Shown: piece by piece, positions 1-64,000 of the stretch
How positions within the stretch are numbered: the first letter of the stretch is position 1
How the letters are laid out: each line of letters starts with the position of its first letter
Assembly (NCBI GenBank): GCA_022925895.1
Contig: JAKSYS010000180.1
Coordinates: forward strand, 1-64,000
Source: Fragilaria crotonensis
Taxonomy: Eukaryota; Bacillariophyta; Fragilariophyceae; Fragilariales; Fragilariaceae
Direction of reading: 5' to 3'
Length of the DNA stretch: 64,000 bases
Notes under the pieces: model-generated
Seen by the model: the letters and a program-made list of their open reading frames with translations, nothing else
Told to the model about the DNA's origin: nothing
The model's database searches: none
Position numbers and translations under genes: made by a program

Positions 1-108
1 TGAAGGATAGTATTTGCTGCAAGTCAAGTGACATTGCCGTGTTAAGAATGTTGATCCATCAAACTCAGCTCCCACATACTTCATGCCTGATGGTCAGAAG
101 CACATGGT

Positions 109-432
109 TTGTCATTGTTGTGTTTCCTCATAAGGCTTACAGATTTCACAAACCACTACGATGAATGGGAGGGGCACTTTGCTACCGATAGCGAATGGGA
201 GGGGCACTTTGCTACCGATAGCGAATGGGAGGGGCACTTTGCTACCGATAGCCAGCAGAGTCTATTCCACACTCTGTTTGGATTAAAGACACAAACGAGA
301 GGAGGGCGCCACCTTTTTATGCACTCAACTCGCGGAACTCGACGTGATGACACCAGAATGGGACGTTTTAATTCTGATTCAAGAACGCTTGAGAAGACTA
401 CTCTTCGTTCATCACAAGGTGGGTTTTTGTGA
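109..432 (+). pseudogene. Isolated LINE RNase H fragment
   Basis: This short stretch resembles part of the RNase H domain of the LINE ORF2 near 22.9 kb. The shared signs are the ATDS motif, which carries one of the catalytic aspartates, followed by a QSLFHTLFGLK segment that parallels SLVDTVLGIK. About 346 a TPEWDVLILIQ-like segment, parallel to SPEWDLIVNI, is found in another frame, so the piece is decayed. No reverse transcriptase or zinc knuckle accompanies it. It is a remnant, not a gene. Confidence 0.6.
163..252. repeat. 30-bp tandem repeat, three exact copies
   Basis: Three perfect copies of a 30-bp unit lie at 163-192, 193-222 and 223-252. Each unit is ten codons long (EWEGHFATDS) and so triplicates the RNase H aspartate motif in frame. 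Exact identity suggests recent slippage or an assembly artefact. Confidence 0.9.
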
Positions 433-889
433 GTTGATATACATGTAGTCATTAATGACGGTTTATGTTTACTAAAGTGGTTACTTTTAGACTTAAATAG
501 CCAATAGTTATTTATAGTTGGTTTTTTTCTACATGTTATAATGATATAATACTAAAATATATTAATTATCAAATTTTATCAGTGAATTCTCGAATTATAA
601 TCAATCTATATGGTTCGATATCAACAAAAAATAAACTATAACTATATTTCTGATTGAATCAACAAAGTGATGGATATAACAAATTGATTTTCACTGCTGC
701 AACCATTTTTTCAAAAATTGACTTGGTGTTAACTAAATTCACTGATATTGAGGCATACGCGCCAGTTAGGTTTCCGAGGCACAGTGAATGGCGTTGTCGA
801 AAACTTTTACCGTATTTGTGGCATTTAATAGCTGTTGTTCAACAGGTCCAGTGATCTTTTGAGTTCATTGTTGAATCTTTGACAATTCT
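433..889. other. AT-rich stretch, no gene seen
   Basis: The sequence between the RNase H remnant and the transposase is AT-rich, especially 470-660. I see no coding signal, no terminal inverted repeat and no RNA gene. It probably holds the 5' flank of the DNA transposon, whose end I could not place. A pyrimidine-rich run ending in TAG at 899-912, just before the likely start codon at 920, could be a 3' splice site of a 5' UTR intron, but nothing else supports that. Confidence 0.4.
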
Positions 890-919
890 GTGCATTGCTT
901 CTCTCTTTATAGGATTCAC

Positions 920-2239
920 ATGCCGAAACGCACATCCTCTACTACGTTGTGTGACGGATGTCACAAACCCTTCAAGCGAATCCAGGTACACTTGAATCAC
1001 AATCATGTTTGCAACAGCATTTATGCCTCTCGGAGGAGCACAATTGATCCGTCTGCTGGTATTGGTGGTACTTTGATTAACAGGAGTGCTGCCAAGGCCG
1101 CGCAAAACCACGCTTCCTTGTCCTCACATATCCTCACAGGACAAGTAACTACTGGACACCAGGAGGGTCACAGTCGTCAACGATTTTCTGCACCATTCGA
1201 ATTCATCTCTGTTCAGGATGCTGGTCGTGGTGCTTCTGTTGAAGCACCACTAGTTGGTGACGATGACCCCGATGAGCATGAATTGGACGACGACGATGAC
1301 GTCAATCCTTTTGGTGAGGAAGAGTCGTTGACGACGCCACCTGATTTGGTTGAGAACGGAACGACAGACCCTGACGAAGGAGTCCTTGAATTGTATGAGG
1401 AACTCCTCCGCCTTCAGTCAAATCCATTATCCTCGCTGGCCAAATTCTCTTGTGAAGAGAAGGTTCATATTGAGTTGCTTCAACTCCTTAAAGACTTGAA
1501 GGCGCCACTTTCTGCGTTTAAGCACATACTGAACTGGGCCGCAAAAGCAAATGAAAATGGCCACCAATTTCAGACCAGTTGCCAGCCATCACGTGAGCCG
1601 GTTACAAAGATGTTGTTCAGTCGTTATAACATGCATTGTTTGGTTCCCAAGGAGAAGAAGTTGTATCTGCCCTATTCAAAGCGTATTGTTACGATGGTAT
1701 ATTTCGATGCACGCCAAGTGTTTGCGTCATTGCTGTCATGCCGTTCCCTCAATAAGGACGAGTGTTTTATGTTTCATGAACAGGGGGATCCATTTGCTGT
1801 GCCTGATGCGAGGACATCAGTAATTGGTGACATCAACAGTGGTCGGTGTTATCGAGAAACCTATAAGAAATTGGTAAAGAATCTGCAGTCTGACATGATA
1901 CTACCTTGTGTGCTTGCAATGGACAAGACGCACATTGACCTTCCGGGGAGACGCCAGATGGAGCCAATCACAATTTCTCACGGGTTATTGAAGCATGAAT
2001 TTCGCCGTTTACCCATTGCAATGCAAATTTTGGGTTACATCTATCACGGGAGTGCCTCACGTAAGGCTCAGAAGGTTGACCTCAACGTTGATTACAATGA
2101 GGCACCCAATGACCTTCCTCCTGGTGTTGCGACTGTGAGCAATGTTCTAAAACCTAAAAAAGGCGTCACCTGGCCTACATACATGTTGAATGAGTATCAC
2201 ATGCAGATTGCATTTATTCTTTCGGCATCAGGTTTTTAA
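920..2239 (+). pseudogene. DT-1 transposase, N-terminal part
   Basis: An open frame of about 440 codons. The frame also has a Met at 890, but the Met at 920 (MPKRTSS) directly precedes the conserved region and is the likelier start. A zinc-finger-like CDGC...HLNHNHVC cluster at about 947-1010 suits DNA binding. An acidic region follows (1255-1320). Near 1918-1950 the segment AMDKTHIDLPG looks like the first catalytic Asp block of a DDE transposase, followed by PITISHGLLKHEFRRL and an ILGYIYH segment typical of this transposase type. The frame ends early at 2239 while the homologous reading continues in another frame, so the gene is broken here. Confidence 0.55.
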
Positions 2240-3725
2240 GTTTGCAGGACAAAGGCTTCAAGTGGAAGCTTCAATACAAGAAGACTGTCCATGACGTCGT
2301 ATTTCACCCTTTGTCCCTTTCATAATTGGTGACACGGAGGGTCACGATCGTCTTTGCGGGCACTACACCGCACGATTTGCAAAATCAAACAACTATGCCG
2401 TGCATGCGAATGTCCCACAGAGATGACTGGTTACTCAAAATCTGTGTACCGCCACAGGAAGCCAAGTCATGTTGGAGGTTTGGTGAGAGAGGGTGATGTT
2501 GAATCTACGCGCACTATCACAAAATATGTGGTTAACGGCTTTAACAAAGTTCGGTTTGGCCAGCACAACGCGAGAGGAATTTTTGGAGCTTGTCCTGGTG
2601 AAATCCTCCACTTGATCACACTTGGGTGGTTCAAGTACTGCCTTGAATCCTTTGCACACCAAGCTGGCGCGAAGAAAGAGAAGAAATCGGCTGCGCTTGA
2701 ACATTATGACGCTCTTTACGCAGACATTGGAAGTGCCATGGTATGGAAAAGTGACCGCGACCGAAGGGTTTTTCCACGGGATCTAATCTGATGGGTCATG
2801 CTGAGGTACCATGATGTCTCCTAGTCAAACTCTTCGCATTGCACACTAGTAGTTTCCGACAAATCTTTCCCCCTCCTAAAGAGTCAAAGAATGGAAAGGG
2901 ATGGAAGAAGAACAAGAACAGAAAGCATGCAGAAAGAAAGGGACAACAGAAACGGCCGTCGGCAACTGTGGAAGCAGGGAATGATGCTGCGATGCACGAT
3001 GCGAAGCAGGAGGAAGTGAAGTATGTACCACCCCCTCTGCCTAAACTAGTAGGGTGTCCCAAGCACACCGCAGATTGGATTCACATCATTTCTTGTCTGC
3101 TGCAATGGCATCAATGGATGAAGCAACCGACAATAAGGCGTAGTCATGTGATAAGGTTGGCCACTGGTGTTCGATGGCTAATCCGCAATGTTGCCAATAT
3201 TTGCCCACGGATGTCGGGAATGAGGAACAATACAATCAAGATGCACCTTGCGCTTCACATCAGTGAGGATATACTTGATCATGGTGTCCCGACGTGGTAA
3301 ACTCATCATATGCAGAATCTGCACACCTTCCACTTGCAAAGAATACATCTGCAAATACTCAGAAGCGTGTTGCATCCTTTACAAGACAAGCAGCACACCG
3401 GTACCATGAGGATTTGGCAATCTTGGTTGCCAATAATGATGTGGACGAGTTTGAGGCCAAGAAGCCTCCAATCCTTTTAACTTCCTCGGGTGCTGCTGGT
3501 CGGCGGTTTGTTCTATCGCAGAAACCCTCCTCAGATGTCATGTTTGCGTGGAACTCTCCCCGCGCGACAGATGATTCGCCTAAAAACAGGCTTCCATCTC
3601 GTATCTCCAAATTTATTACGAAATATTGTTGCCCAGATGTCCCCAGGGGTTTGGCAAAGTCTCTTTTCCGTGAATCTCTGAGGAAGGAGATCGGTACAGA
3701 GGCCATCCAAACTATCATGGGAAAC
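2240..3725 (+). pseudogene. DT-1 transposase, central part, several frame changes
   Basis: The transposase continues in shifting frames. IIGDTEGHDRLCG with a nearby CRACECP cluster (about 2320-2415) is a likely second catalytic block with metal-binding cysteines. ACPGEILHLITLGW (about 2588-2635) resembles the Plavaka-type segment around the final acidic residue. WIHIISCLLQWHQW, NNTIKMHL and NSSYAESAH follow between 3075 and 3330. Before the LINE-A insertion the frame reads RGHPNYHGK at 3698-3724, which resumes at 11361 as HGKRWCDHAMINW. At least three frame changes separate these blocks, so no intact transposase is made from this copy. Confidence 0.6.
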
Positions 3726-4472
3726 ATTGCACCCGCCGGACAATTACTCAGATGTCTCGTAGCGTGGGCTCAATATGGCGTTGGCACATCAAAACCTCTG
3801 TTGGACGACGTCACTACCAAATTACCACACATGGAATCCAGATGGCTTGCGTCGTTACGGGATTATTTAGCAAGTATTCGAGCTTCATTGCAACTCGACA
3901 TCACAGGTGTTGCAAATCTTGAAAGGGAACACGACAAATTTATAATGGACTGCATTATCGACTCAGGTCATTTCTCACCGAATGAGATTAAAAAGCTGAA
4001 TTACTGCAGAATGTATCTCGGAGCTATACTGCTGTCTGAGTTGACCACCACGGGAGGAGATCGACTCGATGCAGGGAAATTATATGGCAATGTATCCCTT
4101 TTCAGCACAAAATCGAAATGGTTGAATGTCCATCAAGAATTACCGAATGAGGCCGCGTGGAAAATATGGAAAAAAGCAAACGCACTGTGGAGCAGAATGG
4201 ATGGAACGATGCTGCAACCACTCGGATCGTGGTTAGTAAGACCAATAACACAAAGTCGGATCCAACATTTCGCCTACGCAACAACAAAGAAATTATATAT
4301 TCGCACATCTGAAGGAGAGTTCAAAGTGTGTGATCAAGAAAGGCGACAAACGTTCAAAGAGAGCAATGAGCTAATCAAATTCAAAACATTTCTCCAAGTG
4401 CCGCTCCAGTCGAAGTCAGAGAATACGGCAATAGATATTGGGAAGTATCGACAACAACATCAATTCGAGTAG
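3294..4472 (+). other. Chimeric reading frame across the LINE-A insertion
   Basis: A 392-codon open frame reads through the junction. The first part contains transposase-like residues (NSSYAESAHLPLAK, then SRISKFITKYCCPDVPRG). After about residue 141 it becomes LINE sequence: PHMESRWLASLRDYL matches PHLESKWLASLREFL, and IKKLNYCRMYL matches IRRLNYCRLYL, of the intact ORF2. Just before the junction the true transposase frame is a different one, so the fusion is fortuitous. It is not evidence for a real fused protein. Confidence 0.75.
3713..3725. repeat. Target duplication of LINE-A, left
   Basis: TATCATGGGAAAC occurs here and again at 11361-11373, right after the T-run that ends LINE-A. The next four bases match at three of four positions (ATTG, GTTG), so the duplication may have been 17 bp with one later change. 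Confidence 0.85.
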
Positions 4473-4489
4473 CACAAGTACCGCGAAAC

Positions 4490-6179
4490 ATGCCATCAAC
4501 GTTTGCAGATTATGTTCAAACTCTGGACGCGTGGGAAATCGATTTACTAAGACAAACCGAGTTATTAGTTGACCCGAATACAACATGCCTGGAGCTTCAA
4601 GATGGATTCCTCGCCGGATGTGATGGGTCTGAAAAGTTTGGAACCAACGGAGCGTATGGATGGCTGGATGATTAGTACCTCGACTGGAGAACGGGCAGCA
4701 AGGGGCATGGGACCATCCAGAGGTCTCAATATGGACTCATACCGCGCTGAATGCAGTGGTCTTCTAGCAATCTTACGATTCTTAATACGAGTTGCGGAAT
4801 ATACAGATATGTTTGGCGAATGGAAGGGTACCGTCGGAACGGATAGTCAGAGTATGTTGGATACACTTATTGGTCGACAAAATGGGTTGCCGGCAGCACA
4901 GACTCCTACCAAACTATCAACTACAAACAAGTTAATCGACCCGATGATACCAGAATGGGACTTACTCATCAAAATACAGAATTCATTGCAACAATTACCA
5001 GAGGTCTCACTGGTATACGTAAAAGGACATCAAGATCAGAATCATGCATACGAACGGTTAAATCTCTTGGCACAACTCAATGTCGATGCTGACGACATGG
5101 CGAGCCGATACCAAGTCGATCACGGAAGGGCCCACCCATATGCACTCATGATGCCAAGCACGGGGATATATCTTGTGTATCCAGAAGGAACAAAAACAGC
5201 AAATTATGTTACTGATATACGGAACCGAGCGACTAATATGCCTTTGCGAAAATACATTCAAAACAAATATCAATACGACGATCGGACGATAGCACTCATA
5301 AACTGGAAAGCACACGGCAGAGCAATGAGGCAAAATATAAAACGAAGAGTTCATCTCACAAAGATGGTACTACACGAATGCCTTCCTACGTTGGGACGTC
5401 TCAACAGATTCGATGGTGGAAAACGTTCGTGCCCATGTTGCACAAGCATCAAGGAAGATAGAGACCATGTGATCAGGTGTCCAGGAGATAGTCGTCGCCA
5501 ATGGAGGGAAAAGTTCTTAAATTCAATGCGTGCATATCATGTGAAAGTTGAAACATATCCGTTACTGATACAGTTGTTCCAAGATGCTCTGGAAGGATGG
5601 ATGGCGGCAGACGAAGCTGACGACTTCTTAATGTCACCAATTTTATATCACACAGATATTCGCGCAGTCATAACGCATCAGAATGCCATTGGTTGGAGGC
5701 AGATGTTTAATGGTCGATTCAGTTCGGAATGGAGTCGCGTACAGGATGAGTATTATGCGCGCTTGCGACGACAGAGGAATACAAATGATAGGAGAACAGG
5801 AAATTCTTGGCAAACACGTACAATATTGCAGATATGGACACAATGGCAGACTCTGTGGAAGTTAAGAAACGAAGAATTACACGGCAGTGATGATAAAACC
5901 AGGACAAACTCAGAACGGAGGAGTCTCGAAGGTGAATTACAAGCGCTATATGCAAGTCGAAGGCACATGGAACCACAAGTACAGGCGTTACTATTACCAG
6001 AAGTGCATGGACATTGGCAAAAACCACTATGGGTTACACGCAATTGGTTGTCAGTAAATGGACCAGTTATTCGAGAAAGCATAAAGAAGACGAGGAAAAG
6101 AGCGATAGCGGGGGTCAGATCGATTAGGTCATACTTCACATCAGTTCCTAGAGGTAAAACAGGACGGCTCACGAAATAA
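4490..6179 (+). pseudogene. LINE-A ORF2 fragment: RNase H, zinc knuckle, C-terminal domain
   Basis: The fragment starts in one frame with TFADYVQTLDAWEIDLL and AGCDGSEKFGTNGAYGW (first RNase H aspartate, about 4610) and continues in another from about 4676. Visible parts are YRAECSG (Glu, about 4740), GTDSQS (Asp, about 4836), VKGHQD (about 5022) and NVDADDMA (about 5080), then CPCC...HVIRC (5432-5480) as zinc knuckle. The C-terminal block includes WKLRNEELHG and ends in IAGVRSIRSYF. The frame closes with ACG AAA TAA, and those bases already belong to YR-1, so the native LINE stop is lost. At least two frameshifts are present (between 4472 and 4490, and about 4675). Confidence 0.8.
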
Positions 6180-6468
6180 ATTCCGAGTCTTGTCCAAATT
6201 TCTCTAAGTCCGTTTAGTCGGATGAGTCGTCTGCTTCGTGGTTTCGTCGTACCGTTGTCTCGCGCACTGTCGCGTCGATTCGTGTGTTGTCTGTGGTCAT
6301 TCTCGTTTCTCTTTTGTGCTCGTGAGACTAGTAGAAATAAATAGATGGCATCGGAATCTGGTCCTAATAGTTTTGTCTCTCTCTCCTGGTTCGTCTCGCG
6401 GTGTCGGTCCCGTGATAGTTATCTAGCGGGGGTCCGTCGCGCGATTGTGAGTCGACCTGGTTTCCGCC
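6171..6468. repeat. YR-1 repeat A1
   Basis: The outer copy of the A repeat, starting ACGAAATAAATTCCGAG and ending GACCTGGTTTCCGCC. It is nearly identical to A2 (6707-7002) and to the A repeats of YR-2. Confidence 0.85.
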
Positions 6469-6528
6469 CCATGCAGAGCATGGCCAGGAGTAACCGGCGC
6501 CAGGGGCGCCGATGAACCTAGGCATCGG
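6469..6528. promoter_or_regulatory. Three adjacent hairpins at the A1/B1 junction of YR-1
   Basis: CCATGC-AGA-GCATGG (6469-6483), GGCGCC-AGG-GGCGCC (6496-6510) and CCGATG-AACCTAGG-CATCGG (6509-6528) are perfect inverted repeats in tandem, the last two overlapping by two bases. The same cluster is kept in YR-2 at 33628-33688. A role as recombination site or RNA structure is inferred. Confidence 0.7.
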
Positions 6529-6706
6529 GCCAGGAGAGGTGTGGGTGGGTGGGATTAACTAGAGTAGTGTCTTTGTCGATTCGAGTTCGTTCGGATTGTG
6601 AGCAATTCGTATCTTGTGTTGTGTTGTGTCGTGGTGTTCGTCTGTCTGTGTCTCGTGTTCGTCTGTCTGATGGCGACTGCCCGTCCTTTCGATCTTCGGA
6701 CATGCC
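6469..6706. repeat. YR-1 repeat B1 with hairpin cluster
   Basis: The segment between the two A copies. Its right part, from about 6562, matches B2 at 11082-11228 (GAGTAGTGTCTTTGTCG to GGACATGCC). Its first 60 bases hold three inverted repeats, described separately. Confidence 0.8.
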
Positions 6707-7002
6707 ACGAAATAAATTCCGAGTCTTGTCCAAATTTCTCTAAGTCCGTTTAGTCGGATGAGTCGTCTGCTTCGTGGTTTCGTCGTACCGTTGTCTCGCG
6801 CACTGTCGCGTCGATTCGTGTGTTGTCTGTGGTCATTCGTTTCTCTTTTGTGCTCGTGAGACTAGTAGAAATAAATAGATGGCATCGGAATCTGGTCCTA
6901 ATAGTTTTGTCTCTCTCTCCTGGTTCGTCTCGCGGTGTCGGTCCCGTGATAGTTATCTAGCGGGGGTCCGTCGCGCGATTGTGAGTCGACCTGGTTTCCG
7001 CC
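6707..7002. repeat. YR-1 repeat A2
   Basis: The inner copy of the A repeat. The B1/A2 junction, CATGCC followed by ACGAAATAAA, has the sequence expected where the two ends of a circular intermediate would join. Confidence 0.85.
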
Positions 7003-7900
7003 ATTTTCCGGTTGTCGTTCGTCCGCAGAATCTGGGGCGATCGTGTAGAAAGATTGTCGACTCGTCATGCGTGCGGCTACTCCGAGTGTCGAGTCCGGCA
7101 CTTGAATTCGGAGGTATCTCATGAACGTCTGGCTTCGCCACCTCCCCACCATCTGAATCGTCTCACTTGGAACTCCGGCGAGGTGCATGGCCATCGCGGC
7201 GCCTGATCTGATCGAGTGAGTGCCGATGCCACTCGCCTGGAGGCCAAGCCTCTCCTCCCTGCGAGTCGTCGCCATCCTGAGCTGCCTCAGTATGGACTTG
7301 GAAGAGATGTGTTGGGGTTCGTCTGAGTCCTGCGTCCTGACGGCGTTAATCTTCGGGTTCGTCCGTGAATGGCAATCGTAACTCCGTACCCTCGTCGTCA
7401 GGTCCGCTAGCACGCGGACGGGGCAGATGTCCGTTTGTCCCTGCCTGTCGTTTCGATGCTGAGTCACTGTCGCGCCTTTGTCCCCGTTCTTTTGTCGCCG
7501 GAAGGTGATCGACACGGTGTCGGCATTCTCCAGTTGTCCTCGGTCGGTTGTCTGCAGGTCCTGTCCCTTCTGTCGGAAACGAACGTCGTCCACTCTGATC
7601 ACTGATGTCGTCCGTCGGCTTCCGACATCGGAATATTCGCACGACCTCATGGCGAAAAAGAACGCGACCACCACAAGTTGTCCAATAGCGATGTCCGTCT
7701 CGTTTCTTGCCCAGGATCGAACCTTTCGAATCACCTCTAACGGCAGCGCCTGCTGTGGGGTAGGTCCTGGGTCCTCGTCGGCGTAACGTTTCAGTTGTAA
7801 AGCCAGAAGGGGGTCGAGTCGTCCGGCGGCGTCGTGGATTGGGCTCTCAAATTTGTTAAGCCTGAAGGCCTGAGCCACACCGTCGAGGGTGGCACGAATG
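7003..7900 (-). pseudogene. YR-1 tyrosine recombinase region
   Basis: On the minus strand this region encodes a tyrosine recombinase. MRSCEYSDV carries the first catalytic arginine, HSIRSG is the HxxR box, GRW has the Trp that can replace the third histidine, and MRYLR has the nucleophilic tyrosine close to the C-terminus. In this family the enzyme integrates a circular cDNA, replacing a DDE integrase. It stands downstream of RNase H, the order seen in DIRS, PAT and Ngaro elements. Treated as a fossil part; no claim is made that it works. Confidence 0.8.
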
Positions 7901-8229
7901 GAACCGGACAAGGGTCCATTGCCAGCTTCCTGAGGTTGTCGGGAGCGAAGCCGTCCGTCCCGAAGGGCGGCGGCGAAGCAGGCGAACGTTTCTGCTTTCG
8001 CTTCTCGTCCGAGTCCTTGGAAAAGGCTCCCTCCCGACTCCGTCGATTCGTCCGAGGAATCTTTCGTAACAGCGCCAGCTGCTATCGCGCTTGGCACGGG
8101 TTGAGTCGGCAAGAGCTGCGTTTTGGGCAGCAGCTGCAGCCAGCCTCCAATCTGCGAAATAAGGGCTGGCCGCAAAGGGATGATCCTGAAGTTCTGTGGA
8201 ACAAACGGTGAGCAGTTTTTCGTGATCAA

Positions 8230-9750
8230 GTCTGTCAGTGCCGCGTCGTCTAGAGCGAAATCTCGGGAGAGCATGTCCGCCACCTTGTTCTCTTTCCCGG
8301 GGAACCACTGCGTGTAGTGGTCTATCTCGTGCGTGAGGCAGAAATCAGCGAACGCTCGGGCTATCGTCAGGTGAAGCGGACAATCGTCGTTGAAGTTCGA
8401 CTTAGCAAGCCATCCCGCTGCTGAGGTGCTGTCTCCTGACTGAGCAGAACGTCTTCGTCCGTCCACGCGGCCCCTTCGTGGAATTCCACGATCATCCCCA
8501 CAAAGGCAGCAAGGAACTCGAGTGTTTAGGGTCGCTCGCCCAGCAGGTGCTCTGGTAGCTGATATCGCCACGCCAGGCCGCTCTTGAGGCAGTAGCCTCC
8601 GATGCCTTGTGGGCATGCGTCCACCCTCACTATGCGCGTCGGCCACCGGCAAACCAGCCTGTTGATCGAGATACCTCGCGACGCCTTCTGAAGGAAAGCC
8701 TTCCACAGAATCAGGTCGTCCAGTTGGGGTTTGGTCAGTCTCGCCTTCCCGGCCTGCTTCGAACGCTCGCAGGCCTTGTATAGCCTTCCCATAAAGTGTC
8801 TTGCGTAAGGGATGACGTAGGCGGCGTGGCTAAAACGTCCGGGGTCGTCTCTAGGTCTCTCGTCGTCACGAAGGCATGTCTGTGCGTCAGCATCCTGTCA
8901 ACGGCTTGCGTCCAGCTCATGTGCTTATCGTGAGGCAGTGCGACGACGAAGCGGCGTGTGTCCACGATCCATCCGAGGATCATCTTCCTCTCGGATGGTT
9001 TGGCCTCGCCAGGAACTTTGGGATCGCAAGGATATCGTCTCTGGGAAAAGTCTCCTTAACCTCGGGGTCGCAAGGCCTCCCGACCAGGTGGAGCGCCAGC
9101 GGATCGCGGCAGCGCTCTTTTCTGCGTCGCGGGGTTGAAGGCCCCAAAATGTCGTCAGGTAGCAGTCGAAGCGAGGAGGTCGTCGTAGGGTGGATAGTTC
9201 ACTGCGAAGTAGTCCGCCTTGCCGAAAACACTCATTTTGTCGACCGACCCTTTGTCATTGTCCACTGCCCCTTCGGTGTCCAGGAGGTGCTGGTGCGGCG
9301 AGTGGTAGACGCTCGGATCCCAGTCGTCCCTGCGGACAAGGTCGTTTGCCAAGTCCGTGATCATCTCCGACACGTCGCTCCATTGCGATGGGTTTGGCGC
9401 TCCACCGAACGTCATCCTCAGCGCCACTAACAGCAGGTCGTCGATACTCGTGCAGGACTTCATGGCTGTGGCTGCTTTGAGATGGATTCGTCTGTAGGCG
9501 GATTTGCAGTCGACCTTCGTCATCCAGATAGGCTCGTCTGGCCATAGTTGGCGCAGGAACGAGATGTGGTACATGAGTCTGCTGAATGCTTTTCGAAACG
9601 TGCTTCTGTCAGTTGGGATGTGTCCACGCGTTCATTTACGCTTCGTCCTGCCACTCCGCTCGGGCTGAATGACTGGTCATGTGTCAGTCGGAGTTTCTCT
9701 ATTGAATTTCCTTTCTCGTCGATCGACGTCTGCGCGACCATCCCCAGAGG
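8230..9750 (-). pseudogene. YR-1 reverse transcriptase and RNase H region
   Basis: Minus-strand reverse transcriptase signs are KVDCKSAYRRIHL (catalytic Asp), RMTFGGAPNPSQW and CYLDD. RNase H follows, with RVDACPQGIGGYC, a TLEF glutamate segment, a GDSTSAAGW aspartate segment and VADMLSRDF. The YLDD box and the RT-RNase H-recombinase order agree with DIRS-like elements. No methyltransferase domain was seen, which favours a PAT/Ngaro-like over a classic DIRS1 type. Confidence 0.75.
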
Positions 9751-10640
9751 CGCGACCTCGCATCCCTTGATCTCTAAGGCGGCTTCTCGCGGCAGTGGTA
9801 GCTGCCAACCCTTGAGGCTTCGTCCTTCAGCATGGATATCAACTTTGCCTCGTGGCCTCGGGCCGATTTGTGATTGCCGCGAGCTGTTGGCGCGCACGTC
9901 CGCGAGGCGGTCAGAATCCGAGATCTCGCGAAGCGGAACTCGGCCTTCGGAGATGCGCTCCTGAAAACGCGGCCAGAGGGTGGGCGGACAGGAGCGGGGC
10001 GAGAAGTTCGGTGCGAAACTCGGATCCCGGCGTCAGGGCGCTGAACGGCTGGGCCCGAAGGGCGGCGTCGAGGTCGAGGGCGTACCGTTTGAGCACCGCG
10101 AGGTTGTGGCGGGCGGCGTCGTGCGTCCAGTCGAAGCGAAACTCCGTCGCGTGGGTGCGCGGTTGGCCGGAGTGCAAAATAGTGGCAAGGGCATCGGCCA
10201 GGCGTGGTTCGGGGTCGTGGGAACGGCGAGTCGACGTTCGGGAGCAGGATCGTCGGCAATGGCACCAACGATGGGAACTTACCGGGAAGCGGGCGTGGCG
10301 TGTCTGAGGGCTGATGTCGGCGCGTCGTGGGCGTCTCCGGGCGACAATGCGCGCGCCACGGGTGGTCGGTCGGTGGCGAGTCGAGGGCGGGAGCGTAGCG
10401 CTCAGGCCCGACTTCGTTTCGTGACGGGTCGTCGCGGGCTGGCGAGATGCGGGGCGTCGGCGACGTGGCGGGGCGAGAAGGTTCGTGCGCGTGGGTTCCC
10501 GCGGACTGTCTCGGGCGGCAGATTCCGATAAAGTCCGGGCGTCCTACGTGGCGTCTGTTGTGGAACTCGGCCGTCGACCGTTCCTGGTCGAACGCCCATT
10601 GCGACGGCTGTGCGACGAAGGCGGGCTGGAAGTAAGCAGA
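9751..10640 (-). pseudogene. YR-1 region upstream of reverse transcriptase
   Basis: This part is Pro-, Arg- and Ala-rich on the minus strand and includes a segment FRFDWTHDAARHNLAVLK that is also present in YR-2. I recognise no enzyme domain in it. It may be the N-terminal linker of the Pol protein. Confidence 0.45.
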
Positions 10641-11081
10641 TGCAGAGGGTCCTAATTTTGTTTTCTTGCTGGGCGGCGTCGCGTCGGACGAGGGCGGCGC
10701 ATGCGCGCCCGCACTGCTCTATCCACGCTCGTACGGCGGTCGTCTGTTCGGTCGTGAGGGCGACGTGCGAGGCGCTCAGAAACAGCTCTTGACGCACTTC
10801 CCGTTTAGGTGCCACCTGCAGCACATGTTCGGGATCGGTCCACTTCGGACGTGATCGAGGAACACCTGCCAAGTGTCGTTCGCGTCTCTCGGGAAAAGGT
10901 CCTGCTGTGGGTTTGTGACTGCGTCCGCGGGTTGCCCGCGACGTCCGGCTCGAGCGCTCCCGGCGGCGGCTACAGGCTGCGAGTCGCCCTTTTGGTCGAC
11001 TCCACGTCCCAGCCGCTCCTTGAGGAAGTCGCAGGCCGGGAAGACAAAGGCGCCGTCCTCCAACTGCTGCCGGGTGGACCT

Positions 11082-11228
11082 GAGTAGTGTCTTTGTCGAT
11101 TCGAGTTCGTTCGGATTGTGAGCAATTCGTATCTTGTGTTGTGTTGTGTCGTGGTGTTCGTCTGTCTGTGTCTCGTGTTCGTCTGTCTGATGGCGACTGC
11201 CCGTCCTTTCCCGATCTTCGGACATGCC
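11082..11228. repeat. YR-1 repeat B2 (coding-sense 5' end)
   Basis: It matches the right part of B1 and marks the right edge of YR-1. LINE-A sequence resumes at 11229. Confidence 0.85.
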
Positions 11229-11360
11229 AGGGAAAATCTGACACTGCGGAAAAAAAACTATACTGGATGTATTCTCAATCGGGGAATATATCCGGTCGTG
11301 TGAGTCAACCTTTCTTTCAGGAAGAAGCGGCAGCACGTTGAATTAGATTTTGGGTTTTTT
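11229..11360 (+). other. LINE-A 3' end
   Basis: The 3' end of LINE-A after the YR-1 insertion. From 11299 it carries the family tail: GTGTGAGTC, a variable stem-loop, AGCGGCAGCACGT, an A/T-rich stretch with TTAGATTTT, then a run of seven T that merges with the target duplication at 11361. Confidence 0.85.
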
Positions 11361-11373
11361 TATCATGGGAAAC
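11361..11373. repeat. Target duplication of LINE-A, right
   Basis: TATCATGGGAAAC, identical to 3713-3725. Confidence 0.85.
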
Positions 11374-11427
11374 GTTGGTGCGATCATGCAATGATCAATT
11401 GGAATCTTGATTTCCCCTTGCCAGGAC

Positions 11428-11444
11428 TCATTCACACCTTTGTG
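11428..11444. repeat. Target duplication of RP-C, left
   Basis: TCATTCACACCTTTGTG, repeated exactly at 12272-12288. Confidence 0.92.
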
Positions 11445-12271
11445 AGAATTTTTTCCGAGGAGTTTTTGCCAAGTAAGTGGTTGTTTCTACGTGAGTTCTG
11501 GTACGTTTTCTACGCAACTTAGAGCACAACAAAGTCAAGTCAACGGATGGCGCTACAGCCTTCCCCCGACCTCTCGTCTACAAGTATCAACACCAATATG
11601 CTTGAGAATGATTGTGGTGCAATTGGCATCAACGCGTATGGAGCGGTTGCAGCGTTTGAGGTATCATCAGATGTGCGACGTGATCGATTTTTTCCTCATG
11701 TAGAAACCGGTATTGGTTCTACGCTGTCTATCCCAATTTTGCTTGATTCAACACCATCAGCGCTTGGGACCTCCGACCGATTGCTGGTATCCATACCAGC
11801 ACCGTGACCTATTTTACTGCTGACCAAGTACTGTGGCAAATCGATATGACTATTGGGGTGACTCCACCCAGTTCCATGACCCAACACCTTTCGCTTACGC
11901 GCTTTGGCGTTTCAAATGACCGAACACACCGCTACCAAATTCCGAACGAAAGTTGAGTGACCCGATCCTCCGAGTATACCGCTACGCACCATATGGTGGT
12001 GCTCTACATGCCCCGGCGTACACTGCGACAACTAAACCTACGGCAACTAAGTTCAATGATCCAAGGTTTTCCCGACTACAGTCACCCTCCCTATGATACG
12101 ACGATTCCATGCAGCATTATTTGGCACAATTTCAGTACGACAGTACTGCAGTAACAGAAAACAATGATGGTGGCCTCTACTGTACCCCAGGGTAGCGGTC
12201 ATCCGTGTGAGTCGAGTTCCGTCTTCGTCCGGAACAGCGGCAGCACGTAAAATAGATATTCGGTTTTTTTT
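11445..12271 (+). mobile_element. RP-C, non-autonomous retroposon with the LINE 3' tail
   Basis: An 827-bp insertion in the transposase of DT-1, bounded by a perfect 17-bp target duplication. Only its last 70 to 80 bases resemble LINE-A and LINE-B: GTGTGAGTC, a GTTCCG...CGGAAC stem-loop, AGCGGCAGCACGT and a T-run of nine (12264-12272, the last T shared with the duplication). The remaining 750 bases match nothing I recognise in the LINE and include short open frames (for example 11547-11807) with no known motif. It is best read as a passenger retroposon that borrows the LINE machinery through a shared 3' end, as tail-sharing SINEs do, but longer than usual. No tRNA-like head or box A/B was recognised. 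Confidence 0.8.
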
Positions 12272-12288
12272 TCATTCACACCTTTGTG
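12272..12288. repeat. Target duplication of RP-C, right
   Basis: Exact copy of 11428-11444. The transposase reading resumes here without frame change: the sequence upstream of RP-C ends in HTFV and this side continues with DLRHLP. Confidence 0.92.
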
Positions 12289-12786
12289 GACCTTCGTCAT
12301 CTCCCAGATAATACTCGTATTCGCACGAAACTACAAAAGAATCTCAAACCTGGAATGTATGCGATTTTGGAATCCTACGATGCAGAAGATGCAGATCCGG
12401 CTGTTCCGAATAATATGATTGGCCTGTACACACTTCATAGGGAACCAGAAGAGGGTCGTGGCAATATGCTGGTATCTATTTACCTCATCAAGGTTGGGAG
12501 CATCTTTGCTCCCACAGTTGGGATTCCGGACTTCGGGAACAGAGACTCAGACAAGTATTTGTTCCTATTCCGAAGAAGAGAGGAATGGCCATCAGCATGG
12601 GATCATTTTGTACAGTACTGTTGCAAGAATAACGAGGAGGAAAGCTTAGAGTCTGAATACGATGAGGAGGATGACGAAGACAACGTGTCACTGCATTACA
12701 TATCACATTGCATGTCCGAAACGTCCGAGCATACTATGCTGTGTTGTACTAGCGACAACGACAGTAATAAAAGTGCCGGCAGTTGA
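12289..12786 (+). pseudogene. DT-1 transposase, C-terminal part
   Basis: About 165 codons, reading on from MINWNLDFPLPGL at 11391-11429 once the RP-C insertion is set aside. Visible segments are FVDLRHLP, GMYAILESYDAED, IYLIKVGSIFAP, GIPDFGNRDSDKYLF and EEWPSAWDHFV, which match my recollection of the C-terminal domain of diatom transposases of this type. A strongly acidic tail follows (ESEYDEEDDEDN). The frame closes with TGA at 12784-12786. DT-2 retains only the end of this region, decayed. Confidence 0.6.
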
Positions 12787-13085
12787 TTAGCTAGTCTAAT
12801 CGGAGTACTTCATGTACTCCACACAACTTCTATTATAGCCTTTATTTGCCTCATCTGCATCTTTGCCGGTCGCCGACGATCGTAAGGGTACTGAGGCTCC
12901 AGGCTTCTATATAGACAACAAGAGCGACAACACTAGCGACATAATCCAAGACAAGAGAGATCCGACCGAACGGTATTGCAGTTCCATCCGATTACACCAT
13001 CGTGGTTTCACCCGTTTTGTCTTGTGAATCCTTGTGACTCGCACGAACTCACGTTGCTACTCCCGTGTGCGAATCGCGCTTGCTA
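12787..13085 (+). other. DT-1 region downstream of the transposase
   Basis: No gene is seen. This stretch is about 85-90% alike by eye to 46000-46300 in DT-2, including TCTATTATAGCCTTTATTTG and CGTGGTTT...CCCGTTTTGTC, which shows that it belongs to the transposon and not to a unique locus. Confidence 0.6.
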
Positions 13086-13791
13086 CCGTATTTCTCGGTG
13101 TCGTGTCTCCCTCGTTGTCCTGTCTACACAGGCCAAAATTTATGTACATTTACTACTCGTATCTTCTCGTCAAGTCATCTACAGCTTTTGTTGTACTGAG
13201 CAAATTTGTTAAGGACATTGAGACGAACAAATTGATATACGACATGATAGGGGAGTCTTGCTCAACAAAATGGAGATATCTTGGTCCAACTCACATGTTC
13301 CGAGTATGATCGTTCAATACAGACACTCATTCCTTGTCCTATCAACCAATAACGAACGTATACGATGTATACATGCAAATTCAGACAAGGTCGATGTCGA
13401 GCCAGAAGTCTGAGTGACAAATCACAACCATTGTTTGTCCCTGACGTTTATCTGACCTTGACCGCTTTTTGCATCCAATGCTATATCCGCGTCGAAAACA
13501 ACGATTAGTTAACATGTTACAGCACATGGAATGACCATCCTCTGCGCATTCTATTGCCTTATTGACTATTATCACGTCTCATGTTGGTCTTATGGAGTGG
13601 GGACATTGTGAAGACGTTCTTTGAAATGCGATAGATTTATGGTTGAGGGTGGAGGCCAAGGCACGAATACAAATTTTACAAGCAATTAATACGCAAAACG
13701 TATGTCTGTCGTAGGGCAAATACTCGGAGTCCTGTCTCCACTCGCCAATTTTTTTGTACATTTGGTGTAGACAGGACACCGAGAAATACGG
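13086..13791. mobile_element. MITE-1, TA-flanked terminal-inverted-repeat element
   Basis: A 706-bp insertion that begins CCGTATTTCTCGGTGTC and ends in its exact reverse complement. The inverted repeats stay recognisable for about 25 bases on each side, with a second matching block TGTCTACAC. It is flanked by TA at 13084-13085 and 13792-13793. DT-2 has the uninterrupted site (GCTTGCTAGTCCTG at about 46289), which confirms the ends. The TA target and simple inverted repeats suggest a Tc1/mariner-like passenger. Two minus-strand frames of about 65 codons inside (13381-13575, 13579-13779) show no transposase motif that I recognise. Confidence 0.85.
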
Positions 13792-13879
13792 TAGTCCTGT
13801 CGCGGCAGGTTATGAGCCCAAGTACAACGAGTACTAATCCTAGTGGCTGATCAAGTTATCCTTAAGGGAAATAATCAGC

Positions 13880-14068
13880 ATGTCGGTCTTTGAGGAGTCA
13901 AACCACGAAGACGACTTCGTTATTCTCACGGTAGACATCGACGATTGTCCAATTGCCGAACTACCACTCACAGAGATATACGATGTGACCACGTCTCTCC
14001 TGAAGGACGACTATACCTCGAGGATACCACATGGCTTGAGGACCAATCGGTATTACACAATTTTCTAG
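13880..14068 (+). CDS. Small acidic reading frame in DT-1, conserved in DT-2
   Basis: A 62-codon frame beginning MSVFEESNHEDDF and continuing with acidic and hydrophobic residues (VDIDDCPIAELPLTEIYDV). The first 41 codons are also present in DT-2 (46379-46504). Across these, seven of eight differences are silent third-position changes and one is Ser to Leu at codon 2; DT-2 then has a stop. This pattern points to past selection on the protein. Function is unknown; it could be a second transposon protein or a downstream exon of the transposase. After codon 45 the two copies no longer align well, so the native C-terminus is unclear. Confidence 0.6.
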   Translation: MSVFEESNHEDDFVILTVDIDDCPIAELPLTEIYDVTTSLLKDDYTSRIPHGLRTNRYYTIF

Positions 14069-14460
14069 TTCAGTTTCGCACAATACGTTCTGTCCGCCGA
14101 CCGTATCTGCGTACACCGAATAGGAAGTTGTCCCGTAAATTTTGTCACCGTTCCTTCTCCTACGTGTTTTTCTAGTATCGTTTCTACACACTCTAAGAGC
14201 ACACTAACAGTCATGAAAGGGAGGTTCCCCGAACCCCCTCGTTTCGATTCGACCATTGTCCCATATCCACCTGATAAAGGCAATGATGTTCCTGCAAAGC
14301 CATATTCGACAGAGCAACAGGGTGAAGAGAAAACAAACCACATTGATTTCACTTTTCCCACTCAAATATTACATTTCTACGTACGCACCTGCTATGTTTT
14401 CTGCGTTGCCGACAACTCAATCAAACAAATTTCCGTGCTCCGACCCATGAACCATCTCCC
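14069..14460 (+). other. Junction region before the minisatellite
   Basis: Around 14069 the similarity to DT-2 is lost. At 14087-14138 the sequence GTTCTGTCC...CGACCGTA...TAGGAAGTTGT is about three-quarters identical to 15260-15311, just upstream of LINE-B ORF1. An open frame starts at 14213 (MKGRFPEPPRFDS) and runs into the minisatellite. It has no known motif and I do not call it a gene. This is most likely the 5' region of LINE-B. Confidence 0.45.
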
Positions 14461-15240
14461 GATCACCGTCCTACTGTCTATTGTTCTACTGACAGATTTC
14501 CTACCGTCTACTGATCCTCCGATCACCGTTCTACCGTCTACTGTTCTATCAACAGATGTTCTACTGTCTACTGATCTCCTGATCACCGTTCTACCGTCTA
14601 CTGTTCTACCGACAGATGTTCTACCGTCTACTGATCCTCCGATCACCGTTCTACCGTCTACTGTTCTACCGACAGATGCTCTACCGCCTACTGATCCGCC
14701 GATCACCGTTCTACCGTCTACTGTTCTACCGACAGATGTTCTACCGTCTACTGATCTCCTGATCACCGTTATACCGTCTGCTGTTCTACCGACAGATGTT
14801 CTACCGTCTACTGATCTCCGGATCACCGTTCTACCGTCTACTGTTCTACCTACAGATTTTCTACCGTCTACTGATCTCCGGATCACCGTTCTACCGTCTA
14901 CTGTTCTACCGACAGATGTTCTACCGTCTACTGATCTCCGGATCACCGTTCTACCGTCTACTGTTCTACCGACAGATTTTCTACCGTCTACTGATCCTCC
15001 GATCACCGTTATACCGTCTACTGTTCTACCGACAGATTTTCTACCGTCTACTGATCTCCGGATCACCGTTCTACCGTCTACTGTTCTACCGACAGATTTT
15101 CTACCGTCTACTGATCTCCGGATCACCGTTCTACCGTCTACTGTACTACCGACAGATGTTCTACCATCTACTGATCCTCCGACCACCGACCTACTGACTA
15201 CTGCCCTACTGACTACCATCCTGACAACCACAATTTCCTA
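14461..15240. repeat. 60-bp minisatellite, 12 good units plus one degenerate
   Basis: Twelve head-to-tail units of exactly 60 bp run from 14461 to 15180, each starting GATCACCGTT, with a degenerate thirteenth to 15240. Each unit is itself built from CTACCGTCTACTG-like subunits. Because 60 is a multiple of three and units lack stops, two plus-strand frames and one minus-strand frame are open throughout; these are by-products. The block lies directly upstream of LINE-B ORF1, the position of promoter monomers in the 5' UTR of some LINEs. Confidence 0.9.
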
Positions 15241-15328
15241 GTTGGGAGTTTTTACATCGAGTTCTGTCCTTCGACCGTACATCCGTAGAAACCGTAGGAA
15301 GTTGTTGCGTATCCTCGCATCGTTCACC

Positions 15329-18226
15329 ATGACTGAAGGAACGGCCAAGTTGCCGTTCTTTGCGTCCGATAATCCCCCTGACATCTCCTCCTCTGAGTTC
15401 AACTTTACTATCGTTGCTTACGTTCAACCTCCCGTTCTGATCGAGCGAGAAAGTGATTTGAAAGCAGCAATTGAAAAGCGACAGATCGAGGATGATAGTT
15501 ACAGACGTTCCGTTTCACCGACCAGTTGGCATAGGTTCACGACCTTAGGATTTCAAGCGACAAATGGAAAAGATTTCGAGAAGGTGTGGCGGCAACGACA
15601 ATCTAACCCTCTCGACTTTCATCGGCTTGTATGGTTTAACTACAAGTCGTATGTTGACCGGGAATTCAATGTCAATCCTAAGTTACATGCGTGGGCAACC
15701 AGTGTCTCTCAACCTTTCCTACTCGAGCACTCACCAGAGTCATTGGAAATGGACACGGAACATTACAATTGGTTAAATATTCAAGCATATTTTACCAAGC
15801 ATCTGGATAAAGGATTGTGGAAAGAAGTGAGGGGAGCGAATAAACGAAATGCCAACAAATCGTCACCGGTTTCATCTCCGACAAACCTTCCTGACACGGA
15901 GGCTTCGGATACACCCAGTAAGACAACACGATTTAGCACTAACTTCGATGATGGAACAATTGAAGAAGGCATACACGATACCCAGAGCCCGGAACCTGAA
16001 ACAGGTTCCCCACAGATGGGAAACATACCAAATTCCCATGGCGACCTTGATATGGGTTCCGAGTCGGATGCTAAACAATCGGCATTCACTCTGAGCAACG
16101 AAGTAATGACAAATGACGGCACTCATCGCATCTCGTTTAAATGGAAACTCTCGCAGAAGGAGTTCAATGAGATTGTTGATGACAAGCAACGCCTTATTTC
16201 GGAACTCCATTCCATGTTGGGCATTGTTTTTCTAGATACCGATGGGTTGTTCTATATGTGGGATGGTGAAGACTTGGTGAATCCAAAAAGAGTTAACGAC
16301 TTGACCATCTCTGACTTGAAAGATTACATGGAGCCTCAGGTAACGAAAGTGCATACTATGCACCTGATTGTGTTTGCAGTGCGTTTCGCGTTCACTGAGA
16401 ATCCTATTTCGTGGAGGAATTCAGATCACGCACAAGAAGCAATGAAGTTGAATAATCTCCGGATCCAGGAGTCCAATATCAACACCATCGCAGGGATCCC
16501 CATTGTGGCCGGTTATATCTTGCTTAAGCATCCGACAATGACTCTCCGTCATAAGTATACCCAATTTCTCAGGTCTCAAGCTGCAGATACATTACCATAT
16601 TTTGACATTCGTCTCCATCGGAAGACGCCAACCGACAAGTCGATTGCTCATTTGGTGGTTTACTGTGGAGAGACCCAGGTGACAGAACTTTGCCAAGGCC
16701 TCTCAAAAATCTTGAACGGACAGCAGACAGCGGTGTTTCTCCCTCGATATACTTTTGCAAATATGTCGAAAGACCAGATTGACAACCATTTTGGCATGCA
16801 TGACACGTATGTTCGAGCATTACGACCAATTTCACTAGCACCGCTGGTGACAACCCTGGATTTGAAGCGGATTGAATATTTCTCGGATGGTACAACAATT
16901 GAAAGGTCGACGCGTGACTGGGTTTCATCTCTCATGCGAACAGACGGGACGACTCATGCACAATGTGATGTGGTCAACGGAACAAAGAACGTCCGAATTG
17001 CTTATGTTATGGCTCCAGCAGCATACGCACCAGAAATCAGAGAGATGGTGACTCAGTACAAAGAACGTTTGCGCCCGATTTCTCATCGAGAAGCTAAGTA
17101 TCGCGAAGGGATTCCAGATTTACCAGATGTAATCCATATTACATCCACGGTTCAAACCAACTTAGACTACATGGCAAAGTTGTCGTCCAGCGACATCTGG
17201 AGTAAGGCTCCATCATCAGTCAAATCTCCGTCCTCTGCTGCAGGGTCACCCAATGTAGCAAGACGTCCAACACAGTCAGGCGGGTCGACTCATAGTGAGG
17301 ACAGAACTCAGTGGCCGTCCCTGGTTAAACGACCAGGAGGAACCAACGCATCTAGTTCGATCACGTCCGAGAGGCAGTCGGGAGGCAAATCTCAATTCAA
17401 GGAGAAATCCACATCCCAAGCTGCCCCGCGAGAGAAAATTTCACAGACCAGTCTCAATTCTGCGGAGAATGACGAGCGAGCAGAAACCGTTTCTACTCAC
17501 TCGCTGACTAATACCTTACGAACTTCGGCGACAACGCGGATGACCGAGCTGGAAAACCAGATGCGAGAATGTCGGGAACTATTACGGTCAAATCGGGAAG
17601 CAGCTCGAGATTCATCGGAACGACTAGTGGCTACTGAGCAGGGTCTTCGCGAAACAATGGAAACTATCACGGAGATGACTCATACAGTGGCTGCCCTTCA
17701 AACGCAGTTCGCCGGTTTCAACATTACGATGGAAAGCATGCGCTTGATGCTTCACACGTTGATGCATCAACAAAGTAACAACACGACTCCGCAGTATGCT
17801 GCGCTCCCATACACCGCCTTCCATCCACCCCCCGCTACCATCCCGTTGGTCACGATTCCGGAATCTTCACATACGGCTACAATGAGTATGGAGTCTGAGG
17901 AAGAAAACCAGTCTACAACATCGGAGGGATCTAAGTATCGACAATCCCCGGAAAAGAAGAAGACAAGGAAACATGAGGATCACAGGAATCCAAATCGCAC
18001 GATTCCCCAGACCGATTTGGCAGATGTTCAAATGCAATTATTTGACGAATCGTCTCCAGACGGACTGCAAGATGCTATCGTCGGTAATCAATACTCAACA
18101 ACAGATCAACTTCCTGGTAGCACAGCTCGGCAGTCACAATCATCACCAACAACTCAACAAACCTCCAGCCCCCCGGACGCTCAATACACACTTCCACGCG
18201 ATCCGGCTGGGCAGGAAGACACATAA
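15329..18226 (+). CDS. LINE-B ORF1 protein
   Basis: The open frame reaches back to 15242, but the Met at 15329 lies in a good context (CACCATGAC) and directly downstream of the conserved UTR block, so I prefer it (965 codons). No RRM, zinc knuckle or other known domain was recognised. A likely coiled coil lies at about 17540-17770 (ELENQMRECRELLRSNREAA and following heptads), as in trimeric LINE ORF1 proteins. The flanks are rich in Ser, Thr, Gln and Pro. ORF1 proteins of LINEs bind element RNA and act as chaperones; that role is inferred from position. It ends in TAA, which overlaps the ORF2 start. Confidence 0.75.
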   Translation: MTEGTAKLPFFASDNPPDISSSEFNFTIVAYVQPPVLIERESDLKAAIEKRQIEDDSYRRSVSPTSWHRFTTLGFQATNGKDFEKVWRQRQSNPLDFHRLVWFNYKSYVDREFNVNPKLHAWATSVSQPFLLEHSPESLEMDTEHYNWLNIQAYFTKHLDKGLWKEVRGANKRNANKSSPVSSPTNLPDTEASDTPSKTTRFSTNFDDGTIEEGIHDTQSPEPETGSPQMGNIPNSHGDLDMGSESDAKQSAFTLSNEVMTNDGTHRISFKWKLSQKEFNEIVDDKQRLISELHSMLGIVFLDTDGLFYMWDGEDLVNPKRVNDLTISDLKDYMEPQVTKVHTMHLIVFAVRFAFTENPISWRNSDHAQEAMKLNNLRIQESNINTIAGIPIVAGYILLKHPTMTLRHKYTQFLRSQAADTLPYFDIRLHRKTPTDKSIAHLVVYCGETQVTELCQGLSKILNGQQTAVFLPRYTFANMSKDQIDNHFGMHDTYVRALRPISLAPLVTTLDLKRIEYFSDGTTIERSTRDWVSSLMRTDGTTHAQCDVVNGTKNVRIAYVMAPAAYAPEIREMVTQYKERLRPISHREAKYREGIPDLPDVIHITSTVQTNLDYMAKLSSSDIWSKAPSSVKSPSSAAGSPNVARRPTQSGGSTHSEDRTQWPSLVKRPGGTNASSSITSERQSGGKSQFKEKSTSQAAPREKISQTSLNSAENDERAETVSTHSLTNTLRTSATTRMTELENQMRECRELLRSNREAARDSSERLVATEQGLRETMETITEMTHTVAALQTQFAGFNITMESMRLMLHTLMHQQSNNTTPQYAALPYTAFHPPPATIPLVTIPESSHTATMSMESEEENQSTTSEGSKYRQSPEKKKTRKHEDHRNPNRTIPQTDLADVQMQLFDESSPDGLQDAIVGNQYSTTDQLPGSTARQSQSSPTTQQTSSPPDAQYTLPRDPAGQEDT

Positions 18227-18228
18227 TG
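18224..18228 (+). promoter_or_regulatory. ORF1/ORF2 TAATG overlap
   Basis: The ORF1 stop TAA (18224-18226) shares its last A with the ATG of ORF2 (18226-18228). Such UAAUG overlaps are known to couple termination and reinitiation in some LINEs, for example SART1. Coupling here is inferred. Confidence 0.75.
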
Positions 18229-21200
18229 CTTCGAAATCGGCAACTTTCCATGGTATCTGAGGGGGACACCCCGTCAGTGCCAAATGAATCATTGCCAGTC
18301 GGTCAGGGACTTCAGAATCTTGTTGACAATCCAAATTCGACACCTATATGCTTACTAGAAAGTGCAAAGTTGCAATGGCGCCAGTTGTTTTCCAGGTCAA
18401 GCCAGGGCAATGTATCGAGAGCAAATGTTTTAAGCACGTCCAATATGCGCTCGAATGCGCCGTGGGGAGATGTACTGGGACCGAAAGCGTCAGGTATCAC
18501 TAGACTTTACTCAATAAATGTAAACGGCATTTCTATTGACCGGAGAGGCGGAACGTTTGCGGACATTTGCCGATCCATAAAAGAGGTACAGGCGGACATT
18601 TTCTGCGGACAAGAACACAATTTGGACACCACGCAATTCCGCATACGGAGTGCATTGTTCGAATCGGCAAAACAGCATTGGAAAAAACATCGAATATCGT
18701 TCGGGACGACACCCATCACGGTGGAAAAACCATATAAACCAGGAGGGACCATGATCTTGACGGTGGACAGTTTAATGGGTCGAGTGGTCCGACAAACTCG
18801 AGATTCGTGGGGAAGGTGGGTAGTTCAAGAATTTAAGGGCAAAGGGACACGTCAGATTGCAGTTTTCTCGGTGTATCAACCGGTGGATAAAACAGTTAAA
18901 CCAGGTACCATCACGGTCGCAGCGCAACAGGCAAGTCTTCTCCGTTTGGCACAGGATTCGGTTCTGAATCCGAGAACGGCGTTTAGGCGAGATCTCTTGA
19001 GGGCACTTCAGGAATACTTATCGGCCGGTACCTTATTGTTAGTGGTCGGTGATTTTAATGAATCTTTCGGAGCGGACCCTGACGGAATGAGTAAGATTGC
19101 AGGACAACTGGGTCTACTGGACATCATTGCAAGTCGTCATTCGTCGAAACCGCCAGCTACATACGCACGCGGGACAAAACGACTGGATTATGCTCTCGCT
19201 AGCCCTCTGGTGGGAGAAGCACTTATTTCTGCTGGCTACGAAGAATTCAACGCCCACATCGTGTCTGACCACCGAGGTTTCTTTCTTGACTTCGACACCA
19301 ATCTATTGTTCGGTTCTGAAACCCAACAACTAGTATCTGCAGAAGCGAGAGACCTGTCATCCAGTAACATTCGGCAGGTGACCGCATATATCCGAGAGAA
19401 ACACCGGATTCTGTTTCATCATCACAATGCCTTGGCCAGAAGTGGGCAATTGTCCCTTCCGGGAAATCGGCATGCCTTTGCGGAACGCCTTGATCAAGAC
19501 GTCTTGGCAGCAAGTCTAGCAGCGGCGGCGAAAGTGAAGCAATTCGACGAACCTGCATGGTCGGTCGAACTCGCTGAAGCTCGAAAATTGGTCGTCATCT
19601 TGAAGAAACAGAGGTCAGCCTTACGAACACTGTACGACCACTCAAGTTTATTGGCGAGCGAGATGGCTAAGCTCTCATCCCCAGTGACACTGCCTTCCAC
19701 AGTACCGGAATGCAACACGGCAATTCGTAAGGTAGAAGTCACAATCAGGGAAATCATTGCCGAGAGCTATGAGCGACGCGACCAAGAAAGACAGCGAAAA
19801 ATTGCGACACTTGAAATGTCGGGGAAAAAAGCCGACAAGGAATCTGCCACCAGGCTGCGACACATGAAGAAGGCTGAGGATATCAAACAGTTATTCCGAA
19901 AGATTAGTGGTGTGCGAAACAATAAAGTTCGGAGAGGTGTGACGCGTATCGAAATTCCTTTACATCCCGCGCACGATCCCAAAACATGTACTGAATGGCG
20001 ACAAGTTGAGGTTCCAACGGAGATTGTGCGTTTATTACAGGAACGGAATCGTAAACATTTTGGACAAGCCAAGGGTACTCCGTTCACTGTTCCGCCTCTT
20101 CTCGACGACTTGGGCTTTCGAGGTGATCGGCCATTGAGTCAGCGAATTCTGGAGGGCACCTATGAACACCAGCCGGGCGAGGTCGATCAAGTGAGTGAAA
20201 ACGTGCGATTACTTCTTCAACATTTTGAACAGGTCCAGGAAATGGCTGAAGCCCCTTCATTTCCTACTATCTCTATGGACGAATTCACAAGTAAACTGCG
20301 AGTTTGGTCGGAATCTACCACCACATCTCCGTCCGGTATGCATCTTGGACACTACAAGGCCTTGATTGCTCGTCACTCTTACTCATCCGACCTTCCGGAT
20401 GAAGAATTGACGCAAGAGTTTCGGGACAATCGGGATGAGTTGAACAGGATGCAAGACGATTTGCGGAATCTTCATTTGACTTTGTTAAACTATGCGCTTG
20501 AACGTGGGTACTCGTATCGACGGTGGCAGACAATTGCCAATACGATTCTCTTTAAGGACCAGGATAACGTTCGGTTGCATCGCACTCGAGTGATCCATAT
20601 CTATGAGGCAGATTTTAATCTTGCCTTGGGAATCAAGTGGAGGATTCACATGTATCAAGCGGAAGCCTTGGCAGCATTAAATGACGGACAGTATGGGTCC
20701 AGACCACGCCGCAACGCTACAGACCCGGTGTTTATTGAAGAACTGCAGTGTGAGATTTCGAGAGCAACACGGAGGTCCGTGGCTCTTATAAATTACGACG
20801 CCCTAGCATGTTTCGATCGCATAATTCCAAATGAAGCAATGATTGTGAGTCGGAAGTTTGGAGTGCCGCTATCAGTGACGCAGGCAAATGCTCTCACTTT
20901 AGAAAAAGCGGAATTTCGGGTTCGCACAGAATTGGGTCTGGCTCCAAGCGGTTACTCACATTCATTGGATATGCCGATTTATGGTACTGGACAGGGCAGT
21001 GCCAATTCTCCAGCAATATGGTGTTTCCTGTCAAGCTGCTTGATGGATGCCTATGATACGAAAGCAACACCAGCGGTGTATTATGCGCCGGATGAATCCA
21101 CGTCGGTTTCCTTGGGTCTCGTGGCGTTTGTGGATGATTGTAATGGGCAGGCAAACAACTTTCTGGCATCGGGGTCCGACGAGACATTGCGGGATATCCT

Positions 21201-23742
21201 GACGAGAACACAGCAGAATGCTCAATTATGGAATGATTTGCTTCACTCTAGTGGCGGAGCTTTGGAATTATCCAAATGTTCGTGTCAAGTCCTCCATTGG
21301 TGGTTCACAAACCAAGGAGCACCGTTTCTGGCTCCGAAGCAGAGTACTCATCAAGAGGTGTTACGAGTCATTGACCGCGCAACGGAAACGACTCACCAAC
21401 TTCCTCTCTTGTCGCCATATGAGGCGCATAAGACGCTAGGCCATTATAAATCGCCAGCTGGTACCCAAAGTGAGCAATTCAGGAGACTCAAGTCAAAGAG
21501 TGACGAGATCACGGCGTTTTTGTGGACGTGCCCCCTTACCCGTCTTGAGACATGGACATTCTATTACGCATGTTACCTCCCGAGTGTTGGTTATCCTTTA
21601 GCATGTTCATCACTCACGAAGAACCGACTAGATAAAGTACAACGGAAAGCGATGTCAATTATAGTTCCCCGATGCGGCTTTAATCGGCACACCAAGACTG
21701 AAATACTCTACGGTCCTCTTGCATTGGGTGGTGCAAATTTCCGACACCTCTACGTTGAACAAGGCATTGGGCAAGTTGGACTGTTCATTCGGAACTGGCG
21801 ATTAAAATCAACAGCGGGAAAATTGTTACGGATCGCAGTGGGTTGGTTCCAACATCAAATAGGCACCTCCTACTCGTTCTTGGAGAAAGTCGATACACCC
21901 CTCCCACATTTGGAATCGAAATGGTTAGCATCTCTGCGCGAGTTCTTGCATGCGATCAAATCATGTTTACAACTGGACAACCCAGGTATACCAACGACCC
22001 AACGACATCACGACACTCATATAATGGACGCGATTCTGGAGTCCCAATTATTCTCGGCATCGGAGATACGAAGGCTCAATTATTGTCGACTTTATCTCCA
22101 CGCGCAAACGATCTCAGATCTTACGGACGTGTCAGGATACTACTTGGATCGCGCCAAGTACGAGGGTCGTTTCTCTCACACAAGCAGCACCACTCATGGT
22201 ATGTGGATCCACCAACACCGTCCTTCCCTTCCCGAGTGGAAGTTATGGCAACGCGCAAACTTACTCTGGAGCGACGAGGCCGGCAAACTGCACCAGGCTC
22301 TAGGCCCATGGCTGCAGCCTATCAATAAACATCGTCAAAGCCATGCAGCTTACCAGTTGGGAAACCGGTTGTGGATTCGAGACCGACAATACTACAGGAT
22401 CTGCGAACTGTCGGGGACAGCAGGAGGGAAGACTCGAGCACAGTTCCGACGCACTCGTGCCCAGTGCAAATGGCAACATATTCCCACTTTAGCAGTCCCC
22501 GTGGAGGTTGATGACGTGGCAGAGTACAACTGGGAAGTGACGGCGAGAAGTACTGTTATGGCTCCGCCTCGCATGGTACAGATAGCAACCTTCGAGCAAT
22601 ACATTGCAGATCTGGATTCTTGGGAGTATGACCTTCTCTCGCGCACGACATTATCAACAGATCCCTTCTCGATTGGATTGGCTTTATCCTATGGAGTACG
22701 AGGGGTTAGTGATGGATCAGTATGGCTCAAGCAAATGGGAGCATTCGGGTGGACTTTAAGCACGGATATGGGAGAGAGGACAGCAGAGGGGATGGGACCA
22801 GCGCCGGGGGCAACTCCAAACTCTTATCGATCCGAAGCGTATGGCATGTTGGCGATGCTGTGCTTTTTGAAGCGACTGGCCGAGTTTACTTATCAACATG
22901 AACCTTGGCAAGGAACCCTTGCCACAGACAGCTTAAGTCTGGTGGATACAGTTCTTGGCATCAAGCGGCGTCGTACTCTGGTGGAGGAGGTTATGTCGGA
23001 ACAAGATGAACCTGTGCAGCTTCCTCTCGATCCATTGAGTCCTGAGTGGGATTTGATTGTCAATATCCGCAGGTTGTTTAGTGAAATGCCGGGACTTACT
23101 CTTGAACATGTCCGAGGTCATCAGGATCAACGGACTAATTATCAACGGCTGAGTCTCATGGCACAATTGAATGTTGATGCTGATGCAATGGCTACTACTT
23201 TTCAACGAGAGTTTGGTGCCATACGACCTTATGCCTTGTTGACCGAGGACGCGGGCGTACACCTGATCACCCCAAACGGCACAGTAACGACAAACTACAA
23301 AGCGGCAATTCGACATCAAGCCACATATGGCCCATTGCTGGCGCATCTCCAAGCGCGTAACGGGTGGAGTTCTAGTACTACGGAGAGGATTAATTGGAAA
23401 GCCCACGCTACTTGTCTTCATAAGCGCATGACGCGACGAGATCATTTTATCAAATTGGTTCAGGGCATTTTACCAACAAATCATGCCCAGCATAGGAGTG
23501 ATCCCAGACGCCGCGGGTGCCCGACATGCACTACGTGTCGGGATGAAGACTGGGAACATATTCTGCGATGCGACCATCCACGTCGGGCGGCGTGGCGTCG
23601 CACTTTACTCGGGGCCCTGGCAAAGCTATGCGATAAATGGGGGACTCGTCCAGGCCTACGGAATATTCTCTTGGATGGCATCCGGGGGGTGGTTCGACAG
23701 TACCGAACCGGCGTTGTATCAGTTGGAAACGGCAATTTATGA
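18226..23742 (+). CDS. LINE-B ORF2: endonuclease, reverse transcriptase, RNase H
   Basis: 1838 codons. The APE-type endonuclease occupies roughly residues 90-380: SINVNG, CGQEHN with the metal-binding Glu, VVGDFNESFG, RLDYALAS and SDHRGFF. The reverse transcriptase lies at about 700-1000: SGMHLGHYK, NYDALACFDRI with the first catalytic Asp (about 858), YGTGQGSANSPAIW and AFVDDCNGQ with the DD pair (about 968). RNase H follows at about 1490-1655: VSDGSV, YRSEAYG, ATDSLS, VRGHQD and NVDADAMA. A zinc knuckle CPTCTTC...HILRC is at about 1764. The protein nicks target DNA and copies its own RNA there. The frame closes early: the last 180 residues of the family are in another frame after a run of six G at about 23689. 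Confidence 0.9.
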   Translation: MLRNRQLSMVSEGDTPSVPNESLPVGQGLQNLVDNPNSTPICLLESAKLQWRQLFSRSSQGNVSRANVLSTSNMRSNAPWGDVLGPKASGITRLYSINVNGISIDRRGGTFADICRSIKEVQADIFCGQEHNLDTTQFRIRSALFESAKQHWKKHRISFGTTPITVEKPYKPGGTMILTVDSLMGRVVRQTRDSWGRWVVQEFKGKGTRQIAVFSVYQPVDKTVKPGTITVAAQQASLLRLAQDSVLNPRTAFRRDLLRALQEYLSAGTLLLVVGDFNESFGADPDGMSKIAGQLGLLDIIASRHSSKPPATYARGTKRLDYALASPLVGEALISAGYEEFNAHIVSDHRGFFLDFDTNLLFGSETQQLVSAEARDLSSSNIRQVTAYIREKHRILFHHHNALARSGQLSLPGNRHAFAERLDQDVLAASLAAAAKVKQFDEPAWSVELAEARKLVVILKKQRSALRTLYDHSSLLASEMAKLSSPVTLPSTVPECNTAIRKVEVTIREIIAESYERRDQERQRKIATLEMSGKKADKESATRLRHMKKAEDIKQLFRKISGVRNNKVRRGVTRIEIPLHPAHDPKTCTEWRQVEVPTEIVRLLQERNRKHFGQAKGTPFTVPPLLDDLGFRGDRPLSQRILEGTYEHQPGEVDQVSENVRLLLQHFEQVQEMAEAPSFPTISMDEFTSKLRVWSESTTTSPSGMHLGHYKALIARHSYSSDLPDEELTQEFRDNRDELNRMQDDLRNLHLTLLNYALERGYSYRRWQTIANTILFKDQDNVRLHRTRVIHIYEADFNLALGIKWRIHMYQAEALAALNDGQYGSRPRRNATDPVFIEELQCEISRATRRSVALINYDALACFDRIIPNEAMIVSRKFGVPLSVTQANALTLEKAEFRVRTELGLAPSGYSHSLDMPIYGTGQGSANSPAIWCFLSSCLMDAYDTKATPAVYYAPDESTSVSLGLVAFVDDCNGQANNFLASGSDETLRDILTRTQQNAQLWNDLLHSSGGALELSKCSCQVLHWWFTNQGAPFLAPKQSTHQEVLRVIDRATETTHQLPLLSPYEAHKTLGHYKSPAGTQSEQFRRLKSKSDEITAFLWTCPLTRLETWTFYYACYLPSVGYPLACSSLTKNRLDKVQRKAMSIIVPRCGFNRHTKTEILYGPLALGGANFRHLYVEQGIGQVGLFIRNWRLKSTAGKLLRIAVGWFQHQIGTSYSFLEKVDTPLPHLESKWLASLREFLHAIKSCLQLDNPGIPTTQRHHDTHIMDAILESQLFSASEIRRLNYCRLYLHAQTISDLTDVSGYYLDRAKYEGRFSHTSSTTHGMWIHQHRPSLPEWKLWQRANLLWSDEAGKLHQALGPWLQPINKHRQSHAAYQLGNRLWIRDRQYYRICELSGTAGGKTRAQFRRTRAQCKWQHIPTLAVPVEVDDVAEYNWEVTARSTVMAPPRMVQIATFEQYIADLDSWEYDLLSRTTLSTDPFSIGLALSYGVRGVSDGSVWLKQMGAFGWTLSTDMGERTAEGMGPAPGATPNSYRSEAYGMLAMLCFLKRLAEFTYQHEPWQGTLATDSLSLVDTVLGIKRRRTLVEEVMSEQDEPVQLPLDPLSPEWDLIVNIRRLFSEMPGLTLEHVRGHQDQRTNYQRLSLMAQLNVDADAMATTFQREFGAIRPYALLTEDAGVHLITPNGTVTTNYKAAIRHQATYGPLLAHLQARNGWSSSTTERINWKAHATCLHKRMTRRDHFIKLVQGILPTNHAQHRSDPRRRGCPTCTTCRDEDWEHILRCDHPRRAAWRRTLLGALAKLCDKWGTRPGLRNILLDGIRGVVRQYRTGVVSVGNGNL

Positions 23743-24238
23743 CGACGAGTATGAACGCCTTATCGTCCAACAAAATAGGATCGGCTGGAAACATATATTC
23801 CTTGGAAGATTCAGTTGTGAGTGGGCTGATTTACAGGATGCTCATTATGTCACGAGGCCGAACTATAACTCAAAGAAAAGTCGAAAAGGGGCCAAGTGGC
23901 AAGTTGCTATCATTGGGCGTTTGTGGGATGATTGGTATCTATTGTGGGAGAGTCGGAATAATGATTTACATGGCGCGAATGCACAGCAGCATGCATTGTT
24001 GGAGCGTCAGAGAGCTGTGCAAACGCTCCGAGAGTTGTATGCACTACGAAACCACTACGAGCCGTCTGTTCAAGAATTATTGATGGACGATGTCCGAGAG
24101 CATGAGGCCAAGTCTACGTGGCACATTAAAACCTGGTTACAACTCAACGAATCAGTTCTGAGGACAAGTATGCAACGGGCGACGCGACGGGCGATAGCGG
24201 GAATGAAGACGATAAAGTCGTATTGGACTATGCATTAA
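23690..24238 (+). pseudogene. LINE-B ORF2 C-terminal domain, out of frame
   Basis: From about 23690 the family C-terminus reads in the next frame: GWKHIFLGRFSCEW, WYLLWESRNNDLHG, then ALRNHYEPSVQELL and RAIAGMKTIKSYW, ending in TAA at 24238. LINE-A has the same domain in one frame with its zinc knuckle, which shows that the split here is a single frameshift, probably in the G run at about 23689. An assembly error in that run would leave ORF2 whole at about 2000 residues. Confidence 0.8.
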
Positions 24239-24365
24239 GGCGGAAGGATCACCTATGGATGTGCGGTCTAGTCTACTACCAGGCTACGGTTGCACCGTGT
24301 GAGTCGGGTGTTCATATATACCGGACATAGCGGCAGCACGTTAAATTAGAATTGGTGTTTTTTTT
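24239..24365 (+). other. LINE-B 3' UTR and tail
   Basis: After the stop, 127 bases end in GTGTGAGTC (24297-24305), a GTCGGGT...ACCGGAC stem-loop, AGCGGCAGCACGT, TTAAATTAGAATT and eight T. There is no poly(A). The tail is shared with LINE-A and RP-C and is the likely recognition site for the reverse transcriptase. Confidence 0.85.
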
Positions 24366-24367
24366 GT

Positions 24368-24698
24368 CTCCACCAGCTCCACCGAGGCAGAATTCCTTGC
24401 TGCTGTGCACGCCGCCAAGATTGCAAAATATCTTCTATCAATTCTTGCCGAGCTCGGATATACCCAGCACGAGCCTACAACGCTTTATGAAGATAACGCT
24501 GCCGCCATCCTCATTATTTACGCCAGCCGCCCTACGCCACGATCACGTCATATCGACATCCAACACTTCGCCGTTCAGGAATCGAAGGCTAACCGTGAGA
24601 CCATCCTAGCACACATCCCGGGTATCATGAATTCCGATGATTCTCTGACTAAATCACTCGGCTCTACGCTACATCATCGCCACGTACGTCGTCTGATT
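24368..24698 (+). mobile_element. Copia-6, RNase H fragment of an older copia
   Basis: A remnant of the C-terminal end of a Ty1/copia Pol: STSSTEAEFLA, LYEDNAAAI, SRHIDIQHFAVQE and SDDSLTKSL are RNase H signatures in the usual order. It is a different lineage from the other copia elements in the window. It is bounded on the left by the LINE-B tail and on the right by the 5' end of YR-3. A fossil fragment only. Confidence 0.8.
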
Positions 24699-24907
24699 GG
24701 CATGTCCGAAGATCGGGAAAGGAAGAGCAGTCGCCATCAGACAGACGAACACGAGACACAGACAGACGAACACCCGGACACAACACAAGATACGAATTGC
24801 TCACAATCCGGACGAACTCGAATCAACAAAGACGCTACTCTAGTTAATCTGGCCTCTTCCCTCAAACCACCAACCGACCGACGACTCAAACGACGAACGG
24901 GGAGAGG

Positions 24908-26019
24908 ATGGCAGACATGTCGTCCCCTTTGACGATGACGTCCACGTGGGAAGACGTCTTCCGTCCCCTTGACCAGTGGGAAGTGGTCCCAAAGCTCAAC
25001 AGATTACACACGAAATCGAATTCGATTAATACGGAGTCTACAGGATTTGTACACCTGTGTTTGCCAGACATTGCACACCTGATGGTGAACACGCACGGGA
25101 CGATCCGTCTGTTCCACCATTTTCATCACGACGCTGACAACGGACTAAACGACGGAACGAACGCCTTATGGGCACTTCTCGGCGGCGGTGGATTTGCAGC
25201 CGCCATGGTGGTCGACACGAAGCAGATCGTCAGAAGCCACGTCGGAACGCCTTACGATTGGTCCAAAATGCTCACGTGGAATTCTACGTCCGACGTACGA
25301 AGGGCGATAGATGAATTGGTGACGACGAGATCTTCGGTGTCAGGCGTCAGCGAGAGCGCCGGACAAGCATCGGAGCCGGCGCGGGAGCCACCCCCTGTGG
25401 CAGCGACGAGAGGACGCCCCAAGAAAGGGAGCGCCCCACGAGGCAGGGCAAGGTCGAGCAAACACACGAACGAGACTAACAGCCAAGACAAGACAAACGA
25501 CGCGGACGCGGACGACACAGAAGGCGTCACGGTTGTCGGTTTCACCATGAAGCCGACGGTGCCAGTGCCGGCCTTCATCGCAGCAGCCATCATGGAAGCA
25601 TACGTCACCGATCCCGAGGAATTGGCCCTGATGATGGTCAGGACCATCAAACAGAGAGCGAGCAAAGACCCGGACCCAGACCTAGCGTCGAGGTTTGCCG
25701 AAGCAGCGTCCTACGTCCCTCAATGGGTTATCTGCGTCGCAGCGAACACCAGAACCACTCATGGTCCAACGAAGTGGGGAGTGGCAGCTTCGTCAGCTTA
25801 CTCTAGGCGAGCGGACGACTGGGCGAAAGTCCTACACATAAAGTACCTGGCCGTAAAGGCCAAAAGCCTCATTCAATCGGACGATCAGTCAGAAACGCCA
25901 GGACGAACGAACGACGCCATCCGAAACTTGTCGAGCCTCCTCGAACGACAGGTCGCAAGCGCAGTCGCGACATCGCCCCAAATCCCGAAGACAGGATTCG
26001 ACTCGTTCCCCCCATCGAC
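24908..26019 (+). pseudogene. YR-3 Gag-like region
   Basis: It matches the minus-strand Gag-like region of YR-2 over most of its length: VFRPLDQWEVV, STGFVHLCLPDIAHLMVNTH, LFHHFHHDADNGLNDGTNAL and GGFAAAMVVDTKQ. A basic, Lys/Arg/Gly-rich linker (RGRPKKGSAPRGRARSSK) could bind nucleic acid. No zinc knuckle is seen. The position at the 5' end of the element suggests a structural (Gag) protein; no known domain was recognised. Confidence 0.65.
26014..26019. repeat. Target duplication of Copia-1, left
   Basis: ATCGAC, repeated at 45311-45316. Confidence 0.8.
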
Positions 26020-26293
26020 TGTGATTTACTTGGTGTCGTGCTGGCAACACGTGCGAGCAAAACTACGAAGTAAAGGGCTTTTACGAAAGTAGGTTTTAGA
26101 TGTTATTATTTAATTTGGTAGTCGTGTTCCCGTGTTTTCATACGGGGAACGACCGAAAACACTTACGCGCGACTACTTACGCGACTAATCCACGACTGAG
26201 TACGAATCCACGACTGAGTACGAATATACGTCTCGCGCTCGCATTCTGTTGGTTCTGCGCACGTGACGGTACGCAGGTACCAGTATCATTACA
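26020..26293 (-). repeat. Copia-1 3' LTR
   Basis: It begins TGTGATTTACTTGG and ends ATCATTACA. It matches 45037-45310 with about three differences. An 18-bp direct repeat (CCACGACTGAGTACGAAT type) is present near the middle. The adjoining purine-rich tract on the minus strand (26294-26312) is the likely polypurine tract. Confidence 0.9.
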
Positions 26294-26330
26294 CTCCTTC
26301 TCGCTCGCTTCCAACCAGAATGTTGAGCCC

Positions 26331-28310
26331 CTACCATCCCATCACTGTCTTACGATGGAGGCAATGTGACTCTTCATTCAACGGCTTCGTAAGGAAGTCC
26401 GCTGGTTGATCATTCGTTCGGATGTGATGGATGCTGATTTCCTTTCGCTCAACGTAGTCCCTGAAATGGTGAAGCTTGACGTTTAGATGCTTCGTCCGAG
26501 GTCGATACTTGTGGACACGAGCCATTTCCAAGGCTCCGCTGTTGTCTTCGAATACACGACAGTGCACCCGAGCCTGCGTCGTCGATACCGGATATCCTCG
26601 TTCCTTCATCTCCTTCAACAACTCCATTATAGGGATCGCGTCTCTCAGCGCGTAACTCAGACCTGTGTATTCGCTCTCCGTCGACGACAGGGCCACTTCC
26701 GTTTGCAATTGGGATTTACAGCAAGGGCAGTTGGCATACTTGATGATATACCCATGGCGTGACCTCGCTGTATCACGATCGCTCGCTGCCTCCTTTGGAT
26801 CCCAATCACCACAGAAGCTTGCGTCAACAAAGACCTCCAAGTCCTTGTTCGTCATCGGTTGCATAATCGTACCTTTGTCTCTGGTTCCCAACAAATAGCG
26901 CCCCAGCCATCGCACTGCGTCCCCGTGTTCTTTCTTGGGGTCGGATACGAATCTGGCGCATTGGTGGACGGCGTACGCGATGTCACTTCGTGTCGCCTTC
27001 TCGAGATAGTTCAGCTTCCCAATGATCGATCTATAATTGAACGAGTTGTCGAATGACTCCGAGTCCGAATGTCTTGTCAGTAGTTTCGATGACGCAGCCG
27101 GAGTCGAACGCGATTTAACATTCGTGCCGTTCAATCTCAAGTCTTCCAGAATCTGGTCGATGAGATGTGGTTGCGACAGATGTATCGTACCGTCGGTCCT
27201 CCGATCGATGCTGACGCCAAGGAAGTCGGCAAGGTCGCCTTCAACTGTTATGGACAACTTGGCCTTCCTTTGAAGCTCGTCAATGATCTTGTCGATCTCT
27301 TTCTTGTCGGGGCCAGCCAATAAACTATCATCGGTGTATAGGACGTACAACGTTGACCCTCTGTAGAAAACGCATTCGTCCACCGCCGATTGTTGGAAAC
27401 CCAAGTCTTTCACCAGTTTTCGCACAAGATATTGGTTCCATACGCGTCCCGCTTGCTTCTGGCCGTAGATGTTCCTGTGGATCTTGAGGACAAAGTCGTT
27501 TGGATTCGAACCATCCTCAAGTTCCATCCCTGCTGGGACCTTCATGTACAGCGTCTTCTCCACGGGAGCTTGAGCGAATGCTTGAACAAAGTCAATCTGC
27601 TTCGTGTGCCACCCGTGCGCGACTGTCATTGTCAGGAGCATTCTTACCGAGTTCCAAGAAGCGACCGGCGCGTACGTCTCATCATAGTGCTCACCTCTCT
27701 TCATTCGCGAGCCGTCGATGTTCAATCGCGCTTTATACTTTTTGATCGATCCATCCTTCGCGTCGCGTTTTCGTTTCATCTGCCAGACGGCGGGTAGGAT
27801 GGTTTGTCCTTTGGGAACCTCAGACTTTGGAATGATGGTGAAGTTGCCATTGTTGAATTGGTCTGTCACCTCCTTTGTCATGCTCTCCTTGAACATCGCC
27901 CTGTCCTCCTCCTTCATCGCCTGGTGGTAGTATAACGTGTCCGGGTCCGACACTGCCTTGTATGCCATCAACGGGTTGCGATAAGCCCATCGGTCGTCGT
28001 CTGGGAACATTGCCACGTAGCAAAATATTTCTCCTTCGACATCGTTCCGAGTGGCGTCGCTGATCTCCGTGCACATCGCCGCGAGATATTTCTGAGGTGG
28101 CTTGATTGTGCGCCCGAATTTCGTCTTTTGAATTCGGTTCGCATCACCCATCGTGCTGTCGCCCGTTTCTGTTGCATCGATGGGTATCGGTGGACCGTCG
28201 TCCCCGACGTTTGCTGCAGCTGGCTCCTTCTGACTTGAAGGCACCGGTTCGCCTGCCCTTGCTCTCTCGTTTGGTGTGTGGCGTTTTCGTTTTCTGCTGG
28301 AGCCCGTCAT
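26331..28310 (-). pseudogene. Copia-1 reverse transcriptase and RNase H region
   Basis: Ty1/copia-type Pol on the minus strand. Reverse transcriptase signs are KYKARLNIDGSR, ETYAPVASWNSVR, IDFVQAFAQAP and the YTDD box; RNase H signs are VDASFCGDW, LSSTESEYTGL and EDNSGALEMA, ending PADFLTKPL. Domain order integrase-RT-RNase H is that of the copia superfamily. Described as a fossil part. Confidence 0.85.
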
Positions 28311-28319
28311 GCTCGTCGT

Positions 28320-30276
28320 TTGGCTTGACGGTGACGTAGTGCTTCCTCGTCGTTAGCTCCTTCTGAGACGTTACGAATCCCGCTCTCAGTTGCCACGACG
28401 ATTTCGTCTTGACGTTCTTCACGGTATCGAATGTTGCATCGTAAGCGACGTGAAATTGAGGGCTCACCAAGGCTGTGTCCCTGTCCATCACGAATGCAAC
28501 GTTTCGTCCGTGTTGCGGTGATCTCCCCAAGTAGACTCCGGCTCTCGACCGTTGCGACCATTTGTGGAAAGGTCGGTTGCTCTGCAGCTCGTTTGAGAGC
28601 AGATAGGTCGGGCACCCGAATGGCTTCCAATTGGTCGCCACCTTCGAATTGGAGAATACCTCGATGGGGCTCCTTCTGGCTGCGTCTTGCATGCTTGGAG
28701 TATGGTTGACCGCGTCATTTGCGTTCCGAATGGCGTATGGCCATAAGTTCGCAGTTATCGTATCGCTCCATCTTGCATTCGCGTGTGTCAACATCGCGCG
28801 TGCCAGTTCTTGGAGTTCGCGAATTCTTCTTTCCGCGATACCGTTCTGGTGGTGCGCGTTTACAGCTGCGAAGGTCATTCCTTGTCCGTCCAGCTTGCAT
28901 GCGTCCACCCACTTGTACGCCTTGAAGATTCCGTTGTCGGCGTGGTAGTTTTCCACTTTCACTCCGTGCCGGTGGGAGTATGCCTCAAACGCTCGCTTCC
29001 CTTCCACTGTCTCCTCCGCTGACGCTGTCTTTTGGAGATAGATAAACCCCAGTCGACTGAATTGATCAACGTAGACAGTCGCGTGGCGGTATCGTTTCGT
29101 GGTCAGGAAGCCAGTCATCTGGGCAATCAACCCTGGCGTGGGTGAGACGAGTTGATCCACCGATACCACTTGTCCTGGTTTCGTCAGCTTGGCATCGTCG
29201 TCGTCGCCGTCCTTCCTCGGTTTGTTCCGCCAAGGTCGTTTTGTTGCCTTCGCGTAGAGGCATGCCGAACATGTTGGAACTCTGCACTTCGAAAGACGTC
29301 GCGGCAAGATTCCCTGCTTGGCCATCTCTTGGAGTTTTCTCATGGAGATGTGTCCGAATTGATGGTGGATCGCCAACAGCTCTGACAGGTCATTAGCTGG
29401 CTGTCGGTCCTCCTCGTCAAGGATGATGTTCACGTTCGTCGTTCGCGGCAGTTCCATGTCGGTCGTTGTGGGTTGCTCGCCCGTTTGCGGCGGTTTGTTT
29501 GTTGCTGCCTTCCTTGTTTCCCCCTTTGAAGGGGTACTGGATGGTCCGTCGAGGGTGTGAGTCGTCGGCGTTGGATTGGTTTCGTTCGAGTGCTTCCAAG
29601 CGTTCGTCAGCATCTTATCGTTTCCTGTCTCGACTTCGTCGTCCTCCTCGTCGTCTGATACGAGACCCGAAGGCATCGCGATGACGTCCCGAGTCGATTC
29701 ATCCAGTTCAGCTTCACAACAGAAGGCTCGAAATTTCTCGAAGCCTGATGCCATCGTGAAGGTTGCAACATTGTCGTTCTTACCAAGTGGAATTCTTACT
29801 TTGTACTTTCCACCTCCCCAAAACAACACGCACTCCCGTCCGTTGGTGTATTCACCACACTTGTCACATTCGGGACCTGTCGTCTGGGTCTGGGACCAGT
29901 GTTGCGGACTCAATAGTCGAACTCGTCCGTCGGGAACGTAGTATGAGTTCGGAATTGTGAAGGTGTGTTTCCTTCCCAACTCGTCCTCCCAACTCCAACG
30001 TAGCGTGCCGACTTGCACGTTCGTCGTTCTCGTTCCTGCGAATCCCTTCACGACCCGATCCGTCGGCCTCAGTTTCCCAACAAAGTCCTCCTTCACGTGT
30101 GAGATGCACCCCGAACATCGGTTGTCGATTCCGATCGTTTCCGAATCGGTGTCAAATTGGGTTTTCCGTTCGGTCGCAATCGTAGCATTCGCTTGCATGG
30201 CGAGAACCGTCATTGCCATGACGGTCCCCCTTCGCCCCCAGCTTGCTCGTTTGCGATTGATTCGATGGTGTGCAGT
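28320..30276 (-). pseudogene. Copia-1 protease and integrase region
   Basis: A protease-like IGIDNRCSGC segment at about 30130, an HHCC zinc-binding block (IHHQFGHIS to CRVPTCSAC) at about 29270-29380, and the integrase core with YVDQFSR, YHADNG and HHQNGIAERRIRE at about 28800-29080. The right edge is cut by the Copia-2 insertion. Confidence 0.85.
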
Positions 30277-30459
30277 CAAGTAAACTCCAGTGCGATAAAA
30301 TTAGTGCTGACGTAAGTGGACGATCTGACGAAGAGGATGTATGGTGAAGGGAGAAATGACGCGTCTGTAGATTACACACAATTTTTATCTTAGCTCTTAT
30401 CTTTCTTTCTCTTTTACCTTGTTGCTACTGTAAGTGTTCATTATGACTTTTATTACTTG
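30277..30459 (+). repeat. Copia-2 5' LTR
   Basis: Begins CAAGTAAACTCC and ends TTATTACTTG, so its tips form the inverted repeat CAAGTAA/TTACTTG instead of the usual TG/CA. Same as 43271-43453. Confidence 0.9.
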
Positions 30460-30472
30460 GTTTATCAGACCC
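30460..30472 (+). promoter_or_regulatory. Copia-2 candidate primer-binding site
   Basis: GTTTATCAGACCC follows the LTR directly. The same 13 bases follow the LTRs of Copia-4 and Copia-5. The TATCAGA core resembles the methionine tRNA primer site common in copia elements, but the match is partial. Confidence 0.65.
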
Positions 30473-30699
30473 AGCACGTCAATTGAGGGACGATATGTTA
30501 TAACGATTATAAGGATGAATTTGCTTCGGCATTCATATTCCTGACTTCGGTCATGCGAAACAGAAAGCGTGCCTTGGCACTGCAATATCCTGACTTCGGT
30601 CATGCGATGGAATGGCCACCTCGTGTGGTACGAACGACAAAGAACAAAGAAACGATAAGCTGACACAGCTCTCCACTTACGCTCCGCAGTACTCGGAAA

Positions 30700-33096
30700 A
30701 TGGCGGCTATCCAAACTGTCCTCGACGCGATGATCACGTGTGGCATTGATAACGACGTCCTCTTCTTGGAAGAAACGCAGGCCCAGCGTATCGCTGAGGA
30801 CATTTTTGGTGATCTCTTCACCTCCTGCATGGACATTACGTTCAAAGAACTAGACGAGCATTTCAAGACATATTCCGACTTGACCGTGGCACAGGGACAG
30901 ATTCGTTTACGTCCTGGCACTCGCAAGAATGTCAAAGCATTTGTCCAGTGGACTCGTGACGAGATTCGCCTTGGACGCGATCCAAGCCACACTCCCTTTC
31001 CACTTCATTTGGTCAACGATCTTATTCGTCGTCACAAAACTCATGAAAAGTTTCAAGCCGATGCAAAGACTTTGTCTGAAGCTGCGAGGCCCGACAAATT
31101 CAGAGATAACGTGAAGTGGGAGGATTGGAAGCCAACCTTTCTCAACTACCTCCGTTCCATTCCAGGACGTGATGGTATTCCATTGAAGTATATCTGTCGC
31201 GAGAAGGATGAACCAGATCCAACGGCCAATGACGATTTCTTGGATGATTACGTTGCCATGGCTCCGTTGGAAGGGGACTCGTATGCTATAGATACTGTCC
31301 AGGTTCATACTTTCCTTCTCAACTTCGTGTCTGGCAACGACACGGCGGAAGCCAAAATCCAAGGACTTACACGCCCGAACGATGGACGCGATGCTTTCAA
31401 ACGTCTCGTTGAACACTACGAAGGTGTTGGAATTCATGCAATCGACATTCGCGAGGCAGACGAGGTTATCAAGAGTTTGTTCTATGGCGGTGAGAAAGCA
31501 CCACATATGTGGTGGTCAGAATTTGAGAAACGCCTCACACGTGCATTTAATGCATATGTAAAACGTGAAGGCCGGATCGTCCACTCTGACTCCATGAAGA
31601 TCAGAATGCTCATCGACAAGATTAAGGCGGACTTCCTAACGCCAACCAAAGCACAGTTGGAAATTGAGTTGTCTAGGACACCGACGACTGTAACATATGA
31701 GCAGGCGTTAGCCTTGTTTCGGAACATGGTGAACCAGAAGCACCCGCCTCAAATGAATGCCAATAACCGTTCGCGACGAAACATCAACGAAGTGACGACT
31801 GGCGGCAGAGGCAAAGCTAGTGGGCGTGGCGGACAGGGTCGTGGTGGTCGCGGAGGTAGACATGGCGGACGAGGTAATCGGGGAAAGACTCGTACTGACA
31901 GCCGCATGATTACCCTCACCGACGGTTCGCAAATCGAATACCATGCATCCTTTAACTTCCCCAAGAACGTGTATTTGAAAATGAAGCAAGAAGACCGCGA
32001 CACTCTAAAGAGAGAACGCGCTGCTTACAATGAACGAAACGGACGAACACGCACTAGTGAAATTCAAGAGCTACGCTCTCAAATTGAAGAGCTACGAGGA
32101 TCGGTGAGTGCAAACTCCCCTCCAGCGGACTCCATCTCAGTCTCCAACCGTTCGCAAGTTAGTCAAATAACAACGAACAATTCAATAATGGGCGGACGCA
32201 ACGAACAAGCCAGCAATCGACAGGCTCGACGTACAGCAGCTGTTGTGACCAAACGACATGTTCAATCTGCACATAAGTCTTGGTCATGGACTGATCCCCC
32301 TGTCAATACAACAGCGGACAACGAATGTGATACGAACGCAGATACTTGCTGTCTGGGTAAGAATTTTCTCGTCTTGCACTCGACTTATCGAACGGCTGAC
32401 GTTTATGCCTACGATGCCTCCATCCAACCAATTGAGAACGTGCCGATTGTCACGGCAGCGACTGCATTCGACGATCCAGTCTCTGGAGATACGTTCATTC
32501 TTGTCTTCAACGAAGCCCTCTATTACGGGGAAAAGCTTGACCACTCGCTTATAAACCCCAATCAGATTCGGTCTTATGGCATCCCCTTCTGGGATAACCC
32601 ATATGATCCCGAGCATAAGTTATCCATCGAGGTTCACCCGGACCTCACCATTCCTCTACGTGCTTATGGAACCAAAGTGGGATTCCGTACTCGCGTGCCC
32701 ACTCAACTTGAGCTACGAGAGTGCGAACACATCCACATGACCAGTTCATCACTTTGGAATCCGTCTGACGTTGTCATGGTACAAGCAACGACTCAAGGCG
32801 GACAGGCACCGTGGAAGCGACGACGAACACATTGTTTGTCGAATGAAATGCGATACGAGTATCTTGACCCGAATTCGGACGAGGCGCTTCTTCATGATAT
32901 TGATCCGTCCCTTGTACTCATGACTGAGCGATTGACAAAACGACAACGAATTGCGCAAGTCGAAACGGTATACGAACAAACCGATGTACCAGCCCGACGC
33001 ACTTTCGTGAGTGACGAACGACACGCCAAGGTATCGGCTGAGTTGATTGCCGAACGATTCGGCATTGGTCCTATCCGTGTGCACAACGAACGTTAA
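30700..33096 (+). pseudogene. Copia-2 Gag and protease region
   Basis: The region starts at an ATG after a 228-base leader. The Gag part (to about 32240) shows FNAYVKREGRIVHS and a Gly/Arg-rich RGG-type segment at about 31797-31895 (GRGGQGRGGRGG) where many copia Gags have a zinc knuckle. The protease part follows at about 32310-32600, with ECDTNADTC in place of the DSHADTC of Copia-4 and Copia-5, then VFNEALYYG and NPNQIRSYGI. Integrase begins beyond it and is split by YR-2. Confidence 0.8.
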
Positions 33097-33333
33097 GGGT
33101 TACCACACAACGGGGTATCCGTTCAGCGATTCTCCCAATTAGCAGACGGTATCGAGCTGATAGGATTTTTGGGATCAAACGATTGAATGGGAAGTTTGCG
33201 ACGGACACTGCATATGGTAAGCTGCGTTCGCTACGAAGCAATGTGGGCTCCCAACTGTATTCACACAAGTGTGGATTCAAGGCCGCTTATCCCATACAAA
33301 AAGTTGACGGTAATCATGTTGGAGATACGTCGT
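33097..33333 (+). pseudogene. Copia-2 integrase region, left piece
   Basis: It encodes segments matching the Copia-3 integrase start (VTTQRG, RLNGKFATDTAYGK, HKCGFKA), and stops at the YR-2 insertion. Confidence 0.75.
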
Positions 33334-33627
33334 CGAAATAAATTCCGAGTCTTGTCCAAATTTCTCTAAGTCCGTTTAGTCGGATGAGTCGTCTGCTTCG
33401 TGGTTTCGTCGTACCGTTGTCTCGCGCACTGTCGCGTCGATTCGTGTGTTGTCTGAGGTCATTCTCGTTTCTCTTTTGTGCTCGTGAGACTAGTAGAAAT
33501 AAATAGATGGCATCGGAATCTGGTCCTAATAGTTTTGTCTCTCTCCTGGTTCGTCTCGCGGTGTCGGTCCCGTGATAGTTATCTAGCGGGGTCCGTCGCG
33601 CGATTGTGAGTCGACCTGGTTTCCGCC
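33334..33627. repeat. YR-2 repeat A1
   Basis: Outer A repeat, CGAAATAAATTCCGAG to TTTCCGCC. The six bases before it (GTCGTC) may belong to the element edge, so the left limit is good to about six bases. Confidence 0.8.
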
Positions 33628-33870
33628 CCATGCAGAGCATGGCCAGGAGGTAACCGGCGCCAGGGGCGCCGATGAACCTAGGCATCGGGCCAGGAGAGGA
33701 GGTGTGGGTGGGTGGGATTAACTAGAGTAGTGTCTTTGTCGATTCGAGTTCGTTCGGATTGTGAGCAATTCGTATCTTGTGTTGTGTTGTGTCGTGGTGT
33801 TCGTCTGTCTGTGTCTCGTGTTCGTCTGTCTGATGGCGACTGCCCGTCCTTTCCGATCTTCGGACATGCC
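33628..33870. repeat. YR-2 repeat B1 with the three-hairpin cluster
   Basis: It holds the same three inverted repeats as YR-1 (33628-33688), then the segment shared with B2 (GATTAACTAGAGTAG to GGACATGCC). Confidence 0.8.
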
Positions 33871-34163
33871 ACGAAATAAATTCCGAGTCTTGTCCAAATT
33901 TCTAAGTCCGTTTAGTCGGATGAGTCGTCTGCTTCGTGGTTTCGTCGTACCGTTGTCTCGCGCACTGTCGCGTCGATTCGTGTGTTGTCTGTGGTCATTC
34001 TCGTTTCTCTTTGTGCTCGTGAGACTAGTAGAAATAAATAGATGGCATCGGAATCTGGTCCTAATAGTTTTGTCTCTCTCTCTGGTTCGTCTCGCGGTGT
34101 CGGTCCCGTGATAGTTATCTAGCGGGGTCCGTCGCGCGATTGTGAGTCGACCTGGTTTCCGCC
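33871..34163. repeat. YR-2 repeat A2
   Basis: Inner A repeat, ACGAAATAAATTCC to TTTCCGCC, followed at once by the recombinase region. Confidence 0.85.
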
Positions 34164-35060
34164 ATTTTCCGGTTGTCGTTCGTCCGCAGAATCTGGGGCG
34201 ATCGTGTAGAAAGATTGTCGACTCGTCATGCGTGCGGCTACCCGAGTGTCGAGTCCGGCACTTGAATTCGGAGGTATCTCATGAACGTCTGGCTTCGCCA
34301 CCTCCCCACCATCTGAATCGTCTCACTTGGAACTCCGGCGAGGTGCATGGCCATCGCGGCGCCTGATCTGATCGAGTGAGTGCCGATGCCACTCGCCTGG
34401 AGGCCAAGCTCTCCCTGCGAGTCGTCGCCATCCTGAGCTGCCTCAGTATGGACTTGGAAGAGATGTGTTGGGGTTCGTCTGAGTCCTGCGTCCTGACGGC
34501 GTTAATCTTCGGGTTCGTCCGTGAATGGCAATCGTAACTCCGTACCCTCGTCGTCAGGTCCGCTAGCACGCGGACGGGGCAGATGTCCGTTTGTCCCTGC
34601 CTGTCGTTTCGATGCTGAGTCACTGTCGCGCCTTTGTCCCCGTTCTTTGTCGCCGGAAGGTGATCGACACGGTGTCGGCATTCTCCAGTTGTCCTCGGTC
34701 GATTGTCTGCAGGTCCTGTCCCTTCTGTCGGAAACGAACGTCGTCCACTCTGATCACTGATGTCGTCCGTCGGCTTCCGACATCGGAATATTCGCACGAC
34801 CTCATGGCGAAAAAGAACGCGACCACCACAAGTTGTCCAATAGCGATGTCCGTCTCGTTTCTTGCCCAGGATCGAACCTTCGAATCACCTCTAACGGCAG
34901 CGCCTGCTGTGGGTAGGTCCTGGGTCCTCGTCGGCGTAACGTTTCAGTTGTAAAGCCAGAAGGGGGTCGAGTCGTCCGGCGGCGTCGTGGATTGGGCTCT
35001 CAAATTTGTTAAGCCTGAAGGCCTGAGCCACACCGTCGAGGGTGGCACGAATGGAACCGG
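34164..35060 (-). pseudogene. YR-2 tyrosine recombinase region
   Basis: The same region as in YR-1: the FFFAMRSCEYSDV segment is readable, and the DNA of the HxxR and tyrosine blocks is present by alignment to YR-1. The region is broken. Fossil part only. Confidence 0.75.
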
Positions 35061-35379
35061 ACAAGGGTCCATTGCCAGCTTCCTGAGGTTGTCGGGAGCG
35101 AAGCCGTCCGTCCCGAAGGGCGGCGGCGAAGCAGGCGAACGTTTCTGCTTTCGCTTCGTCCGAGTCCTTGAGAAAAGGCTCCTCCCGACTCCGTCGATTC
35201 GTCCGAGGAATCTTTCGTAACAGCGCCAGCTGCTATCGCGCTTGGCACGGGTTGAGTCGGCAAGAGCTGCGTTTTGCAGCAGCTGCAGCCAGCCTCCAAT
35301 CTGCGAAATAAGGGCTGGCCGCAAAGGGATGATCCTGAAGTTCTGTGGAACAAACGGTGAGCAGTTTTTCGTGATCAAG

Positions 35380-36900
35380 TCTGTCAGTGCCGCGTCGTCT
35401 AGAGCGAAATCTCGGAGAGCATGTCCGCCACCTTGTTCTCTTTCCCGGGAACCACTGCGTGTAGTGGTCTATCTCGTGCGTGAGGCAGAAATCAGCGAAC
35501 GCTCGGGCTATCGTCAGGTGAAGCGGACAATCGTCGTTGAAGTTCGACTTAGCAAGCCATCCCGCTGCTGAGGTGCTGTCTCCTGACTGAGCAGAACGTC
35601 TTCGTCCGTCCACGCGGCCCCTTCGTGGAATTCCACGATCATCCCCACAAAGGCAGCAAGGAACTCGAGAGTGTTTAGGGTCGCTCGCCCCAGCAGGTGC
35701 TCTGGTAGCTGATATCGCCACGCCAGGCCGCTCTTGAGGCAGTAGCCTCCGATGCCTTGTGGGCATGCGTCCACCCTCACTATGCGCGTCGGCCACCGGC
35801 AAACCAGCCTGTTGATCGAGATACCTCGCGACGCCTTCTGAAGGAAAGCCTTCCACAGAATCAGGTCGTCCAGTTGGGGTTTGGTCAGTCTCGCCTTCCC
35901 GGCCTGCTTCGAACGCTCGCAGGCCTTGTATAGCCTTCCCATAAAGTGTCTTGCGTAAGGGATGACGTAGGCGGCGTGGCTAAAACGTCCGAGGGTCGTC
36001 TCTAGGTCTCTCGTCGTCACGAAGGCATGTCTGTGCGTCAGCATCCTGTCAACGGCTTGCGTCCAGCTCATGTGCTTATCGTGAGGCAGTGCGACGACGA
36101 AGCGGCGTGTGTCCACGATCCATCCGAGGATCATCTTCCTCTCGGATGGTTTGGCCTCGGCCAGGAACTTTGGGATCGCAAGGATATCGTCTCTGGGAAA
36201 AGTCTCCTTAACCTCGGGGTCGCAAGGCCTCCTGACCAGGTGGAGCGCCAGCGGATCGCGGCAGCGCTCTTTTCTGCGTCGCGGGGTTGAAGGCCCCAAA
36301 ATGTCGTCCAGGTAGCAGTCGAAGCGAGGGAGGTCGTCGTAGGGTGGATAGTTCACTGCGAAGTAGTCCGCCTTGCCGAAAACACTCATTTTGTCGACCG
36401 ACCCTTTGTCATTGTCCACTGCCCTTCGGTGTCCAGGAGGTGCTGGTGCGGCGAGTGGTAGACGCTCGGATCCCAGTCGTCCCTGCGGACAAGGTCGTTT
36501 GCCAAGTCCGTGATCATCTCCGACACGTCGCTCCATTGCGATGGGTTTGGCGCTCCACCGAACGTCATCCTCAGCGCCACTAACAGCAGGTCGTCGATAC
36601 TCGTGCAGGACTTCATGGCTGTGGCTGCTTTGAGATGGATTCGTCTGTAGGCGGATTTGCAGTCGACCTTCGTCATCCAGATAGGCTCGTCTGGCCATAG
36701 TTGGCGCAGGAACGAGATGTGGTACATGAGTCTGCTGAATGCTTTTCCGAAACGTGCTTCTGTCAGTTGGGATGTGTCCACGCGTTCATTTACGCTTCGT
36801 CCTGCCACTCCGCTCGGGCTGAATGACTGGTCATGTGTCAGTCGGAGTTTCTCTATTGAATTTCCTTCTCGTCGATCGACGTCTGCGCGACCATCCCCAG
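35380..36900 (-). pseudogene. YR-2 reverse transcriptase and RNase H region
   Basis: Minus-strand KVDCKSAYRRIHL, RMTFGGAPNPSQW and CYLDDILGP mark the reverse transcriptase. SERKMILGWIVDTRR, RVDACPQGIGGYC and LNTLEFLAAFVG mark the connection and RNase H. A PAT/Ngaro/DIRS-type Pol. Confidence 0.78.
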
Positions 36901-38239
36901 AGGCGCGACCTCGCATCCCTTGATCTCTAAGGCGGCTTCGCGGCAGTGGTAGCTGCCAACCCCTTGAGGCTTCGTCCTTCAGCATGGATATCAACTTTGC
37001 CTCGTGGCCTCGGGCCGATTTGTGATTGCCGCGAGCTAAGTTGGCGCGCACGTCCGCGAGGCGGTCAGAATCCGAGATCTCGCGAAGCGGAACTCGGCCT
37101 TCGGAGATGCGCTCCTGAAAACGCGGCCAGAGGGGGTGGGCGGACAGGAGCGGGGCGAGAAGTTCGGTGGGGCGAAACTCGGATCCCGGCGTCAGGGCGC
37201 TGAACGGCTGGGCCCGAAGGGCGGCGTCGAGGTCGAGGGCGTACCGTTTGAGCACCGCGAGGTTGTGGCGGGCGGCGTCGTGCGTCCAGTCGAAGCGAAA
37301 CTCCGTCGCGTGGGTGCGCGGTTGGCCGGAGTGCAAAATAGTGGCAAGGGCATCGGCCAGGCGTGGTTCGGGAGTCGGGAACGGCGAGTCGACGTTCGGG
37401 AGCGGGATCGTCGGCAATGGCACCAACGATGGGAACTTACCGGGAAGCGGGCGTGGCGTGTCTGCGAGGGCTGATGTCGGCGCGTCGGGCGTCTCCGGGC
37501 GACAATGCGCGCGCCACGGAGTGGTCGGTCGGTGGCGAGTCGAGGGCGGAGCGTAGCGCTCCAGGCCCGACTTCGTTTCGTGACGGGTCGTCGCGGGCTG
37601 GCGAGAGATGGGCGTCGGCGACGTGGCGGGGCGAGAAGGTTCGTGCGCGTGGGTTCCCGCGGGACTGTCTCGGGCGGCAGATTCCGATAAAGTCCGGGGC
37701 GTCCTACGTGGCGTCTGTTGTGGAACTCGGCCGTCGACCGTTCCTGGTCGAACGCCCATTGCGACGGCTGTGCGACGAAGGCGGGCTGGAAGTAAGCAGA
37801 TGCAGAGGGTCCTAATTTTGTTTTCTTGCTGGGCGGCGTCGCGTCGGACGAGGGCGGCGCATGCGCGCCCGGCACTGCTCTATCCACGCTCGTACGGCGG
37901 TCGTCTGTTCGGTCGTGAGGGCGACGTGCGAGGCGCTCAAGAAACAGCTCTTGACGCACTTCCCGTTTAGGTGCCACCTGCAGCACATGTTCGGGATCGG
38001 TCCACTTCGGACGTGATCGAGGAACACCTGCCAAGTGTCGTTCGCGTCTCTCGGGAAAAGGTCCTGCTGTGGGTTTGTGACTGCGTCCGCGGGTTGCCCG
38101 CGACGTCCGGCTCGAGCGCTCCCGGCGGCGGCTACAGGCTGCGAGTCGCCCTTTGGTCGACTCCACGTCCCAGCCGCTCCTTGAGGAAGTCGCAGGCCGG
38201 GAAGACAAAGGCGCCGTCCTCCAACTGCTGCCGGGTGGA

Positions 38240-40015
38240 CCTGAATTCTAGGAGTGCTGGGTTGATCTCGTCCTCGTGTTCGACTCCAGCGCAGAGAACT
38301 AGGTATTGTTGCATGCGTTTTCGATGAACCAACCTAACCTGCACGCGGCTGAGGGGTCAGCGTGCGCTAGCTGGCGGAGCGTCGCCAGTGTGGAGCCGAC
38401 CGCCCTGGTCAGGAAACGGCTCCACTCGTCCAACATGTGTGTGAGCGGGAATTGGCTCTGAAGGAGCTCCAGCACTCCGCTCATGTTCTCGATAAGCCGC
38501 GCGAGTTCGTGAAAATCTTTCGGCACCGTGAAGTTGAGTTTTGTCATGCTCTTGATGTCCTTCTCCGAGAAGCCCGTGGTCGTGTCGGTCGTCTTGAGTT
38601 GCATTTGCACAAGGGTGCTGGCGTGATCAGAGGCTTCTCGCCCGATCGCTGCTGCTCGGGCGAACGTCTGGGGACCGCAACAGAAGAGGCTGAAGGCCCT
38701 GGCCGGTCAGGTGTGTCGGCCGTGAAAGAAGCGGTGCGGATTGCGGCGCAGAAGCCCATGGGAATGAACGCGTCTCGACCTTTGGTGTTCCTCAAGAAGT
38801 GGTGGATGTGGTTTTGTACGTAGGCCACGTTGCTAAGCGTCAGGATGTCCGAGAAAGACTGGACCGGGCGGCTGCGAATCATCCTGTCGGCGTCCCTTTC
38901 GGACACGAAAAGGACCATTCGTTTCGTCGACGGCGGGAAAGAGTCAAAGCCTGTCTTCGACGTTTGGGGGGACGAGGTCGCTGCGTTTGCTGCCTGTCGC
39001 TCCAGTAACGTTGACAGGTTTCGAATGGCGTCCTCTGTGCGTCCTGGCGTGCTGGCATGGTCGTCCGTCCGAATGAGGCTCCTAGCTCTGACCGCCAGAT
39101 GCTTGAGGTGTAGCGATTTCGCCCATTCGTCCGATCGTTTGGAGTATGCGTTTGATGCCGCCACCCTCGCTTTGTCGGTCCCGGGTCCTCCTCGAGTTTA
39201 CCGCTACGCTGAGGACCCACCGCGGGATGTAAGAGGCTGCCTCCGCGCGGATGGTTGCTCTGACGGGTCTGGGTCCTCGCTCGCTCTCTGTTTAATGGCG
39301 TTGACGATCAGTAGGGCGAGCTCCTCTGGCGCGGTGACGTAAGTGTCCATGATGGCGGCTGCGATGAAGGCCGGCACCGGGACGGTGGGTTTATCGTGAA
39401 CCCGACGACCGTGACGTCGTCTGTGTCGTCCTCGCTCGCTTCGACTGGCTTGCTTGGCTTCGCCCGGTGCTTCGTTCCTTTCTTCGGTCGTCCTCTGGTT
39501 GCAGTCGGCAGGGTGCCGGCTGGCTCGGCTTCGCGCGTGGCTCCGGTGCTGACGCCTGACACCTGGGCACGTGTCGTCAGAGATTCATTGATCGCCGCCA
39601 GTACGTCCGACGTAGAATTCCACGAGAGCATCCTCGACCAATCAAAAGGCGTTCCGATGTGTCGCTCTACGACCTGTTTCGTGTCGACTGCCATGGCGGC
39701 GGCGAAGCCGCCAGCCCCCATCAGTGCCCAAAGGGCGTTCGTCCCGTCGTTGAGTCCATCGTCAGCGTCGTGGTGGAAGTGGTGAAAGAGTCGGATGACT
39801 CCGTGCGTGTTTACCATAAGGTGGGCGACTTCCGGAGAGCACAAGTGTACGAATCCTGTAGAATTTGTACTGACCGAGTTCGTCTTCGAATTCAAAGCGC
39901 TGAGCTTTTCGACGACCTCCCACTGGTCGAGCTTCCTGAAAACGTCCAACCACGTCAAGGTCATCGTCATCGGTGAGCGAGCGTCGTCTGACCCTCCATT
40001 GCGTCTGTGGTTCAA
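38240..40015 (-). pseudogene. YR-2 Gag-like region
   Basis: Minus-strand sequence matching YR-3: VFRKLDQWEVV, STGFVHLC, LFHHFHHDADDGLNDGTNAL, GGFAAAMAVDTKQ, then NVAYVQNHIHHFLRN, DAFIPMGFCAAIRTAS and KSMTKLNFTVP. YR-1 has no counterpart. No known domain is recognised. Conservation between YR-2 and YR-3 and the 5' position suggest a structural protein. Confidence 0.65.
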
Positions 40016-40036
40016 GTCGGGTCGGGGGAGAGGCCA

Positions 40037-40192
40037 GATTAACTAGAGTAGTGTCTTTGTCGATTCGAGTTCGTTCGGATTGTGAGCAATTCGTATCTTG
40101 TGTTGTGTTGTGTCGTGGTGTTCGTCTGTCTGTGTCTCGTGTTCGTCTGTCTGATGGCGACTGCCCGTCCTTTCCCGATCTTCGGACATGCC
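40037..40192. repeat. YR-2 repeat B2 (coding-sense 5' end)
   Basis: It matches the right part of B1. Copia-2 integrase sequence resumes right after it. Confidence 0.85.
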
Positions 40193-43100
40193 ATAACGCA
40201 ATTCGTGAGCGACTTTGGCGCACCGGAACACTTGACGTTCGACGGGGCTGCGGTTCAAACCGGTCCCAAGACAAGGTTTATGCATGCCATTCGCAAGTAT
40301 GAAATAAAGTATCATGTGTCTGGGCCCCGAAGACCGAATGAGAATCCAGCGGAGCAAAGCATACATGAAGTAAAAAAGAGGTGGTATCGAGTCATGCTTA
40401 AAAAGAAGGTCCCATCGAGGTTATGGGATTACGGTTTTACTTGGATCTGTGAGATCGAAAATGTATGTGCCAATATGTCCAAGTATGCAGATGGCCGCAC
40501 TCCGCTAGAGATCATAACAGGAGAAACCCCCGACATATCGGAATACTTAGACTTTGAATTCTATGATTGGGTCCTGTATCGAGGGAACGCTGGACTTGGT
40601 GAGGTTGAACTGGCACGATGGCTCGGAGTGTCCCACAGAGTAGGCAGATTAATGTCTTACTGGATATTACCTGAGAGTGGCATACCAGTGTCGGCTACGA
40701 CTGTCCAACGGATGACCAATGATGAGCGGAACACCGATGAGATGCGACGACGTATGATGCAGCATGAGGACAAACTCAAGGTCTTGTTTGACGCGACATC
40801 CGCCATTATTGCAAGTGGGTTACAAAACGTGGATTCACGTAAGATTATTGACCCTGACAATGAGGATCCCGAGTTCTTCGAGGAATTTATGAGAACGATT
40901 GACGATTCCAGACTTCGACATGCTGATGACGAACAAACTATGACGGAAGTAACTGGCGATACGTACCTGGGTATGGAATTGGCCATGCCGCGCGGTGGTG
41001 AAGGTGAGATGGTGCATGCAACTGTCAAGCGAAGGTTGATGGATGACGAGGGAATCCCAGTCGGACAAGCTAGTCTGAACCCCCTCCTGGATTCGAGAAA
41101 GTACGAAGTTGAGTACGCTGATGGGTACGTTGAAGAATTAACGGCCAACATCATAGCGGAAAACCTCATTGCACAAGTCGACGACGAAGGACGGAGACAG
41201 ATGATGCTTAGTGAGATCATCGACCATCGCGTTCTACCGGACGCAATTCCTAAGTCTCAGGGGACATATGAGAATGCATACGGCGTCAAGAGGAAGAAGG
41301 CCACCACAAGAGGTTGGCAGATATTGGTTGAATGGCGAGATGGATCCACTGACTGGATTGAACTTAAAGATTTGAAAGAATCATACCCAGTGGAGCTCGC
41401 GGTGTATGCAGAAAATCATAGCATCGCTGACGAACCTGCATTTGCATGGTGGGTTCCGTATGTGTTGAAGAAACAAAAACGGATCCTGCAGAAAGTGAAG
41501 ACAAAGTACTGGTCCCGAACGCACAAGTATGGCATTCGAATACCGAAAAATATCAAAGAAGCGATCGAGATTGATCGAGAGGCTGGTAACACCTTGTGGA
41601 TTGATGCAATCAAGTTAGAGATGAAAAACGTGAGGGTAGCGTTTGAAGAGTTTGATGGCGACCCTAACTCACTCGTCGGATATACCCAGATTACAGGACA
41701 CCTTGTCTTTGACGTCAAACTGGGCGAGAACTTCCGACGCAAGGCGAGGTATTGCGCTGATGGTCACAAAACCGGAGCACCGGCATCTGTAACATACAGC
41801 ACGGTGGTCGCAAGAGACTCGGTTCGTATATTGCTGTTAATTGCCGCCTTGAATGACCTTGACGTTCTTGGAGCCGACGTGCAGAATGCATTCTTGACAG
41901 CCCCGAACAAAGAAAAGTGTTGGATGATTGCTAGCCCTGAATTTGGGGCGGAAGAAGGGAAGACGTTCCTGGTTGTCAAGGCCTTGTATGGGCTCAAATC
42001 GGCAAGCTTTAGCTTTCGATCTTTCATGGCCGAAAAATTGTCTGAAATGGGCTTTCAGTCTTCTCTGGCCGATCCCGATGTATGGCTACGAGCCGCAACG
42101 AAAGGGGACGGTGAGAAATATTATGAGTACGTTCTAATGTATGTCGATGACATCTTGGCTATTTCGTGTGATGCCAGATCAATTTTAGAGGAAGTTCAGA
42201 AGACGTTCAAACTCAAGAACTGAATTCTACCTTGGCGCCAAGCTACAACAGAAACCAATCAATGGAAAGATGTGTTGGACCATCACAAGCCAAGACTATG
42301 TCAAGGCAGCCGTTAAGAATGTTGAAGAGGCAATCAAAAACACCAGAAGACGACTCCCAACGGCAAATATCGATACACCTATGAATAATACCTACACACC
42401 TGAATTGGACGTTACCGAAGAACTGTCAAGTGACGACGTGACCTTCTTTCAAGAATTGATTGGAGTCTTGCGGTGGGCGACCGAGATTGGTCGGGTCGAC
42501 ATATTGCTGGAAGTATCGTTATTGTCGCAATACCAGGCAAATCCAAGGGAGGGGCATCTTGAACAATTGCTCCATATATTCGCTTATCTCCGCAAGCACC
42601 CAAAAGTGACGTTGTACTTATCGCCCGAGGTCCCGAACATGGACTACGACAGCTTCCAGACACGTAAGGATGATTTCGCTGAGATATACCGCGATGCAGA
42701 AGAGACGATGCCACACCGCATGCCTTTACCACGCGGACGTAGTGTTATCACGACGGCGTTCGTTGATGCCTCACATGCAGCCAATAAGAAGACGAGGAGA
42801 TCGCATACGGGGTATGTTGTGTTCTTGAATCGAGCGCCGATCATCTGGTATAGTAAACGACAACAGACGGTTGAGACGAGTACCTTTTCAGCAGAGTTCA
42901 TTGCCTTGAAGGCATGGTTGGAAGCGGTCGAACACCTCAGGTTTAAACTCCGATGTTTCGGGGTTCCCATGCCCCGAGGAGAACCGACCTTTGTCTTTTG
43001 TGACAACGAGAGTGTAGTCAAAAATACGACACACGTGGAATCGACGTTGAATAAGAAGCATTCATCCGTGGCATACCATCATTGTCGTTGGTCCGTTGCT

Positions 43101-43214
43101 GCGGGCATCATCACAGTCACACACATCAGAACTCATGATAATATTGCTGATTGTTTTACGAAACGTTTGCCATCAAGTACAAGAAACCATTTGTTTGGTG
43201 AATGGACATATTAA
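40193..43214 (+). pseudogene. Copia-2 integrase, reverse transcriptase and RNase H region
   Basis: Integrase core: FVSDFGAPEHLTFDG and RRPNENPAEQSIHEVKKRW. Reverse transcriptase (about 41600-42200): HLVFDVKLGENFRRKAR, STVVARDSVR, LGADVQNAFLTAP and MYVDDILAIS. RNase H (about 42740-43190): TTAFVDASHAANK, STFSAEFIALKAWL, FCDNESVVKNT and DNIADCFTKRLP. Very like Copia-3 throughout. Confidence 0.85.
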
Positions 43215-43270
43215 TTAATGATTCACATATGGCGAATTCAGTCCTTCGTGAGGCCTGTATCCGAGGGGAC

Positions 43271-43453
43271 CAAGTAAACTCCAGTGCGATAAAATTAGTG
43301 CTGACGTAAGTGGACGATCTGACGAAGAGGATGTATGGTGAAGGGAGAAATGACGCGTCTGTAGATTACACACAATTTTTATCTTAGCTCTTATCTTTCT
43401 TTCTCTTTTACCTTGTTGCTACTGTAAGTGTTCATTATGACTTTTATTACTTG
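43271..43453 (+). repeat. Copia-2 3' LTR
   Basis: Identical to 30277-30459 as far as I can read. It is preceded by CGAGGGGAC (43262-43270), the likely end of the polypurine tract, which Copia-3 shares. Confidence 0.9.
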
Positions 43454-45036
43454 CAGTTCCCGAGTGATTGCGTGGCTTGGTGTTTCGCAGGATCCAGTCT
43501 CCCAGGTTGCTCGAGATGGATTCGACCGTTCGCCAGCAGCATGACCATGCCGACGTTACGAGCGCGTCCGTCCTCTTCGCAAACCTTCGTGCTGTCCTGC
43601 TCCACTCCTCGGTGTCGAGTGTCCGTTTCGTTGATTGGAGAATAGTCGCGATGATGGTGGGTATAGACCAACACAATGTGAGTAAAGTCCACACTACTAT
43701 CGTGTTAGTCCACCCTCCCCGTCACTCGCTGTCCTCATCCTCCGTCGTGTCCTTCTCGACCGACTGTTCCATCTTGGCGACGTAGGCCTTCGCGACCTTG
43801 AGTTTCTTCTCAATCGCCTTTTTCTTGTCTGATCCTGTCGACTCGCGCTTGCATTTGTCACCGGCTGCATCAGCGGCTAAGCCTTGCATTCTTCCGGCTT
43901 GTGAGCTCGCCACTTCGCACTTCCCACCGGTGTCTTTTCCGCACCAGTACCACATGTGACCCTGGAAGTCGACTTCTTTCTTGTCGCCTGGTTTTGGTGC
44001 CTTCCACTTCTTCGGGTGATCGCCTTCTTTCTTCTTCGAAGACTGCTTGTCACCTCCCGACTTGGCCGCTTTCTTCTTCTTCGGGCTCTCGTGGGACACC
44101 TTCTTGTTGAGCGACTTCATTGTGGAGTTGAATTTCGCTTCCAACGCCACAATCTTCTCTTCGGCCGTCGGCGCATTCCATGTGCCCTTCTCAACCATCT
44201 TATCGTATTTGTTCTTGGCGGCTATCATCAGGTCGTCAGGTGTGAGCTCTTCTCCTTCCTCGTGGTCGTCCTGCATGAGCCACGCTCGAAGACTTCGTCG
44301 CTCACCGCTCCATATCCCTTGAACAGGTTGATGAGGAGATCCGACGCTCTTCTGATTCCTCGCCGTCAACAATTGAGCAGAAGTTTCACATACTGGTTGA
44401 ACTTGCCGATGTCGCTGTCCACCGTGAGTATGTAACTGTCCAAGTTTGACAACTTCGTACGAATTTGCTGGTGGTTGCGTTCGTCAAGGTGGCTCTCTCG
44501 GATGATGATCTTCAAGAGAGCCACGCCGCTGCACAGATCATTGTCGCCAATCCTGTATTGGTCTGACCACAGGAGATTCTCTTCTTTGCAGCATTCGTCA
44601 AGGACGCCATGAGGCACTTGTAGAGCATGTATGTGTCCTGCGCCTCGCGTCCTTGCTCGTTGATGTACTGCAACTCGACTCCGGTGACTTTCTCCAATGA
44701 AATCGCGCCGTAGTTCTCGATGAGCCTCCTGTACCGGCTCGTTGTCGTCCGTCACCCCAACGTGATGTTTAGATGCCATCGGATCACCCCATCTCGTCCG
44801 CTCTGTCCTGGACGTCCTTAAGGAACTGGGAAGAGGCCTTCGGCTTCACAGTCAGGGTTCCTTGCAGACTTCTCGATGGCAGACTTATAGATCTTGGAGT
44901 GTTCGCTCTTCGTGAAGTCGAGCAATCCTTGGACAGCCAACGCTGGGGAGAACGCGAATACAACTTCGGCTTCGTCCGGTTCGTCAGCCATGGTTCTTTA
45001 CCTTGTTTCTTCTTTTCAACTCGCGCAGAGGAAGCG
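43454..45036 (-). pseudogene. Copia-1 Gag region and leader
   Basis: The minus strand encodes a Lys-rich Gag with MWYWCGKDTGGKC, a cysteine motif typical of CoDi-like Gags, at about 43915-43960, and further upstream Gag segments (YILTVDSDIGKFNQYVKLL) to about 45000. Copia-2 separates it from Copia-1 Pol. Confidence 0.75.
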
Positions 45037-45310
45037 TGTGATTTACTTGGTGTCGTGCTGGCAACACGTGCGAGCAAAACTACGAAGTAAAGGGCTTTTA
45101 CGAAAGTAGGTTTTAGATGTTATGATTTAATTTGGTAGTCGTGTTCCCGTGTTTTCATACGGGGAACGACCGAAAACACTTACGCGCGACTACTTACGCG
45201 ACTAATCCACGACTGAGTACGAATCCACGACTGAGTTCGAAGATACGTCTCGCGCTCGCATTCTGTTGGTTCTGCGCACGTGACGGTACGCAGGTACCAG
45301 TATCATTACA
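45037..45310 (-). repeat. Copia-1 5' LTR
   Basis: Pairs with 26020-26293. The sequence next to its inner edge does not carry the GTTTATCAG primer site of the other families. Confidence 0.9.
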
Positions 45311-45316
45311 ATCGAC
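45311..45316. repeat. Target duplication of Copia-1, right
   Basis: ATCGAC, as at 26014-26019. Confidence 0.8.
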
Positions 45317-45887
45317 AAAGCAAATGATCTTGTTCGTTTCGGAGAAGGACGCCTTGGGAAGGACTCCAACCCGTCCAGTCCAGACCTTTGCAGACATACT
45401 AGTGCTCAGCAACGTGGCATACGTTCAAAACCACATACACCATTTCTTGCGCAACACGAAAGGGAGGGACGCGTTCATTCCAATGGGTTTCTGCGCAGCC
45501 ATCCGGACCGCATCCTTCCTAGCCGACGCTTCGGACAGACCAGGAGCCTTCAGCCTTTTTTGCTGCGGGCCCCAGACGCTCGCACGATCGAACGCGACGG
45601 GCAGGGATGCTCCCGACCACGCAAGCACCCTCGTCCAGATGCAACTTAAGACGACCGACACGACAACGGGATTCTCGGACAAAGACATCAAGAGCATGAC
45701 AAAGCTCAATTTCACTATTCCGCGGGATTTCCACGAGCTCGCACGACTACTCGAGAACATGGCGGGGGTAGCCGAGCTCCTCTTCGGCCCGCGGTCCCCG
45801 TTGACGCAGATGTTGGACGAGTGGTGTCGTTTCCTGACGCAAGCAGTCGGATCGACCTTAGCGACGTTAGGACAGCTAGCTCACGAA
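45317..45887 (+). mobile_element. YR-3, right part (Gag-like region continued)
   Basis: The Gag-like region of YR-3 continues: MILFVSEKDA, NVAYVQNHIHHFLRN, DAFIPMGFCAAIRTAS and KSMTKLNFTIP match YR-2. YR-3 stops at about 45887, where DNA transposon sequence takes over, so its 3' part is missing. Confidence 0.8.
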
Positions 45888-46638
45888 GATGTCACTGCAT
45901 TACATGTCACTGTATATGTCGGCAGGATCATCTGGCCGTACTGTGCTGCGTTGTACTACCCACAACCACAGTATCTAAACTGCCGGCAGTTCCATAGTTA
46001 GTCTAATCGGAGTACCCTGTGTATTCCTCACAACTTCTATTATAGCCTTTATTTGCCTCATCTGCATCTTTGCCGGTCAAGACTGATTTTAAGGGTACTG
46101 AGGCTTCAGGTTTCTTTATAGACATCAAGAGCGACTGAACTAGCGACATACTCCGAGACAAGAGAGATCCGATCGAACGGTACTACAATTCCATCCGATT
46201 ACACCATCGTGGTTTTACCCGTTTTGTCTTGTGAACCCTTGTGACTCAGGCGAACTCACGTTGCTACTCCTGTGTGCGAATCGCGCTTGCTAGTCCTGTC
46301 GCGGCTGGTTATGAGCCCAAGTACAACGAGTACTAATCCTAGTGGCTGATCAAGTTATCCTTAAGGGAAATAATCAGCATGTTGGTCTTTGAGGAGTCAA
46401 ATCACGAAGACGACTTTGTTATTCTCACGGTGGACATCGACGATTGTCCAATTGCCGAACTACCGCTCACGGAGATATACGACGTGACCACGTCTCTCCT
46501 CTAGGACGACTATCTCGACACTCTGCGCAAATACATAACACAACAGCTCGAAGATACCGCTTGGCTCAAAGATCAATCGGTGTCACCCCTATTCGACGCA
46601 GGATTTGCAACTTTCCACCGACGGGCAAACTGTGACAT
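45888..46638 (+). mobile_element. DT-2, second copy of the DNA transposon 3' part
   Basis: It corresponds to 12685-14020 of DT-1 without the MITE-1 insertion. It begins inside the end of the transposase (GTCACTGCATTACAT), includes TCTATTATAGCCTTTATTTG and the small acidic reading frame, and is cut on the right by the Copia-3 LTR. The left part of this copy is missing. Confidence 0.75.
46379..46504 (+). CDS. Small acidic reading frame in DT-2
   Basis: Forty-one codons, MLVFEESNHEDDF to VTTSLL, closing with TAG at 46502-46504. It aligns without gaps to 13880-14002 in DT-1; seven of eight differences in sense codons are silent. The stop comes earlier than in DT-1, so one of the two copies has a changed C-terminus. 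Function unknown. Confidence 0.55.
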   Translation: MLVFEESNHEDDFVILTVDIDDCPIAELPLTEIYDVTTSLL

Positions 46639-46829
46639 CAAGTAAAAAGAACCATCGTAACTTACAAGTACAAGAAAGATTAACGAAACACAAAAAAGTA
46701 AAACTATAAAGCATGTATTGTAAGGTCATAATGTTTTCCACAACTGCCGGCAGTACACGTCAGCAGAAATCGTCATCATACCAGCCAGTGTACGGTTACC
46801 TGTATTACTTGTACGACACCGTTTACTTG
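46639..46829 (-). repeat. Copia-3 3' LTR
   Basis: 191 bp, CAAGTAA at one end and TTACTTG at the other, the same unusual tips as Copia-2 although the inner sequence differs. The tract GTCCCCTCG at 46830-46838 (CGAGGGGAC on the minus strand) is the polypurine end, identical to that of Copia-2. Confidence 0.8.
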
Positions 46830-46886
46830 GTCCCCTCGAAGGAAGACTCGGTTAACAAAGCGAGACTGACTTCGCTCAGAAAACAG

Positions 46887-47530
46887 TCAATATGTCCATG
46901 CACCAAATAAATGATTTCGTGTTCCTGATGGGAGACGTTTAGTGAAGCAATCGGCAATGTTATCATGCGTACTAATATGAGCCAGAGTGATCACACCCGC
47001 TGCGACTGACCACCGACAATGGTGGTACGCCACAGAAGAATGTTTCTTATTCAAGGTCGATTCCACATTTGTCGTATTTTTCACAACGCTTTCGTTGTCA
47101 CAGAATACATGTGTCGGTTCACCAACTGGCAAAGGCACACCAAAACACCGTAGCTTGAATCGTAAGTGTTCGATAGCTTCGAGGCATACCTTCAAAGCAA
47201 TAAACTCGGCAGAAAATGTGCTTGTTTCAACGGTATGCTGTCGTTTACTGTACCAAACAATAGGTGCACGATTGATGAAAACGACGTAGCCTGTATGCGA
47301 TCGTCTCGTGACTTTATTTGCTGCGTGTGAAGCGTCAACGAACGCAGTAGTCACGACGTTCCTTCCTCTTGGAACAGGCATTCGATGCTGCAATTGCTCC
47401 TCAGCATCACGATAAATTTCCGAGAAATCATCCTTGTTCGTTCGAAAGTCACCATAATCAATACGTGGTAATTCTGGCGACATGTACAACGTCAACTTAG
47501 GATGCTTCTTGAGAAATGCAAAAATGTGTA
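46887..47530 (-). pseudogene. Copia-3 RNase H region
   Basis: Minus-strand TTAFVDASHAANK, STFSAEFIALKVCLE, FCDNESVVKNT and DNIADCFTKRLP, matching Copia-2. It is separated from its reverse transcriptase by Copia-4. Confidence 0.85.
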
Positions 47531-47537
47531 GCACTTG

Positions 47538-47755
47538 TGTTAATCCTACAAGTAGATCATCCTTGCAGGAAAGCATGTCTTGATTCAGTTATGAATTATC
47601 TAAAACATAGAAAAGTGAGCATTACCTTGTTCGGAGTCATCCTTCAATCCCGAGTCGTACTGTGCAGATGTAGTACCGTATAATGGTACTTGATACTTGA
47701 TACATGATTCATAGCATCCTGAATGATACAGTACCGGTAGCTTGTAATATCAACA
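47538..47755 (-). repeat. Copia-4 3' LTR
   Basis: Begins TGTTAATCCTACAAG and ends AATATCAACA; about one difference from 53842-54060. Confidence 0.9.
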
Positions 47756-47938
47756 GTCCCCGCGACTCTGAATTAAGTTCCTGAATCAGAGGCGAATCAC
47801 ACTTCCTGAACCGATCGACAGAGGCCCCGGCTACGTCGTTAACATATATAACCCTGCGACGGTCACCTACTGTTTTCGATGGACAGTTACCATTATATCG
47901 CGACTACCCAATTCGTGTCCCCGGGTGTTGGTCGTCGA

Positions 47939-49760
47939 TTACCAGAGTATGTTATGCAACAACTCCTTCATCTTCGGTCCTGGCATTAACTTTGTCAAGA
48001 TATCTGCCAAGTTCGTCTGTGTGTTTTCTTTTGCCACCCTGATGGTCCCGGCAGCAATCGCTTCGCGTACGCGGTGAAAGTTAATTGCAGCGTGCTTCTT
48101 CTTGAGTGTCGATTCAGGTCGGGAATTAGTCACAACTGCCGAATTATCACAAAACACGGAGCATTCCTCGGTTAGCGGAACACCCATCATCCGCAGTTTG
48201 TAACGTAGTCCCTCTATCATCTCAATCGATAGTCGCATTGCAAGTAACTCTGAACCATACGTAGACGCCTCGACCGTATTCTGCCTCTTGGAAAACCAAA
48301 GTATCGGCGCTCGATTAACGAATATTAAGATCCCTGAATGTGACCTCCTTGTCTCTCTACACCCTGCGTGGTCAGCATCCACGAAACATGACATTGTGAC
48401 ATCCTTTCCACGTGGCGTCGGCATGTTTTCGGGTATTGCTTCGGCTGCGTCGGGGTAGAACTCGGACCAGTCACATTTGACGAATCGCTCACCTCGGAAT
48501 GTCGGGATCGTATCGTCGAACACCATTGTCGATCTCGGATGATGCTTTAAGTATGCAAAATATGGAAGACTTGTTCTAAATGTCCTTGTCGTGCCGATAC
48601 CAAGTACCGCGACATTAACGACACCGGCATCAAAACATCAATCCTCCCAATTTCGCAAATCCATCTGAGGACGCCAATCAAACCTTGATAGTAGTTCAAT
48701 TGTTTGCTCCCAACTCCGCTGAAAGGTCTAACTCAGGCCGGTATCCACTTGCCAGCGGAGTCTTTGCATTTGGCAACAGTCTGAGATCGGCATCTTCAAG
48801 TTCCTTTTCCAGGTCGGCGATCGCCTTCTTCACGTATGAAGTTGACTCGAACGCCCACCGCACCTTATCGGGCTCGTCAGAATCTGGGATACGGAATTTC
48901 TTTATGTCAACGCCCAAATAAGTATCTGGTTCTTTAATGCTCCCGGGCTTCAAGGTAAAACGCTGTCCCAGGGCATCCATAAAGCCCTCGGATCTATTCC
49001 TTGAAAAATCAAGTCGTCCACGTACGATATGACGTACTCGTAGACTTTGTCCCCGTTCGGTTTGACCGCCGCTTTCATCCACAGATCAGGGTCAGCTTTC
49101 GACGACGCGAAGCCCAGTTCCCTTAAATTCTTAGCCAAGTAGTCGCGAAACGATCTTCCGCTCGATCTTAAGCCATAGAGAGCTTTCGCGATTATAGCTC
49201 TTTTACCATTGTACTCAGGTCCTAATTGATCAGTAAACTTAGTCCACACCTTTTCCTTATTCGGTGCCGCCAGGTAAGCATTTTGAATATCACACGACAA
49301 GAGGTCTAAATCGTTGAGAGCGGCCAAGAGGAAGAAGAGTCTCACCGTATCTCTGCTCACGACAGACGCAAACGTTTGTTCCTTCGTTGCCTCGGTCATA
49401 TTGCCTCGCGCTACCAATCTGGCCTTTCTAGTAAGGTCCATTTTGATGTCGAAGACAAAATATGTATCAACGAACTCGTACCCAGGTGGAACTTTTGTGT
49501 CGTCGTCTTCGATAAACTCGAATGCAGGAAAACGTTCGAATCTCTTTTCGATCGCCTTCGTCCAGAAATCCGTTCCCGTTCTCTTGTCGATCGCTAACGC
49601 ATGGGCGACACTTTTCGGGAGTTCTAATCCGTATTTGTGTGAAACCGACCAATATTTCGACTTGACCTTTTTTAGAATCCTTTCTCGTTTCTTGAGTACA
49701 AATGGAACCCACCATCGGAACGCTGGTTCGTTTGACAGGTTGTTTGTAACGGCGTAGTCG
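47939..49760 (-). pseudogene. Copia-4 reverse transcriptase and RNase H region
   Basis: Minus-strand reverse transcriptase signs (LTRKARLVARGN, SVVSRDTVRLF, SCDIQNAYLAAP, SYVDDLIFQ) at about 48980-49450 and RNase H signs (SCFVDADHAGCRETRRSHSG, STYGSELLAMRL, FCDNSAVV, NLADILTKL) at 47960-48420. Similar to Copia-5. Confidence 0.8.
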
Positions 49761-50449
49761 GCAACTTGAACTGGGTAAGAGTCCTTTAAATCTGCCAGCG
49801 GTACCCAAGTACTGGAACCGTCTTTCCATTCGACTAATAGGCGCCAGCCCTTTGTCGTTCTCTTTGGTTTCGGTCCAGTCTTGGTAGAGTAGTACGCCTC
49901 GTCCTCTCGTAGCGCACTATGACTCTTTCGTGGTCAACGATCTCCTGCATCACTTGCAAGCGTCGACCATCGTCATCTATTTGCGAGTATAAACACTCAG
50001 CAATTAGATTCGCAGTGTATGTCTCCTCCGTCCCGTCCTCGAAACACACAAGGTATTCGCGGGAATCAATAAAGGATTTGGGTTTGACGATCAATTGGCT
50101 TTCCGTCATGATCTCTTTTCGGCTTTTCACGGTGCCGCGAAGGATATCTCCGCCGCGGTCGGTTACTATCTCAGCAGTTAAGTACTGATCAAAAGCCTCC
50201 GGGGTATAATCATCAGCGTCGGAGCGTCGGAATTCTCCTCCGTCCTCCGTTGCGTCATTCAAGTCCCCGAAGATGTCAACCAGGGAAACTGATTTTCACC
50301 AAGCTCTTCCGCCACCTCCTCGTTTGTCCGCTTATCCCTATCTTCTCTTCTATCGATTCCAACAATTCCGCGATCTCCTCCCTTCGATCTGCACGTTCAT
50401 CAGGTGTTAGGGCCCAGAACGTGCTCCTCACGATGGCTTTGCCGACTTC

Positions 50450-51350
50450 GGTAACAGGAACGCTGCGTCCCCGCCACCATAATCTTCTGCTGGCCCTAAC
50501 CAGCATGCCAACTTCCGCTCGTTGTCATTGTCGAGGTAAGAAATAACTTCGTACCAACCATGCATAACGTAGAGCGAAATATCTGGTGTCCACCCATGGA
50601 CCTGTTCGAAGGCAGAGCGTCCTTGTAGATCCGGATGTGTCCCGCAACGAAGGATCTGATCCTTGCGCAAAGGTTGACGAGATAATTCCAGAGTCTTCTT
50701 GGTGATCGCGTCTTGTCTTGGAATCTTCGGATCATCCTCTTCAACTCTCTGATGTCCAATTCAGCCTTGTTCTGAAACGGTGAATAGGGTTCCGTGTACT
50801 TCGGATCAATTGAATACTTCCGATCCTCTTCTTCCACTCGCCCCATCCTTCCATTGTGGCGTCGTTATCGCACAACAATACTTCTGGAATTCCCACTTTC
50901 TTGACAAAATCATCTAGCGCATAGATTGACTCGTTCTTACGCTCCATCGGGTAAGCCTTCGTGTATCCCCGGCCATTCCCAATAATGTGAGCATATCGTT
51001 GCGAATCAATTGATTTGATCTTCGGTTCCATTATGTCGGCGTAAAACATCCCCCTCAACCTTGGATAGCGCAGATGTGCCATCTGAGTTTTAAAACGTCG
51101 CGTCGCTGGATTCGGTATCGACCGGATTCCTTGTTGGGTGGTCACCTTCAAGGAGTTCTTTGCCGTCTCTAATCCAACCATCCAGCGTCGTGCCACATTT
51201 TCTGGGGTTACATCGGAAGTCACATCTCCAGTTCGTATCGCCGCAATGCCAATCTCCTCCGAGCTCGCATCCGCTGTCGTCGTAAGTGCTGCGACCCTTC
51301 GCAGTATCGGGTCGGTCTGATTCAGCAGATTTACTTCGTTTGCGATTTGC
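50450..51350 (-). pseudogene. Copia-4 integrase region
   Basis: Minus-strand VGIPEVLLCDNDATM, RRFQDKTRSPRRLWNY and GWTPDISLYV parallel the integrase of Copia-5. Broken. Confidence 0.7.
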
Positions 51351-51567
51351 ATTTCGAAGGGAACTGGCTCGCTGCAAGAACCTGCATGCAACTCTTGATC
51401 TTCTGTTTCGTTGCCTTGGAGTGTAGGACCTTCAAGCGCCTTGCTCGCAAGTTCGTAATCTCCTCTTCGTCTTCGGAGTCCAACACATCCTCCTCCGCGA
51501 GCGAGAGCGCGAAGGTGTGGGAATCCACTCAACGTCGGAGGTGAGTTCGACATGCAGGGCAGTATTA

Positions 51568-52060
51568 TCAAGCTCGTCTTGGGTTGGGGTCTCGAATCAA
51601 AGCCGGCAACAACTCCTTCGAGGGTAAAAGGATTCGTAGGGGTTCGGACGGAACGAGAATACCGAATATCGAGTCAGGTGCATGTTGCCTGTGTCGTTCG
51701 TCGACGTGGACATCGTTGTCCCGGAGCTGGTTAGGGGAAAGTAACGAAAATGGTAAGGAGTCTCCGAAGTAAAGAGCTTCGTTAATGATTATCACATACG
51801 TGGCCCCGGAAGTCGGACAATCGTAGGCCGTTGCAACCGTTGCGATAGGAATCTGCTTCGACGGGTAATCAGGCGAATAAGCCTCGACCTCAGCTGATCT
51901 CCCGGTATACTCGAGAACCACGCAATTACTTCCTGCCACGCATGTGTCGGCGTGAGAGTCCATCTCGCACCGACCCGAACGATGACACTCTCCGTGTATT
52001 GCATTGTAATCCACTGAGTATACCTCCCGCGAAACCATCGCAACGGTTCTGCATTGTCAG
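51568..52060 (-). pseudogene. Copia-4 protease region
   Basis: Minus-strand EMDSHADTCVAGSN, an aspartic protease motif found in many diatom copia elements, followed by ATVATAYDCP and NEALYFGDSL. Confidence 0.8.
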
Positions 52061-52199
52061 GCCTTATCCAGCTTCTGCTTCTTCTTGTGAGCGCCGCGAC
52101 CGAATTCCTTCCGGCCGCTTCATCTGCGCTTGACTCATGGTCATCATCGCCATCATTGTCGTTTCCTTTGCCAGTTTCTTCATCTCGTTCTTCAACTCC

Positions 52200-53380
52200 T
52201 CCTTGATTTGTTTCTTTAAAGCGGCCACGGATCTCTTGCCTTTCTTGTCTCCCCACTCCTTAAGCTGGTCTTTTGCTCCTGGCTCAGAAGTCGGAAGATC
52301 TTTGGCGGGTAATATTTATTCTCTAACTTAAAACCCTTTGGCAACTTCCCTGCCTTCGCCGTCTTATCCGTCTTCTCACCGCTCTTCACGCCCGAAATGT
52401 TCCTTTCCTTACTTCTCTCGAGGTTGCCCTGTTTTCCACGGTCGTCGACAGGTATTGCTGACATGCCTGGAAATTGTTCAGCAGCTTGGGATCGCCAAGC
52501 ACCACTGAGACAGCAGATTCCAATTTCGGATCGGTAATTCCCTTGAGAAAATCAGCAACTTTCTTGGATTCGGGGACGGCCTCGGTTGGATCACAATCAA
52601 GGATTTCATTGTGAGCGGTCTGGTGGACATTGATAAAATCTTGGAATTTATACTGGCGACGCGACCCACTGTAGGACGCGTTCGCGATCGACGCGTAGGC
52701 TTTGTTCTTACGTGTGATCTTGGACGCGGTGCCTTCACACTGCGTCTTCAATGCCAAGTACGCCTTCCGACCGTCCTGCGACCTCTCGAATTTCTTGATG
52801 TATGACCACCCTTCTCCGTTTACGACAAATGTCTTCAATTCCCGATAGAATCGAGGTTATCAATTCGTAATGTCGTCCCTCGAGTACCGTCGCTTCAATA
52901 AGGTACTCCATTGGACTTCCAAAGTCCGCTGGATCAAGAACATTCTCTGGCGCTTCCTTTCGTCCCTGGTGAGGTAAACGAGTGGGATCTTCGCAGCACT
53001 AAGGATTTGACGAAGGTAATTCTGGAAGGACTCATTCCACAATGCCCAGTTGACCAACTTCTTAAGACTGTCAGGCTTGGATGCATCTTCGTCTTTGCTG
53101 CCTCCTTCTGTTCCTGGTATTCTTGGCACTTGGCCGTGAACTCAGGAACCTTGTCAGCTGTGAAACTTTCGGGGTTCGCTTCGAACCCGGTCCGCTTGCG
53201 CTCATCCGCCCAGAAACGGAAGCCTTTCAAGTTCTTCACTGCGATGAATGGCATCGTAACGTTGCCTGCTCCTCGCGGTGCAGATCTAGCAACACTCCTG
53301 GCAATCGAGTCGAGATCCGACTCAGTTGCGAGCATCAAGTCATTCGGGGTTGCAAATCCTGAGCAATCAACCACGTGACA
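52200..53380 (-). pseudogene. Copia-4 Gag region
   Basis: Minus-strand segments that match the Gag of Copia-5: GEGWSYIKKFERSQDGRKAYLALK compares with GPGWPFVQPFNRRRDGRAAF, and KVADFLKGITDPKLESA with KVTDFLAGIRDPKLETA. Broken. Confidence 0.7.
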
Positions 53381-53828
53381 GTCGGGGCGTTAAAGCCGCA
53401 TCGTTGGAGGGCAGCGTTCATGGTCGAGATATCGGTTCGGTGTGGTCTTGTGTGAAAATTCCTAAAGAAACAAGCAAGGGTATACAAGGGTGAAAAACCG
53501 GGAATACCAACGCCTTCAGAGTGCCAACATTTATGCCGATCGGATAATGACTTGCCTTAATCACATTTAGGAGATTTGTTGCGAATCGGTCTTTGAGAGA
53601 CTGATTCGTTCCGTGCCACGGTCATTTACTTATCCGTATGGCACGTCTATCGTAGTATTGCGGTCTTTCGGGTATGAGAACACTCCCTACGCAATTTCTC
53701 ATCAATTCCCGACGTAATCTGCTCAACATCGTTTCATCACATGCGGCCATTCTTAGCCATGATGAAATGATCAACCGGTGATCTCCATACTACCGATCGG
53801 ATGGCGCCATTCATGTCATTGAGCCGTT

Positions 53829-53841
53829 GGGTCTGATAAAC
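53829..53841 (-). promoter_or_regulatory. Copia-4 candidate primer-binding site
   Basis: On the minus strand GTTTATCAGACCC directly follows the 5' LTR, identical to Copia-2 and Copia-5. Confidence 0.65.
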
Positions 53842-54060
53842 TGTTAATCCTACAAGTAGATCATCCTTGCAGGAAAGCATGTCTTGATTCAGTTATGAAT
53901 TATCTAAAACATAGAAAAGTGAGCATTACCTTGTTCGGGAGTCATCCTTCAATCCCGAGTCGTACTGTGCAGATGTAGTACCGTATAATGGTACTTGATA
54001 CTTGATACATGATTCATAGCATCCTGAATGATACAGTACCGGTAGCTTGTAATATCAACA
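53842..54060 (-). repeat. Copia-4 5' LTR
   Basis: Pairs with 47538-47755. The leader between it and Gag is about 460 bases without other features. Confidence 0.9.
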
Positions 54061-54064
54061 CTTG

Positions 54065-57000
54065 GTCCATATGTCCTTCTCGTGGACTCGCTTGATATTG
54101 CGAAAGGAGTGACACCTCAAGTAATATATCCACCCTCCCGATCTCTGTGGCCCATCGGAGTACACCGATAAGTTCTTGGAAATAAGTGACGTCGTCTTCA
54201 TTCAAGTCTTCCGTTATGTCCATTTCTGGTGAAAATGTTATGTTCATCGGAGTGTCAATATTTGAAGTGGGCAGACGTCTACCCGACCTCTTGATAGTTT
54301 CTTCTACGTTCTTTACCGCGGCTTTGACATAATCCTGACTGGTGACTGTCCAACATTGAAAACCGTTGATATCTTTCTTCTGTAGCTTAGCGCCCAAATA
54401 AAACTCCGGGGCTTCTATTCGTCCATTCTTGAACTTGAATGTGACTTGGATCTCTTCGAGGATCGATCGTGCATCACAAGATATGGCAAGGATGTCGTCA
54501 ACATACATCAAGACATATTCATAGTACGATTCACCGTCGCTCTTCGTTGCCGCTCTCAACCAGACATCAGGGTCGGCCATCGACGATAGAAATCCCATGG
54601 ATGTTAATTTTTCAGCCATATACGACCAAAAACTGAAGCTCGCTGACTTCAATCCGTATAGAGCTTTAACGACAAGGAAAGTCTTGCCTTCCTCTGATCC
54701 AAATTCAGGGCCCGCGATCATCCAACACTTCTCCTTGTTAGGTGCCGTCAGAAATGCATTTTGGACGTCGGCGCCAAGGATATCAAGATCATTCAACGCG
54801 GCGATCGTTAAGAGGATACGTACTGAATCGCGTGATACCACCGTGCTGTAAGTCACTGATGCAGGTGCACCTGTTTTGTGGCCGTCGGCACAATATCTTG
54901 CTTTTCTTCGGAAGTTTTCTCCGAGTTTAACGTCAAACACAAGGTGACCCGTGATCTGAGTATACCCAACGAGCGTACTAGGGTCGCCATCGAATTCTTC
55001 AAACGCTATTCGTACGTTACGCATCTCCAATTTAATGGCATCCATCCATAACGTATTTCCCATTTCTTTATCGATCTCCATGGCTTCCTTGATGCTCTTA
55101 GGGATGCGTATGCCATACTTGTGAGTTCGAGCCCAGTACTTTGTCTTCACCTTCTGAAGAATTCGTTTCTGTTTCCGCAAAGTATAGGGCACCCACCAGG
55201 CGAATGCCGGTTCGTCTCCCAGTTTGTGAGTGGTCGCATAAATCGCCAACTCAACTGGATACGAATCCTTCAGATCTTTTAACGTCACCCAATCACTAGA
55301 ACCATCACGCCATTCGACGAGAAGTTCCCATCCTCGTGTTGTTGTCTTGCGTCGCTTGACTCCATACGTGTTGACATAAGTCCCCTGACTCTGGGGAATA
55401 GCGTCGGGTAGTACCCGATGATCAATTATATCTGACAACATCATCTGTCGTCGTCCCTCTTCGTCGACTTGAGCCATCAAGTTCTCTGCAATCAAGTTTG
55501 CTGTGAGCTCCTCGATCTGTCCATCCAAGTAATGGACTTCGTATTTCCTGGAGTCAAGCAAAGGGTTGGTATGGGCAATTCCGACCGGCTTGCCGTCCTC
55601 GTCCCGGACACGTCTGCGCACAGTTGCATGTACAAGCGCACCGTCTGCGTCCCTTGACAGTGCCATCTCCATACCAACATACGGGTCAGAAGTAACCTCT
55701 GTATCATGTGTGGTGTTCTCATCAGCATGCTTTAATCGTGCATCGTCGATCACCCTAGTGAACTCGTCAAAGAAAGCTGCATCTTCATCTTCGGGATCGA
55801 TTACATAGCTTGGATGAATATCGCGCAGTGTCCTCGTGAGGTCGGCAGATTGAGTCTCGAATATACGCTGAAGTCTTTCATCATATTGTATCATTCGTTT
55901 CTTCATCTCATCCGTCGTCTTCTCATCGTTCGTCATCCGTTGAACTGTCGTAGCAGATATCGGAATCCCACTTTCCGGCAGAAGCCAATACGACATGAGC
56001 CGCCCGACTCGATGTGATACACCAATCCACCGGGCTACTTCAACTTCCCCCAGTCCTGCGTTACTTCGGTAAAGGACCCAATCGTAGAAGTCAAAGTCCA
56101 AGTATTCGGAAATGTCTGGTGTGTCACCGGTGATAATCTCCAAAGGGGTCCGGCCATCGGCATACCTGGACATGTTAGCACAGACGTTGTCCGTTTCACA
56201 TACCCAAGTAAAGCCATAATCCCAAAGGCGAGGCGGCACTTTCTTCTTGAGCATCAAGCGATACCACCTTTTCTTTAGTTCATGTATTCCTTGTTCTGCA
56301 GGATTCTCATTCGGCCTTCGGGGACCAGAGACGTGGTACTTTATTTCATATCTGCGTATCGCGTCCATGAAACGAGTCTTCGGACCTGTCTGAACCGACG
56401 CCCCATCAAAAGTCAGGCGCTCCGGAACGCCATAATCACTTATGAATTGGGTCAGAGCATCGCCGACTGAGTTACCATCAACTTTCTGGAGAGGATAACA
56501 TGCCTTAAACCCACATTTATGTGAGAACAATTGTGAACCAACATTCCCTCGCAGTGATTTGATTTTTCCGTACGCAGTATCAGTTGCGAATTTCCCGTTC
56601 AGTCGCTTGACCGCAAACATGCGATCTGCTCTGTATCGTCTGCTAATGGGCAGGATGGCTGATCTAACGCCTCTCTGGGTTGTCACTCGCAAAGTCCGTT
56701 GGGCTCGCGGGATGCTTATGCCAAACTTTTCCGCGATCATTTCAGCGGTAACTTTCGTGTGTCGTTCATCACTAACGAATGTGCGGCGTGCAGGAGTGTC
56801 AGTCTGGTCGTATACCGTCTCAACTTGTGCGGATACGCGTTTGAGCTTCTGATGTAATCGTTCACCGAGTCGTACAAGTGACGGATCAATTGAATCCATG
56901 TGCGCATCATCGGAGCTAATCTCGACATCGGTATACTCGAATCGGTTGTACGTAGAGTCGGTCGTCTCAATTTGGCGCTTCCATGGGTGATTTCTTCCGC

Positions 57001-57340
57001 CTTGATTCGTTGCTTGTACCATGATGACATCGGCTGGATTCCATGGCGTCGAGCTGGTCATATGAATATGGTCACTCTTTTCCAATTCATATGCGGTTGG
57101 AACCCTTGTTCGAAAGGTGACTTTGGTGCCTATCGCGCGAAGTGGGATGGACAAATCGTCGTCAACGTCAATCGAAAGGGCACGCGTAGCATCATACGGG
57201 TTATCCCAAAAAAGGTATTCCGTAAGCTCGCACTTGGTTGGGATTAATTAAGGTATGATCCAACTTGTCCCCATAATAGAGTGCCTCATGGAAAACAAGT
57301 ATGTATGTATTTCCTGTGACTGGGTCATCACGAATAAAGT
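54065..57340 (-). pseudogene. Copia-3 protease, integrase and reverse transcriptase region
   Basis: From right to left: end of protease (VFHEALYYGDKLDHT, about 57240-57300), integrase (FISDYGVPERLTFDG and RRPNENPAEQGIHELKKRW, about 56250-56460), reverse transcriptase (HLVFDVKLGENFRRKAR, LGADVQNAFLTAP, MYVDDILAIS, about 54480-54960). It stops at the Copia-4 insertion. Almost the whole region is open. Confidence 0.85.
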
Positions 57341-57592
57341 TGAATGAATTCTATCATGAGTTCGAGTTATTCGGACACCCGGATAAGCACGACCGTCGAA
57401 GGATTTAGCTCAGCTTTACAATGACCCGCAGGATGACTCTTCAGGGCGGAGTCAGAAGTGTTCCTAGACCTAAATCTCACTCTTTTTATAATTGATCAAG
57501 TTGCAAGCTGTTGCTACTAGTGATTAGTTCTATCTGCTAGAGTCAATCTCCTGCAAGGGCGGATGTACCGCACTTGCGACGGATTTAATTGA
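57341..57592 (+). repeat. Copia-5 5' LTR (left edge approximate)
   Basis: Placed between the end of Copia-3 homology and the primer site. A TATA-like box lies in the second half. No second copy is in the window, so the left edge is inferred. Confidence 0.5.
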
Positions 57593-57605
57593 GTTTATCA
57601 GACCC
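57593..57605 (+). promoter_or_regulatory. Copia-5 candidate primer-binding site
   Basis: GTTTATCAGACCC, identical to Copia-2 and Copia-4. Confidence 0.65.
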
Positions 57606-58648
57606 AGACGCTCAAGGGCGGCGCTGTGGTTCATTGCTTTCGTCCAAGGAGGATGATGGGGCCTGATCAGCCTGAGCAGGAGCTCGAATTCTGCGCACAT
57701 AGGCCGCGGATCGTTGCGGTCGAATGACCCAGGCCTGCAGTCGATGCTCATAGACGGTAACGCTGCCGTCGGCGTGTCGGAAGACGCTTCCGGAACGCAA
57801 AGACCATTCCCCGATGGCGGGGTCCTCCCCTGAAGCGCCACCCTGCGCTGTCGCTGTCAAGGAGGATAACCGACTTCAGCAAACGCTGTTTGGCGTAGAA
57901 AAGTTTCTTGCTGCACGTCATTCCTACTGGTTGTATTTATGAGAAATACGTTACCGATAAATAGGAGTCGGTTAAAGCGATTGCTCCAGTACAATCTCTA
58001 GGAGGTTGATCTATGCTGGACAAATTAACTAGTCTTGGTTGATTAAAGCTCCTTGGTTGGCATAATTGTTTCCAGGTCCAAACAATCCGATGACCGCTTC
58101 ATACATGCAATGCCTGCATAAGAATGAGCGATTACCACTGACGCACGGCAATGAATGCCTGCTTGAATGTGAAGACTGCATGGGCATAACAATGAGTGTT
58201 ATGGATGCCCACTGGGAAGTTTTGCTTAGGTGCTTTGGATTTATTGAAACGCACATTTTCGAGTTTCCAGGCGCGATTGACCGCATTCGTGGGTAATTCC
58301 TCGCGCGGATCAACATCTGGCACGATCGATTTGGGATCTTTTTGATCCGACAGCCCTGTGTCGACGTGGCACGAGCGAAGGGCCGTCGTTTACTTAGAGG
58401 GTTTCCCCGCGGTTTCCACGGCATGCACGATCGAAAATTGGGAGTGATATCTGGATACCCGTTTCCACGCAGGAAACATACCGGTTTTCACGTATCTTGC
58501 CGGGATTGAAAGCGCGTTTCCACGTAGGAAATGTACTGCTTTCCACGCTTCCCGCTGGAAATGTTTTCCAAGGATTGAACCCATAATTTTCCGAATTTGC
58601 TGTAAACCCACCAAAACCTGGTAACTACTTTCCCACCTTCTTTCCACC
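57606..58648 (+). other. Copia-5 leader
   Basis: About 1 kb without a convincing reading frame between primer site and Gag. Its last 200 bases hold three inverted repeats of the form TTTCC-ACG..-GGAAA (58461-58561). These may be packaging or dimerisation structures of the element RNA; this is inference. Confidence 0.6.
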
Positions 58649-60105
58649 ATGGCAGAGCACAGATCCTTCACTGCTTGTCTCACCCGCTTGGGGTTTGATG
58701 CTCCCACGCGCAAATTGCTTGACAATCAGGGCATTCACACTATTCATGACCTTACTGACCTCCCATTCCCAGAGATCGACAAGATGATCCAGCATCTATC
58801 CAGGTGGAAACCAAGGGCGACAGACGTCGAAGAAGATGAAGATCCTGTCCCTACTCCAACGTTCCCCTACCTTGCGGTCCGGAAGTTCAAGGCTCTTCGC
58901 TCTTGGGCGGACTACTGTATCCTTCGCGGTGATGCTCCAAACCCTGCCCACTTTGACGAACGCGCCACCACGCGCTTTCTAAATCGGTTGACGGAGTTGG
59001 AGGAGATTGATCGAGCCAAGAAGGATGGGGATGACACGAAGGATCCACCGAAGCTGGCGTCGATGACAGGATGGCCAACATGGGTTGAACTGTTTACAAC
59101 TTATTTATCCCAACACAGAAGCGTTGTTGCTGGAACCCCTCTGGCTTATGTCATTCGTGACAATGATGAGGTTGCCCTGATGATCTTGCACGCAATGACT
59201 GGGACTCTGTCGATGATGACTTGGTTGCCACGTCAATCTTGGAGGGTGAAACCTTCTCGCGCGACAGCAAGAGAGTGTTTGATATTCTCAAACCCTTTGT
59301 CATGGAGGGACCTGGCTGGCCTTTTGTCCAACCCTTCAACAGGAGACGCGATGGACGTGCTGCCTTCAAGGCCTTGAAGTCGCAGGCTGAGGGCAGATCT
59401 GCAATTGCCACCAGGAAGGCCAAGGCTTATGCTATGGTTACTACTGCCATCTTCACTGGGAAAGGGAAGTTCTCCTTTGACCAGTATGTGGGAAGGCACC
59501 AGCAGGCGCATAATGAGTTGTTGTTCTTGGAGGAACCAGTTGCAGAGACCAAGAAGGTGACCGATTTCCTTGCTGGTATTCGTGACCCAAAGTTGGAGAC
59601 TGCTATTCAAACTTGTATGGGCGATGAGCAGAAGCTTACTAACTTTGAGGTGTGCCAGCAGTACTTCAAGACAATTGTGGAGAACACCAAGACCAGGACG
59701 AAGTCGCCCTCCGACATCCGAGAGATTGCCAAGGTTGGAATTGTTAAGGATAAGAAGAAGGCCAAGCACAAGAAGGGTAAGTCAAGTGATGACGACAAGT
59801 CGCCGAGTGGAATTGCGATTCACTCTGGGCAGTATTCTGCCAAGGATTACAACAAGCTGAAGCCTTTTGAGAAGGCTAAAGTCAAGCAGCTCCGTGAGGA
59901 AGCTAAGAAGAAGGAGAAGAAGGAGAAGTCTGAAGCTCGAAGTGTTGCAGCGGTCACTACTCAGGAGGATGCTCCACCTGACGATGAAGGGAAGGAGACC
60001 CCTGTCCCCTCTCCAACGCTGGAAAACAGTTTGGCCGTGCTGCCCATGTTGAGCAGCAGAAGCCTGCTTGACGATCCGAACCGGCTCTTGTTAAGACAGA
60101 CCTAA
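58649..60105 (+). pseudogene. Copia-5 Gag region
   Basis: It starts MAEHRSFTACLTRLGF. Segments such as VRKFKALRSWADYC, WVELFTTYLSQHRSV, GPGWPFVQPFNRRRDGRAAF and KVTDFLAGIRDPKLETA are shared with Copia-4 Gag. The end is Lys-rich (KDKKKAKHKKGK) with no clear zinc knuckle. Fossil part. Confidence 0.75.
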
Positions 60106-60158
60106 AGTTAGGTGAATCTTATGTTCAAGAGGCCGGGCCCTTTTGCTCTTCCCGTTTT

Positions 60159-61970
60159 GTGAAACATGTCTTTCGTGTCTCTGCGTCCAAGCCATGCGGC
60201 AACGATGACGATGACATGAGGACTGAACTAGATTCTCATGCGGATACTTGTGTTGCAGGTCGCAACACTCTGCTTCTCTCTGACGAAGGTCGTCAGGTCA
60301 CTGTTCACCCTTACAGTGGTGAATATAAACCCATACAGGATGTTTCCATCGCCACGGTTGCGACTATGTGGATCCATCCTCAGAATGGACAACCATACAT
60401 CCTCATTATCCATGAGGCTCTGTATTTTGGGGACCGAGTGGATGTCACTCTGCTGAACCCAAATCAATTACGCGCGAATGGTGTCATTGTTGAGGATGTC
60501 CCACGACAGTTTGACTCCAAGTCTTCGCATTCTATTTATCTTCCAACCGCAAAGTTGCGTATTCCTTTATCCCTTGACGGTATTTCTTCTGGTTTTGTGA
60601 GTCGTAAGCCAACATGGGCGGAATACAAGCAATATCCTCACGTGGAATTGACATCCCCGATGCGATGGGATCCCTCTTCTGACCAGTTTGCCAAAAAGGA
60701 GGAGACATATGTTTCCAGCGTGTGCGTTGCTGAAAAGTTGTTGGCAACTGATCATGCGCGGAATGCTTCAAGGTTGGTTTCTGCGGTGCAATCGGTCCGG
60801 AGGATGGCTCACTGGCGGATCGCTTGGTGGCTGCAGTCAATGTTGCAGCAGATGACACTGCTGGAGATGGCTTGTCCGGTCGCAACGACAATGACGTTTA
60901 TCCGATGGACGACGAAAGCCGAAAGTTATTTGCCCTTTCTACGAGCGACAAACGATCAGTCATAACACCTGAGATCCTTTCTCGGAGGTGGGGAGTTGGC
61001 CTTGACACTGCTAAGAGGACATTGAAAGTGACAACGCAATCCGGAATCAGGAATGTTTTGGCAAAAGGCGAAAGGAAAGTGCGTCAGAAACTCGATCACC
61101 TTGCGTTCCCCAACTTGAGCGGTAAGTGGTACTCGGATACTATGTTCTCAAAGACGCAATCGATCAGGGGACACTTGACGGCGCAAGTGTTTACGAATGG
61201 TCGAGGGAGCGATCACTTCTATCCCATGAAGAGCAAGAGCATGGCTGGACCAAATGCTCTGATGCCCTTTATCCAAGAGGTTGGGATACCCCAGACGATT
61301 GTGACTGACAATGCACCAGAGGAAGTCCACGGGGAGTTTGGGAAGATCTGTCGCCAATTTCGAATTCGGCAAGAGCAAACAGTTCCTTACAGCCCATGGT
61401 CGAACCTGGCGGAGTCAACGATTCGAGAGCTGAAGGTTGGGATCCGGAGAACCTTACGTCGTTCGAAGGCACCGAGACGCCTTTGGTGTTTCTGCGGTAA
61501 GTGGGTGGCGGCGATTCGACGATTGACAGCACTTGATATGCCACAACTCCAGGGAAGAGTTCCCGACGAAGACGTGTTGGGATCTACACCAGACATCTCC
61601 CAGTATGCCCAGTTTGATTGGTATGAGCCAGTCTTGTATTGGGATCCAGTTGGTACCTTCCCACATGAGCAGAAGTTGCTTGGACGGTGGCTTGGAATTG
61701 CCGAAGTCTCAACAGACCTGATCAAGACTGGGAAGATTATTGTCCGCAAGTCTGTCTGGGGACTGAGCGAAGATGACTTTGCTAATCCTGACGTAAAGAC
61801 TCGGCTCGTGGAGTTGAATGAGGGCATCCGCTCCAAAATTGGGGATGATCTCAAGGATGAGGACATCGACCCAGAACTGAGAGGTTCCATGCCGGAAATC
61901 TCAGATGACGTCTTTGTAACGATCCAGGGGACACGCCAAGTCCTGATGAGGGAACCGATGACCACACCCC
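60159..61970 (+). pseudogene. Copia-5 protease and integrase region
   Basis: Protease ELDSHADTCVAGRN at about 60225-60265, then ATVATMWIHP and HEALYFGDRV. Integrase at about 60960-61500: RRWGVGLDTAKRTLKVTTQ, VGIPQTIVTDNAP, PYSPWSNLAESTIRELK and APRRLWCF. Related to Copia-4. Confidence 0.8.
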
Positions 61971-61989
61971 TGAATCTTATGATGAATAT

Positions 61990-64000
61990 TTGATTGCTCA
62001 GGTGCTCCTTCCCCAGGGCGGTGAAGCCAAGAAGGCAACCGTCATTGGGAGGAAGCGCGACCATGATGGTCGGCCGATTGGCAAGCGTCACGCAAACCCG
62101 TTGTTGGATACTCGCTTATACGAGGTGGAATTCCCTGACGGTTCGACAGAAGCAATTGCGGCTAACCTGATCGCGGAGAACATGCTGTCCCAGGTTGATG
62201 ACGAGGGACGAAGCTATTCTGTGTTGAGTGAGATTGTCGACCATCGGACTAATGGCCACGCTATTTCAAAGGATGATGGCTTCGTGGAAGACCGATATGG
62301 TAAGAGGCATCCGCGAATCACTACGCGAGGCTGGGATTTGCAAGTCGAGTGGCGCGATGGTTCAACGACCTGGGTTCCATTGTCAGAATTGAAGGAGTCA
62401 AACCCGGTGGAGGTCGCGGAGTATGCTGTCGCCAACAAGATTGCTGAAGAACCGGCATTTGCTTGGTGGGTACGCAAGGCTCTGCGCAAACGGGATCGAA
62501 TCATAAAGAAGGTCAAGGCCAGATACTGGGCTAAGACGCATAAGTTCGGAATTGAACTGCCGAAGACGGTGGCGGAGGCCCTTAAGATCGATGAACGAAC
62601 GGGGACCGACTTTTGGAGAAAGGCGATCGAGCAGGAAATGAAGAATGTTATGCCGGCATTCGAGTTCATTGACGGCGACGAAGCGCCCAAGTTCTACAAA
62701 AAGATTGACTGCCACATGATCTTTGATGTCAAAATGGATTTGACGAGAAAGGCGCGTTTGGTTGCCGGAGGGCATCAAACTGATCCGCCGAAAGAGTCAA
62801 CATATTCAAGTGTTGTTTCACGCGACAGCATAAGGATTGCTTTCACGTTGGCAGCGCTGAATGACTTGGATGTCCTTTCTGCCGATGTGCAAGGGGCATA
62901 CCTGAATGCTCCTACGAAGGAGAAGGTCTACACAATCGCAGGGTTGGAATTTGGAGCGGACAAAGTTGGCCGACCAGTTCTTATTGTCCGAGCGCTTTAT
63001 GGTCTTAAGTCAAGTGGTGCTCGATGGCGAGACCACATGGCATCCACGTTACGCGAAGGAGGCTTTGTCAGCTGCAAAGGTGATCCTGACGTGGATGAGA
63101 CCTAAGGTGAAGCCGAATGGGGACAAGTACTGGGAGTATGTCCTTTGCTATGTGGATGACATTCTTTGCATCTCACATGAGCCACAAGTTGTGATGGACT
63201 ATCTTGCCTCCAAGTATACCTTGAAGAAAGGGAGTGTAAAGGAACCTGACGCTTACTTGGGCGCTGAAGTCAAGAAGTGGACAATTGATGGTGCAGAGAA
63301 CCCAACAAAGGTAAGATGGGCAATGTCGTCTGATCTTTATGTGAAACGGGCTGTGACCGAAGTTGAACGCGAGCTTGAGGAGATTGGTGAACGTCTGAGC
63401 ACGAAAGTGTCGACACCCATGAGTCAAGGTTACCGACCTGAAATTGACACTACTCCGGAGTTGGATGCAAAGCGTGCAAACTACTTCCAGGGTTTGATTG
63501 GGGTATTGCGTTGGATTTGCGAACTTGGTCGGATTGACATTCTGGTAGACGTTGCAATGTTGTCGCGTTTCCTGGCTTCTCCAAGGCGGGGACATCTTGA
63601 TCAGGCTTTCCATATCTTTGCATACTTGAAACGGTACAACAGGTCAAGCATGGTCTTCGACGATACGGAACCAGTGTTTGATGAGAGTCGCTTTCAAAAA
63701 TGTGATTGGAGCGAGTACTATCCTGGCGCGTGTGAAGCTTTACCGCCGGATGCGCCCGAAGTCCGGGGACAGTCGGTATCGATGAGTTGTTTTGTCGACG
63801 CTGACCACGCTGGTTGTCGCGTCACTCGTCGCTCTCATACTGGAGTCTTGATTTTTGTGAATCGAGCACCAATCCTTTGGTATTCGAAGCGACAGAACAC
63901 TGTTGAGGCTTCTACCTTTGGATCTGAGTTTATCGCTGCAAAGATTGCAGTCGAAATGGTTGAAGGGTTGCGTTACAAGCTGCGCATGATGGGCGTCCAA
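61990..64000 (+). pseudogene. Copia-5 reverse transcriptase and RNase H region (partial)
   Basis: Reverse transcriptase: MDLTRKARLVAGGHQ, YSSVVSRDSIRIAF, SADVQGAYLNAP (about 62730-62910) and CYVDDILCIS (about 63150). RNase H: SCFVDADHAGCRVTRRSHTG, APILWYSKRQNTVEAS and FGSEFIAAKIAVEMVEG up to the window edge. Confidence 0.82.

Follow-up and report, generated by a model that had tools for sequence, protein, structure and literature searches.

How a LINE protein picks out its own RNA is an open question, as is the relation between relaxed recognition of poly(A) and stringent recognition. The locus studied here raises this question for elements whose copies end in T. It lies in a window of 64,000 nucleotides of Fragilaria crotonensis (contig JAKSYS010000180.1, positions 1 to 64,000), the whole stretch of DNA that was analysed. 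In keeping with a diatom host, the genome has 61 matches to light-harvesting proteins. Two of these proteins were compared with solved structures; one came out closest to antenna chains of 6ly5 and 6l4u (E 1.1e-87), structures from the diatom Chaetoceros, and the other was uninformative. Our analysis indicates that the 3′ tail at this locus probably belongs to a clade of stringent-type LINEs, whose template RNA would carry two hairpins as a tag and, as read from the DNA copies, end in oligo(U).

LINE-B is a non-LTR retrotransposon (LINE), which combines an APE-type endonuclease and a weak RVT_1 match in a single ORF. Its parts are as follows.

15229–24364, forward strand: LINE-B element, about 9.1 kb, 5′ end probably ACAATTTCCTAG
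15242–18226, forward strand: ORF1, 994 aa, no credible Pfam match
18226–23742, forward strand: ORF2, endonuclease at residues 96–349 and reverse transcriptase at residues 816–978

The Pfam matches of ORF2 were Exo_endo_phos (5.9e-10) and RVT_1 (7.3e-5, under the curated cut-off of RVT_1), and RNase H and C-terminal CCHC motifs were seen by eye only. A comparison of ORF2 with PDB sequences gave no match at E ≤ 1. The 5′ limit was placed at 15229 because the C607 copy becomes similar to LINE-B from there (79.5% over 629 columns), and no 5′ target duplication of LINE-B was found in the window. The 3′ limit was set by an uninterrupted Copia site in C723. The 3′ junction lies inside a Copia element of which the upstream half was not found in the window, and the 5′ flank of LINE-B may have been lost or rearranged. 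At 23483–24238 the C-terminal part of ORF2 seems to run on in another frame, and this copy may be broken; at other loci with a reverse transcriptase (RT) the open frames reach 2116 aa. Directly 5′ of LINE-B, at 14057–15228, a second start that resembles a 5′ end (ACAATTTTCTAG) is followed by an ORF starting MKGRFPEPP, and a 60-bp tandem repeat is present there in 12.5 copies. The stretch may represent either additional 5′ sequence of LINE-B or a separate non-autonomous element.

According to an earlier note on this window, LINE-B, LINE-A and RP-C end in a common motif, a stem-loop, a spacer and a T run. We found this arrangement in all three, at the places given there. The tails consist of the following features.

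24261–24295, forward strand: P1 hairpin of the LINE-B tail, from the covariation model
24296–24340, forward strand: P2 hairpin of the LINE-B tail, lower helix CGTGT/GCACG and GTCG/CGGC, tip GTGTTC/GGACAT
24297–24340, forward strand: LINE-B tail core
24341–24357, forward strand: A/T-rich spacer of LINE-B, read from the sequence
24358–24365, forward strand: T8 tail of LINE-B, the last T doubling as base 1 of the target site
11262–11337, forward strand: P1 and P2 of the LINE-A tail, from comparison and folding (z −3.59)
11298–11337, forward strand: LINE-A tail core, T7 tail at 11355–11361
12169–12247, forward strand: P1 and P2 of the RP-C tail, from comparison and folding (z −2.32)
12205–12247, forward strand: RP-C tail core, T9 tail at 12264–12272

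Within the window, AGCGGCAGCACGT with at most two mismatches occurs in the tails of LINE-B, LINE-A and RP-C only, where all three instances are exact. Because 13 of 100 shuffles gave at least three matches at the same tolerance, this count is a weak test alone. In the genome (62.1 Mb, 881 contigs), the exact two-block pattern GTGTGAGTC-N8..38-AGCGGCAGCACGT had 36 matches and the relaxed pattern GTGYGRGTC-N8..38-CGGCAGCACG had 170, while the reversed control of each had none. The tail family is real and larger than first reported. A T run of at least five within 95 nt was present in 101 of 105 distinct tails, and 88 of the 105 had at least seven T; in one of the 101, L061, the T run lies 75 nt off and is not a tail. 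The spacer measured 15–18 nt in 95 of the 101, and T-run length across the family ranged from 5 to 19. The four tails that lack a T run of this length are L074, L102, L103 and L084.

Copies ending in poly(A), as expected of the relaxed L1 type, would speak against the reading of the earlier note. No tail with a poly(A) ending of its own was found among the 105, nor among 13 tails added via the position of the RT (see below). The apparent A14 of L084 turned out to be the T tail of another element in the opposite orientation, so that two convergent elements lie tail to tail. The DNA pattern of the tail also appeared in two viral contigs, as the same GC-rich stretch in both, with neither spacer nor T run, and was judged a chance match; at the protein level no relatives were found in viral contigs.

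Comparison across the family resolves the tail into two adjacent hairpins, P1 and P2. The 12–15 bp stem of P1 ends directly at P2, which has the layout CGTGY-GR-GUCG-A-(6-bp tip)-AG-CGGC-A-GCACG with a near-invariant lower helix and a variable tip. This modifies the first description of the tail in several respects. GTGTGAGTC and AGCGGCAGCACGT, taken for the outer flanks of a stem-loop, pair together (CGTGY/GCACG, GTCG/CGGC); given the layout of P2, these two conserved blocks mainly form opposite sides of a single helix. The stem GTCGGGT/ACCGGAC assigned to LINE-B was in the wrong register, and the comparison supports the tip GTGTTC/GGACAT instead. Finally, the structure begins ~35 nt further upstream with the missed hairpin P1.

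The same note had read the pairing of differing stems as selection on structure and had called for a covariation test over many copies. This test was run, and covariation is present. A covariation model built from 11 tails gave 96 matches in 89 loci. In 93 distinct sequences, 92.3% of cells paired vs 77.4% in shuffles, and double changes occupied 415 cells vs 120. They affected 20 of the 27 pairs, including 12/12 in P1 and 6/6 in the tip, and slid registers of this set paired at 30–47% only. A second, overlapping set of 34 sequences with more diverged tails gave 157 double changes vs 44.7, here also in the lower helix. In a strict single-pair test (40 simulations), 3 of the 27 structure pairs reached E < 0.05, compared to none of the non-structure pairs.

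The alignments were built with the structure model and favour structure, a lean that is shared by the shuffle, single-pair and tree tests and by the 34-sequence set. For this reason a tree-based null and an alignment-free test were run as well. The tree-based null used the alignment of the shuffle test with gap-rich rows dropped (89 rows), and compensatory branch events numbered 34 vs 2.0 in P1 (maximum 9 in 300 simulations) and 19 vs 1.1 in the tip (maximum 6 in 300 simulations). The alignment-free test, which is free of this lean, covered 72 of 73 distinct tips (53 distinct arm pairs); these paired 85.9% at fixed offsets vs 64.5% with partners swapped. Folding of P1 gave a mean z of −2.63 in 84 distinct upstream stretches (48 below −2), compared to 0.07 in 54 control stretches (4 below −2). 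Taken alone, LINE-B prefers another structure in a single-sequence fold (z −0.62, with 55 of 200 shuffles equally good); the single-sequence fold of L002, its close relative in C560, equals the consensus. Selection on the structure of the tail is strongly supported, and our results show that P1 and the tip of P2 vary widely in sequence while their pairing is kept.

The tail accompanies reverse transcriptase genes. The RT region of LINE-B has at least 94 matches in the genome at 50–100% identity (two places are counted as two rows each), which is a lower bound as 92 of 568 candidates were scored. For 43 of these 94 matches, a tail from a list of 204 places follows on the same strand, no more than 6 kb downstream; in 34 of the 43 it lies 2696–2806 bases from the RT (about 2.75 kb). 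The controls gave 4 tails on the opposite strand and 1 upstream. The RTs of the 43 tail-linked loci are 52–100% identical to that of LINE-B. From the 51 other matches, 20 loci were drawn, mainly from the top of the list (one of them, C607, had shown a tail match beforehand), so that these results cover 63 of the 94 matches. The structure was present on the correct strand at 13 of the 20 (E at most 1.9e-15), each time with a T run of 9–17 at its end. As the tails of L147/L148 and of L151/L152 are identical, the 13 represent 11 distinct tails. At the other 7 loci no tail was found at the place expected from the RT position, and none of the 20 has an A run longer than 7.

The tail is not confined to LINEs. 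RP-C is a complete non-autonomous element with the following limits.

11428–11444, forward strand: 5′ target-site duplication of RP-C, 17 nt, TCATTCACACCTTTGTG, preceded by AC
11445–12271, forward strand: RP-C, about 826 bp, 5′ end AGAATTTT, same tail as LINE-B
12272–12288, forward strand: 3′ target-site duplication of RP-C, 17 nt

Twelve other copies align from the first base of RP-C, 11 of them at full length and L070 in two pieces. Duplications of 14–19 nt flank the RP-C-type 5′ end in 10 of the 13 copies including RP-C, with a few ambiguous bases in those of L019 and L031. No target duplication was found for L010, that of L014 emerged only in a wider search described below, and L036 has extra 5′ sequence, as its duplication lies ~118 bp further upstream. 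Other families of 0.8–1.2 kb have similar ends (L045/L055/L064, L028/L021 and L058), and the 5′ end of LINE-B resembles the 5′ end of the short elements. The tail is common to RP-C, the L045/L055/L064 and L028/L021 families and the LINEs. Judging from this common tail, the similar 5′ ends and the duplications, the short elements would keep both element ends and use the LINE machinery in trans.

Several copies of the short elements contain ORFs of 200–317 aa; in other copies the frames are shorter or interrupted. ORFs that otherwise differ (L032, L024, L021, L045, L064 and window 11445–12271) have the C-terminal peptide FFPHYSHPPY in common (FPHYSHPPY in L045/L064), a hint that selection acts on the protein. 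Two of these ORFs were scanned against Pfam with nothing credible, and the short-element ORFs have no real similarity to ORF1 or ORF2 of LINE-B.

A tail shared with short partners and a structured tail under selection are both features of stringent-type LINEs. The stringent tail recognition suggested in the earlier note gains indirect support here, because diverged LINEs and short non-autonomous elements carry the same tail. The RT of the element, with the ORF2 protein as putative reader, would recognise mainly the near-invariant lower helix of P2 and its internal loops, and P1 and the tip of P2 may be retained as shape only. Alternatively, the hairpins might serve formation of the RNA 3′ end, its stability or its uridylation, as a substitute for a poly(A) signal, instead of recognition by the RT. 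Hairpins can replace poly(A) signals, and the structure sits directly before the spacer and the U run; this alternative fits all of the conservation data. However, the near-invariant helix is little changed across LINEs with RTs only 52–60% identical to that of LINE-B, and it is common to the non-autonomous elements, which is the usual mark of stringent recognition. Moreover, no Rfam family matched: there was no match by gathering score in the window, with its one RP-C copy, and 20 tail loci gave none at E ≤ 1. We therefore regard a role in the RNA 3′ end instead of recognition as unlikely, although the two roles may coexist.

Target duplications are seen in the LINE family, and element lengths are varied. 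Leaving out L050, L051 and L061, we took 61 copies that have a T tail and whose available sequence measures 1 kb or more, and searched them for duplications starting from 4 bases before to 1 base after the end of the T run. Clear target duplications of 12–21 nt were found in 26 of the 61. A wider search at +2 to +60 in the other 35 copies added one duplication, that of L014, which follows T10-G-T6 at C|T (control 0). The remaining 34 copies are without duplication; the flank of ~1.5 kb is too short for long copies. In the undisturbed target, position +1 was T in 25 of the 26 insertions, and position −1 was C in 18 and A in 6, with TT following in all six A cases. Hence, 24 of the 26 insertions are at C|T or A|TT. 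The empty site of LINE-B in C723 reads CCTAC|TGTCTCC. The bottom-strand primer ends in A in 25 of the 26 cases and can thus pair with the U at the end of the RNA.

We propose the following mechanism. The template RNA would end in P1 and P2, adjacent and stackable, a spacer of usually 15–18 nt and oligo(U). The endonuclease of the element would nick the bottom strand at 5′-A^GT or AA^T, as read from these duplications and the one empty site, and the terminal A of the primer would pair with the U end, where reverse transcription would begin. The U run would play the part that belongs to the A run in L1 and to a microsatellite in other LINEs, and its length may vary by slippage or RNA tailing. 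Four pairs on different contigs have common flanks (L044/L069, L082/L089, L113/L114 and L119/L120), which suggests allelic or duplicated contigs, and T-tail length is unequal in three of them (T14/T8 in L044/L069, T9/T8 in L082/L089 and T6/T5 in L119/L120). Because such flank-sharing copies differ, part of the spread in T length may be post-insertion or assembly noise.

Another explanation might be that the LINE RNA is ordinary polyadenylated or read-through RNA, in which the hairpins position the RT to start internally at the U run, the real RNA end being further downstream. A coding RNA of 9.1 kb such as that of LINE-B is normally polyadenylated, and the DNA copies reveal only where reverse transcription started. 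Yet the 26 duplications begin at the T-run end, within the search range of −4 to +1, and the wider search in the other 35 copies revealed no A tail and no transduced sequence beside its one T10-G-T6 case. An internal start point would need great precision, and we consider it quite unlikely.

The earlier note had also mentioned a Pol III-like terminus, and short T runs after hairpins do look like the ends of Pol III transcripts. Some T-tailed plant SINEs exist as well (PMC3747384, Table 2). This suggestion was not supported. LINE-B contains four internal T5 runs, and the 13 listed RP-C-type copies have a T6 near base 5, within their first 10 bases, plus further runs of at least five T; such internal runs would be expected to stop Pol III. 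Tails reach up to 19 T, and the window, with its one RP-C copy, contains no tRNA gene. That the elements are Pol III transcripts with the T run as terminator is highly improbable. Recent common ancestry without constraint on structure is an even less tenable explanation of the similarity, to the point of being negligible, for although the set includes many closely related copies and a few from allelic or duplicate contigs, neither the compensatory counts nor the pairing observed in P1 or the tip was matched in any of the 300 simulations on the tree, and the alignment-free pairing test points the same way.

A two-hairpin tag with an oligo(U) end would make this clade a variant of the stringent LINEs, an established kind in which a 3′ stem-loop is combined with a short repeat (PMC4176376). 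According to the same paper, the L2-clade elements UnaL2, ZfL2-1 and ZfL2-2 need their stem-loop for retrotransposition, and the region between EN and RT binds it. UnaL2 and ZfL2 resemble our clade in having a 3′ stem-loop followed by a short 3′ repeat, with a tail that is common to SINE partners. They differ from it in having one hairpin instead of two adjacent ones, and their specificity resides in the loop, whereas sequence conservation in our clade resides in the lower helix of P2. Furthermore, the 3′ repeat of UnaL2 is TGTAA (PMC3747384), in contrast to the putative poly(U) of this clade.

A second comparison is offered by the monocot L1 lineage of LINE1-1_ZM with ZmSINE2 and ZmSINE3, for which PMC3747384 describes a 3′ hairpin with compensatory changes common to LINE and SINE. 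This common hairpin is similar to our results, and ZmSINE2 ends in (T)n. However, the T ending in that group is reported for the SINEs, whereas here the RT-bearing LINEs themselves end in T. In the table of 3′ repeats in PMC3747384, which covers 269 LINE families from plants and green algae, no (T)n is named and 14 families have no repeat. The same review also describes the p-SINE and Au SINEs of plants as ending in short T runs and suggests partner LINEs that recognise poly(U). p-SINE and Au belong to seed plants and are SINEs for which that review lists no partner, in contrast to the algal LINEs and LINE-ended non-autonomous elements found here.

Human L1, of the relaxed type, requires poly(A), and 3′ uridylation cuts its retrotransposition by 20 to over 90% (PMC11014359). 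In both systems a nick by the endonuclease would prime reverse transcription at a homopolymer RNA end. That end is poly(A) in human L1, whereas in our clade it would be U, to judge from the DNA, with a primer ending in A. The T-ended copies thus suggest a start of reverse transcription that is the mirror image of that in human LINE-1, and the clade would be a natural contrast to L1 with its sensitivity to uridylation.

More broadly, the entire LINE clade may have given up poly(A) for a two-hairpin tag and oligo(U), encoded or added by a uridylyltransferase, with priming from A-ended nicks (A^GT) as the mirror image of L1 priming and small parasites copying the same end. It would then exemplify the poly(U)-recognising LINE postulated for T-tailed SINEs; this wider proposal is about as likely as not. 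The clade provides a concrete LINE with T-ended copies, and in a 2013 review LINEs of this kind were put forward as possible mobilisers of T-tailed SINEs (PMC3747384). Since dozens of natural tail variants keep the same core, the candidate recognised bases can be read off directly. One open-access library yielded no report of a U-ended LINE clade or of this tail in diatoms, which is weak evidence of absence as its scope excluded Repbase and most subscription papers, and the word 'tail' does not occur in a paper on Tisochrysis (PMC5963040).

The window is dense in mobile elements. It contains a Plavaka-like transposase match at 890–2239 and two Copia-type stretches with RVT_2 matches at 26331–30279 and 54014–57154. 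A tandem unit with a period of 21, TGTGTCGTCGTGTTCGTCTGTC, occurs in four copies (6625–6669, 11145–11189, 33788–33832 and 40109–40153), which probably belong to another dispersed repeat.
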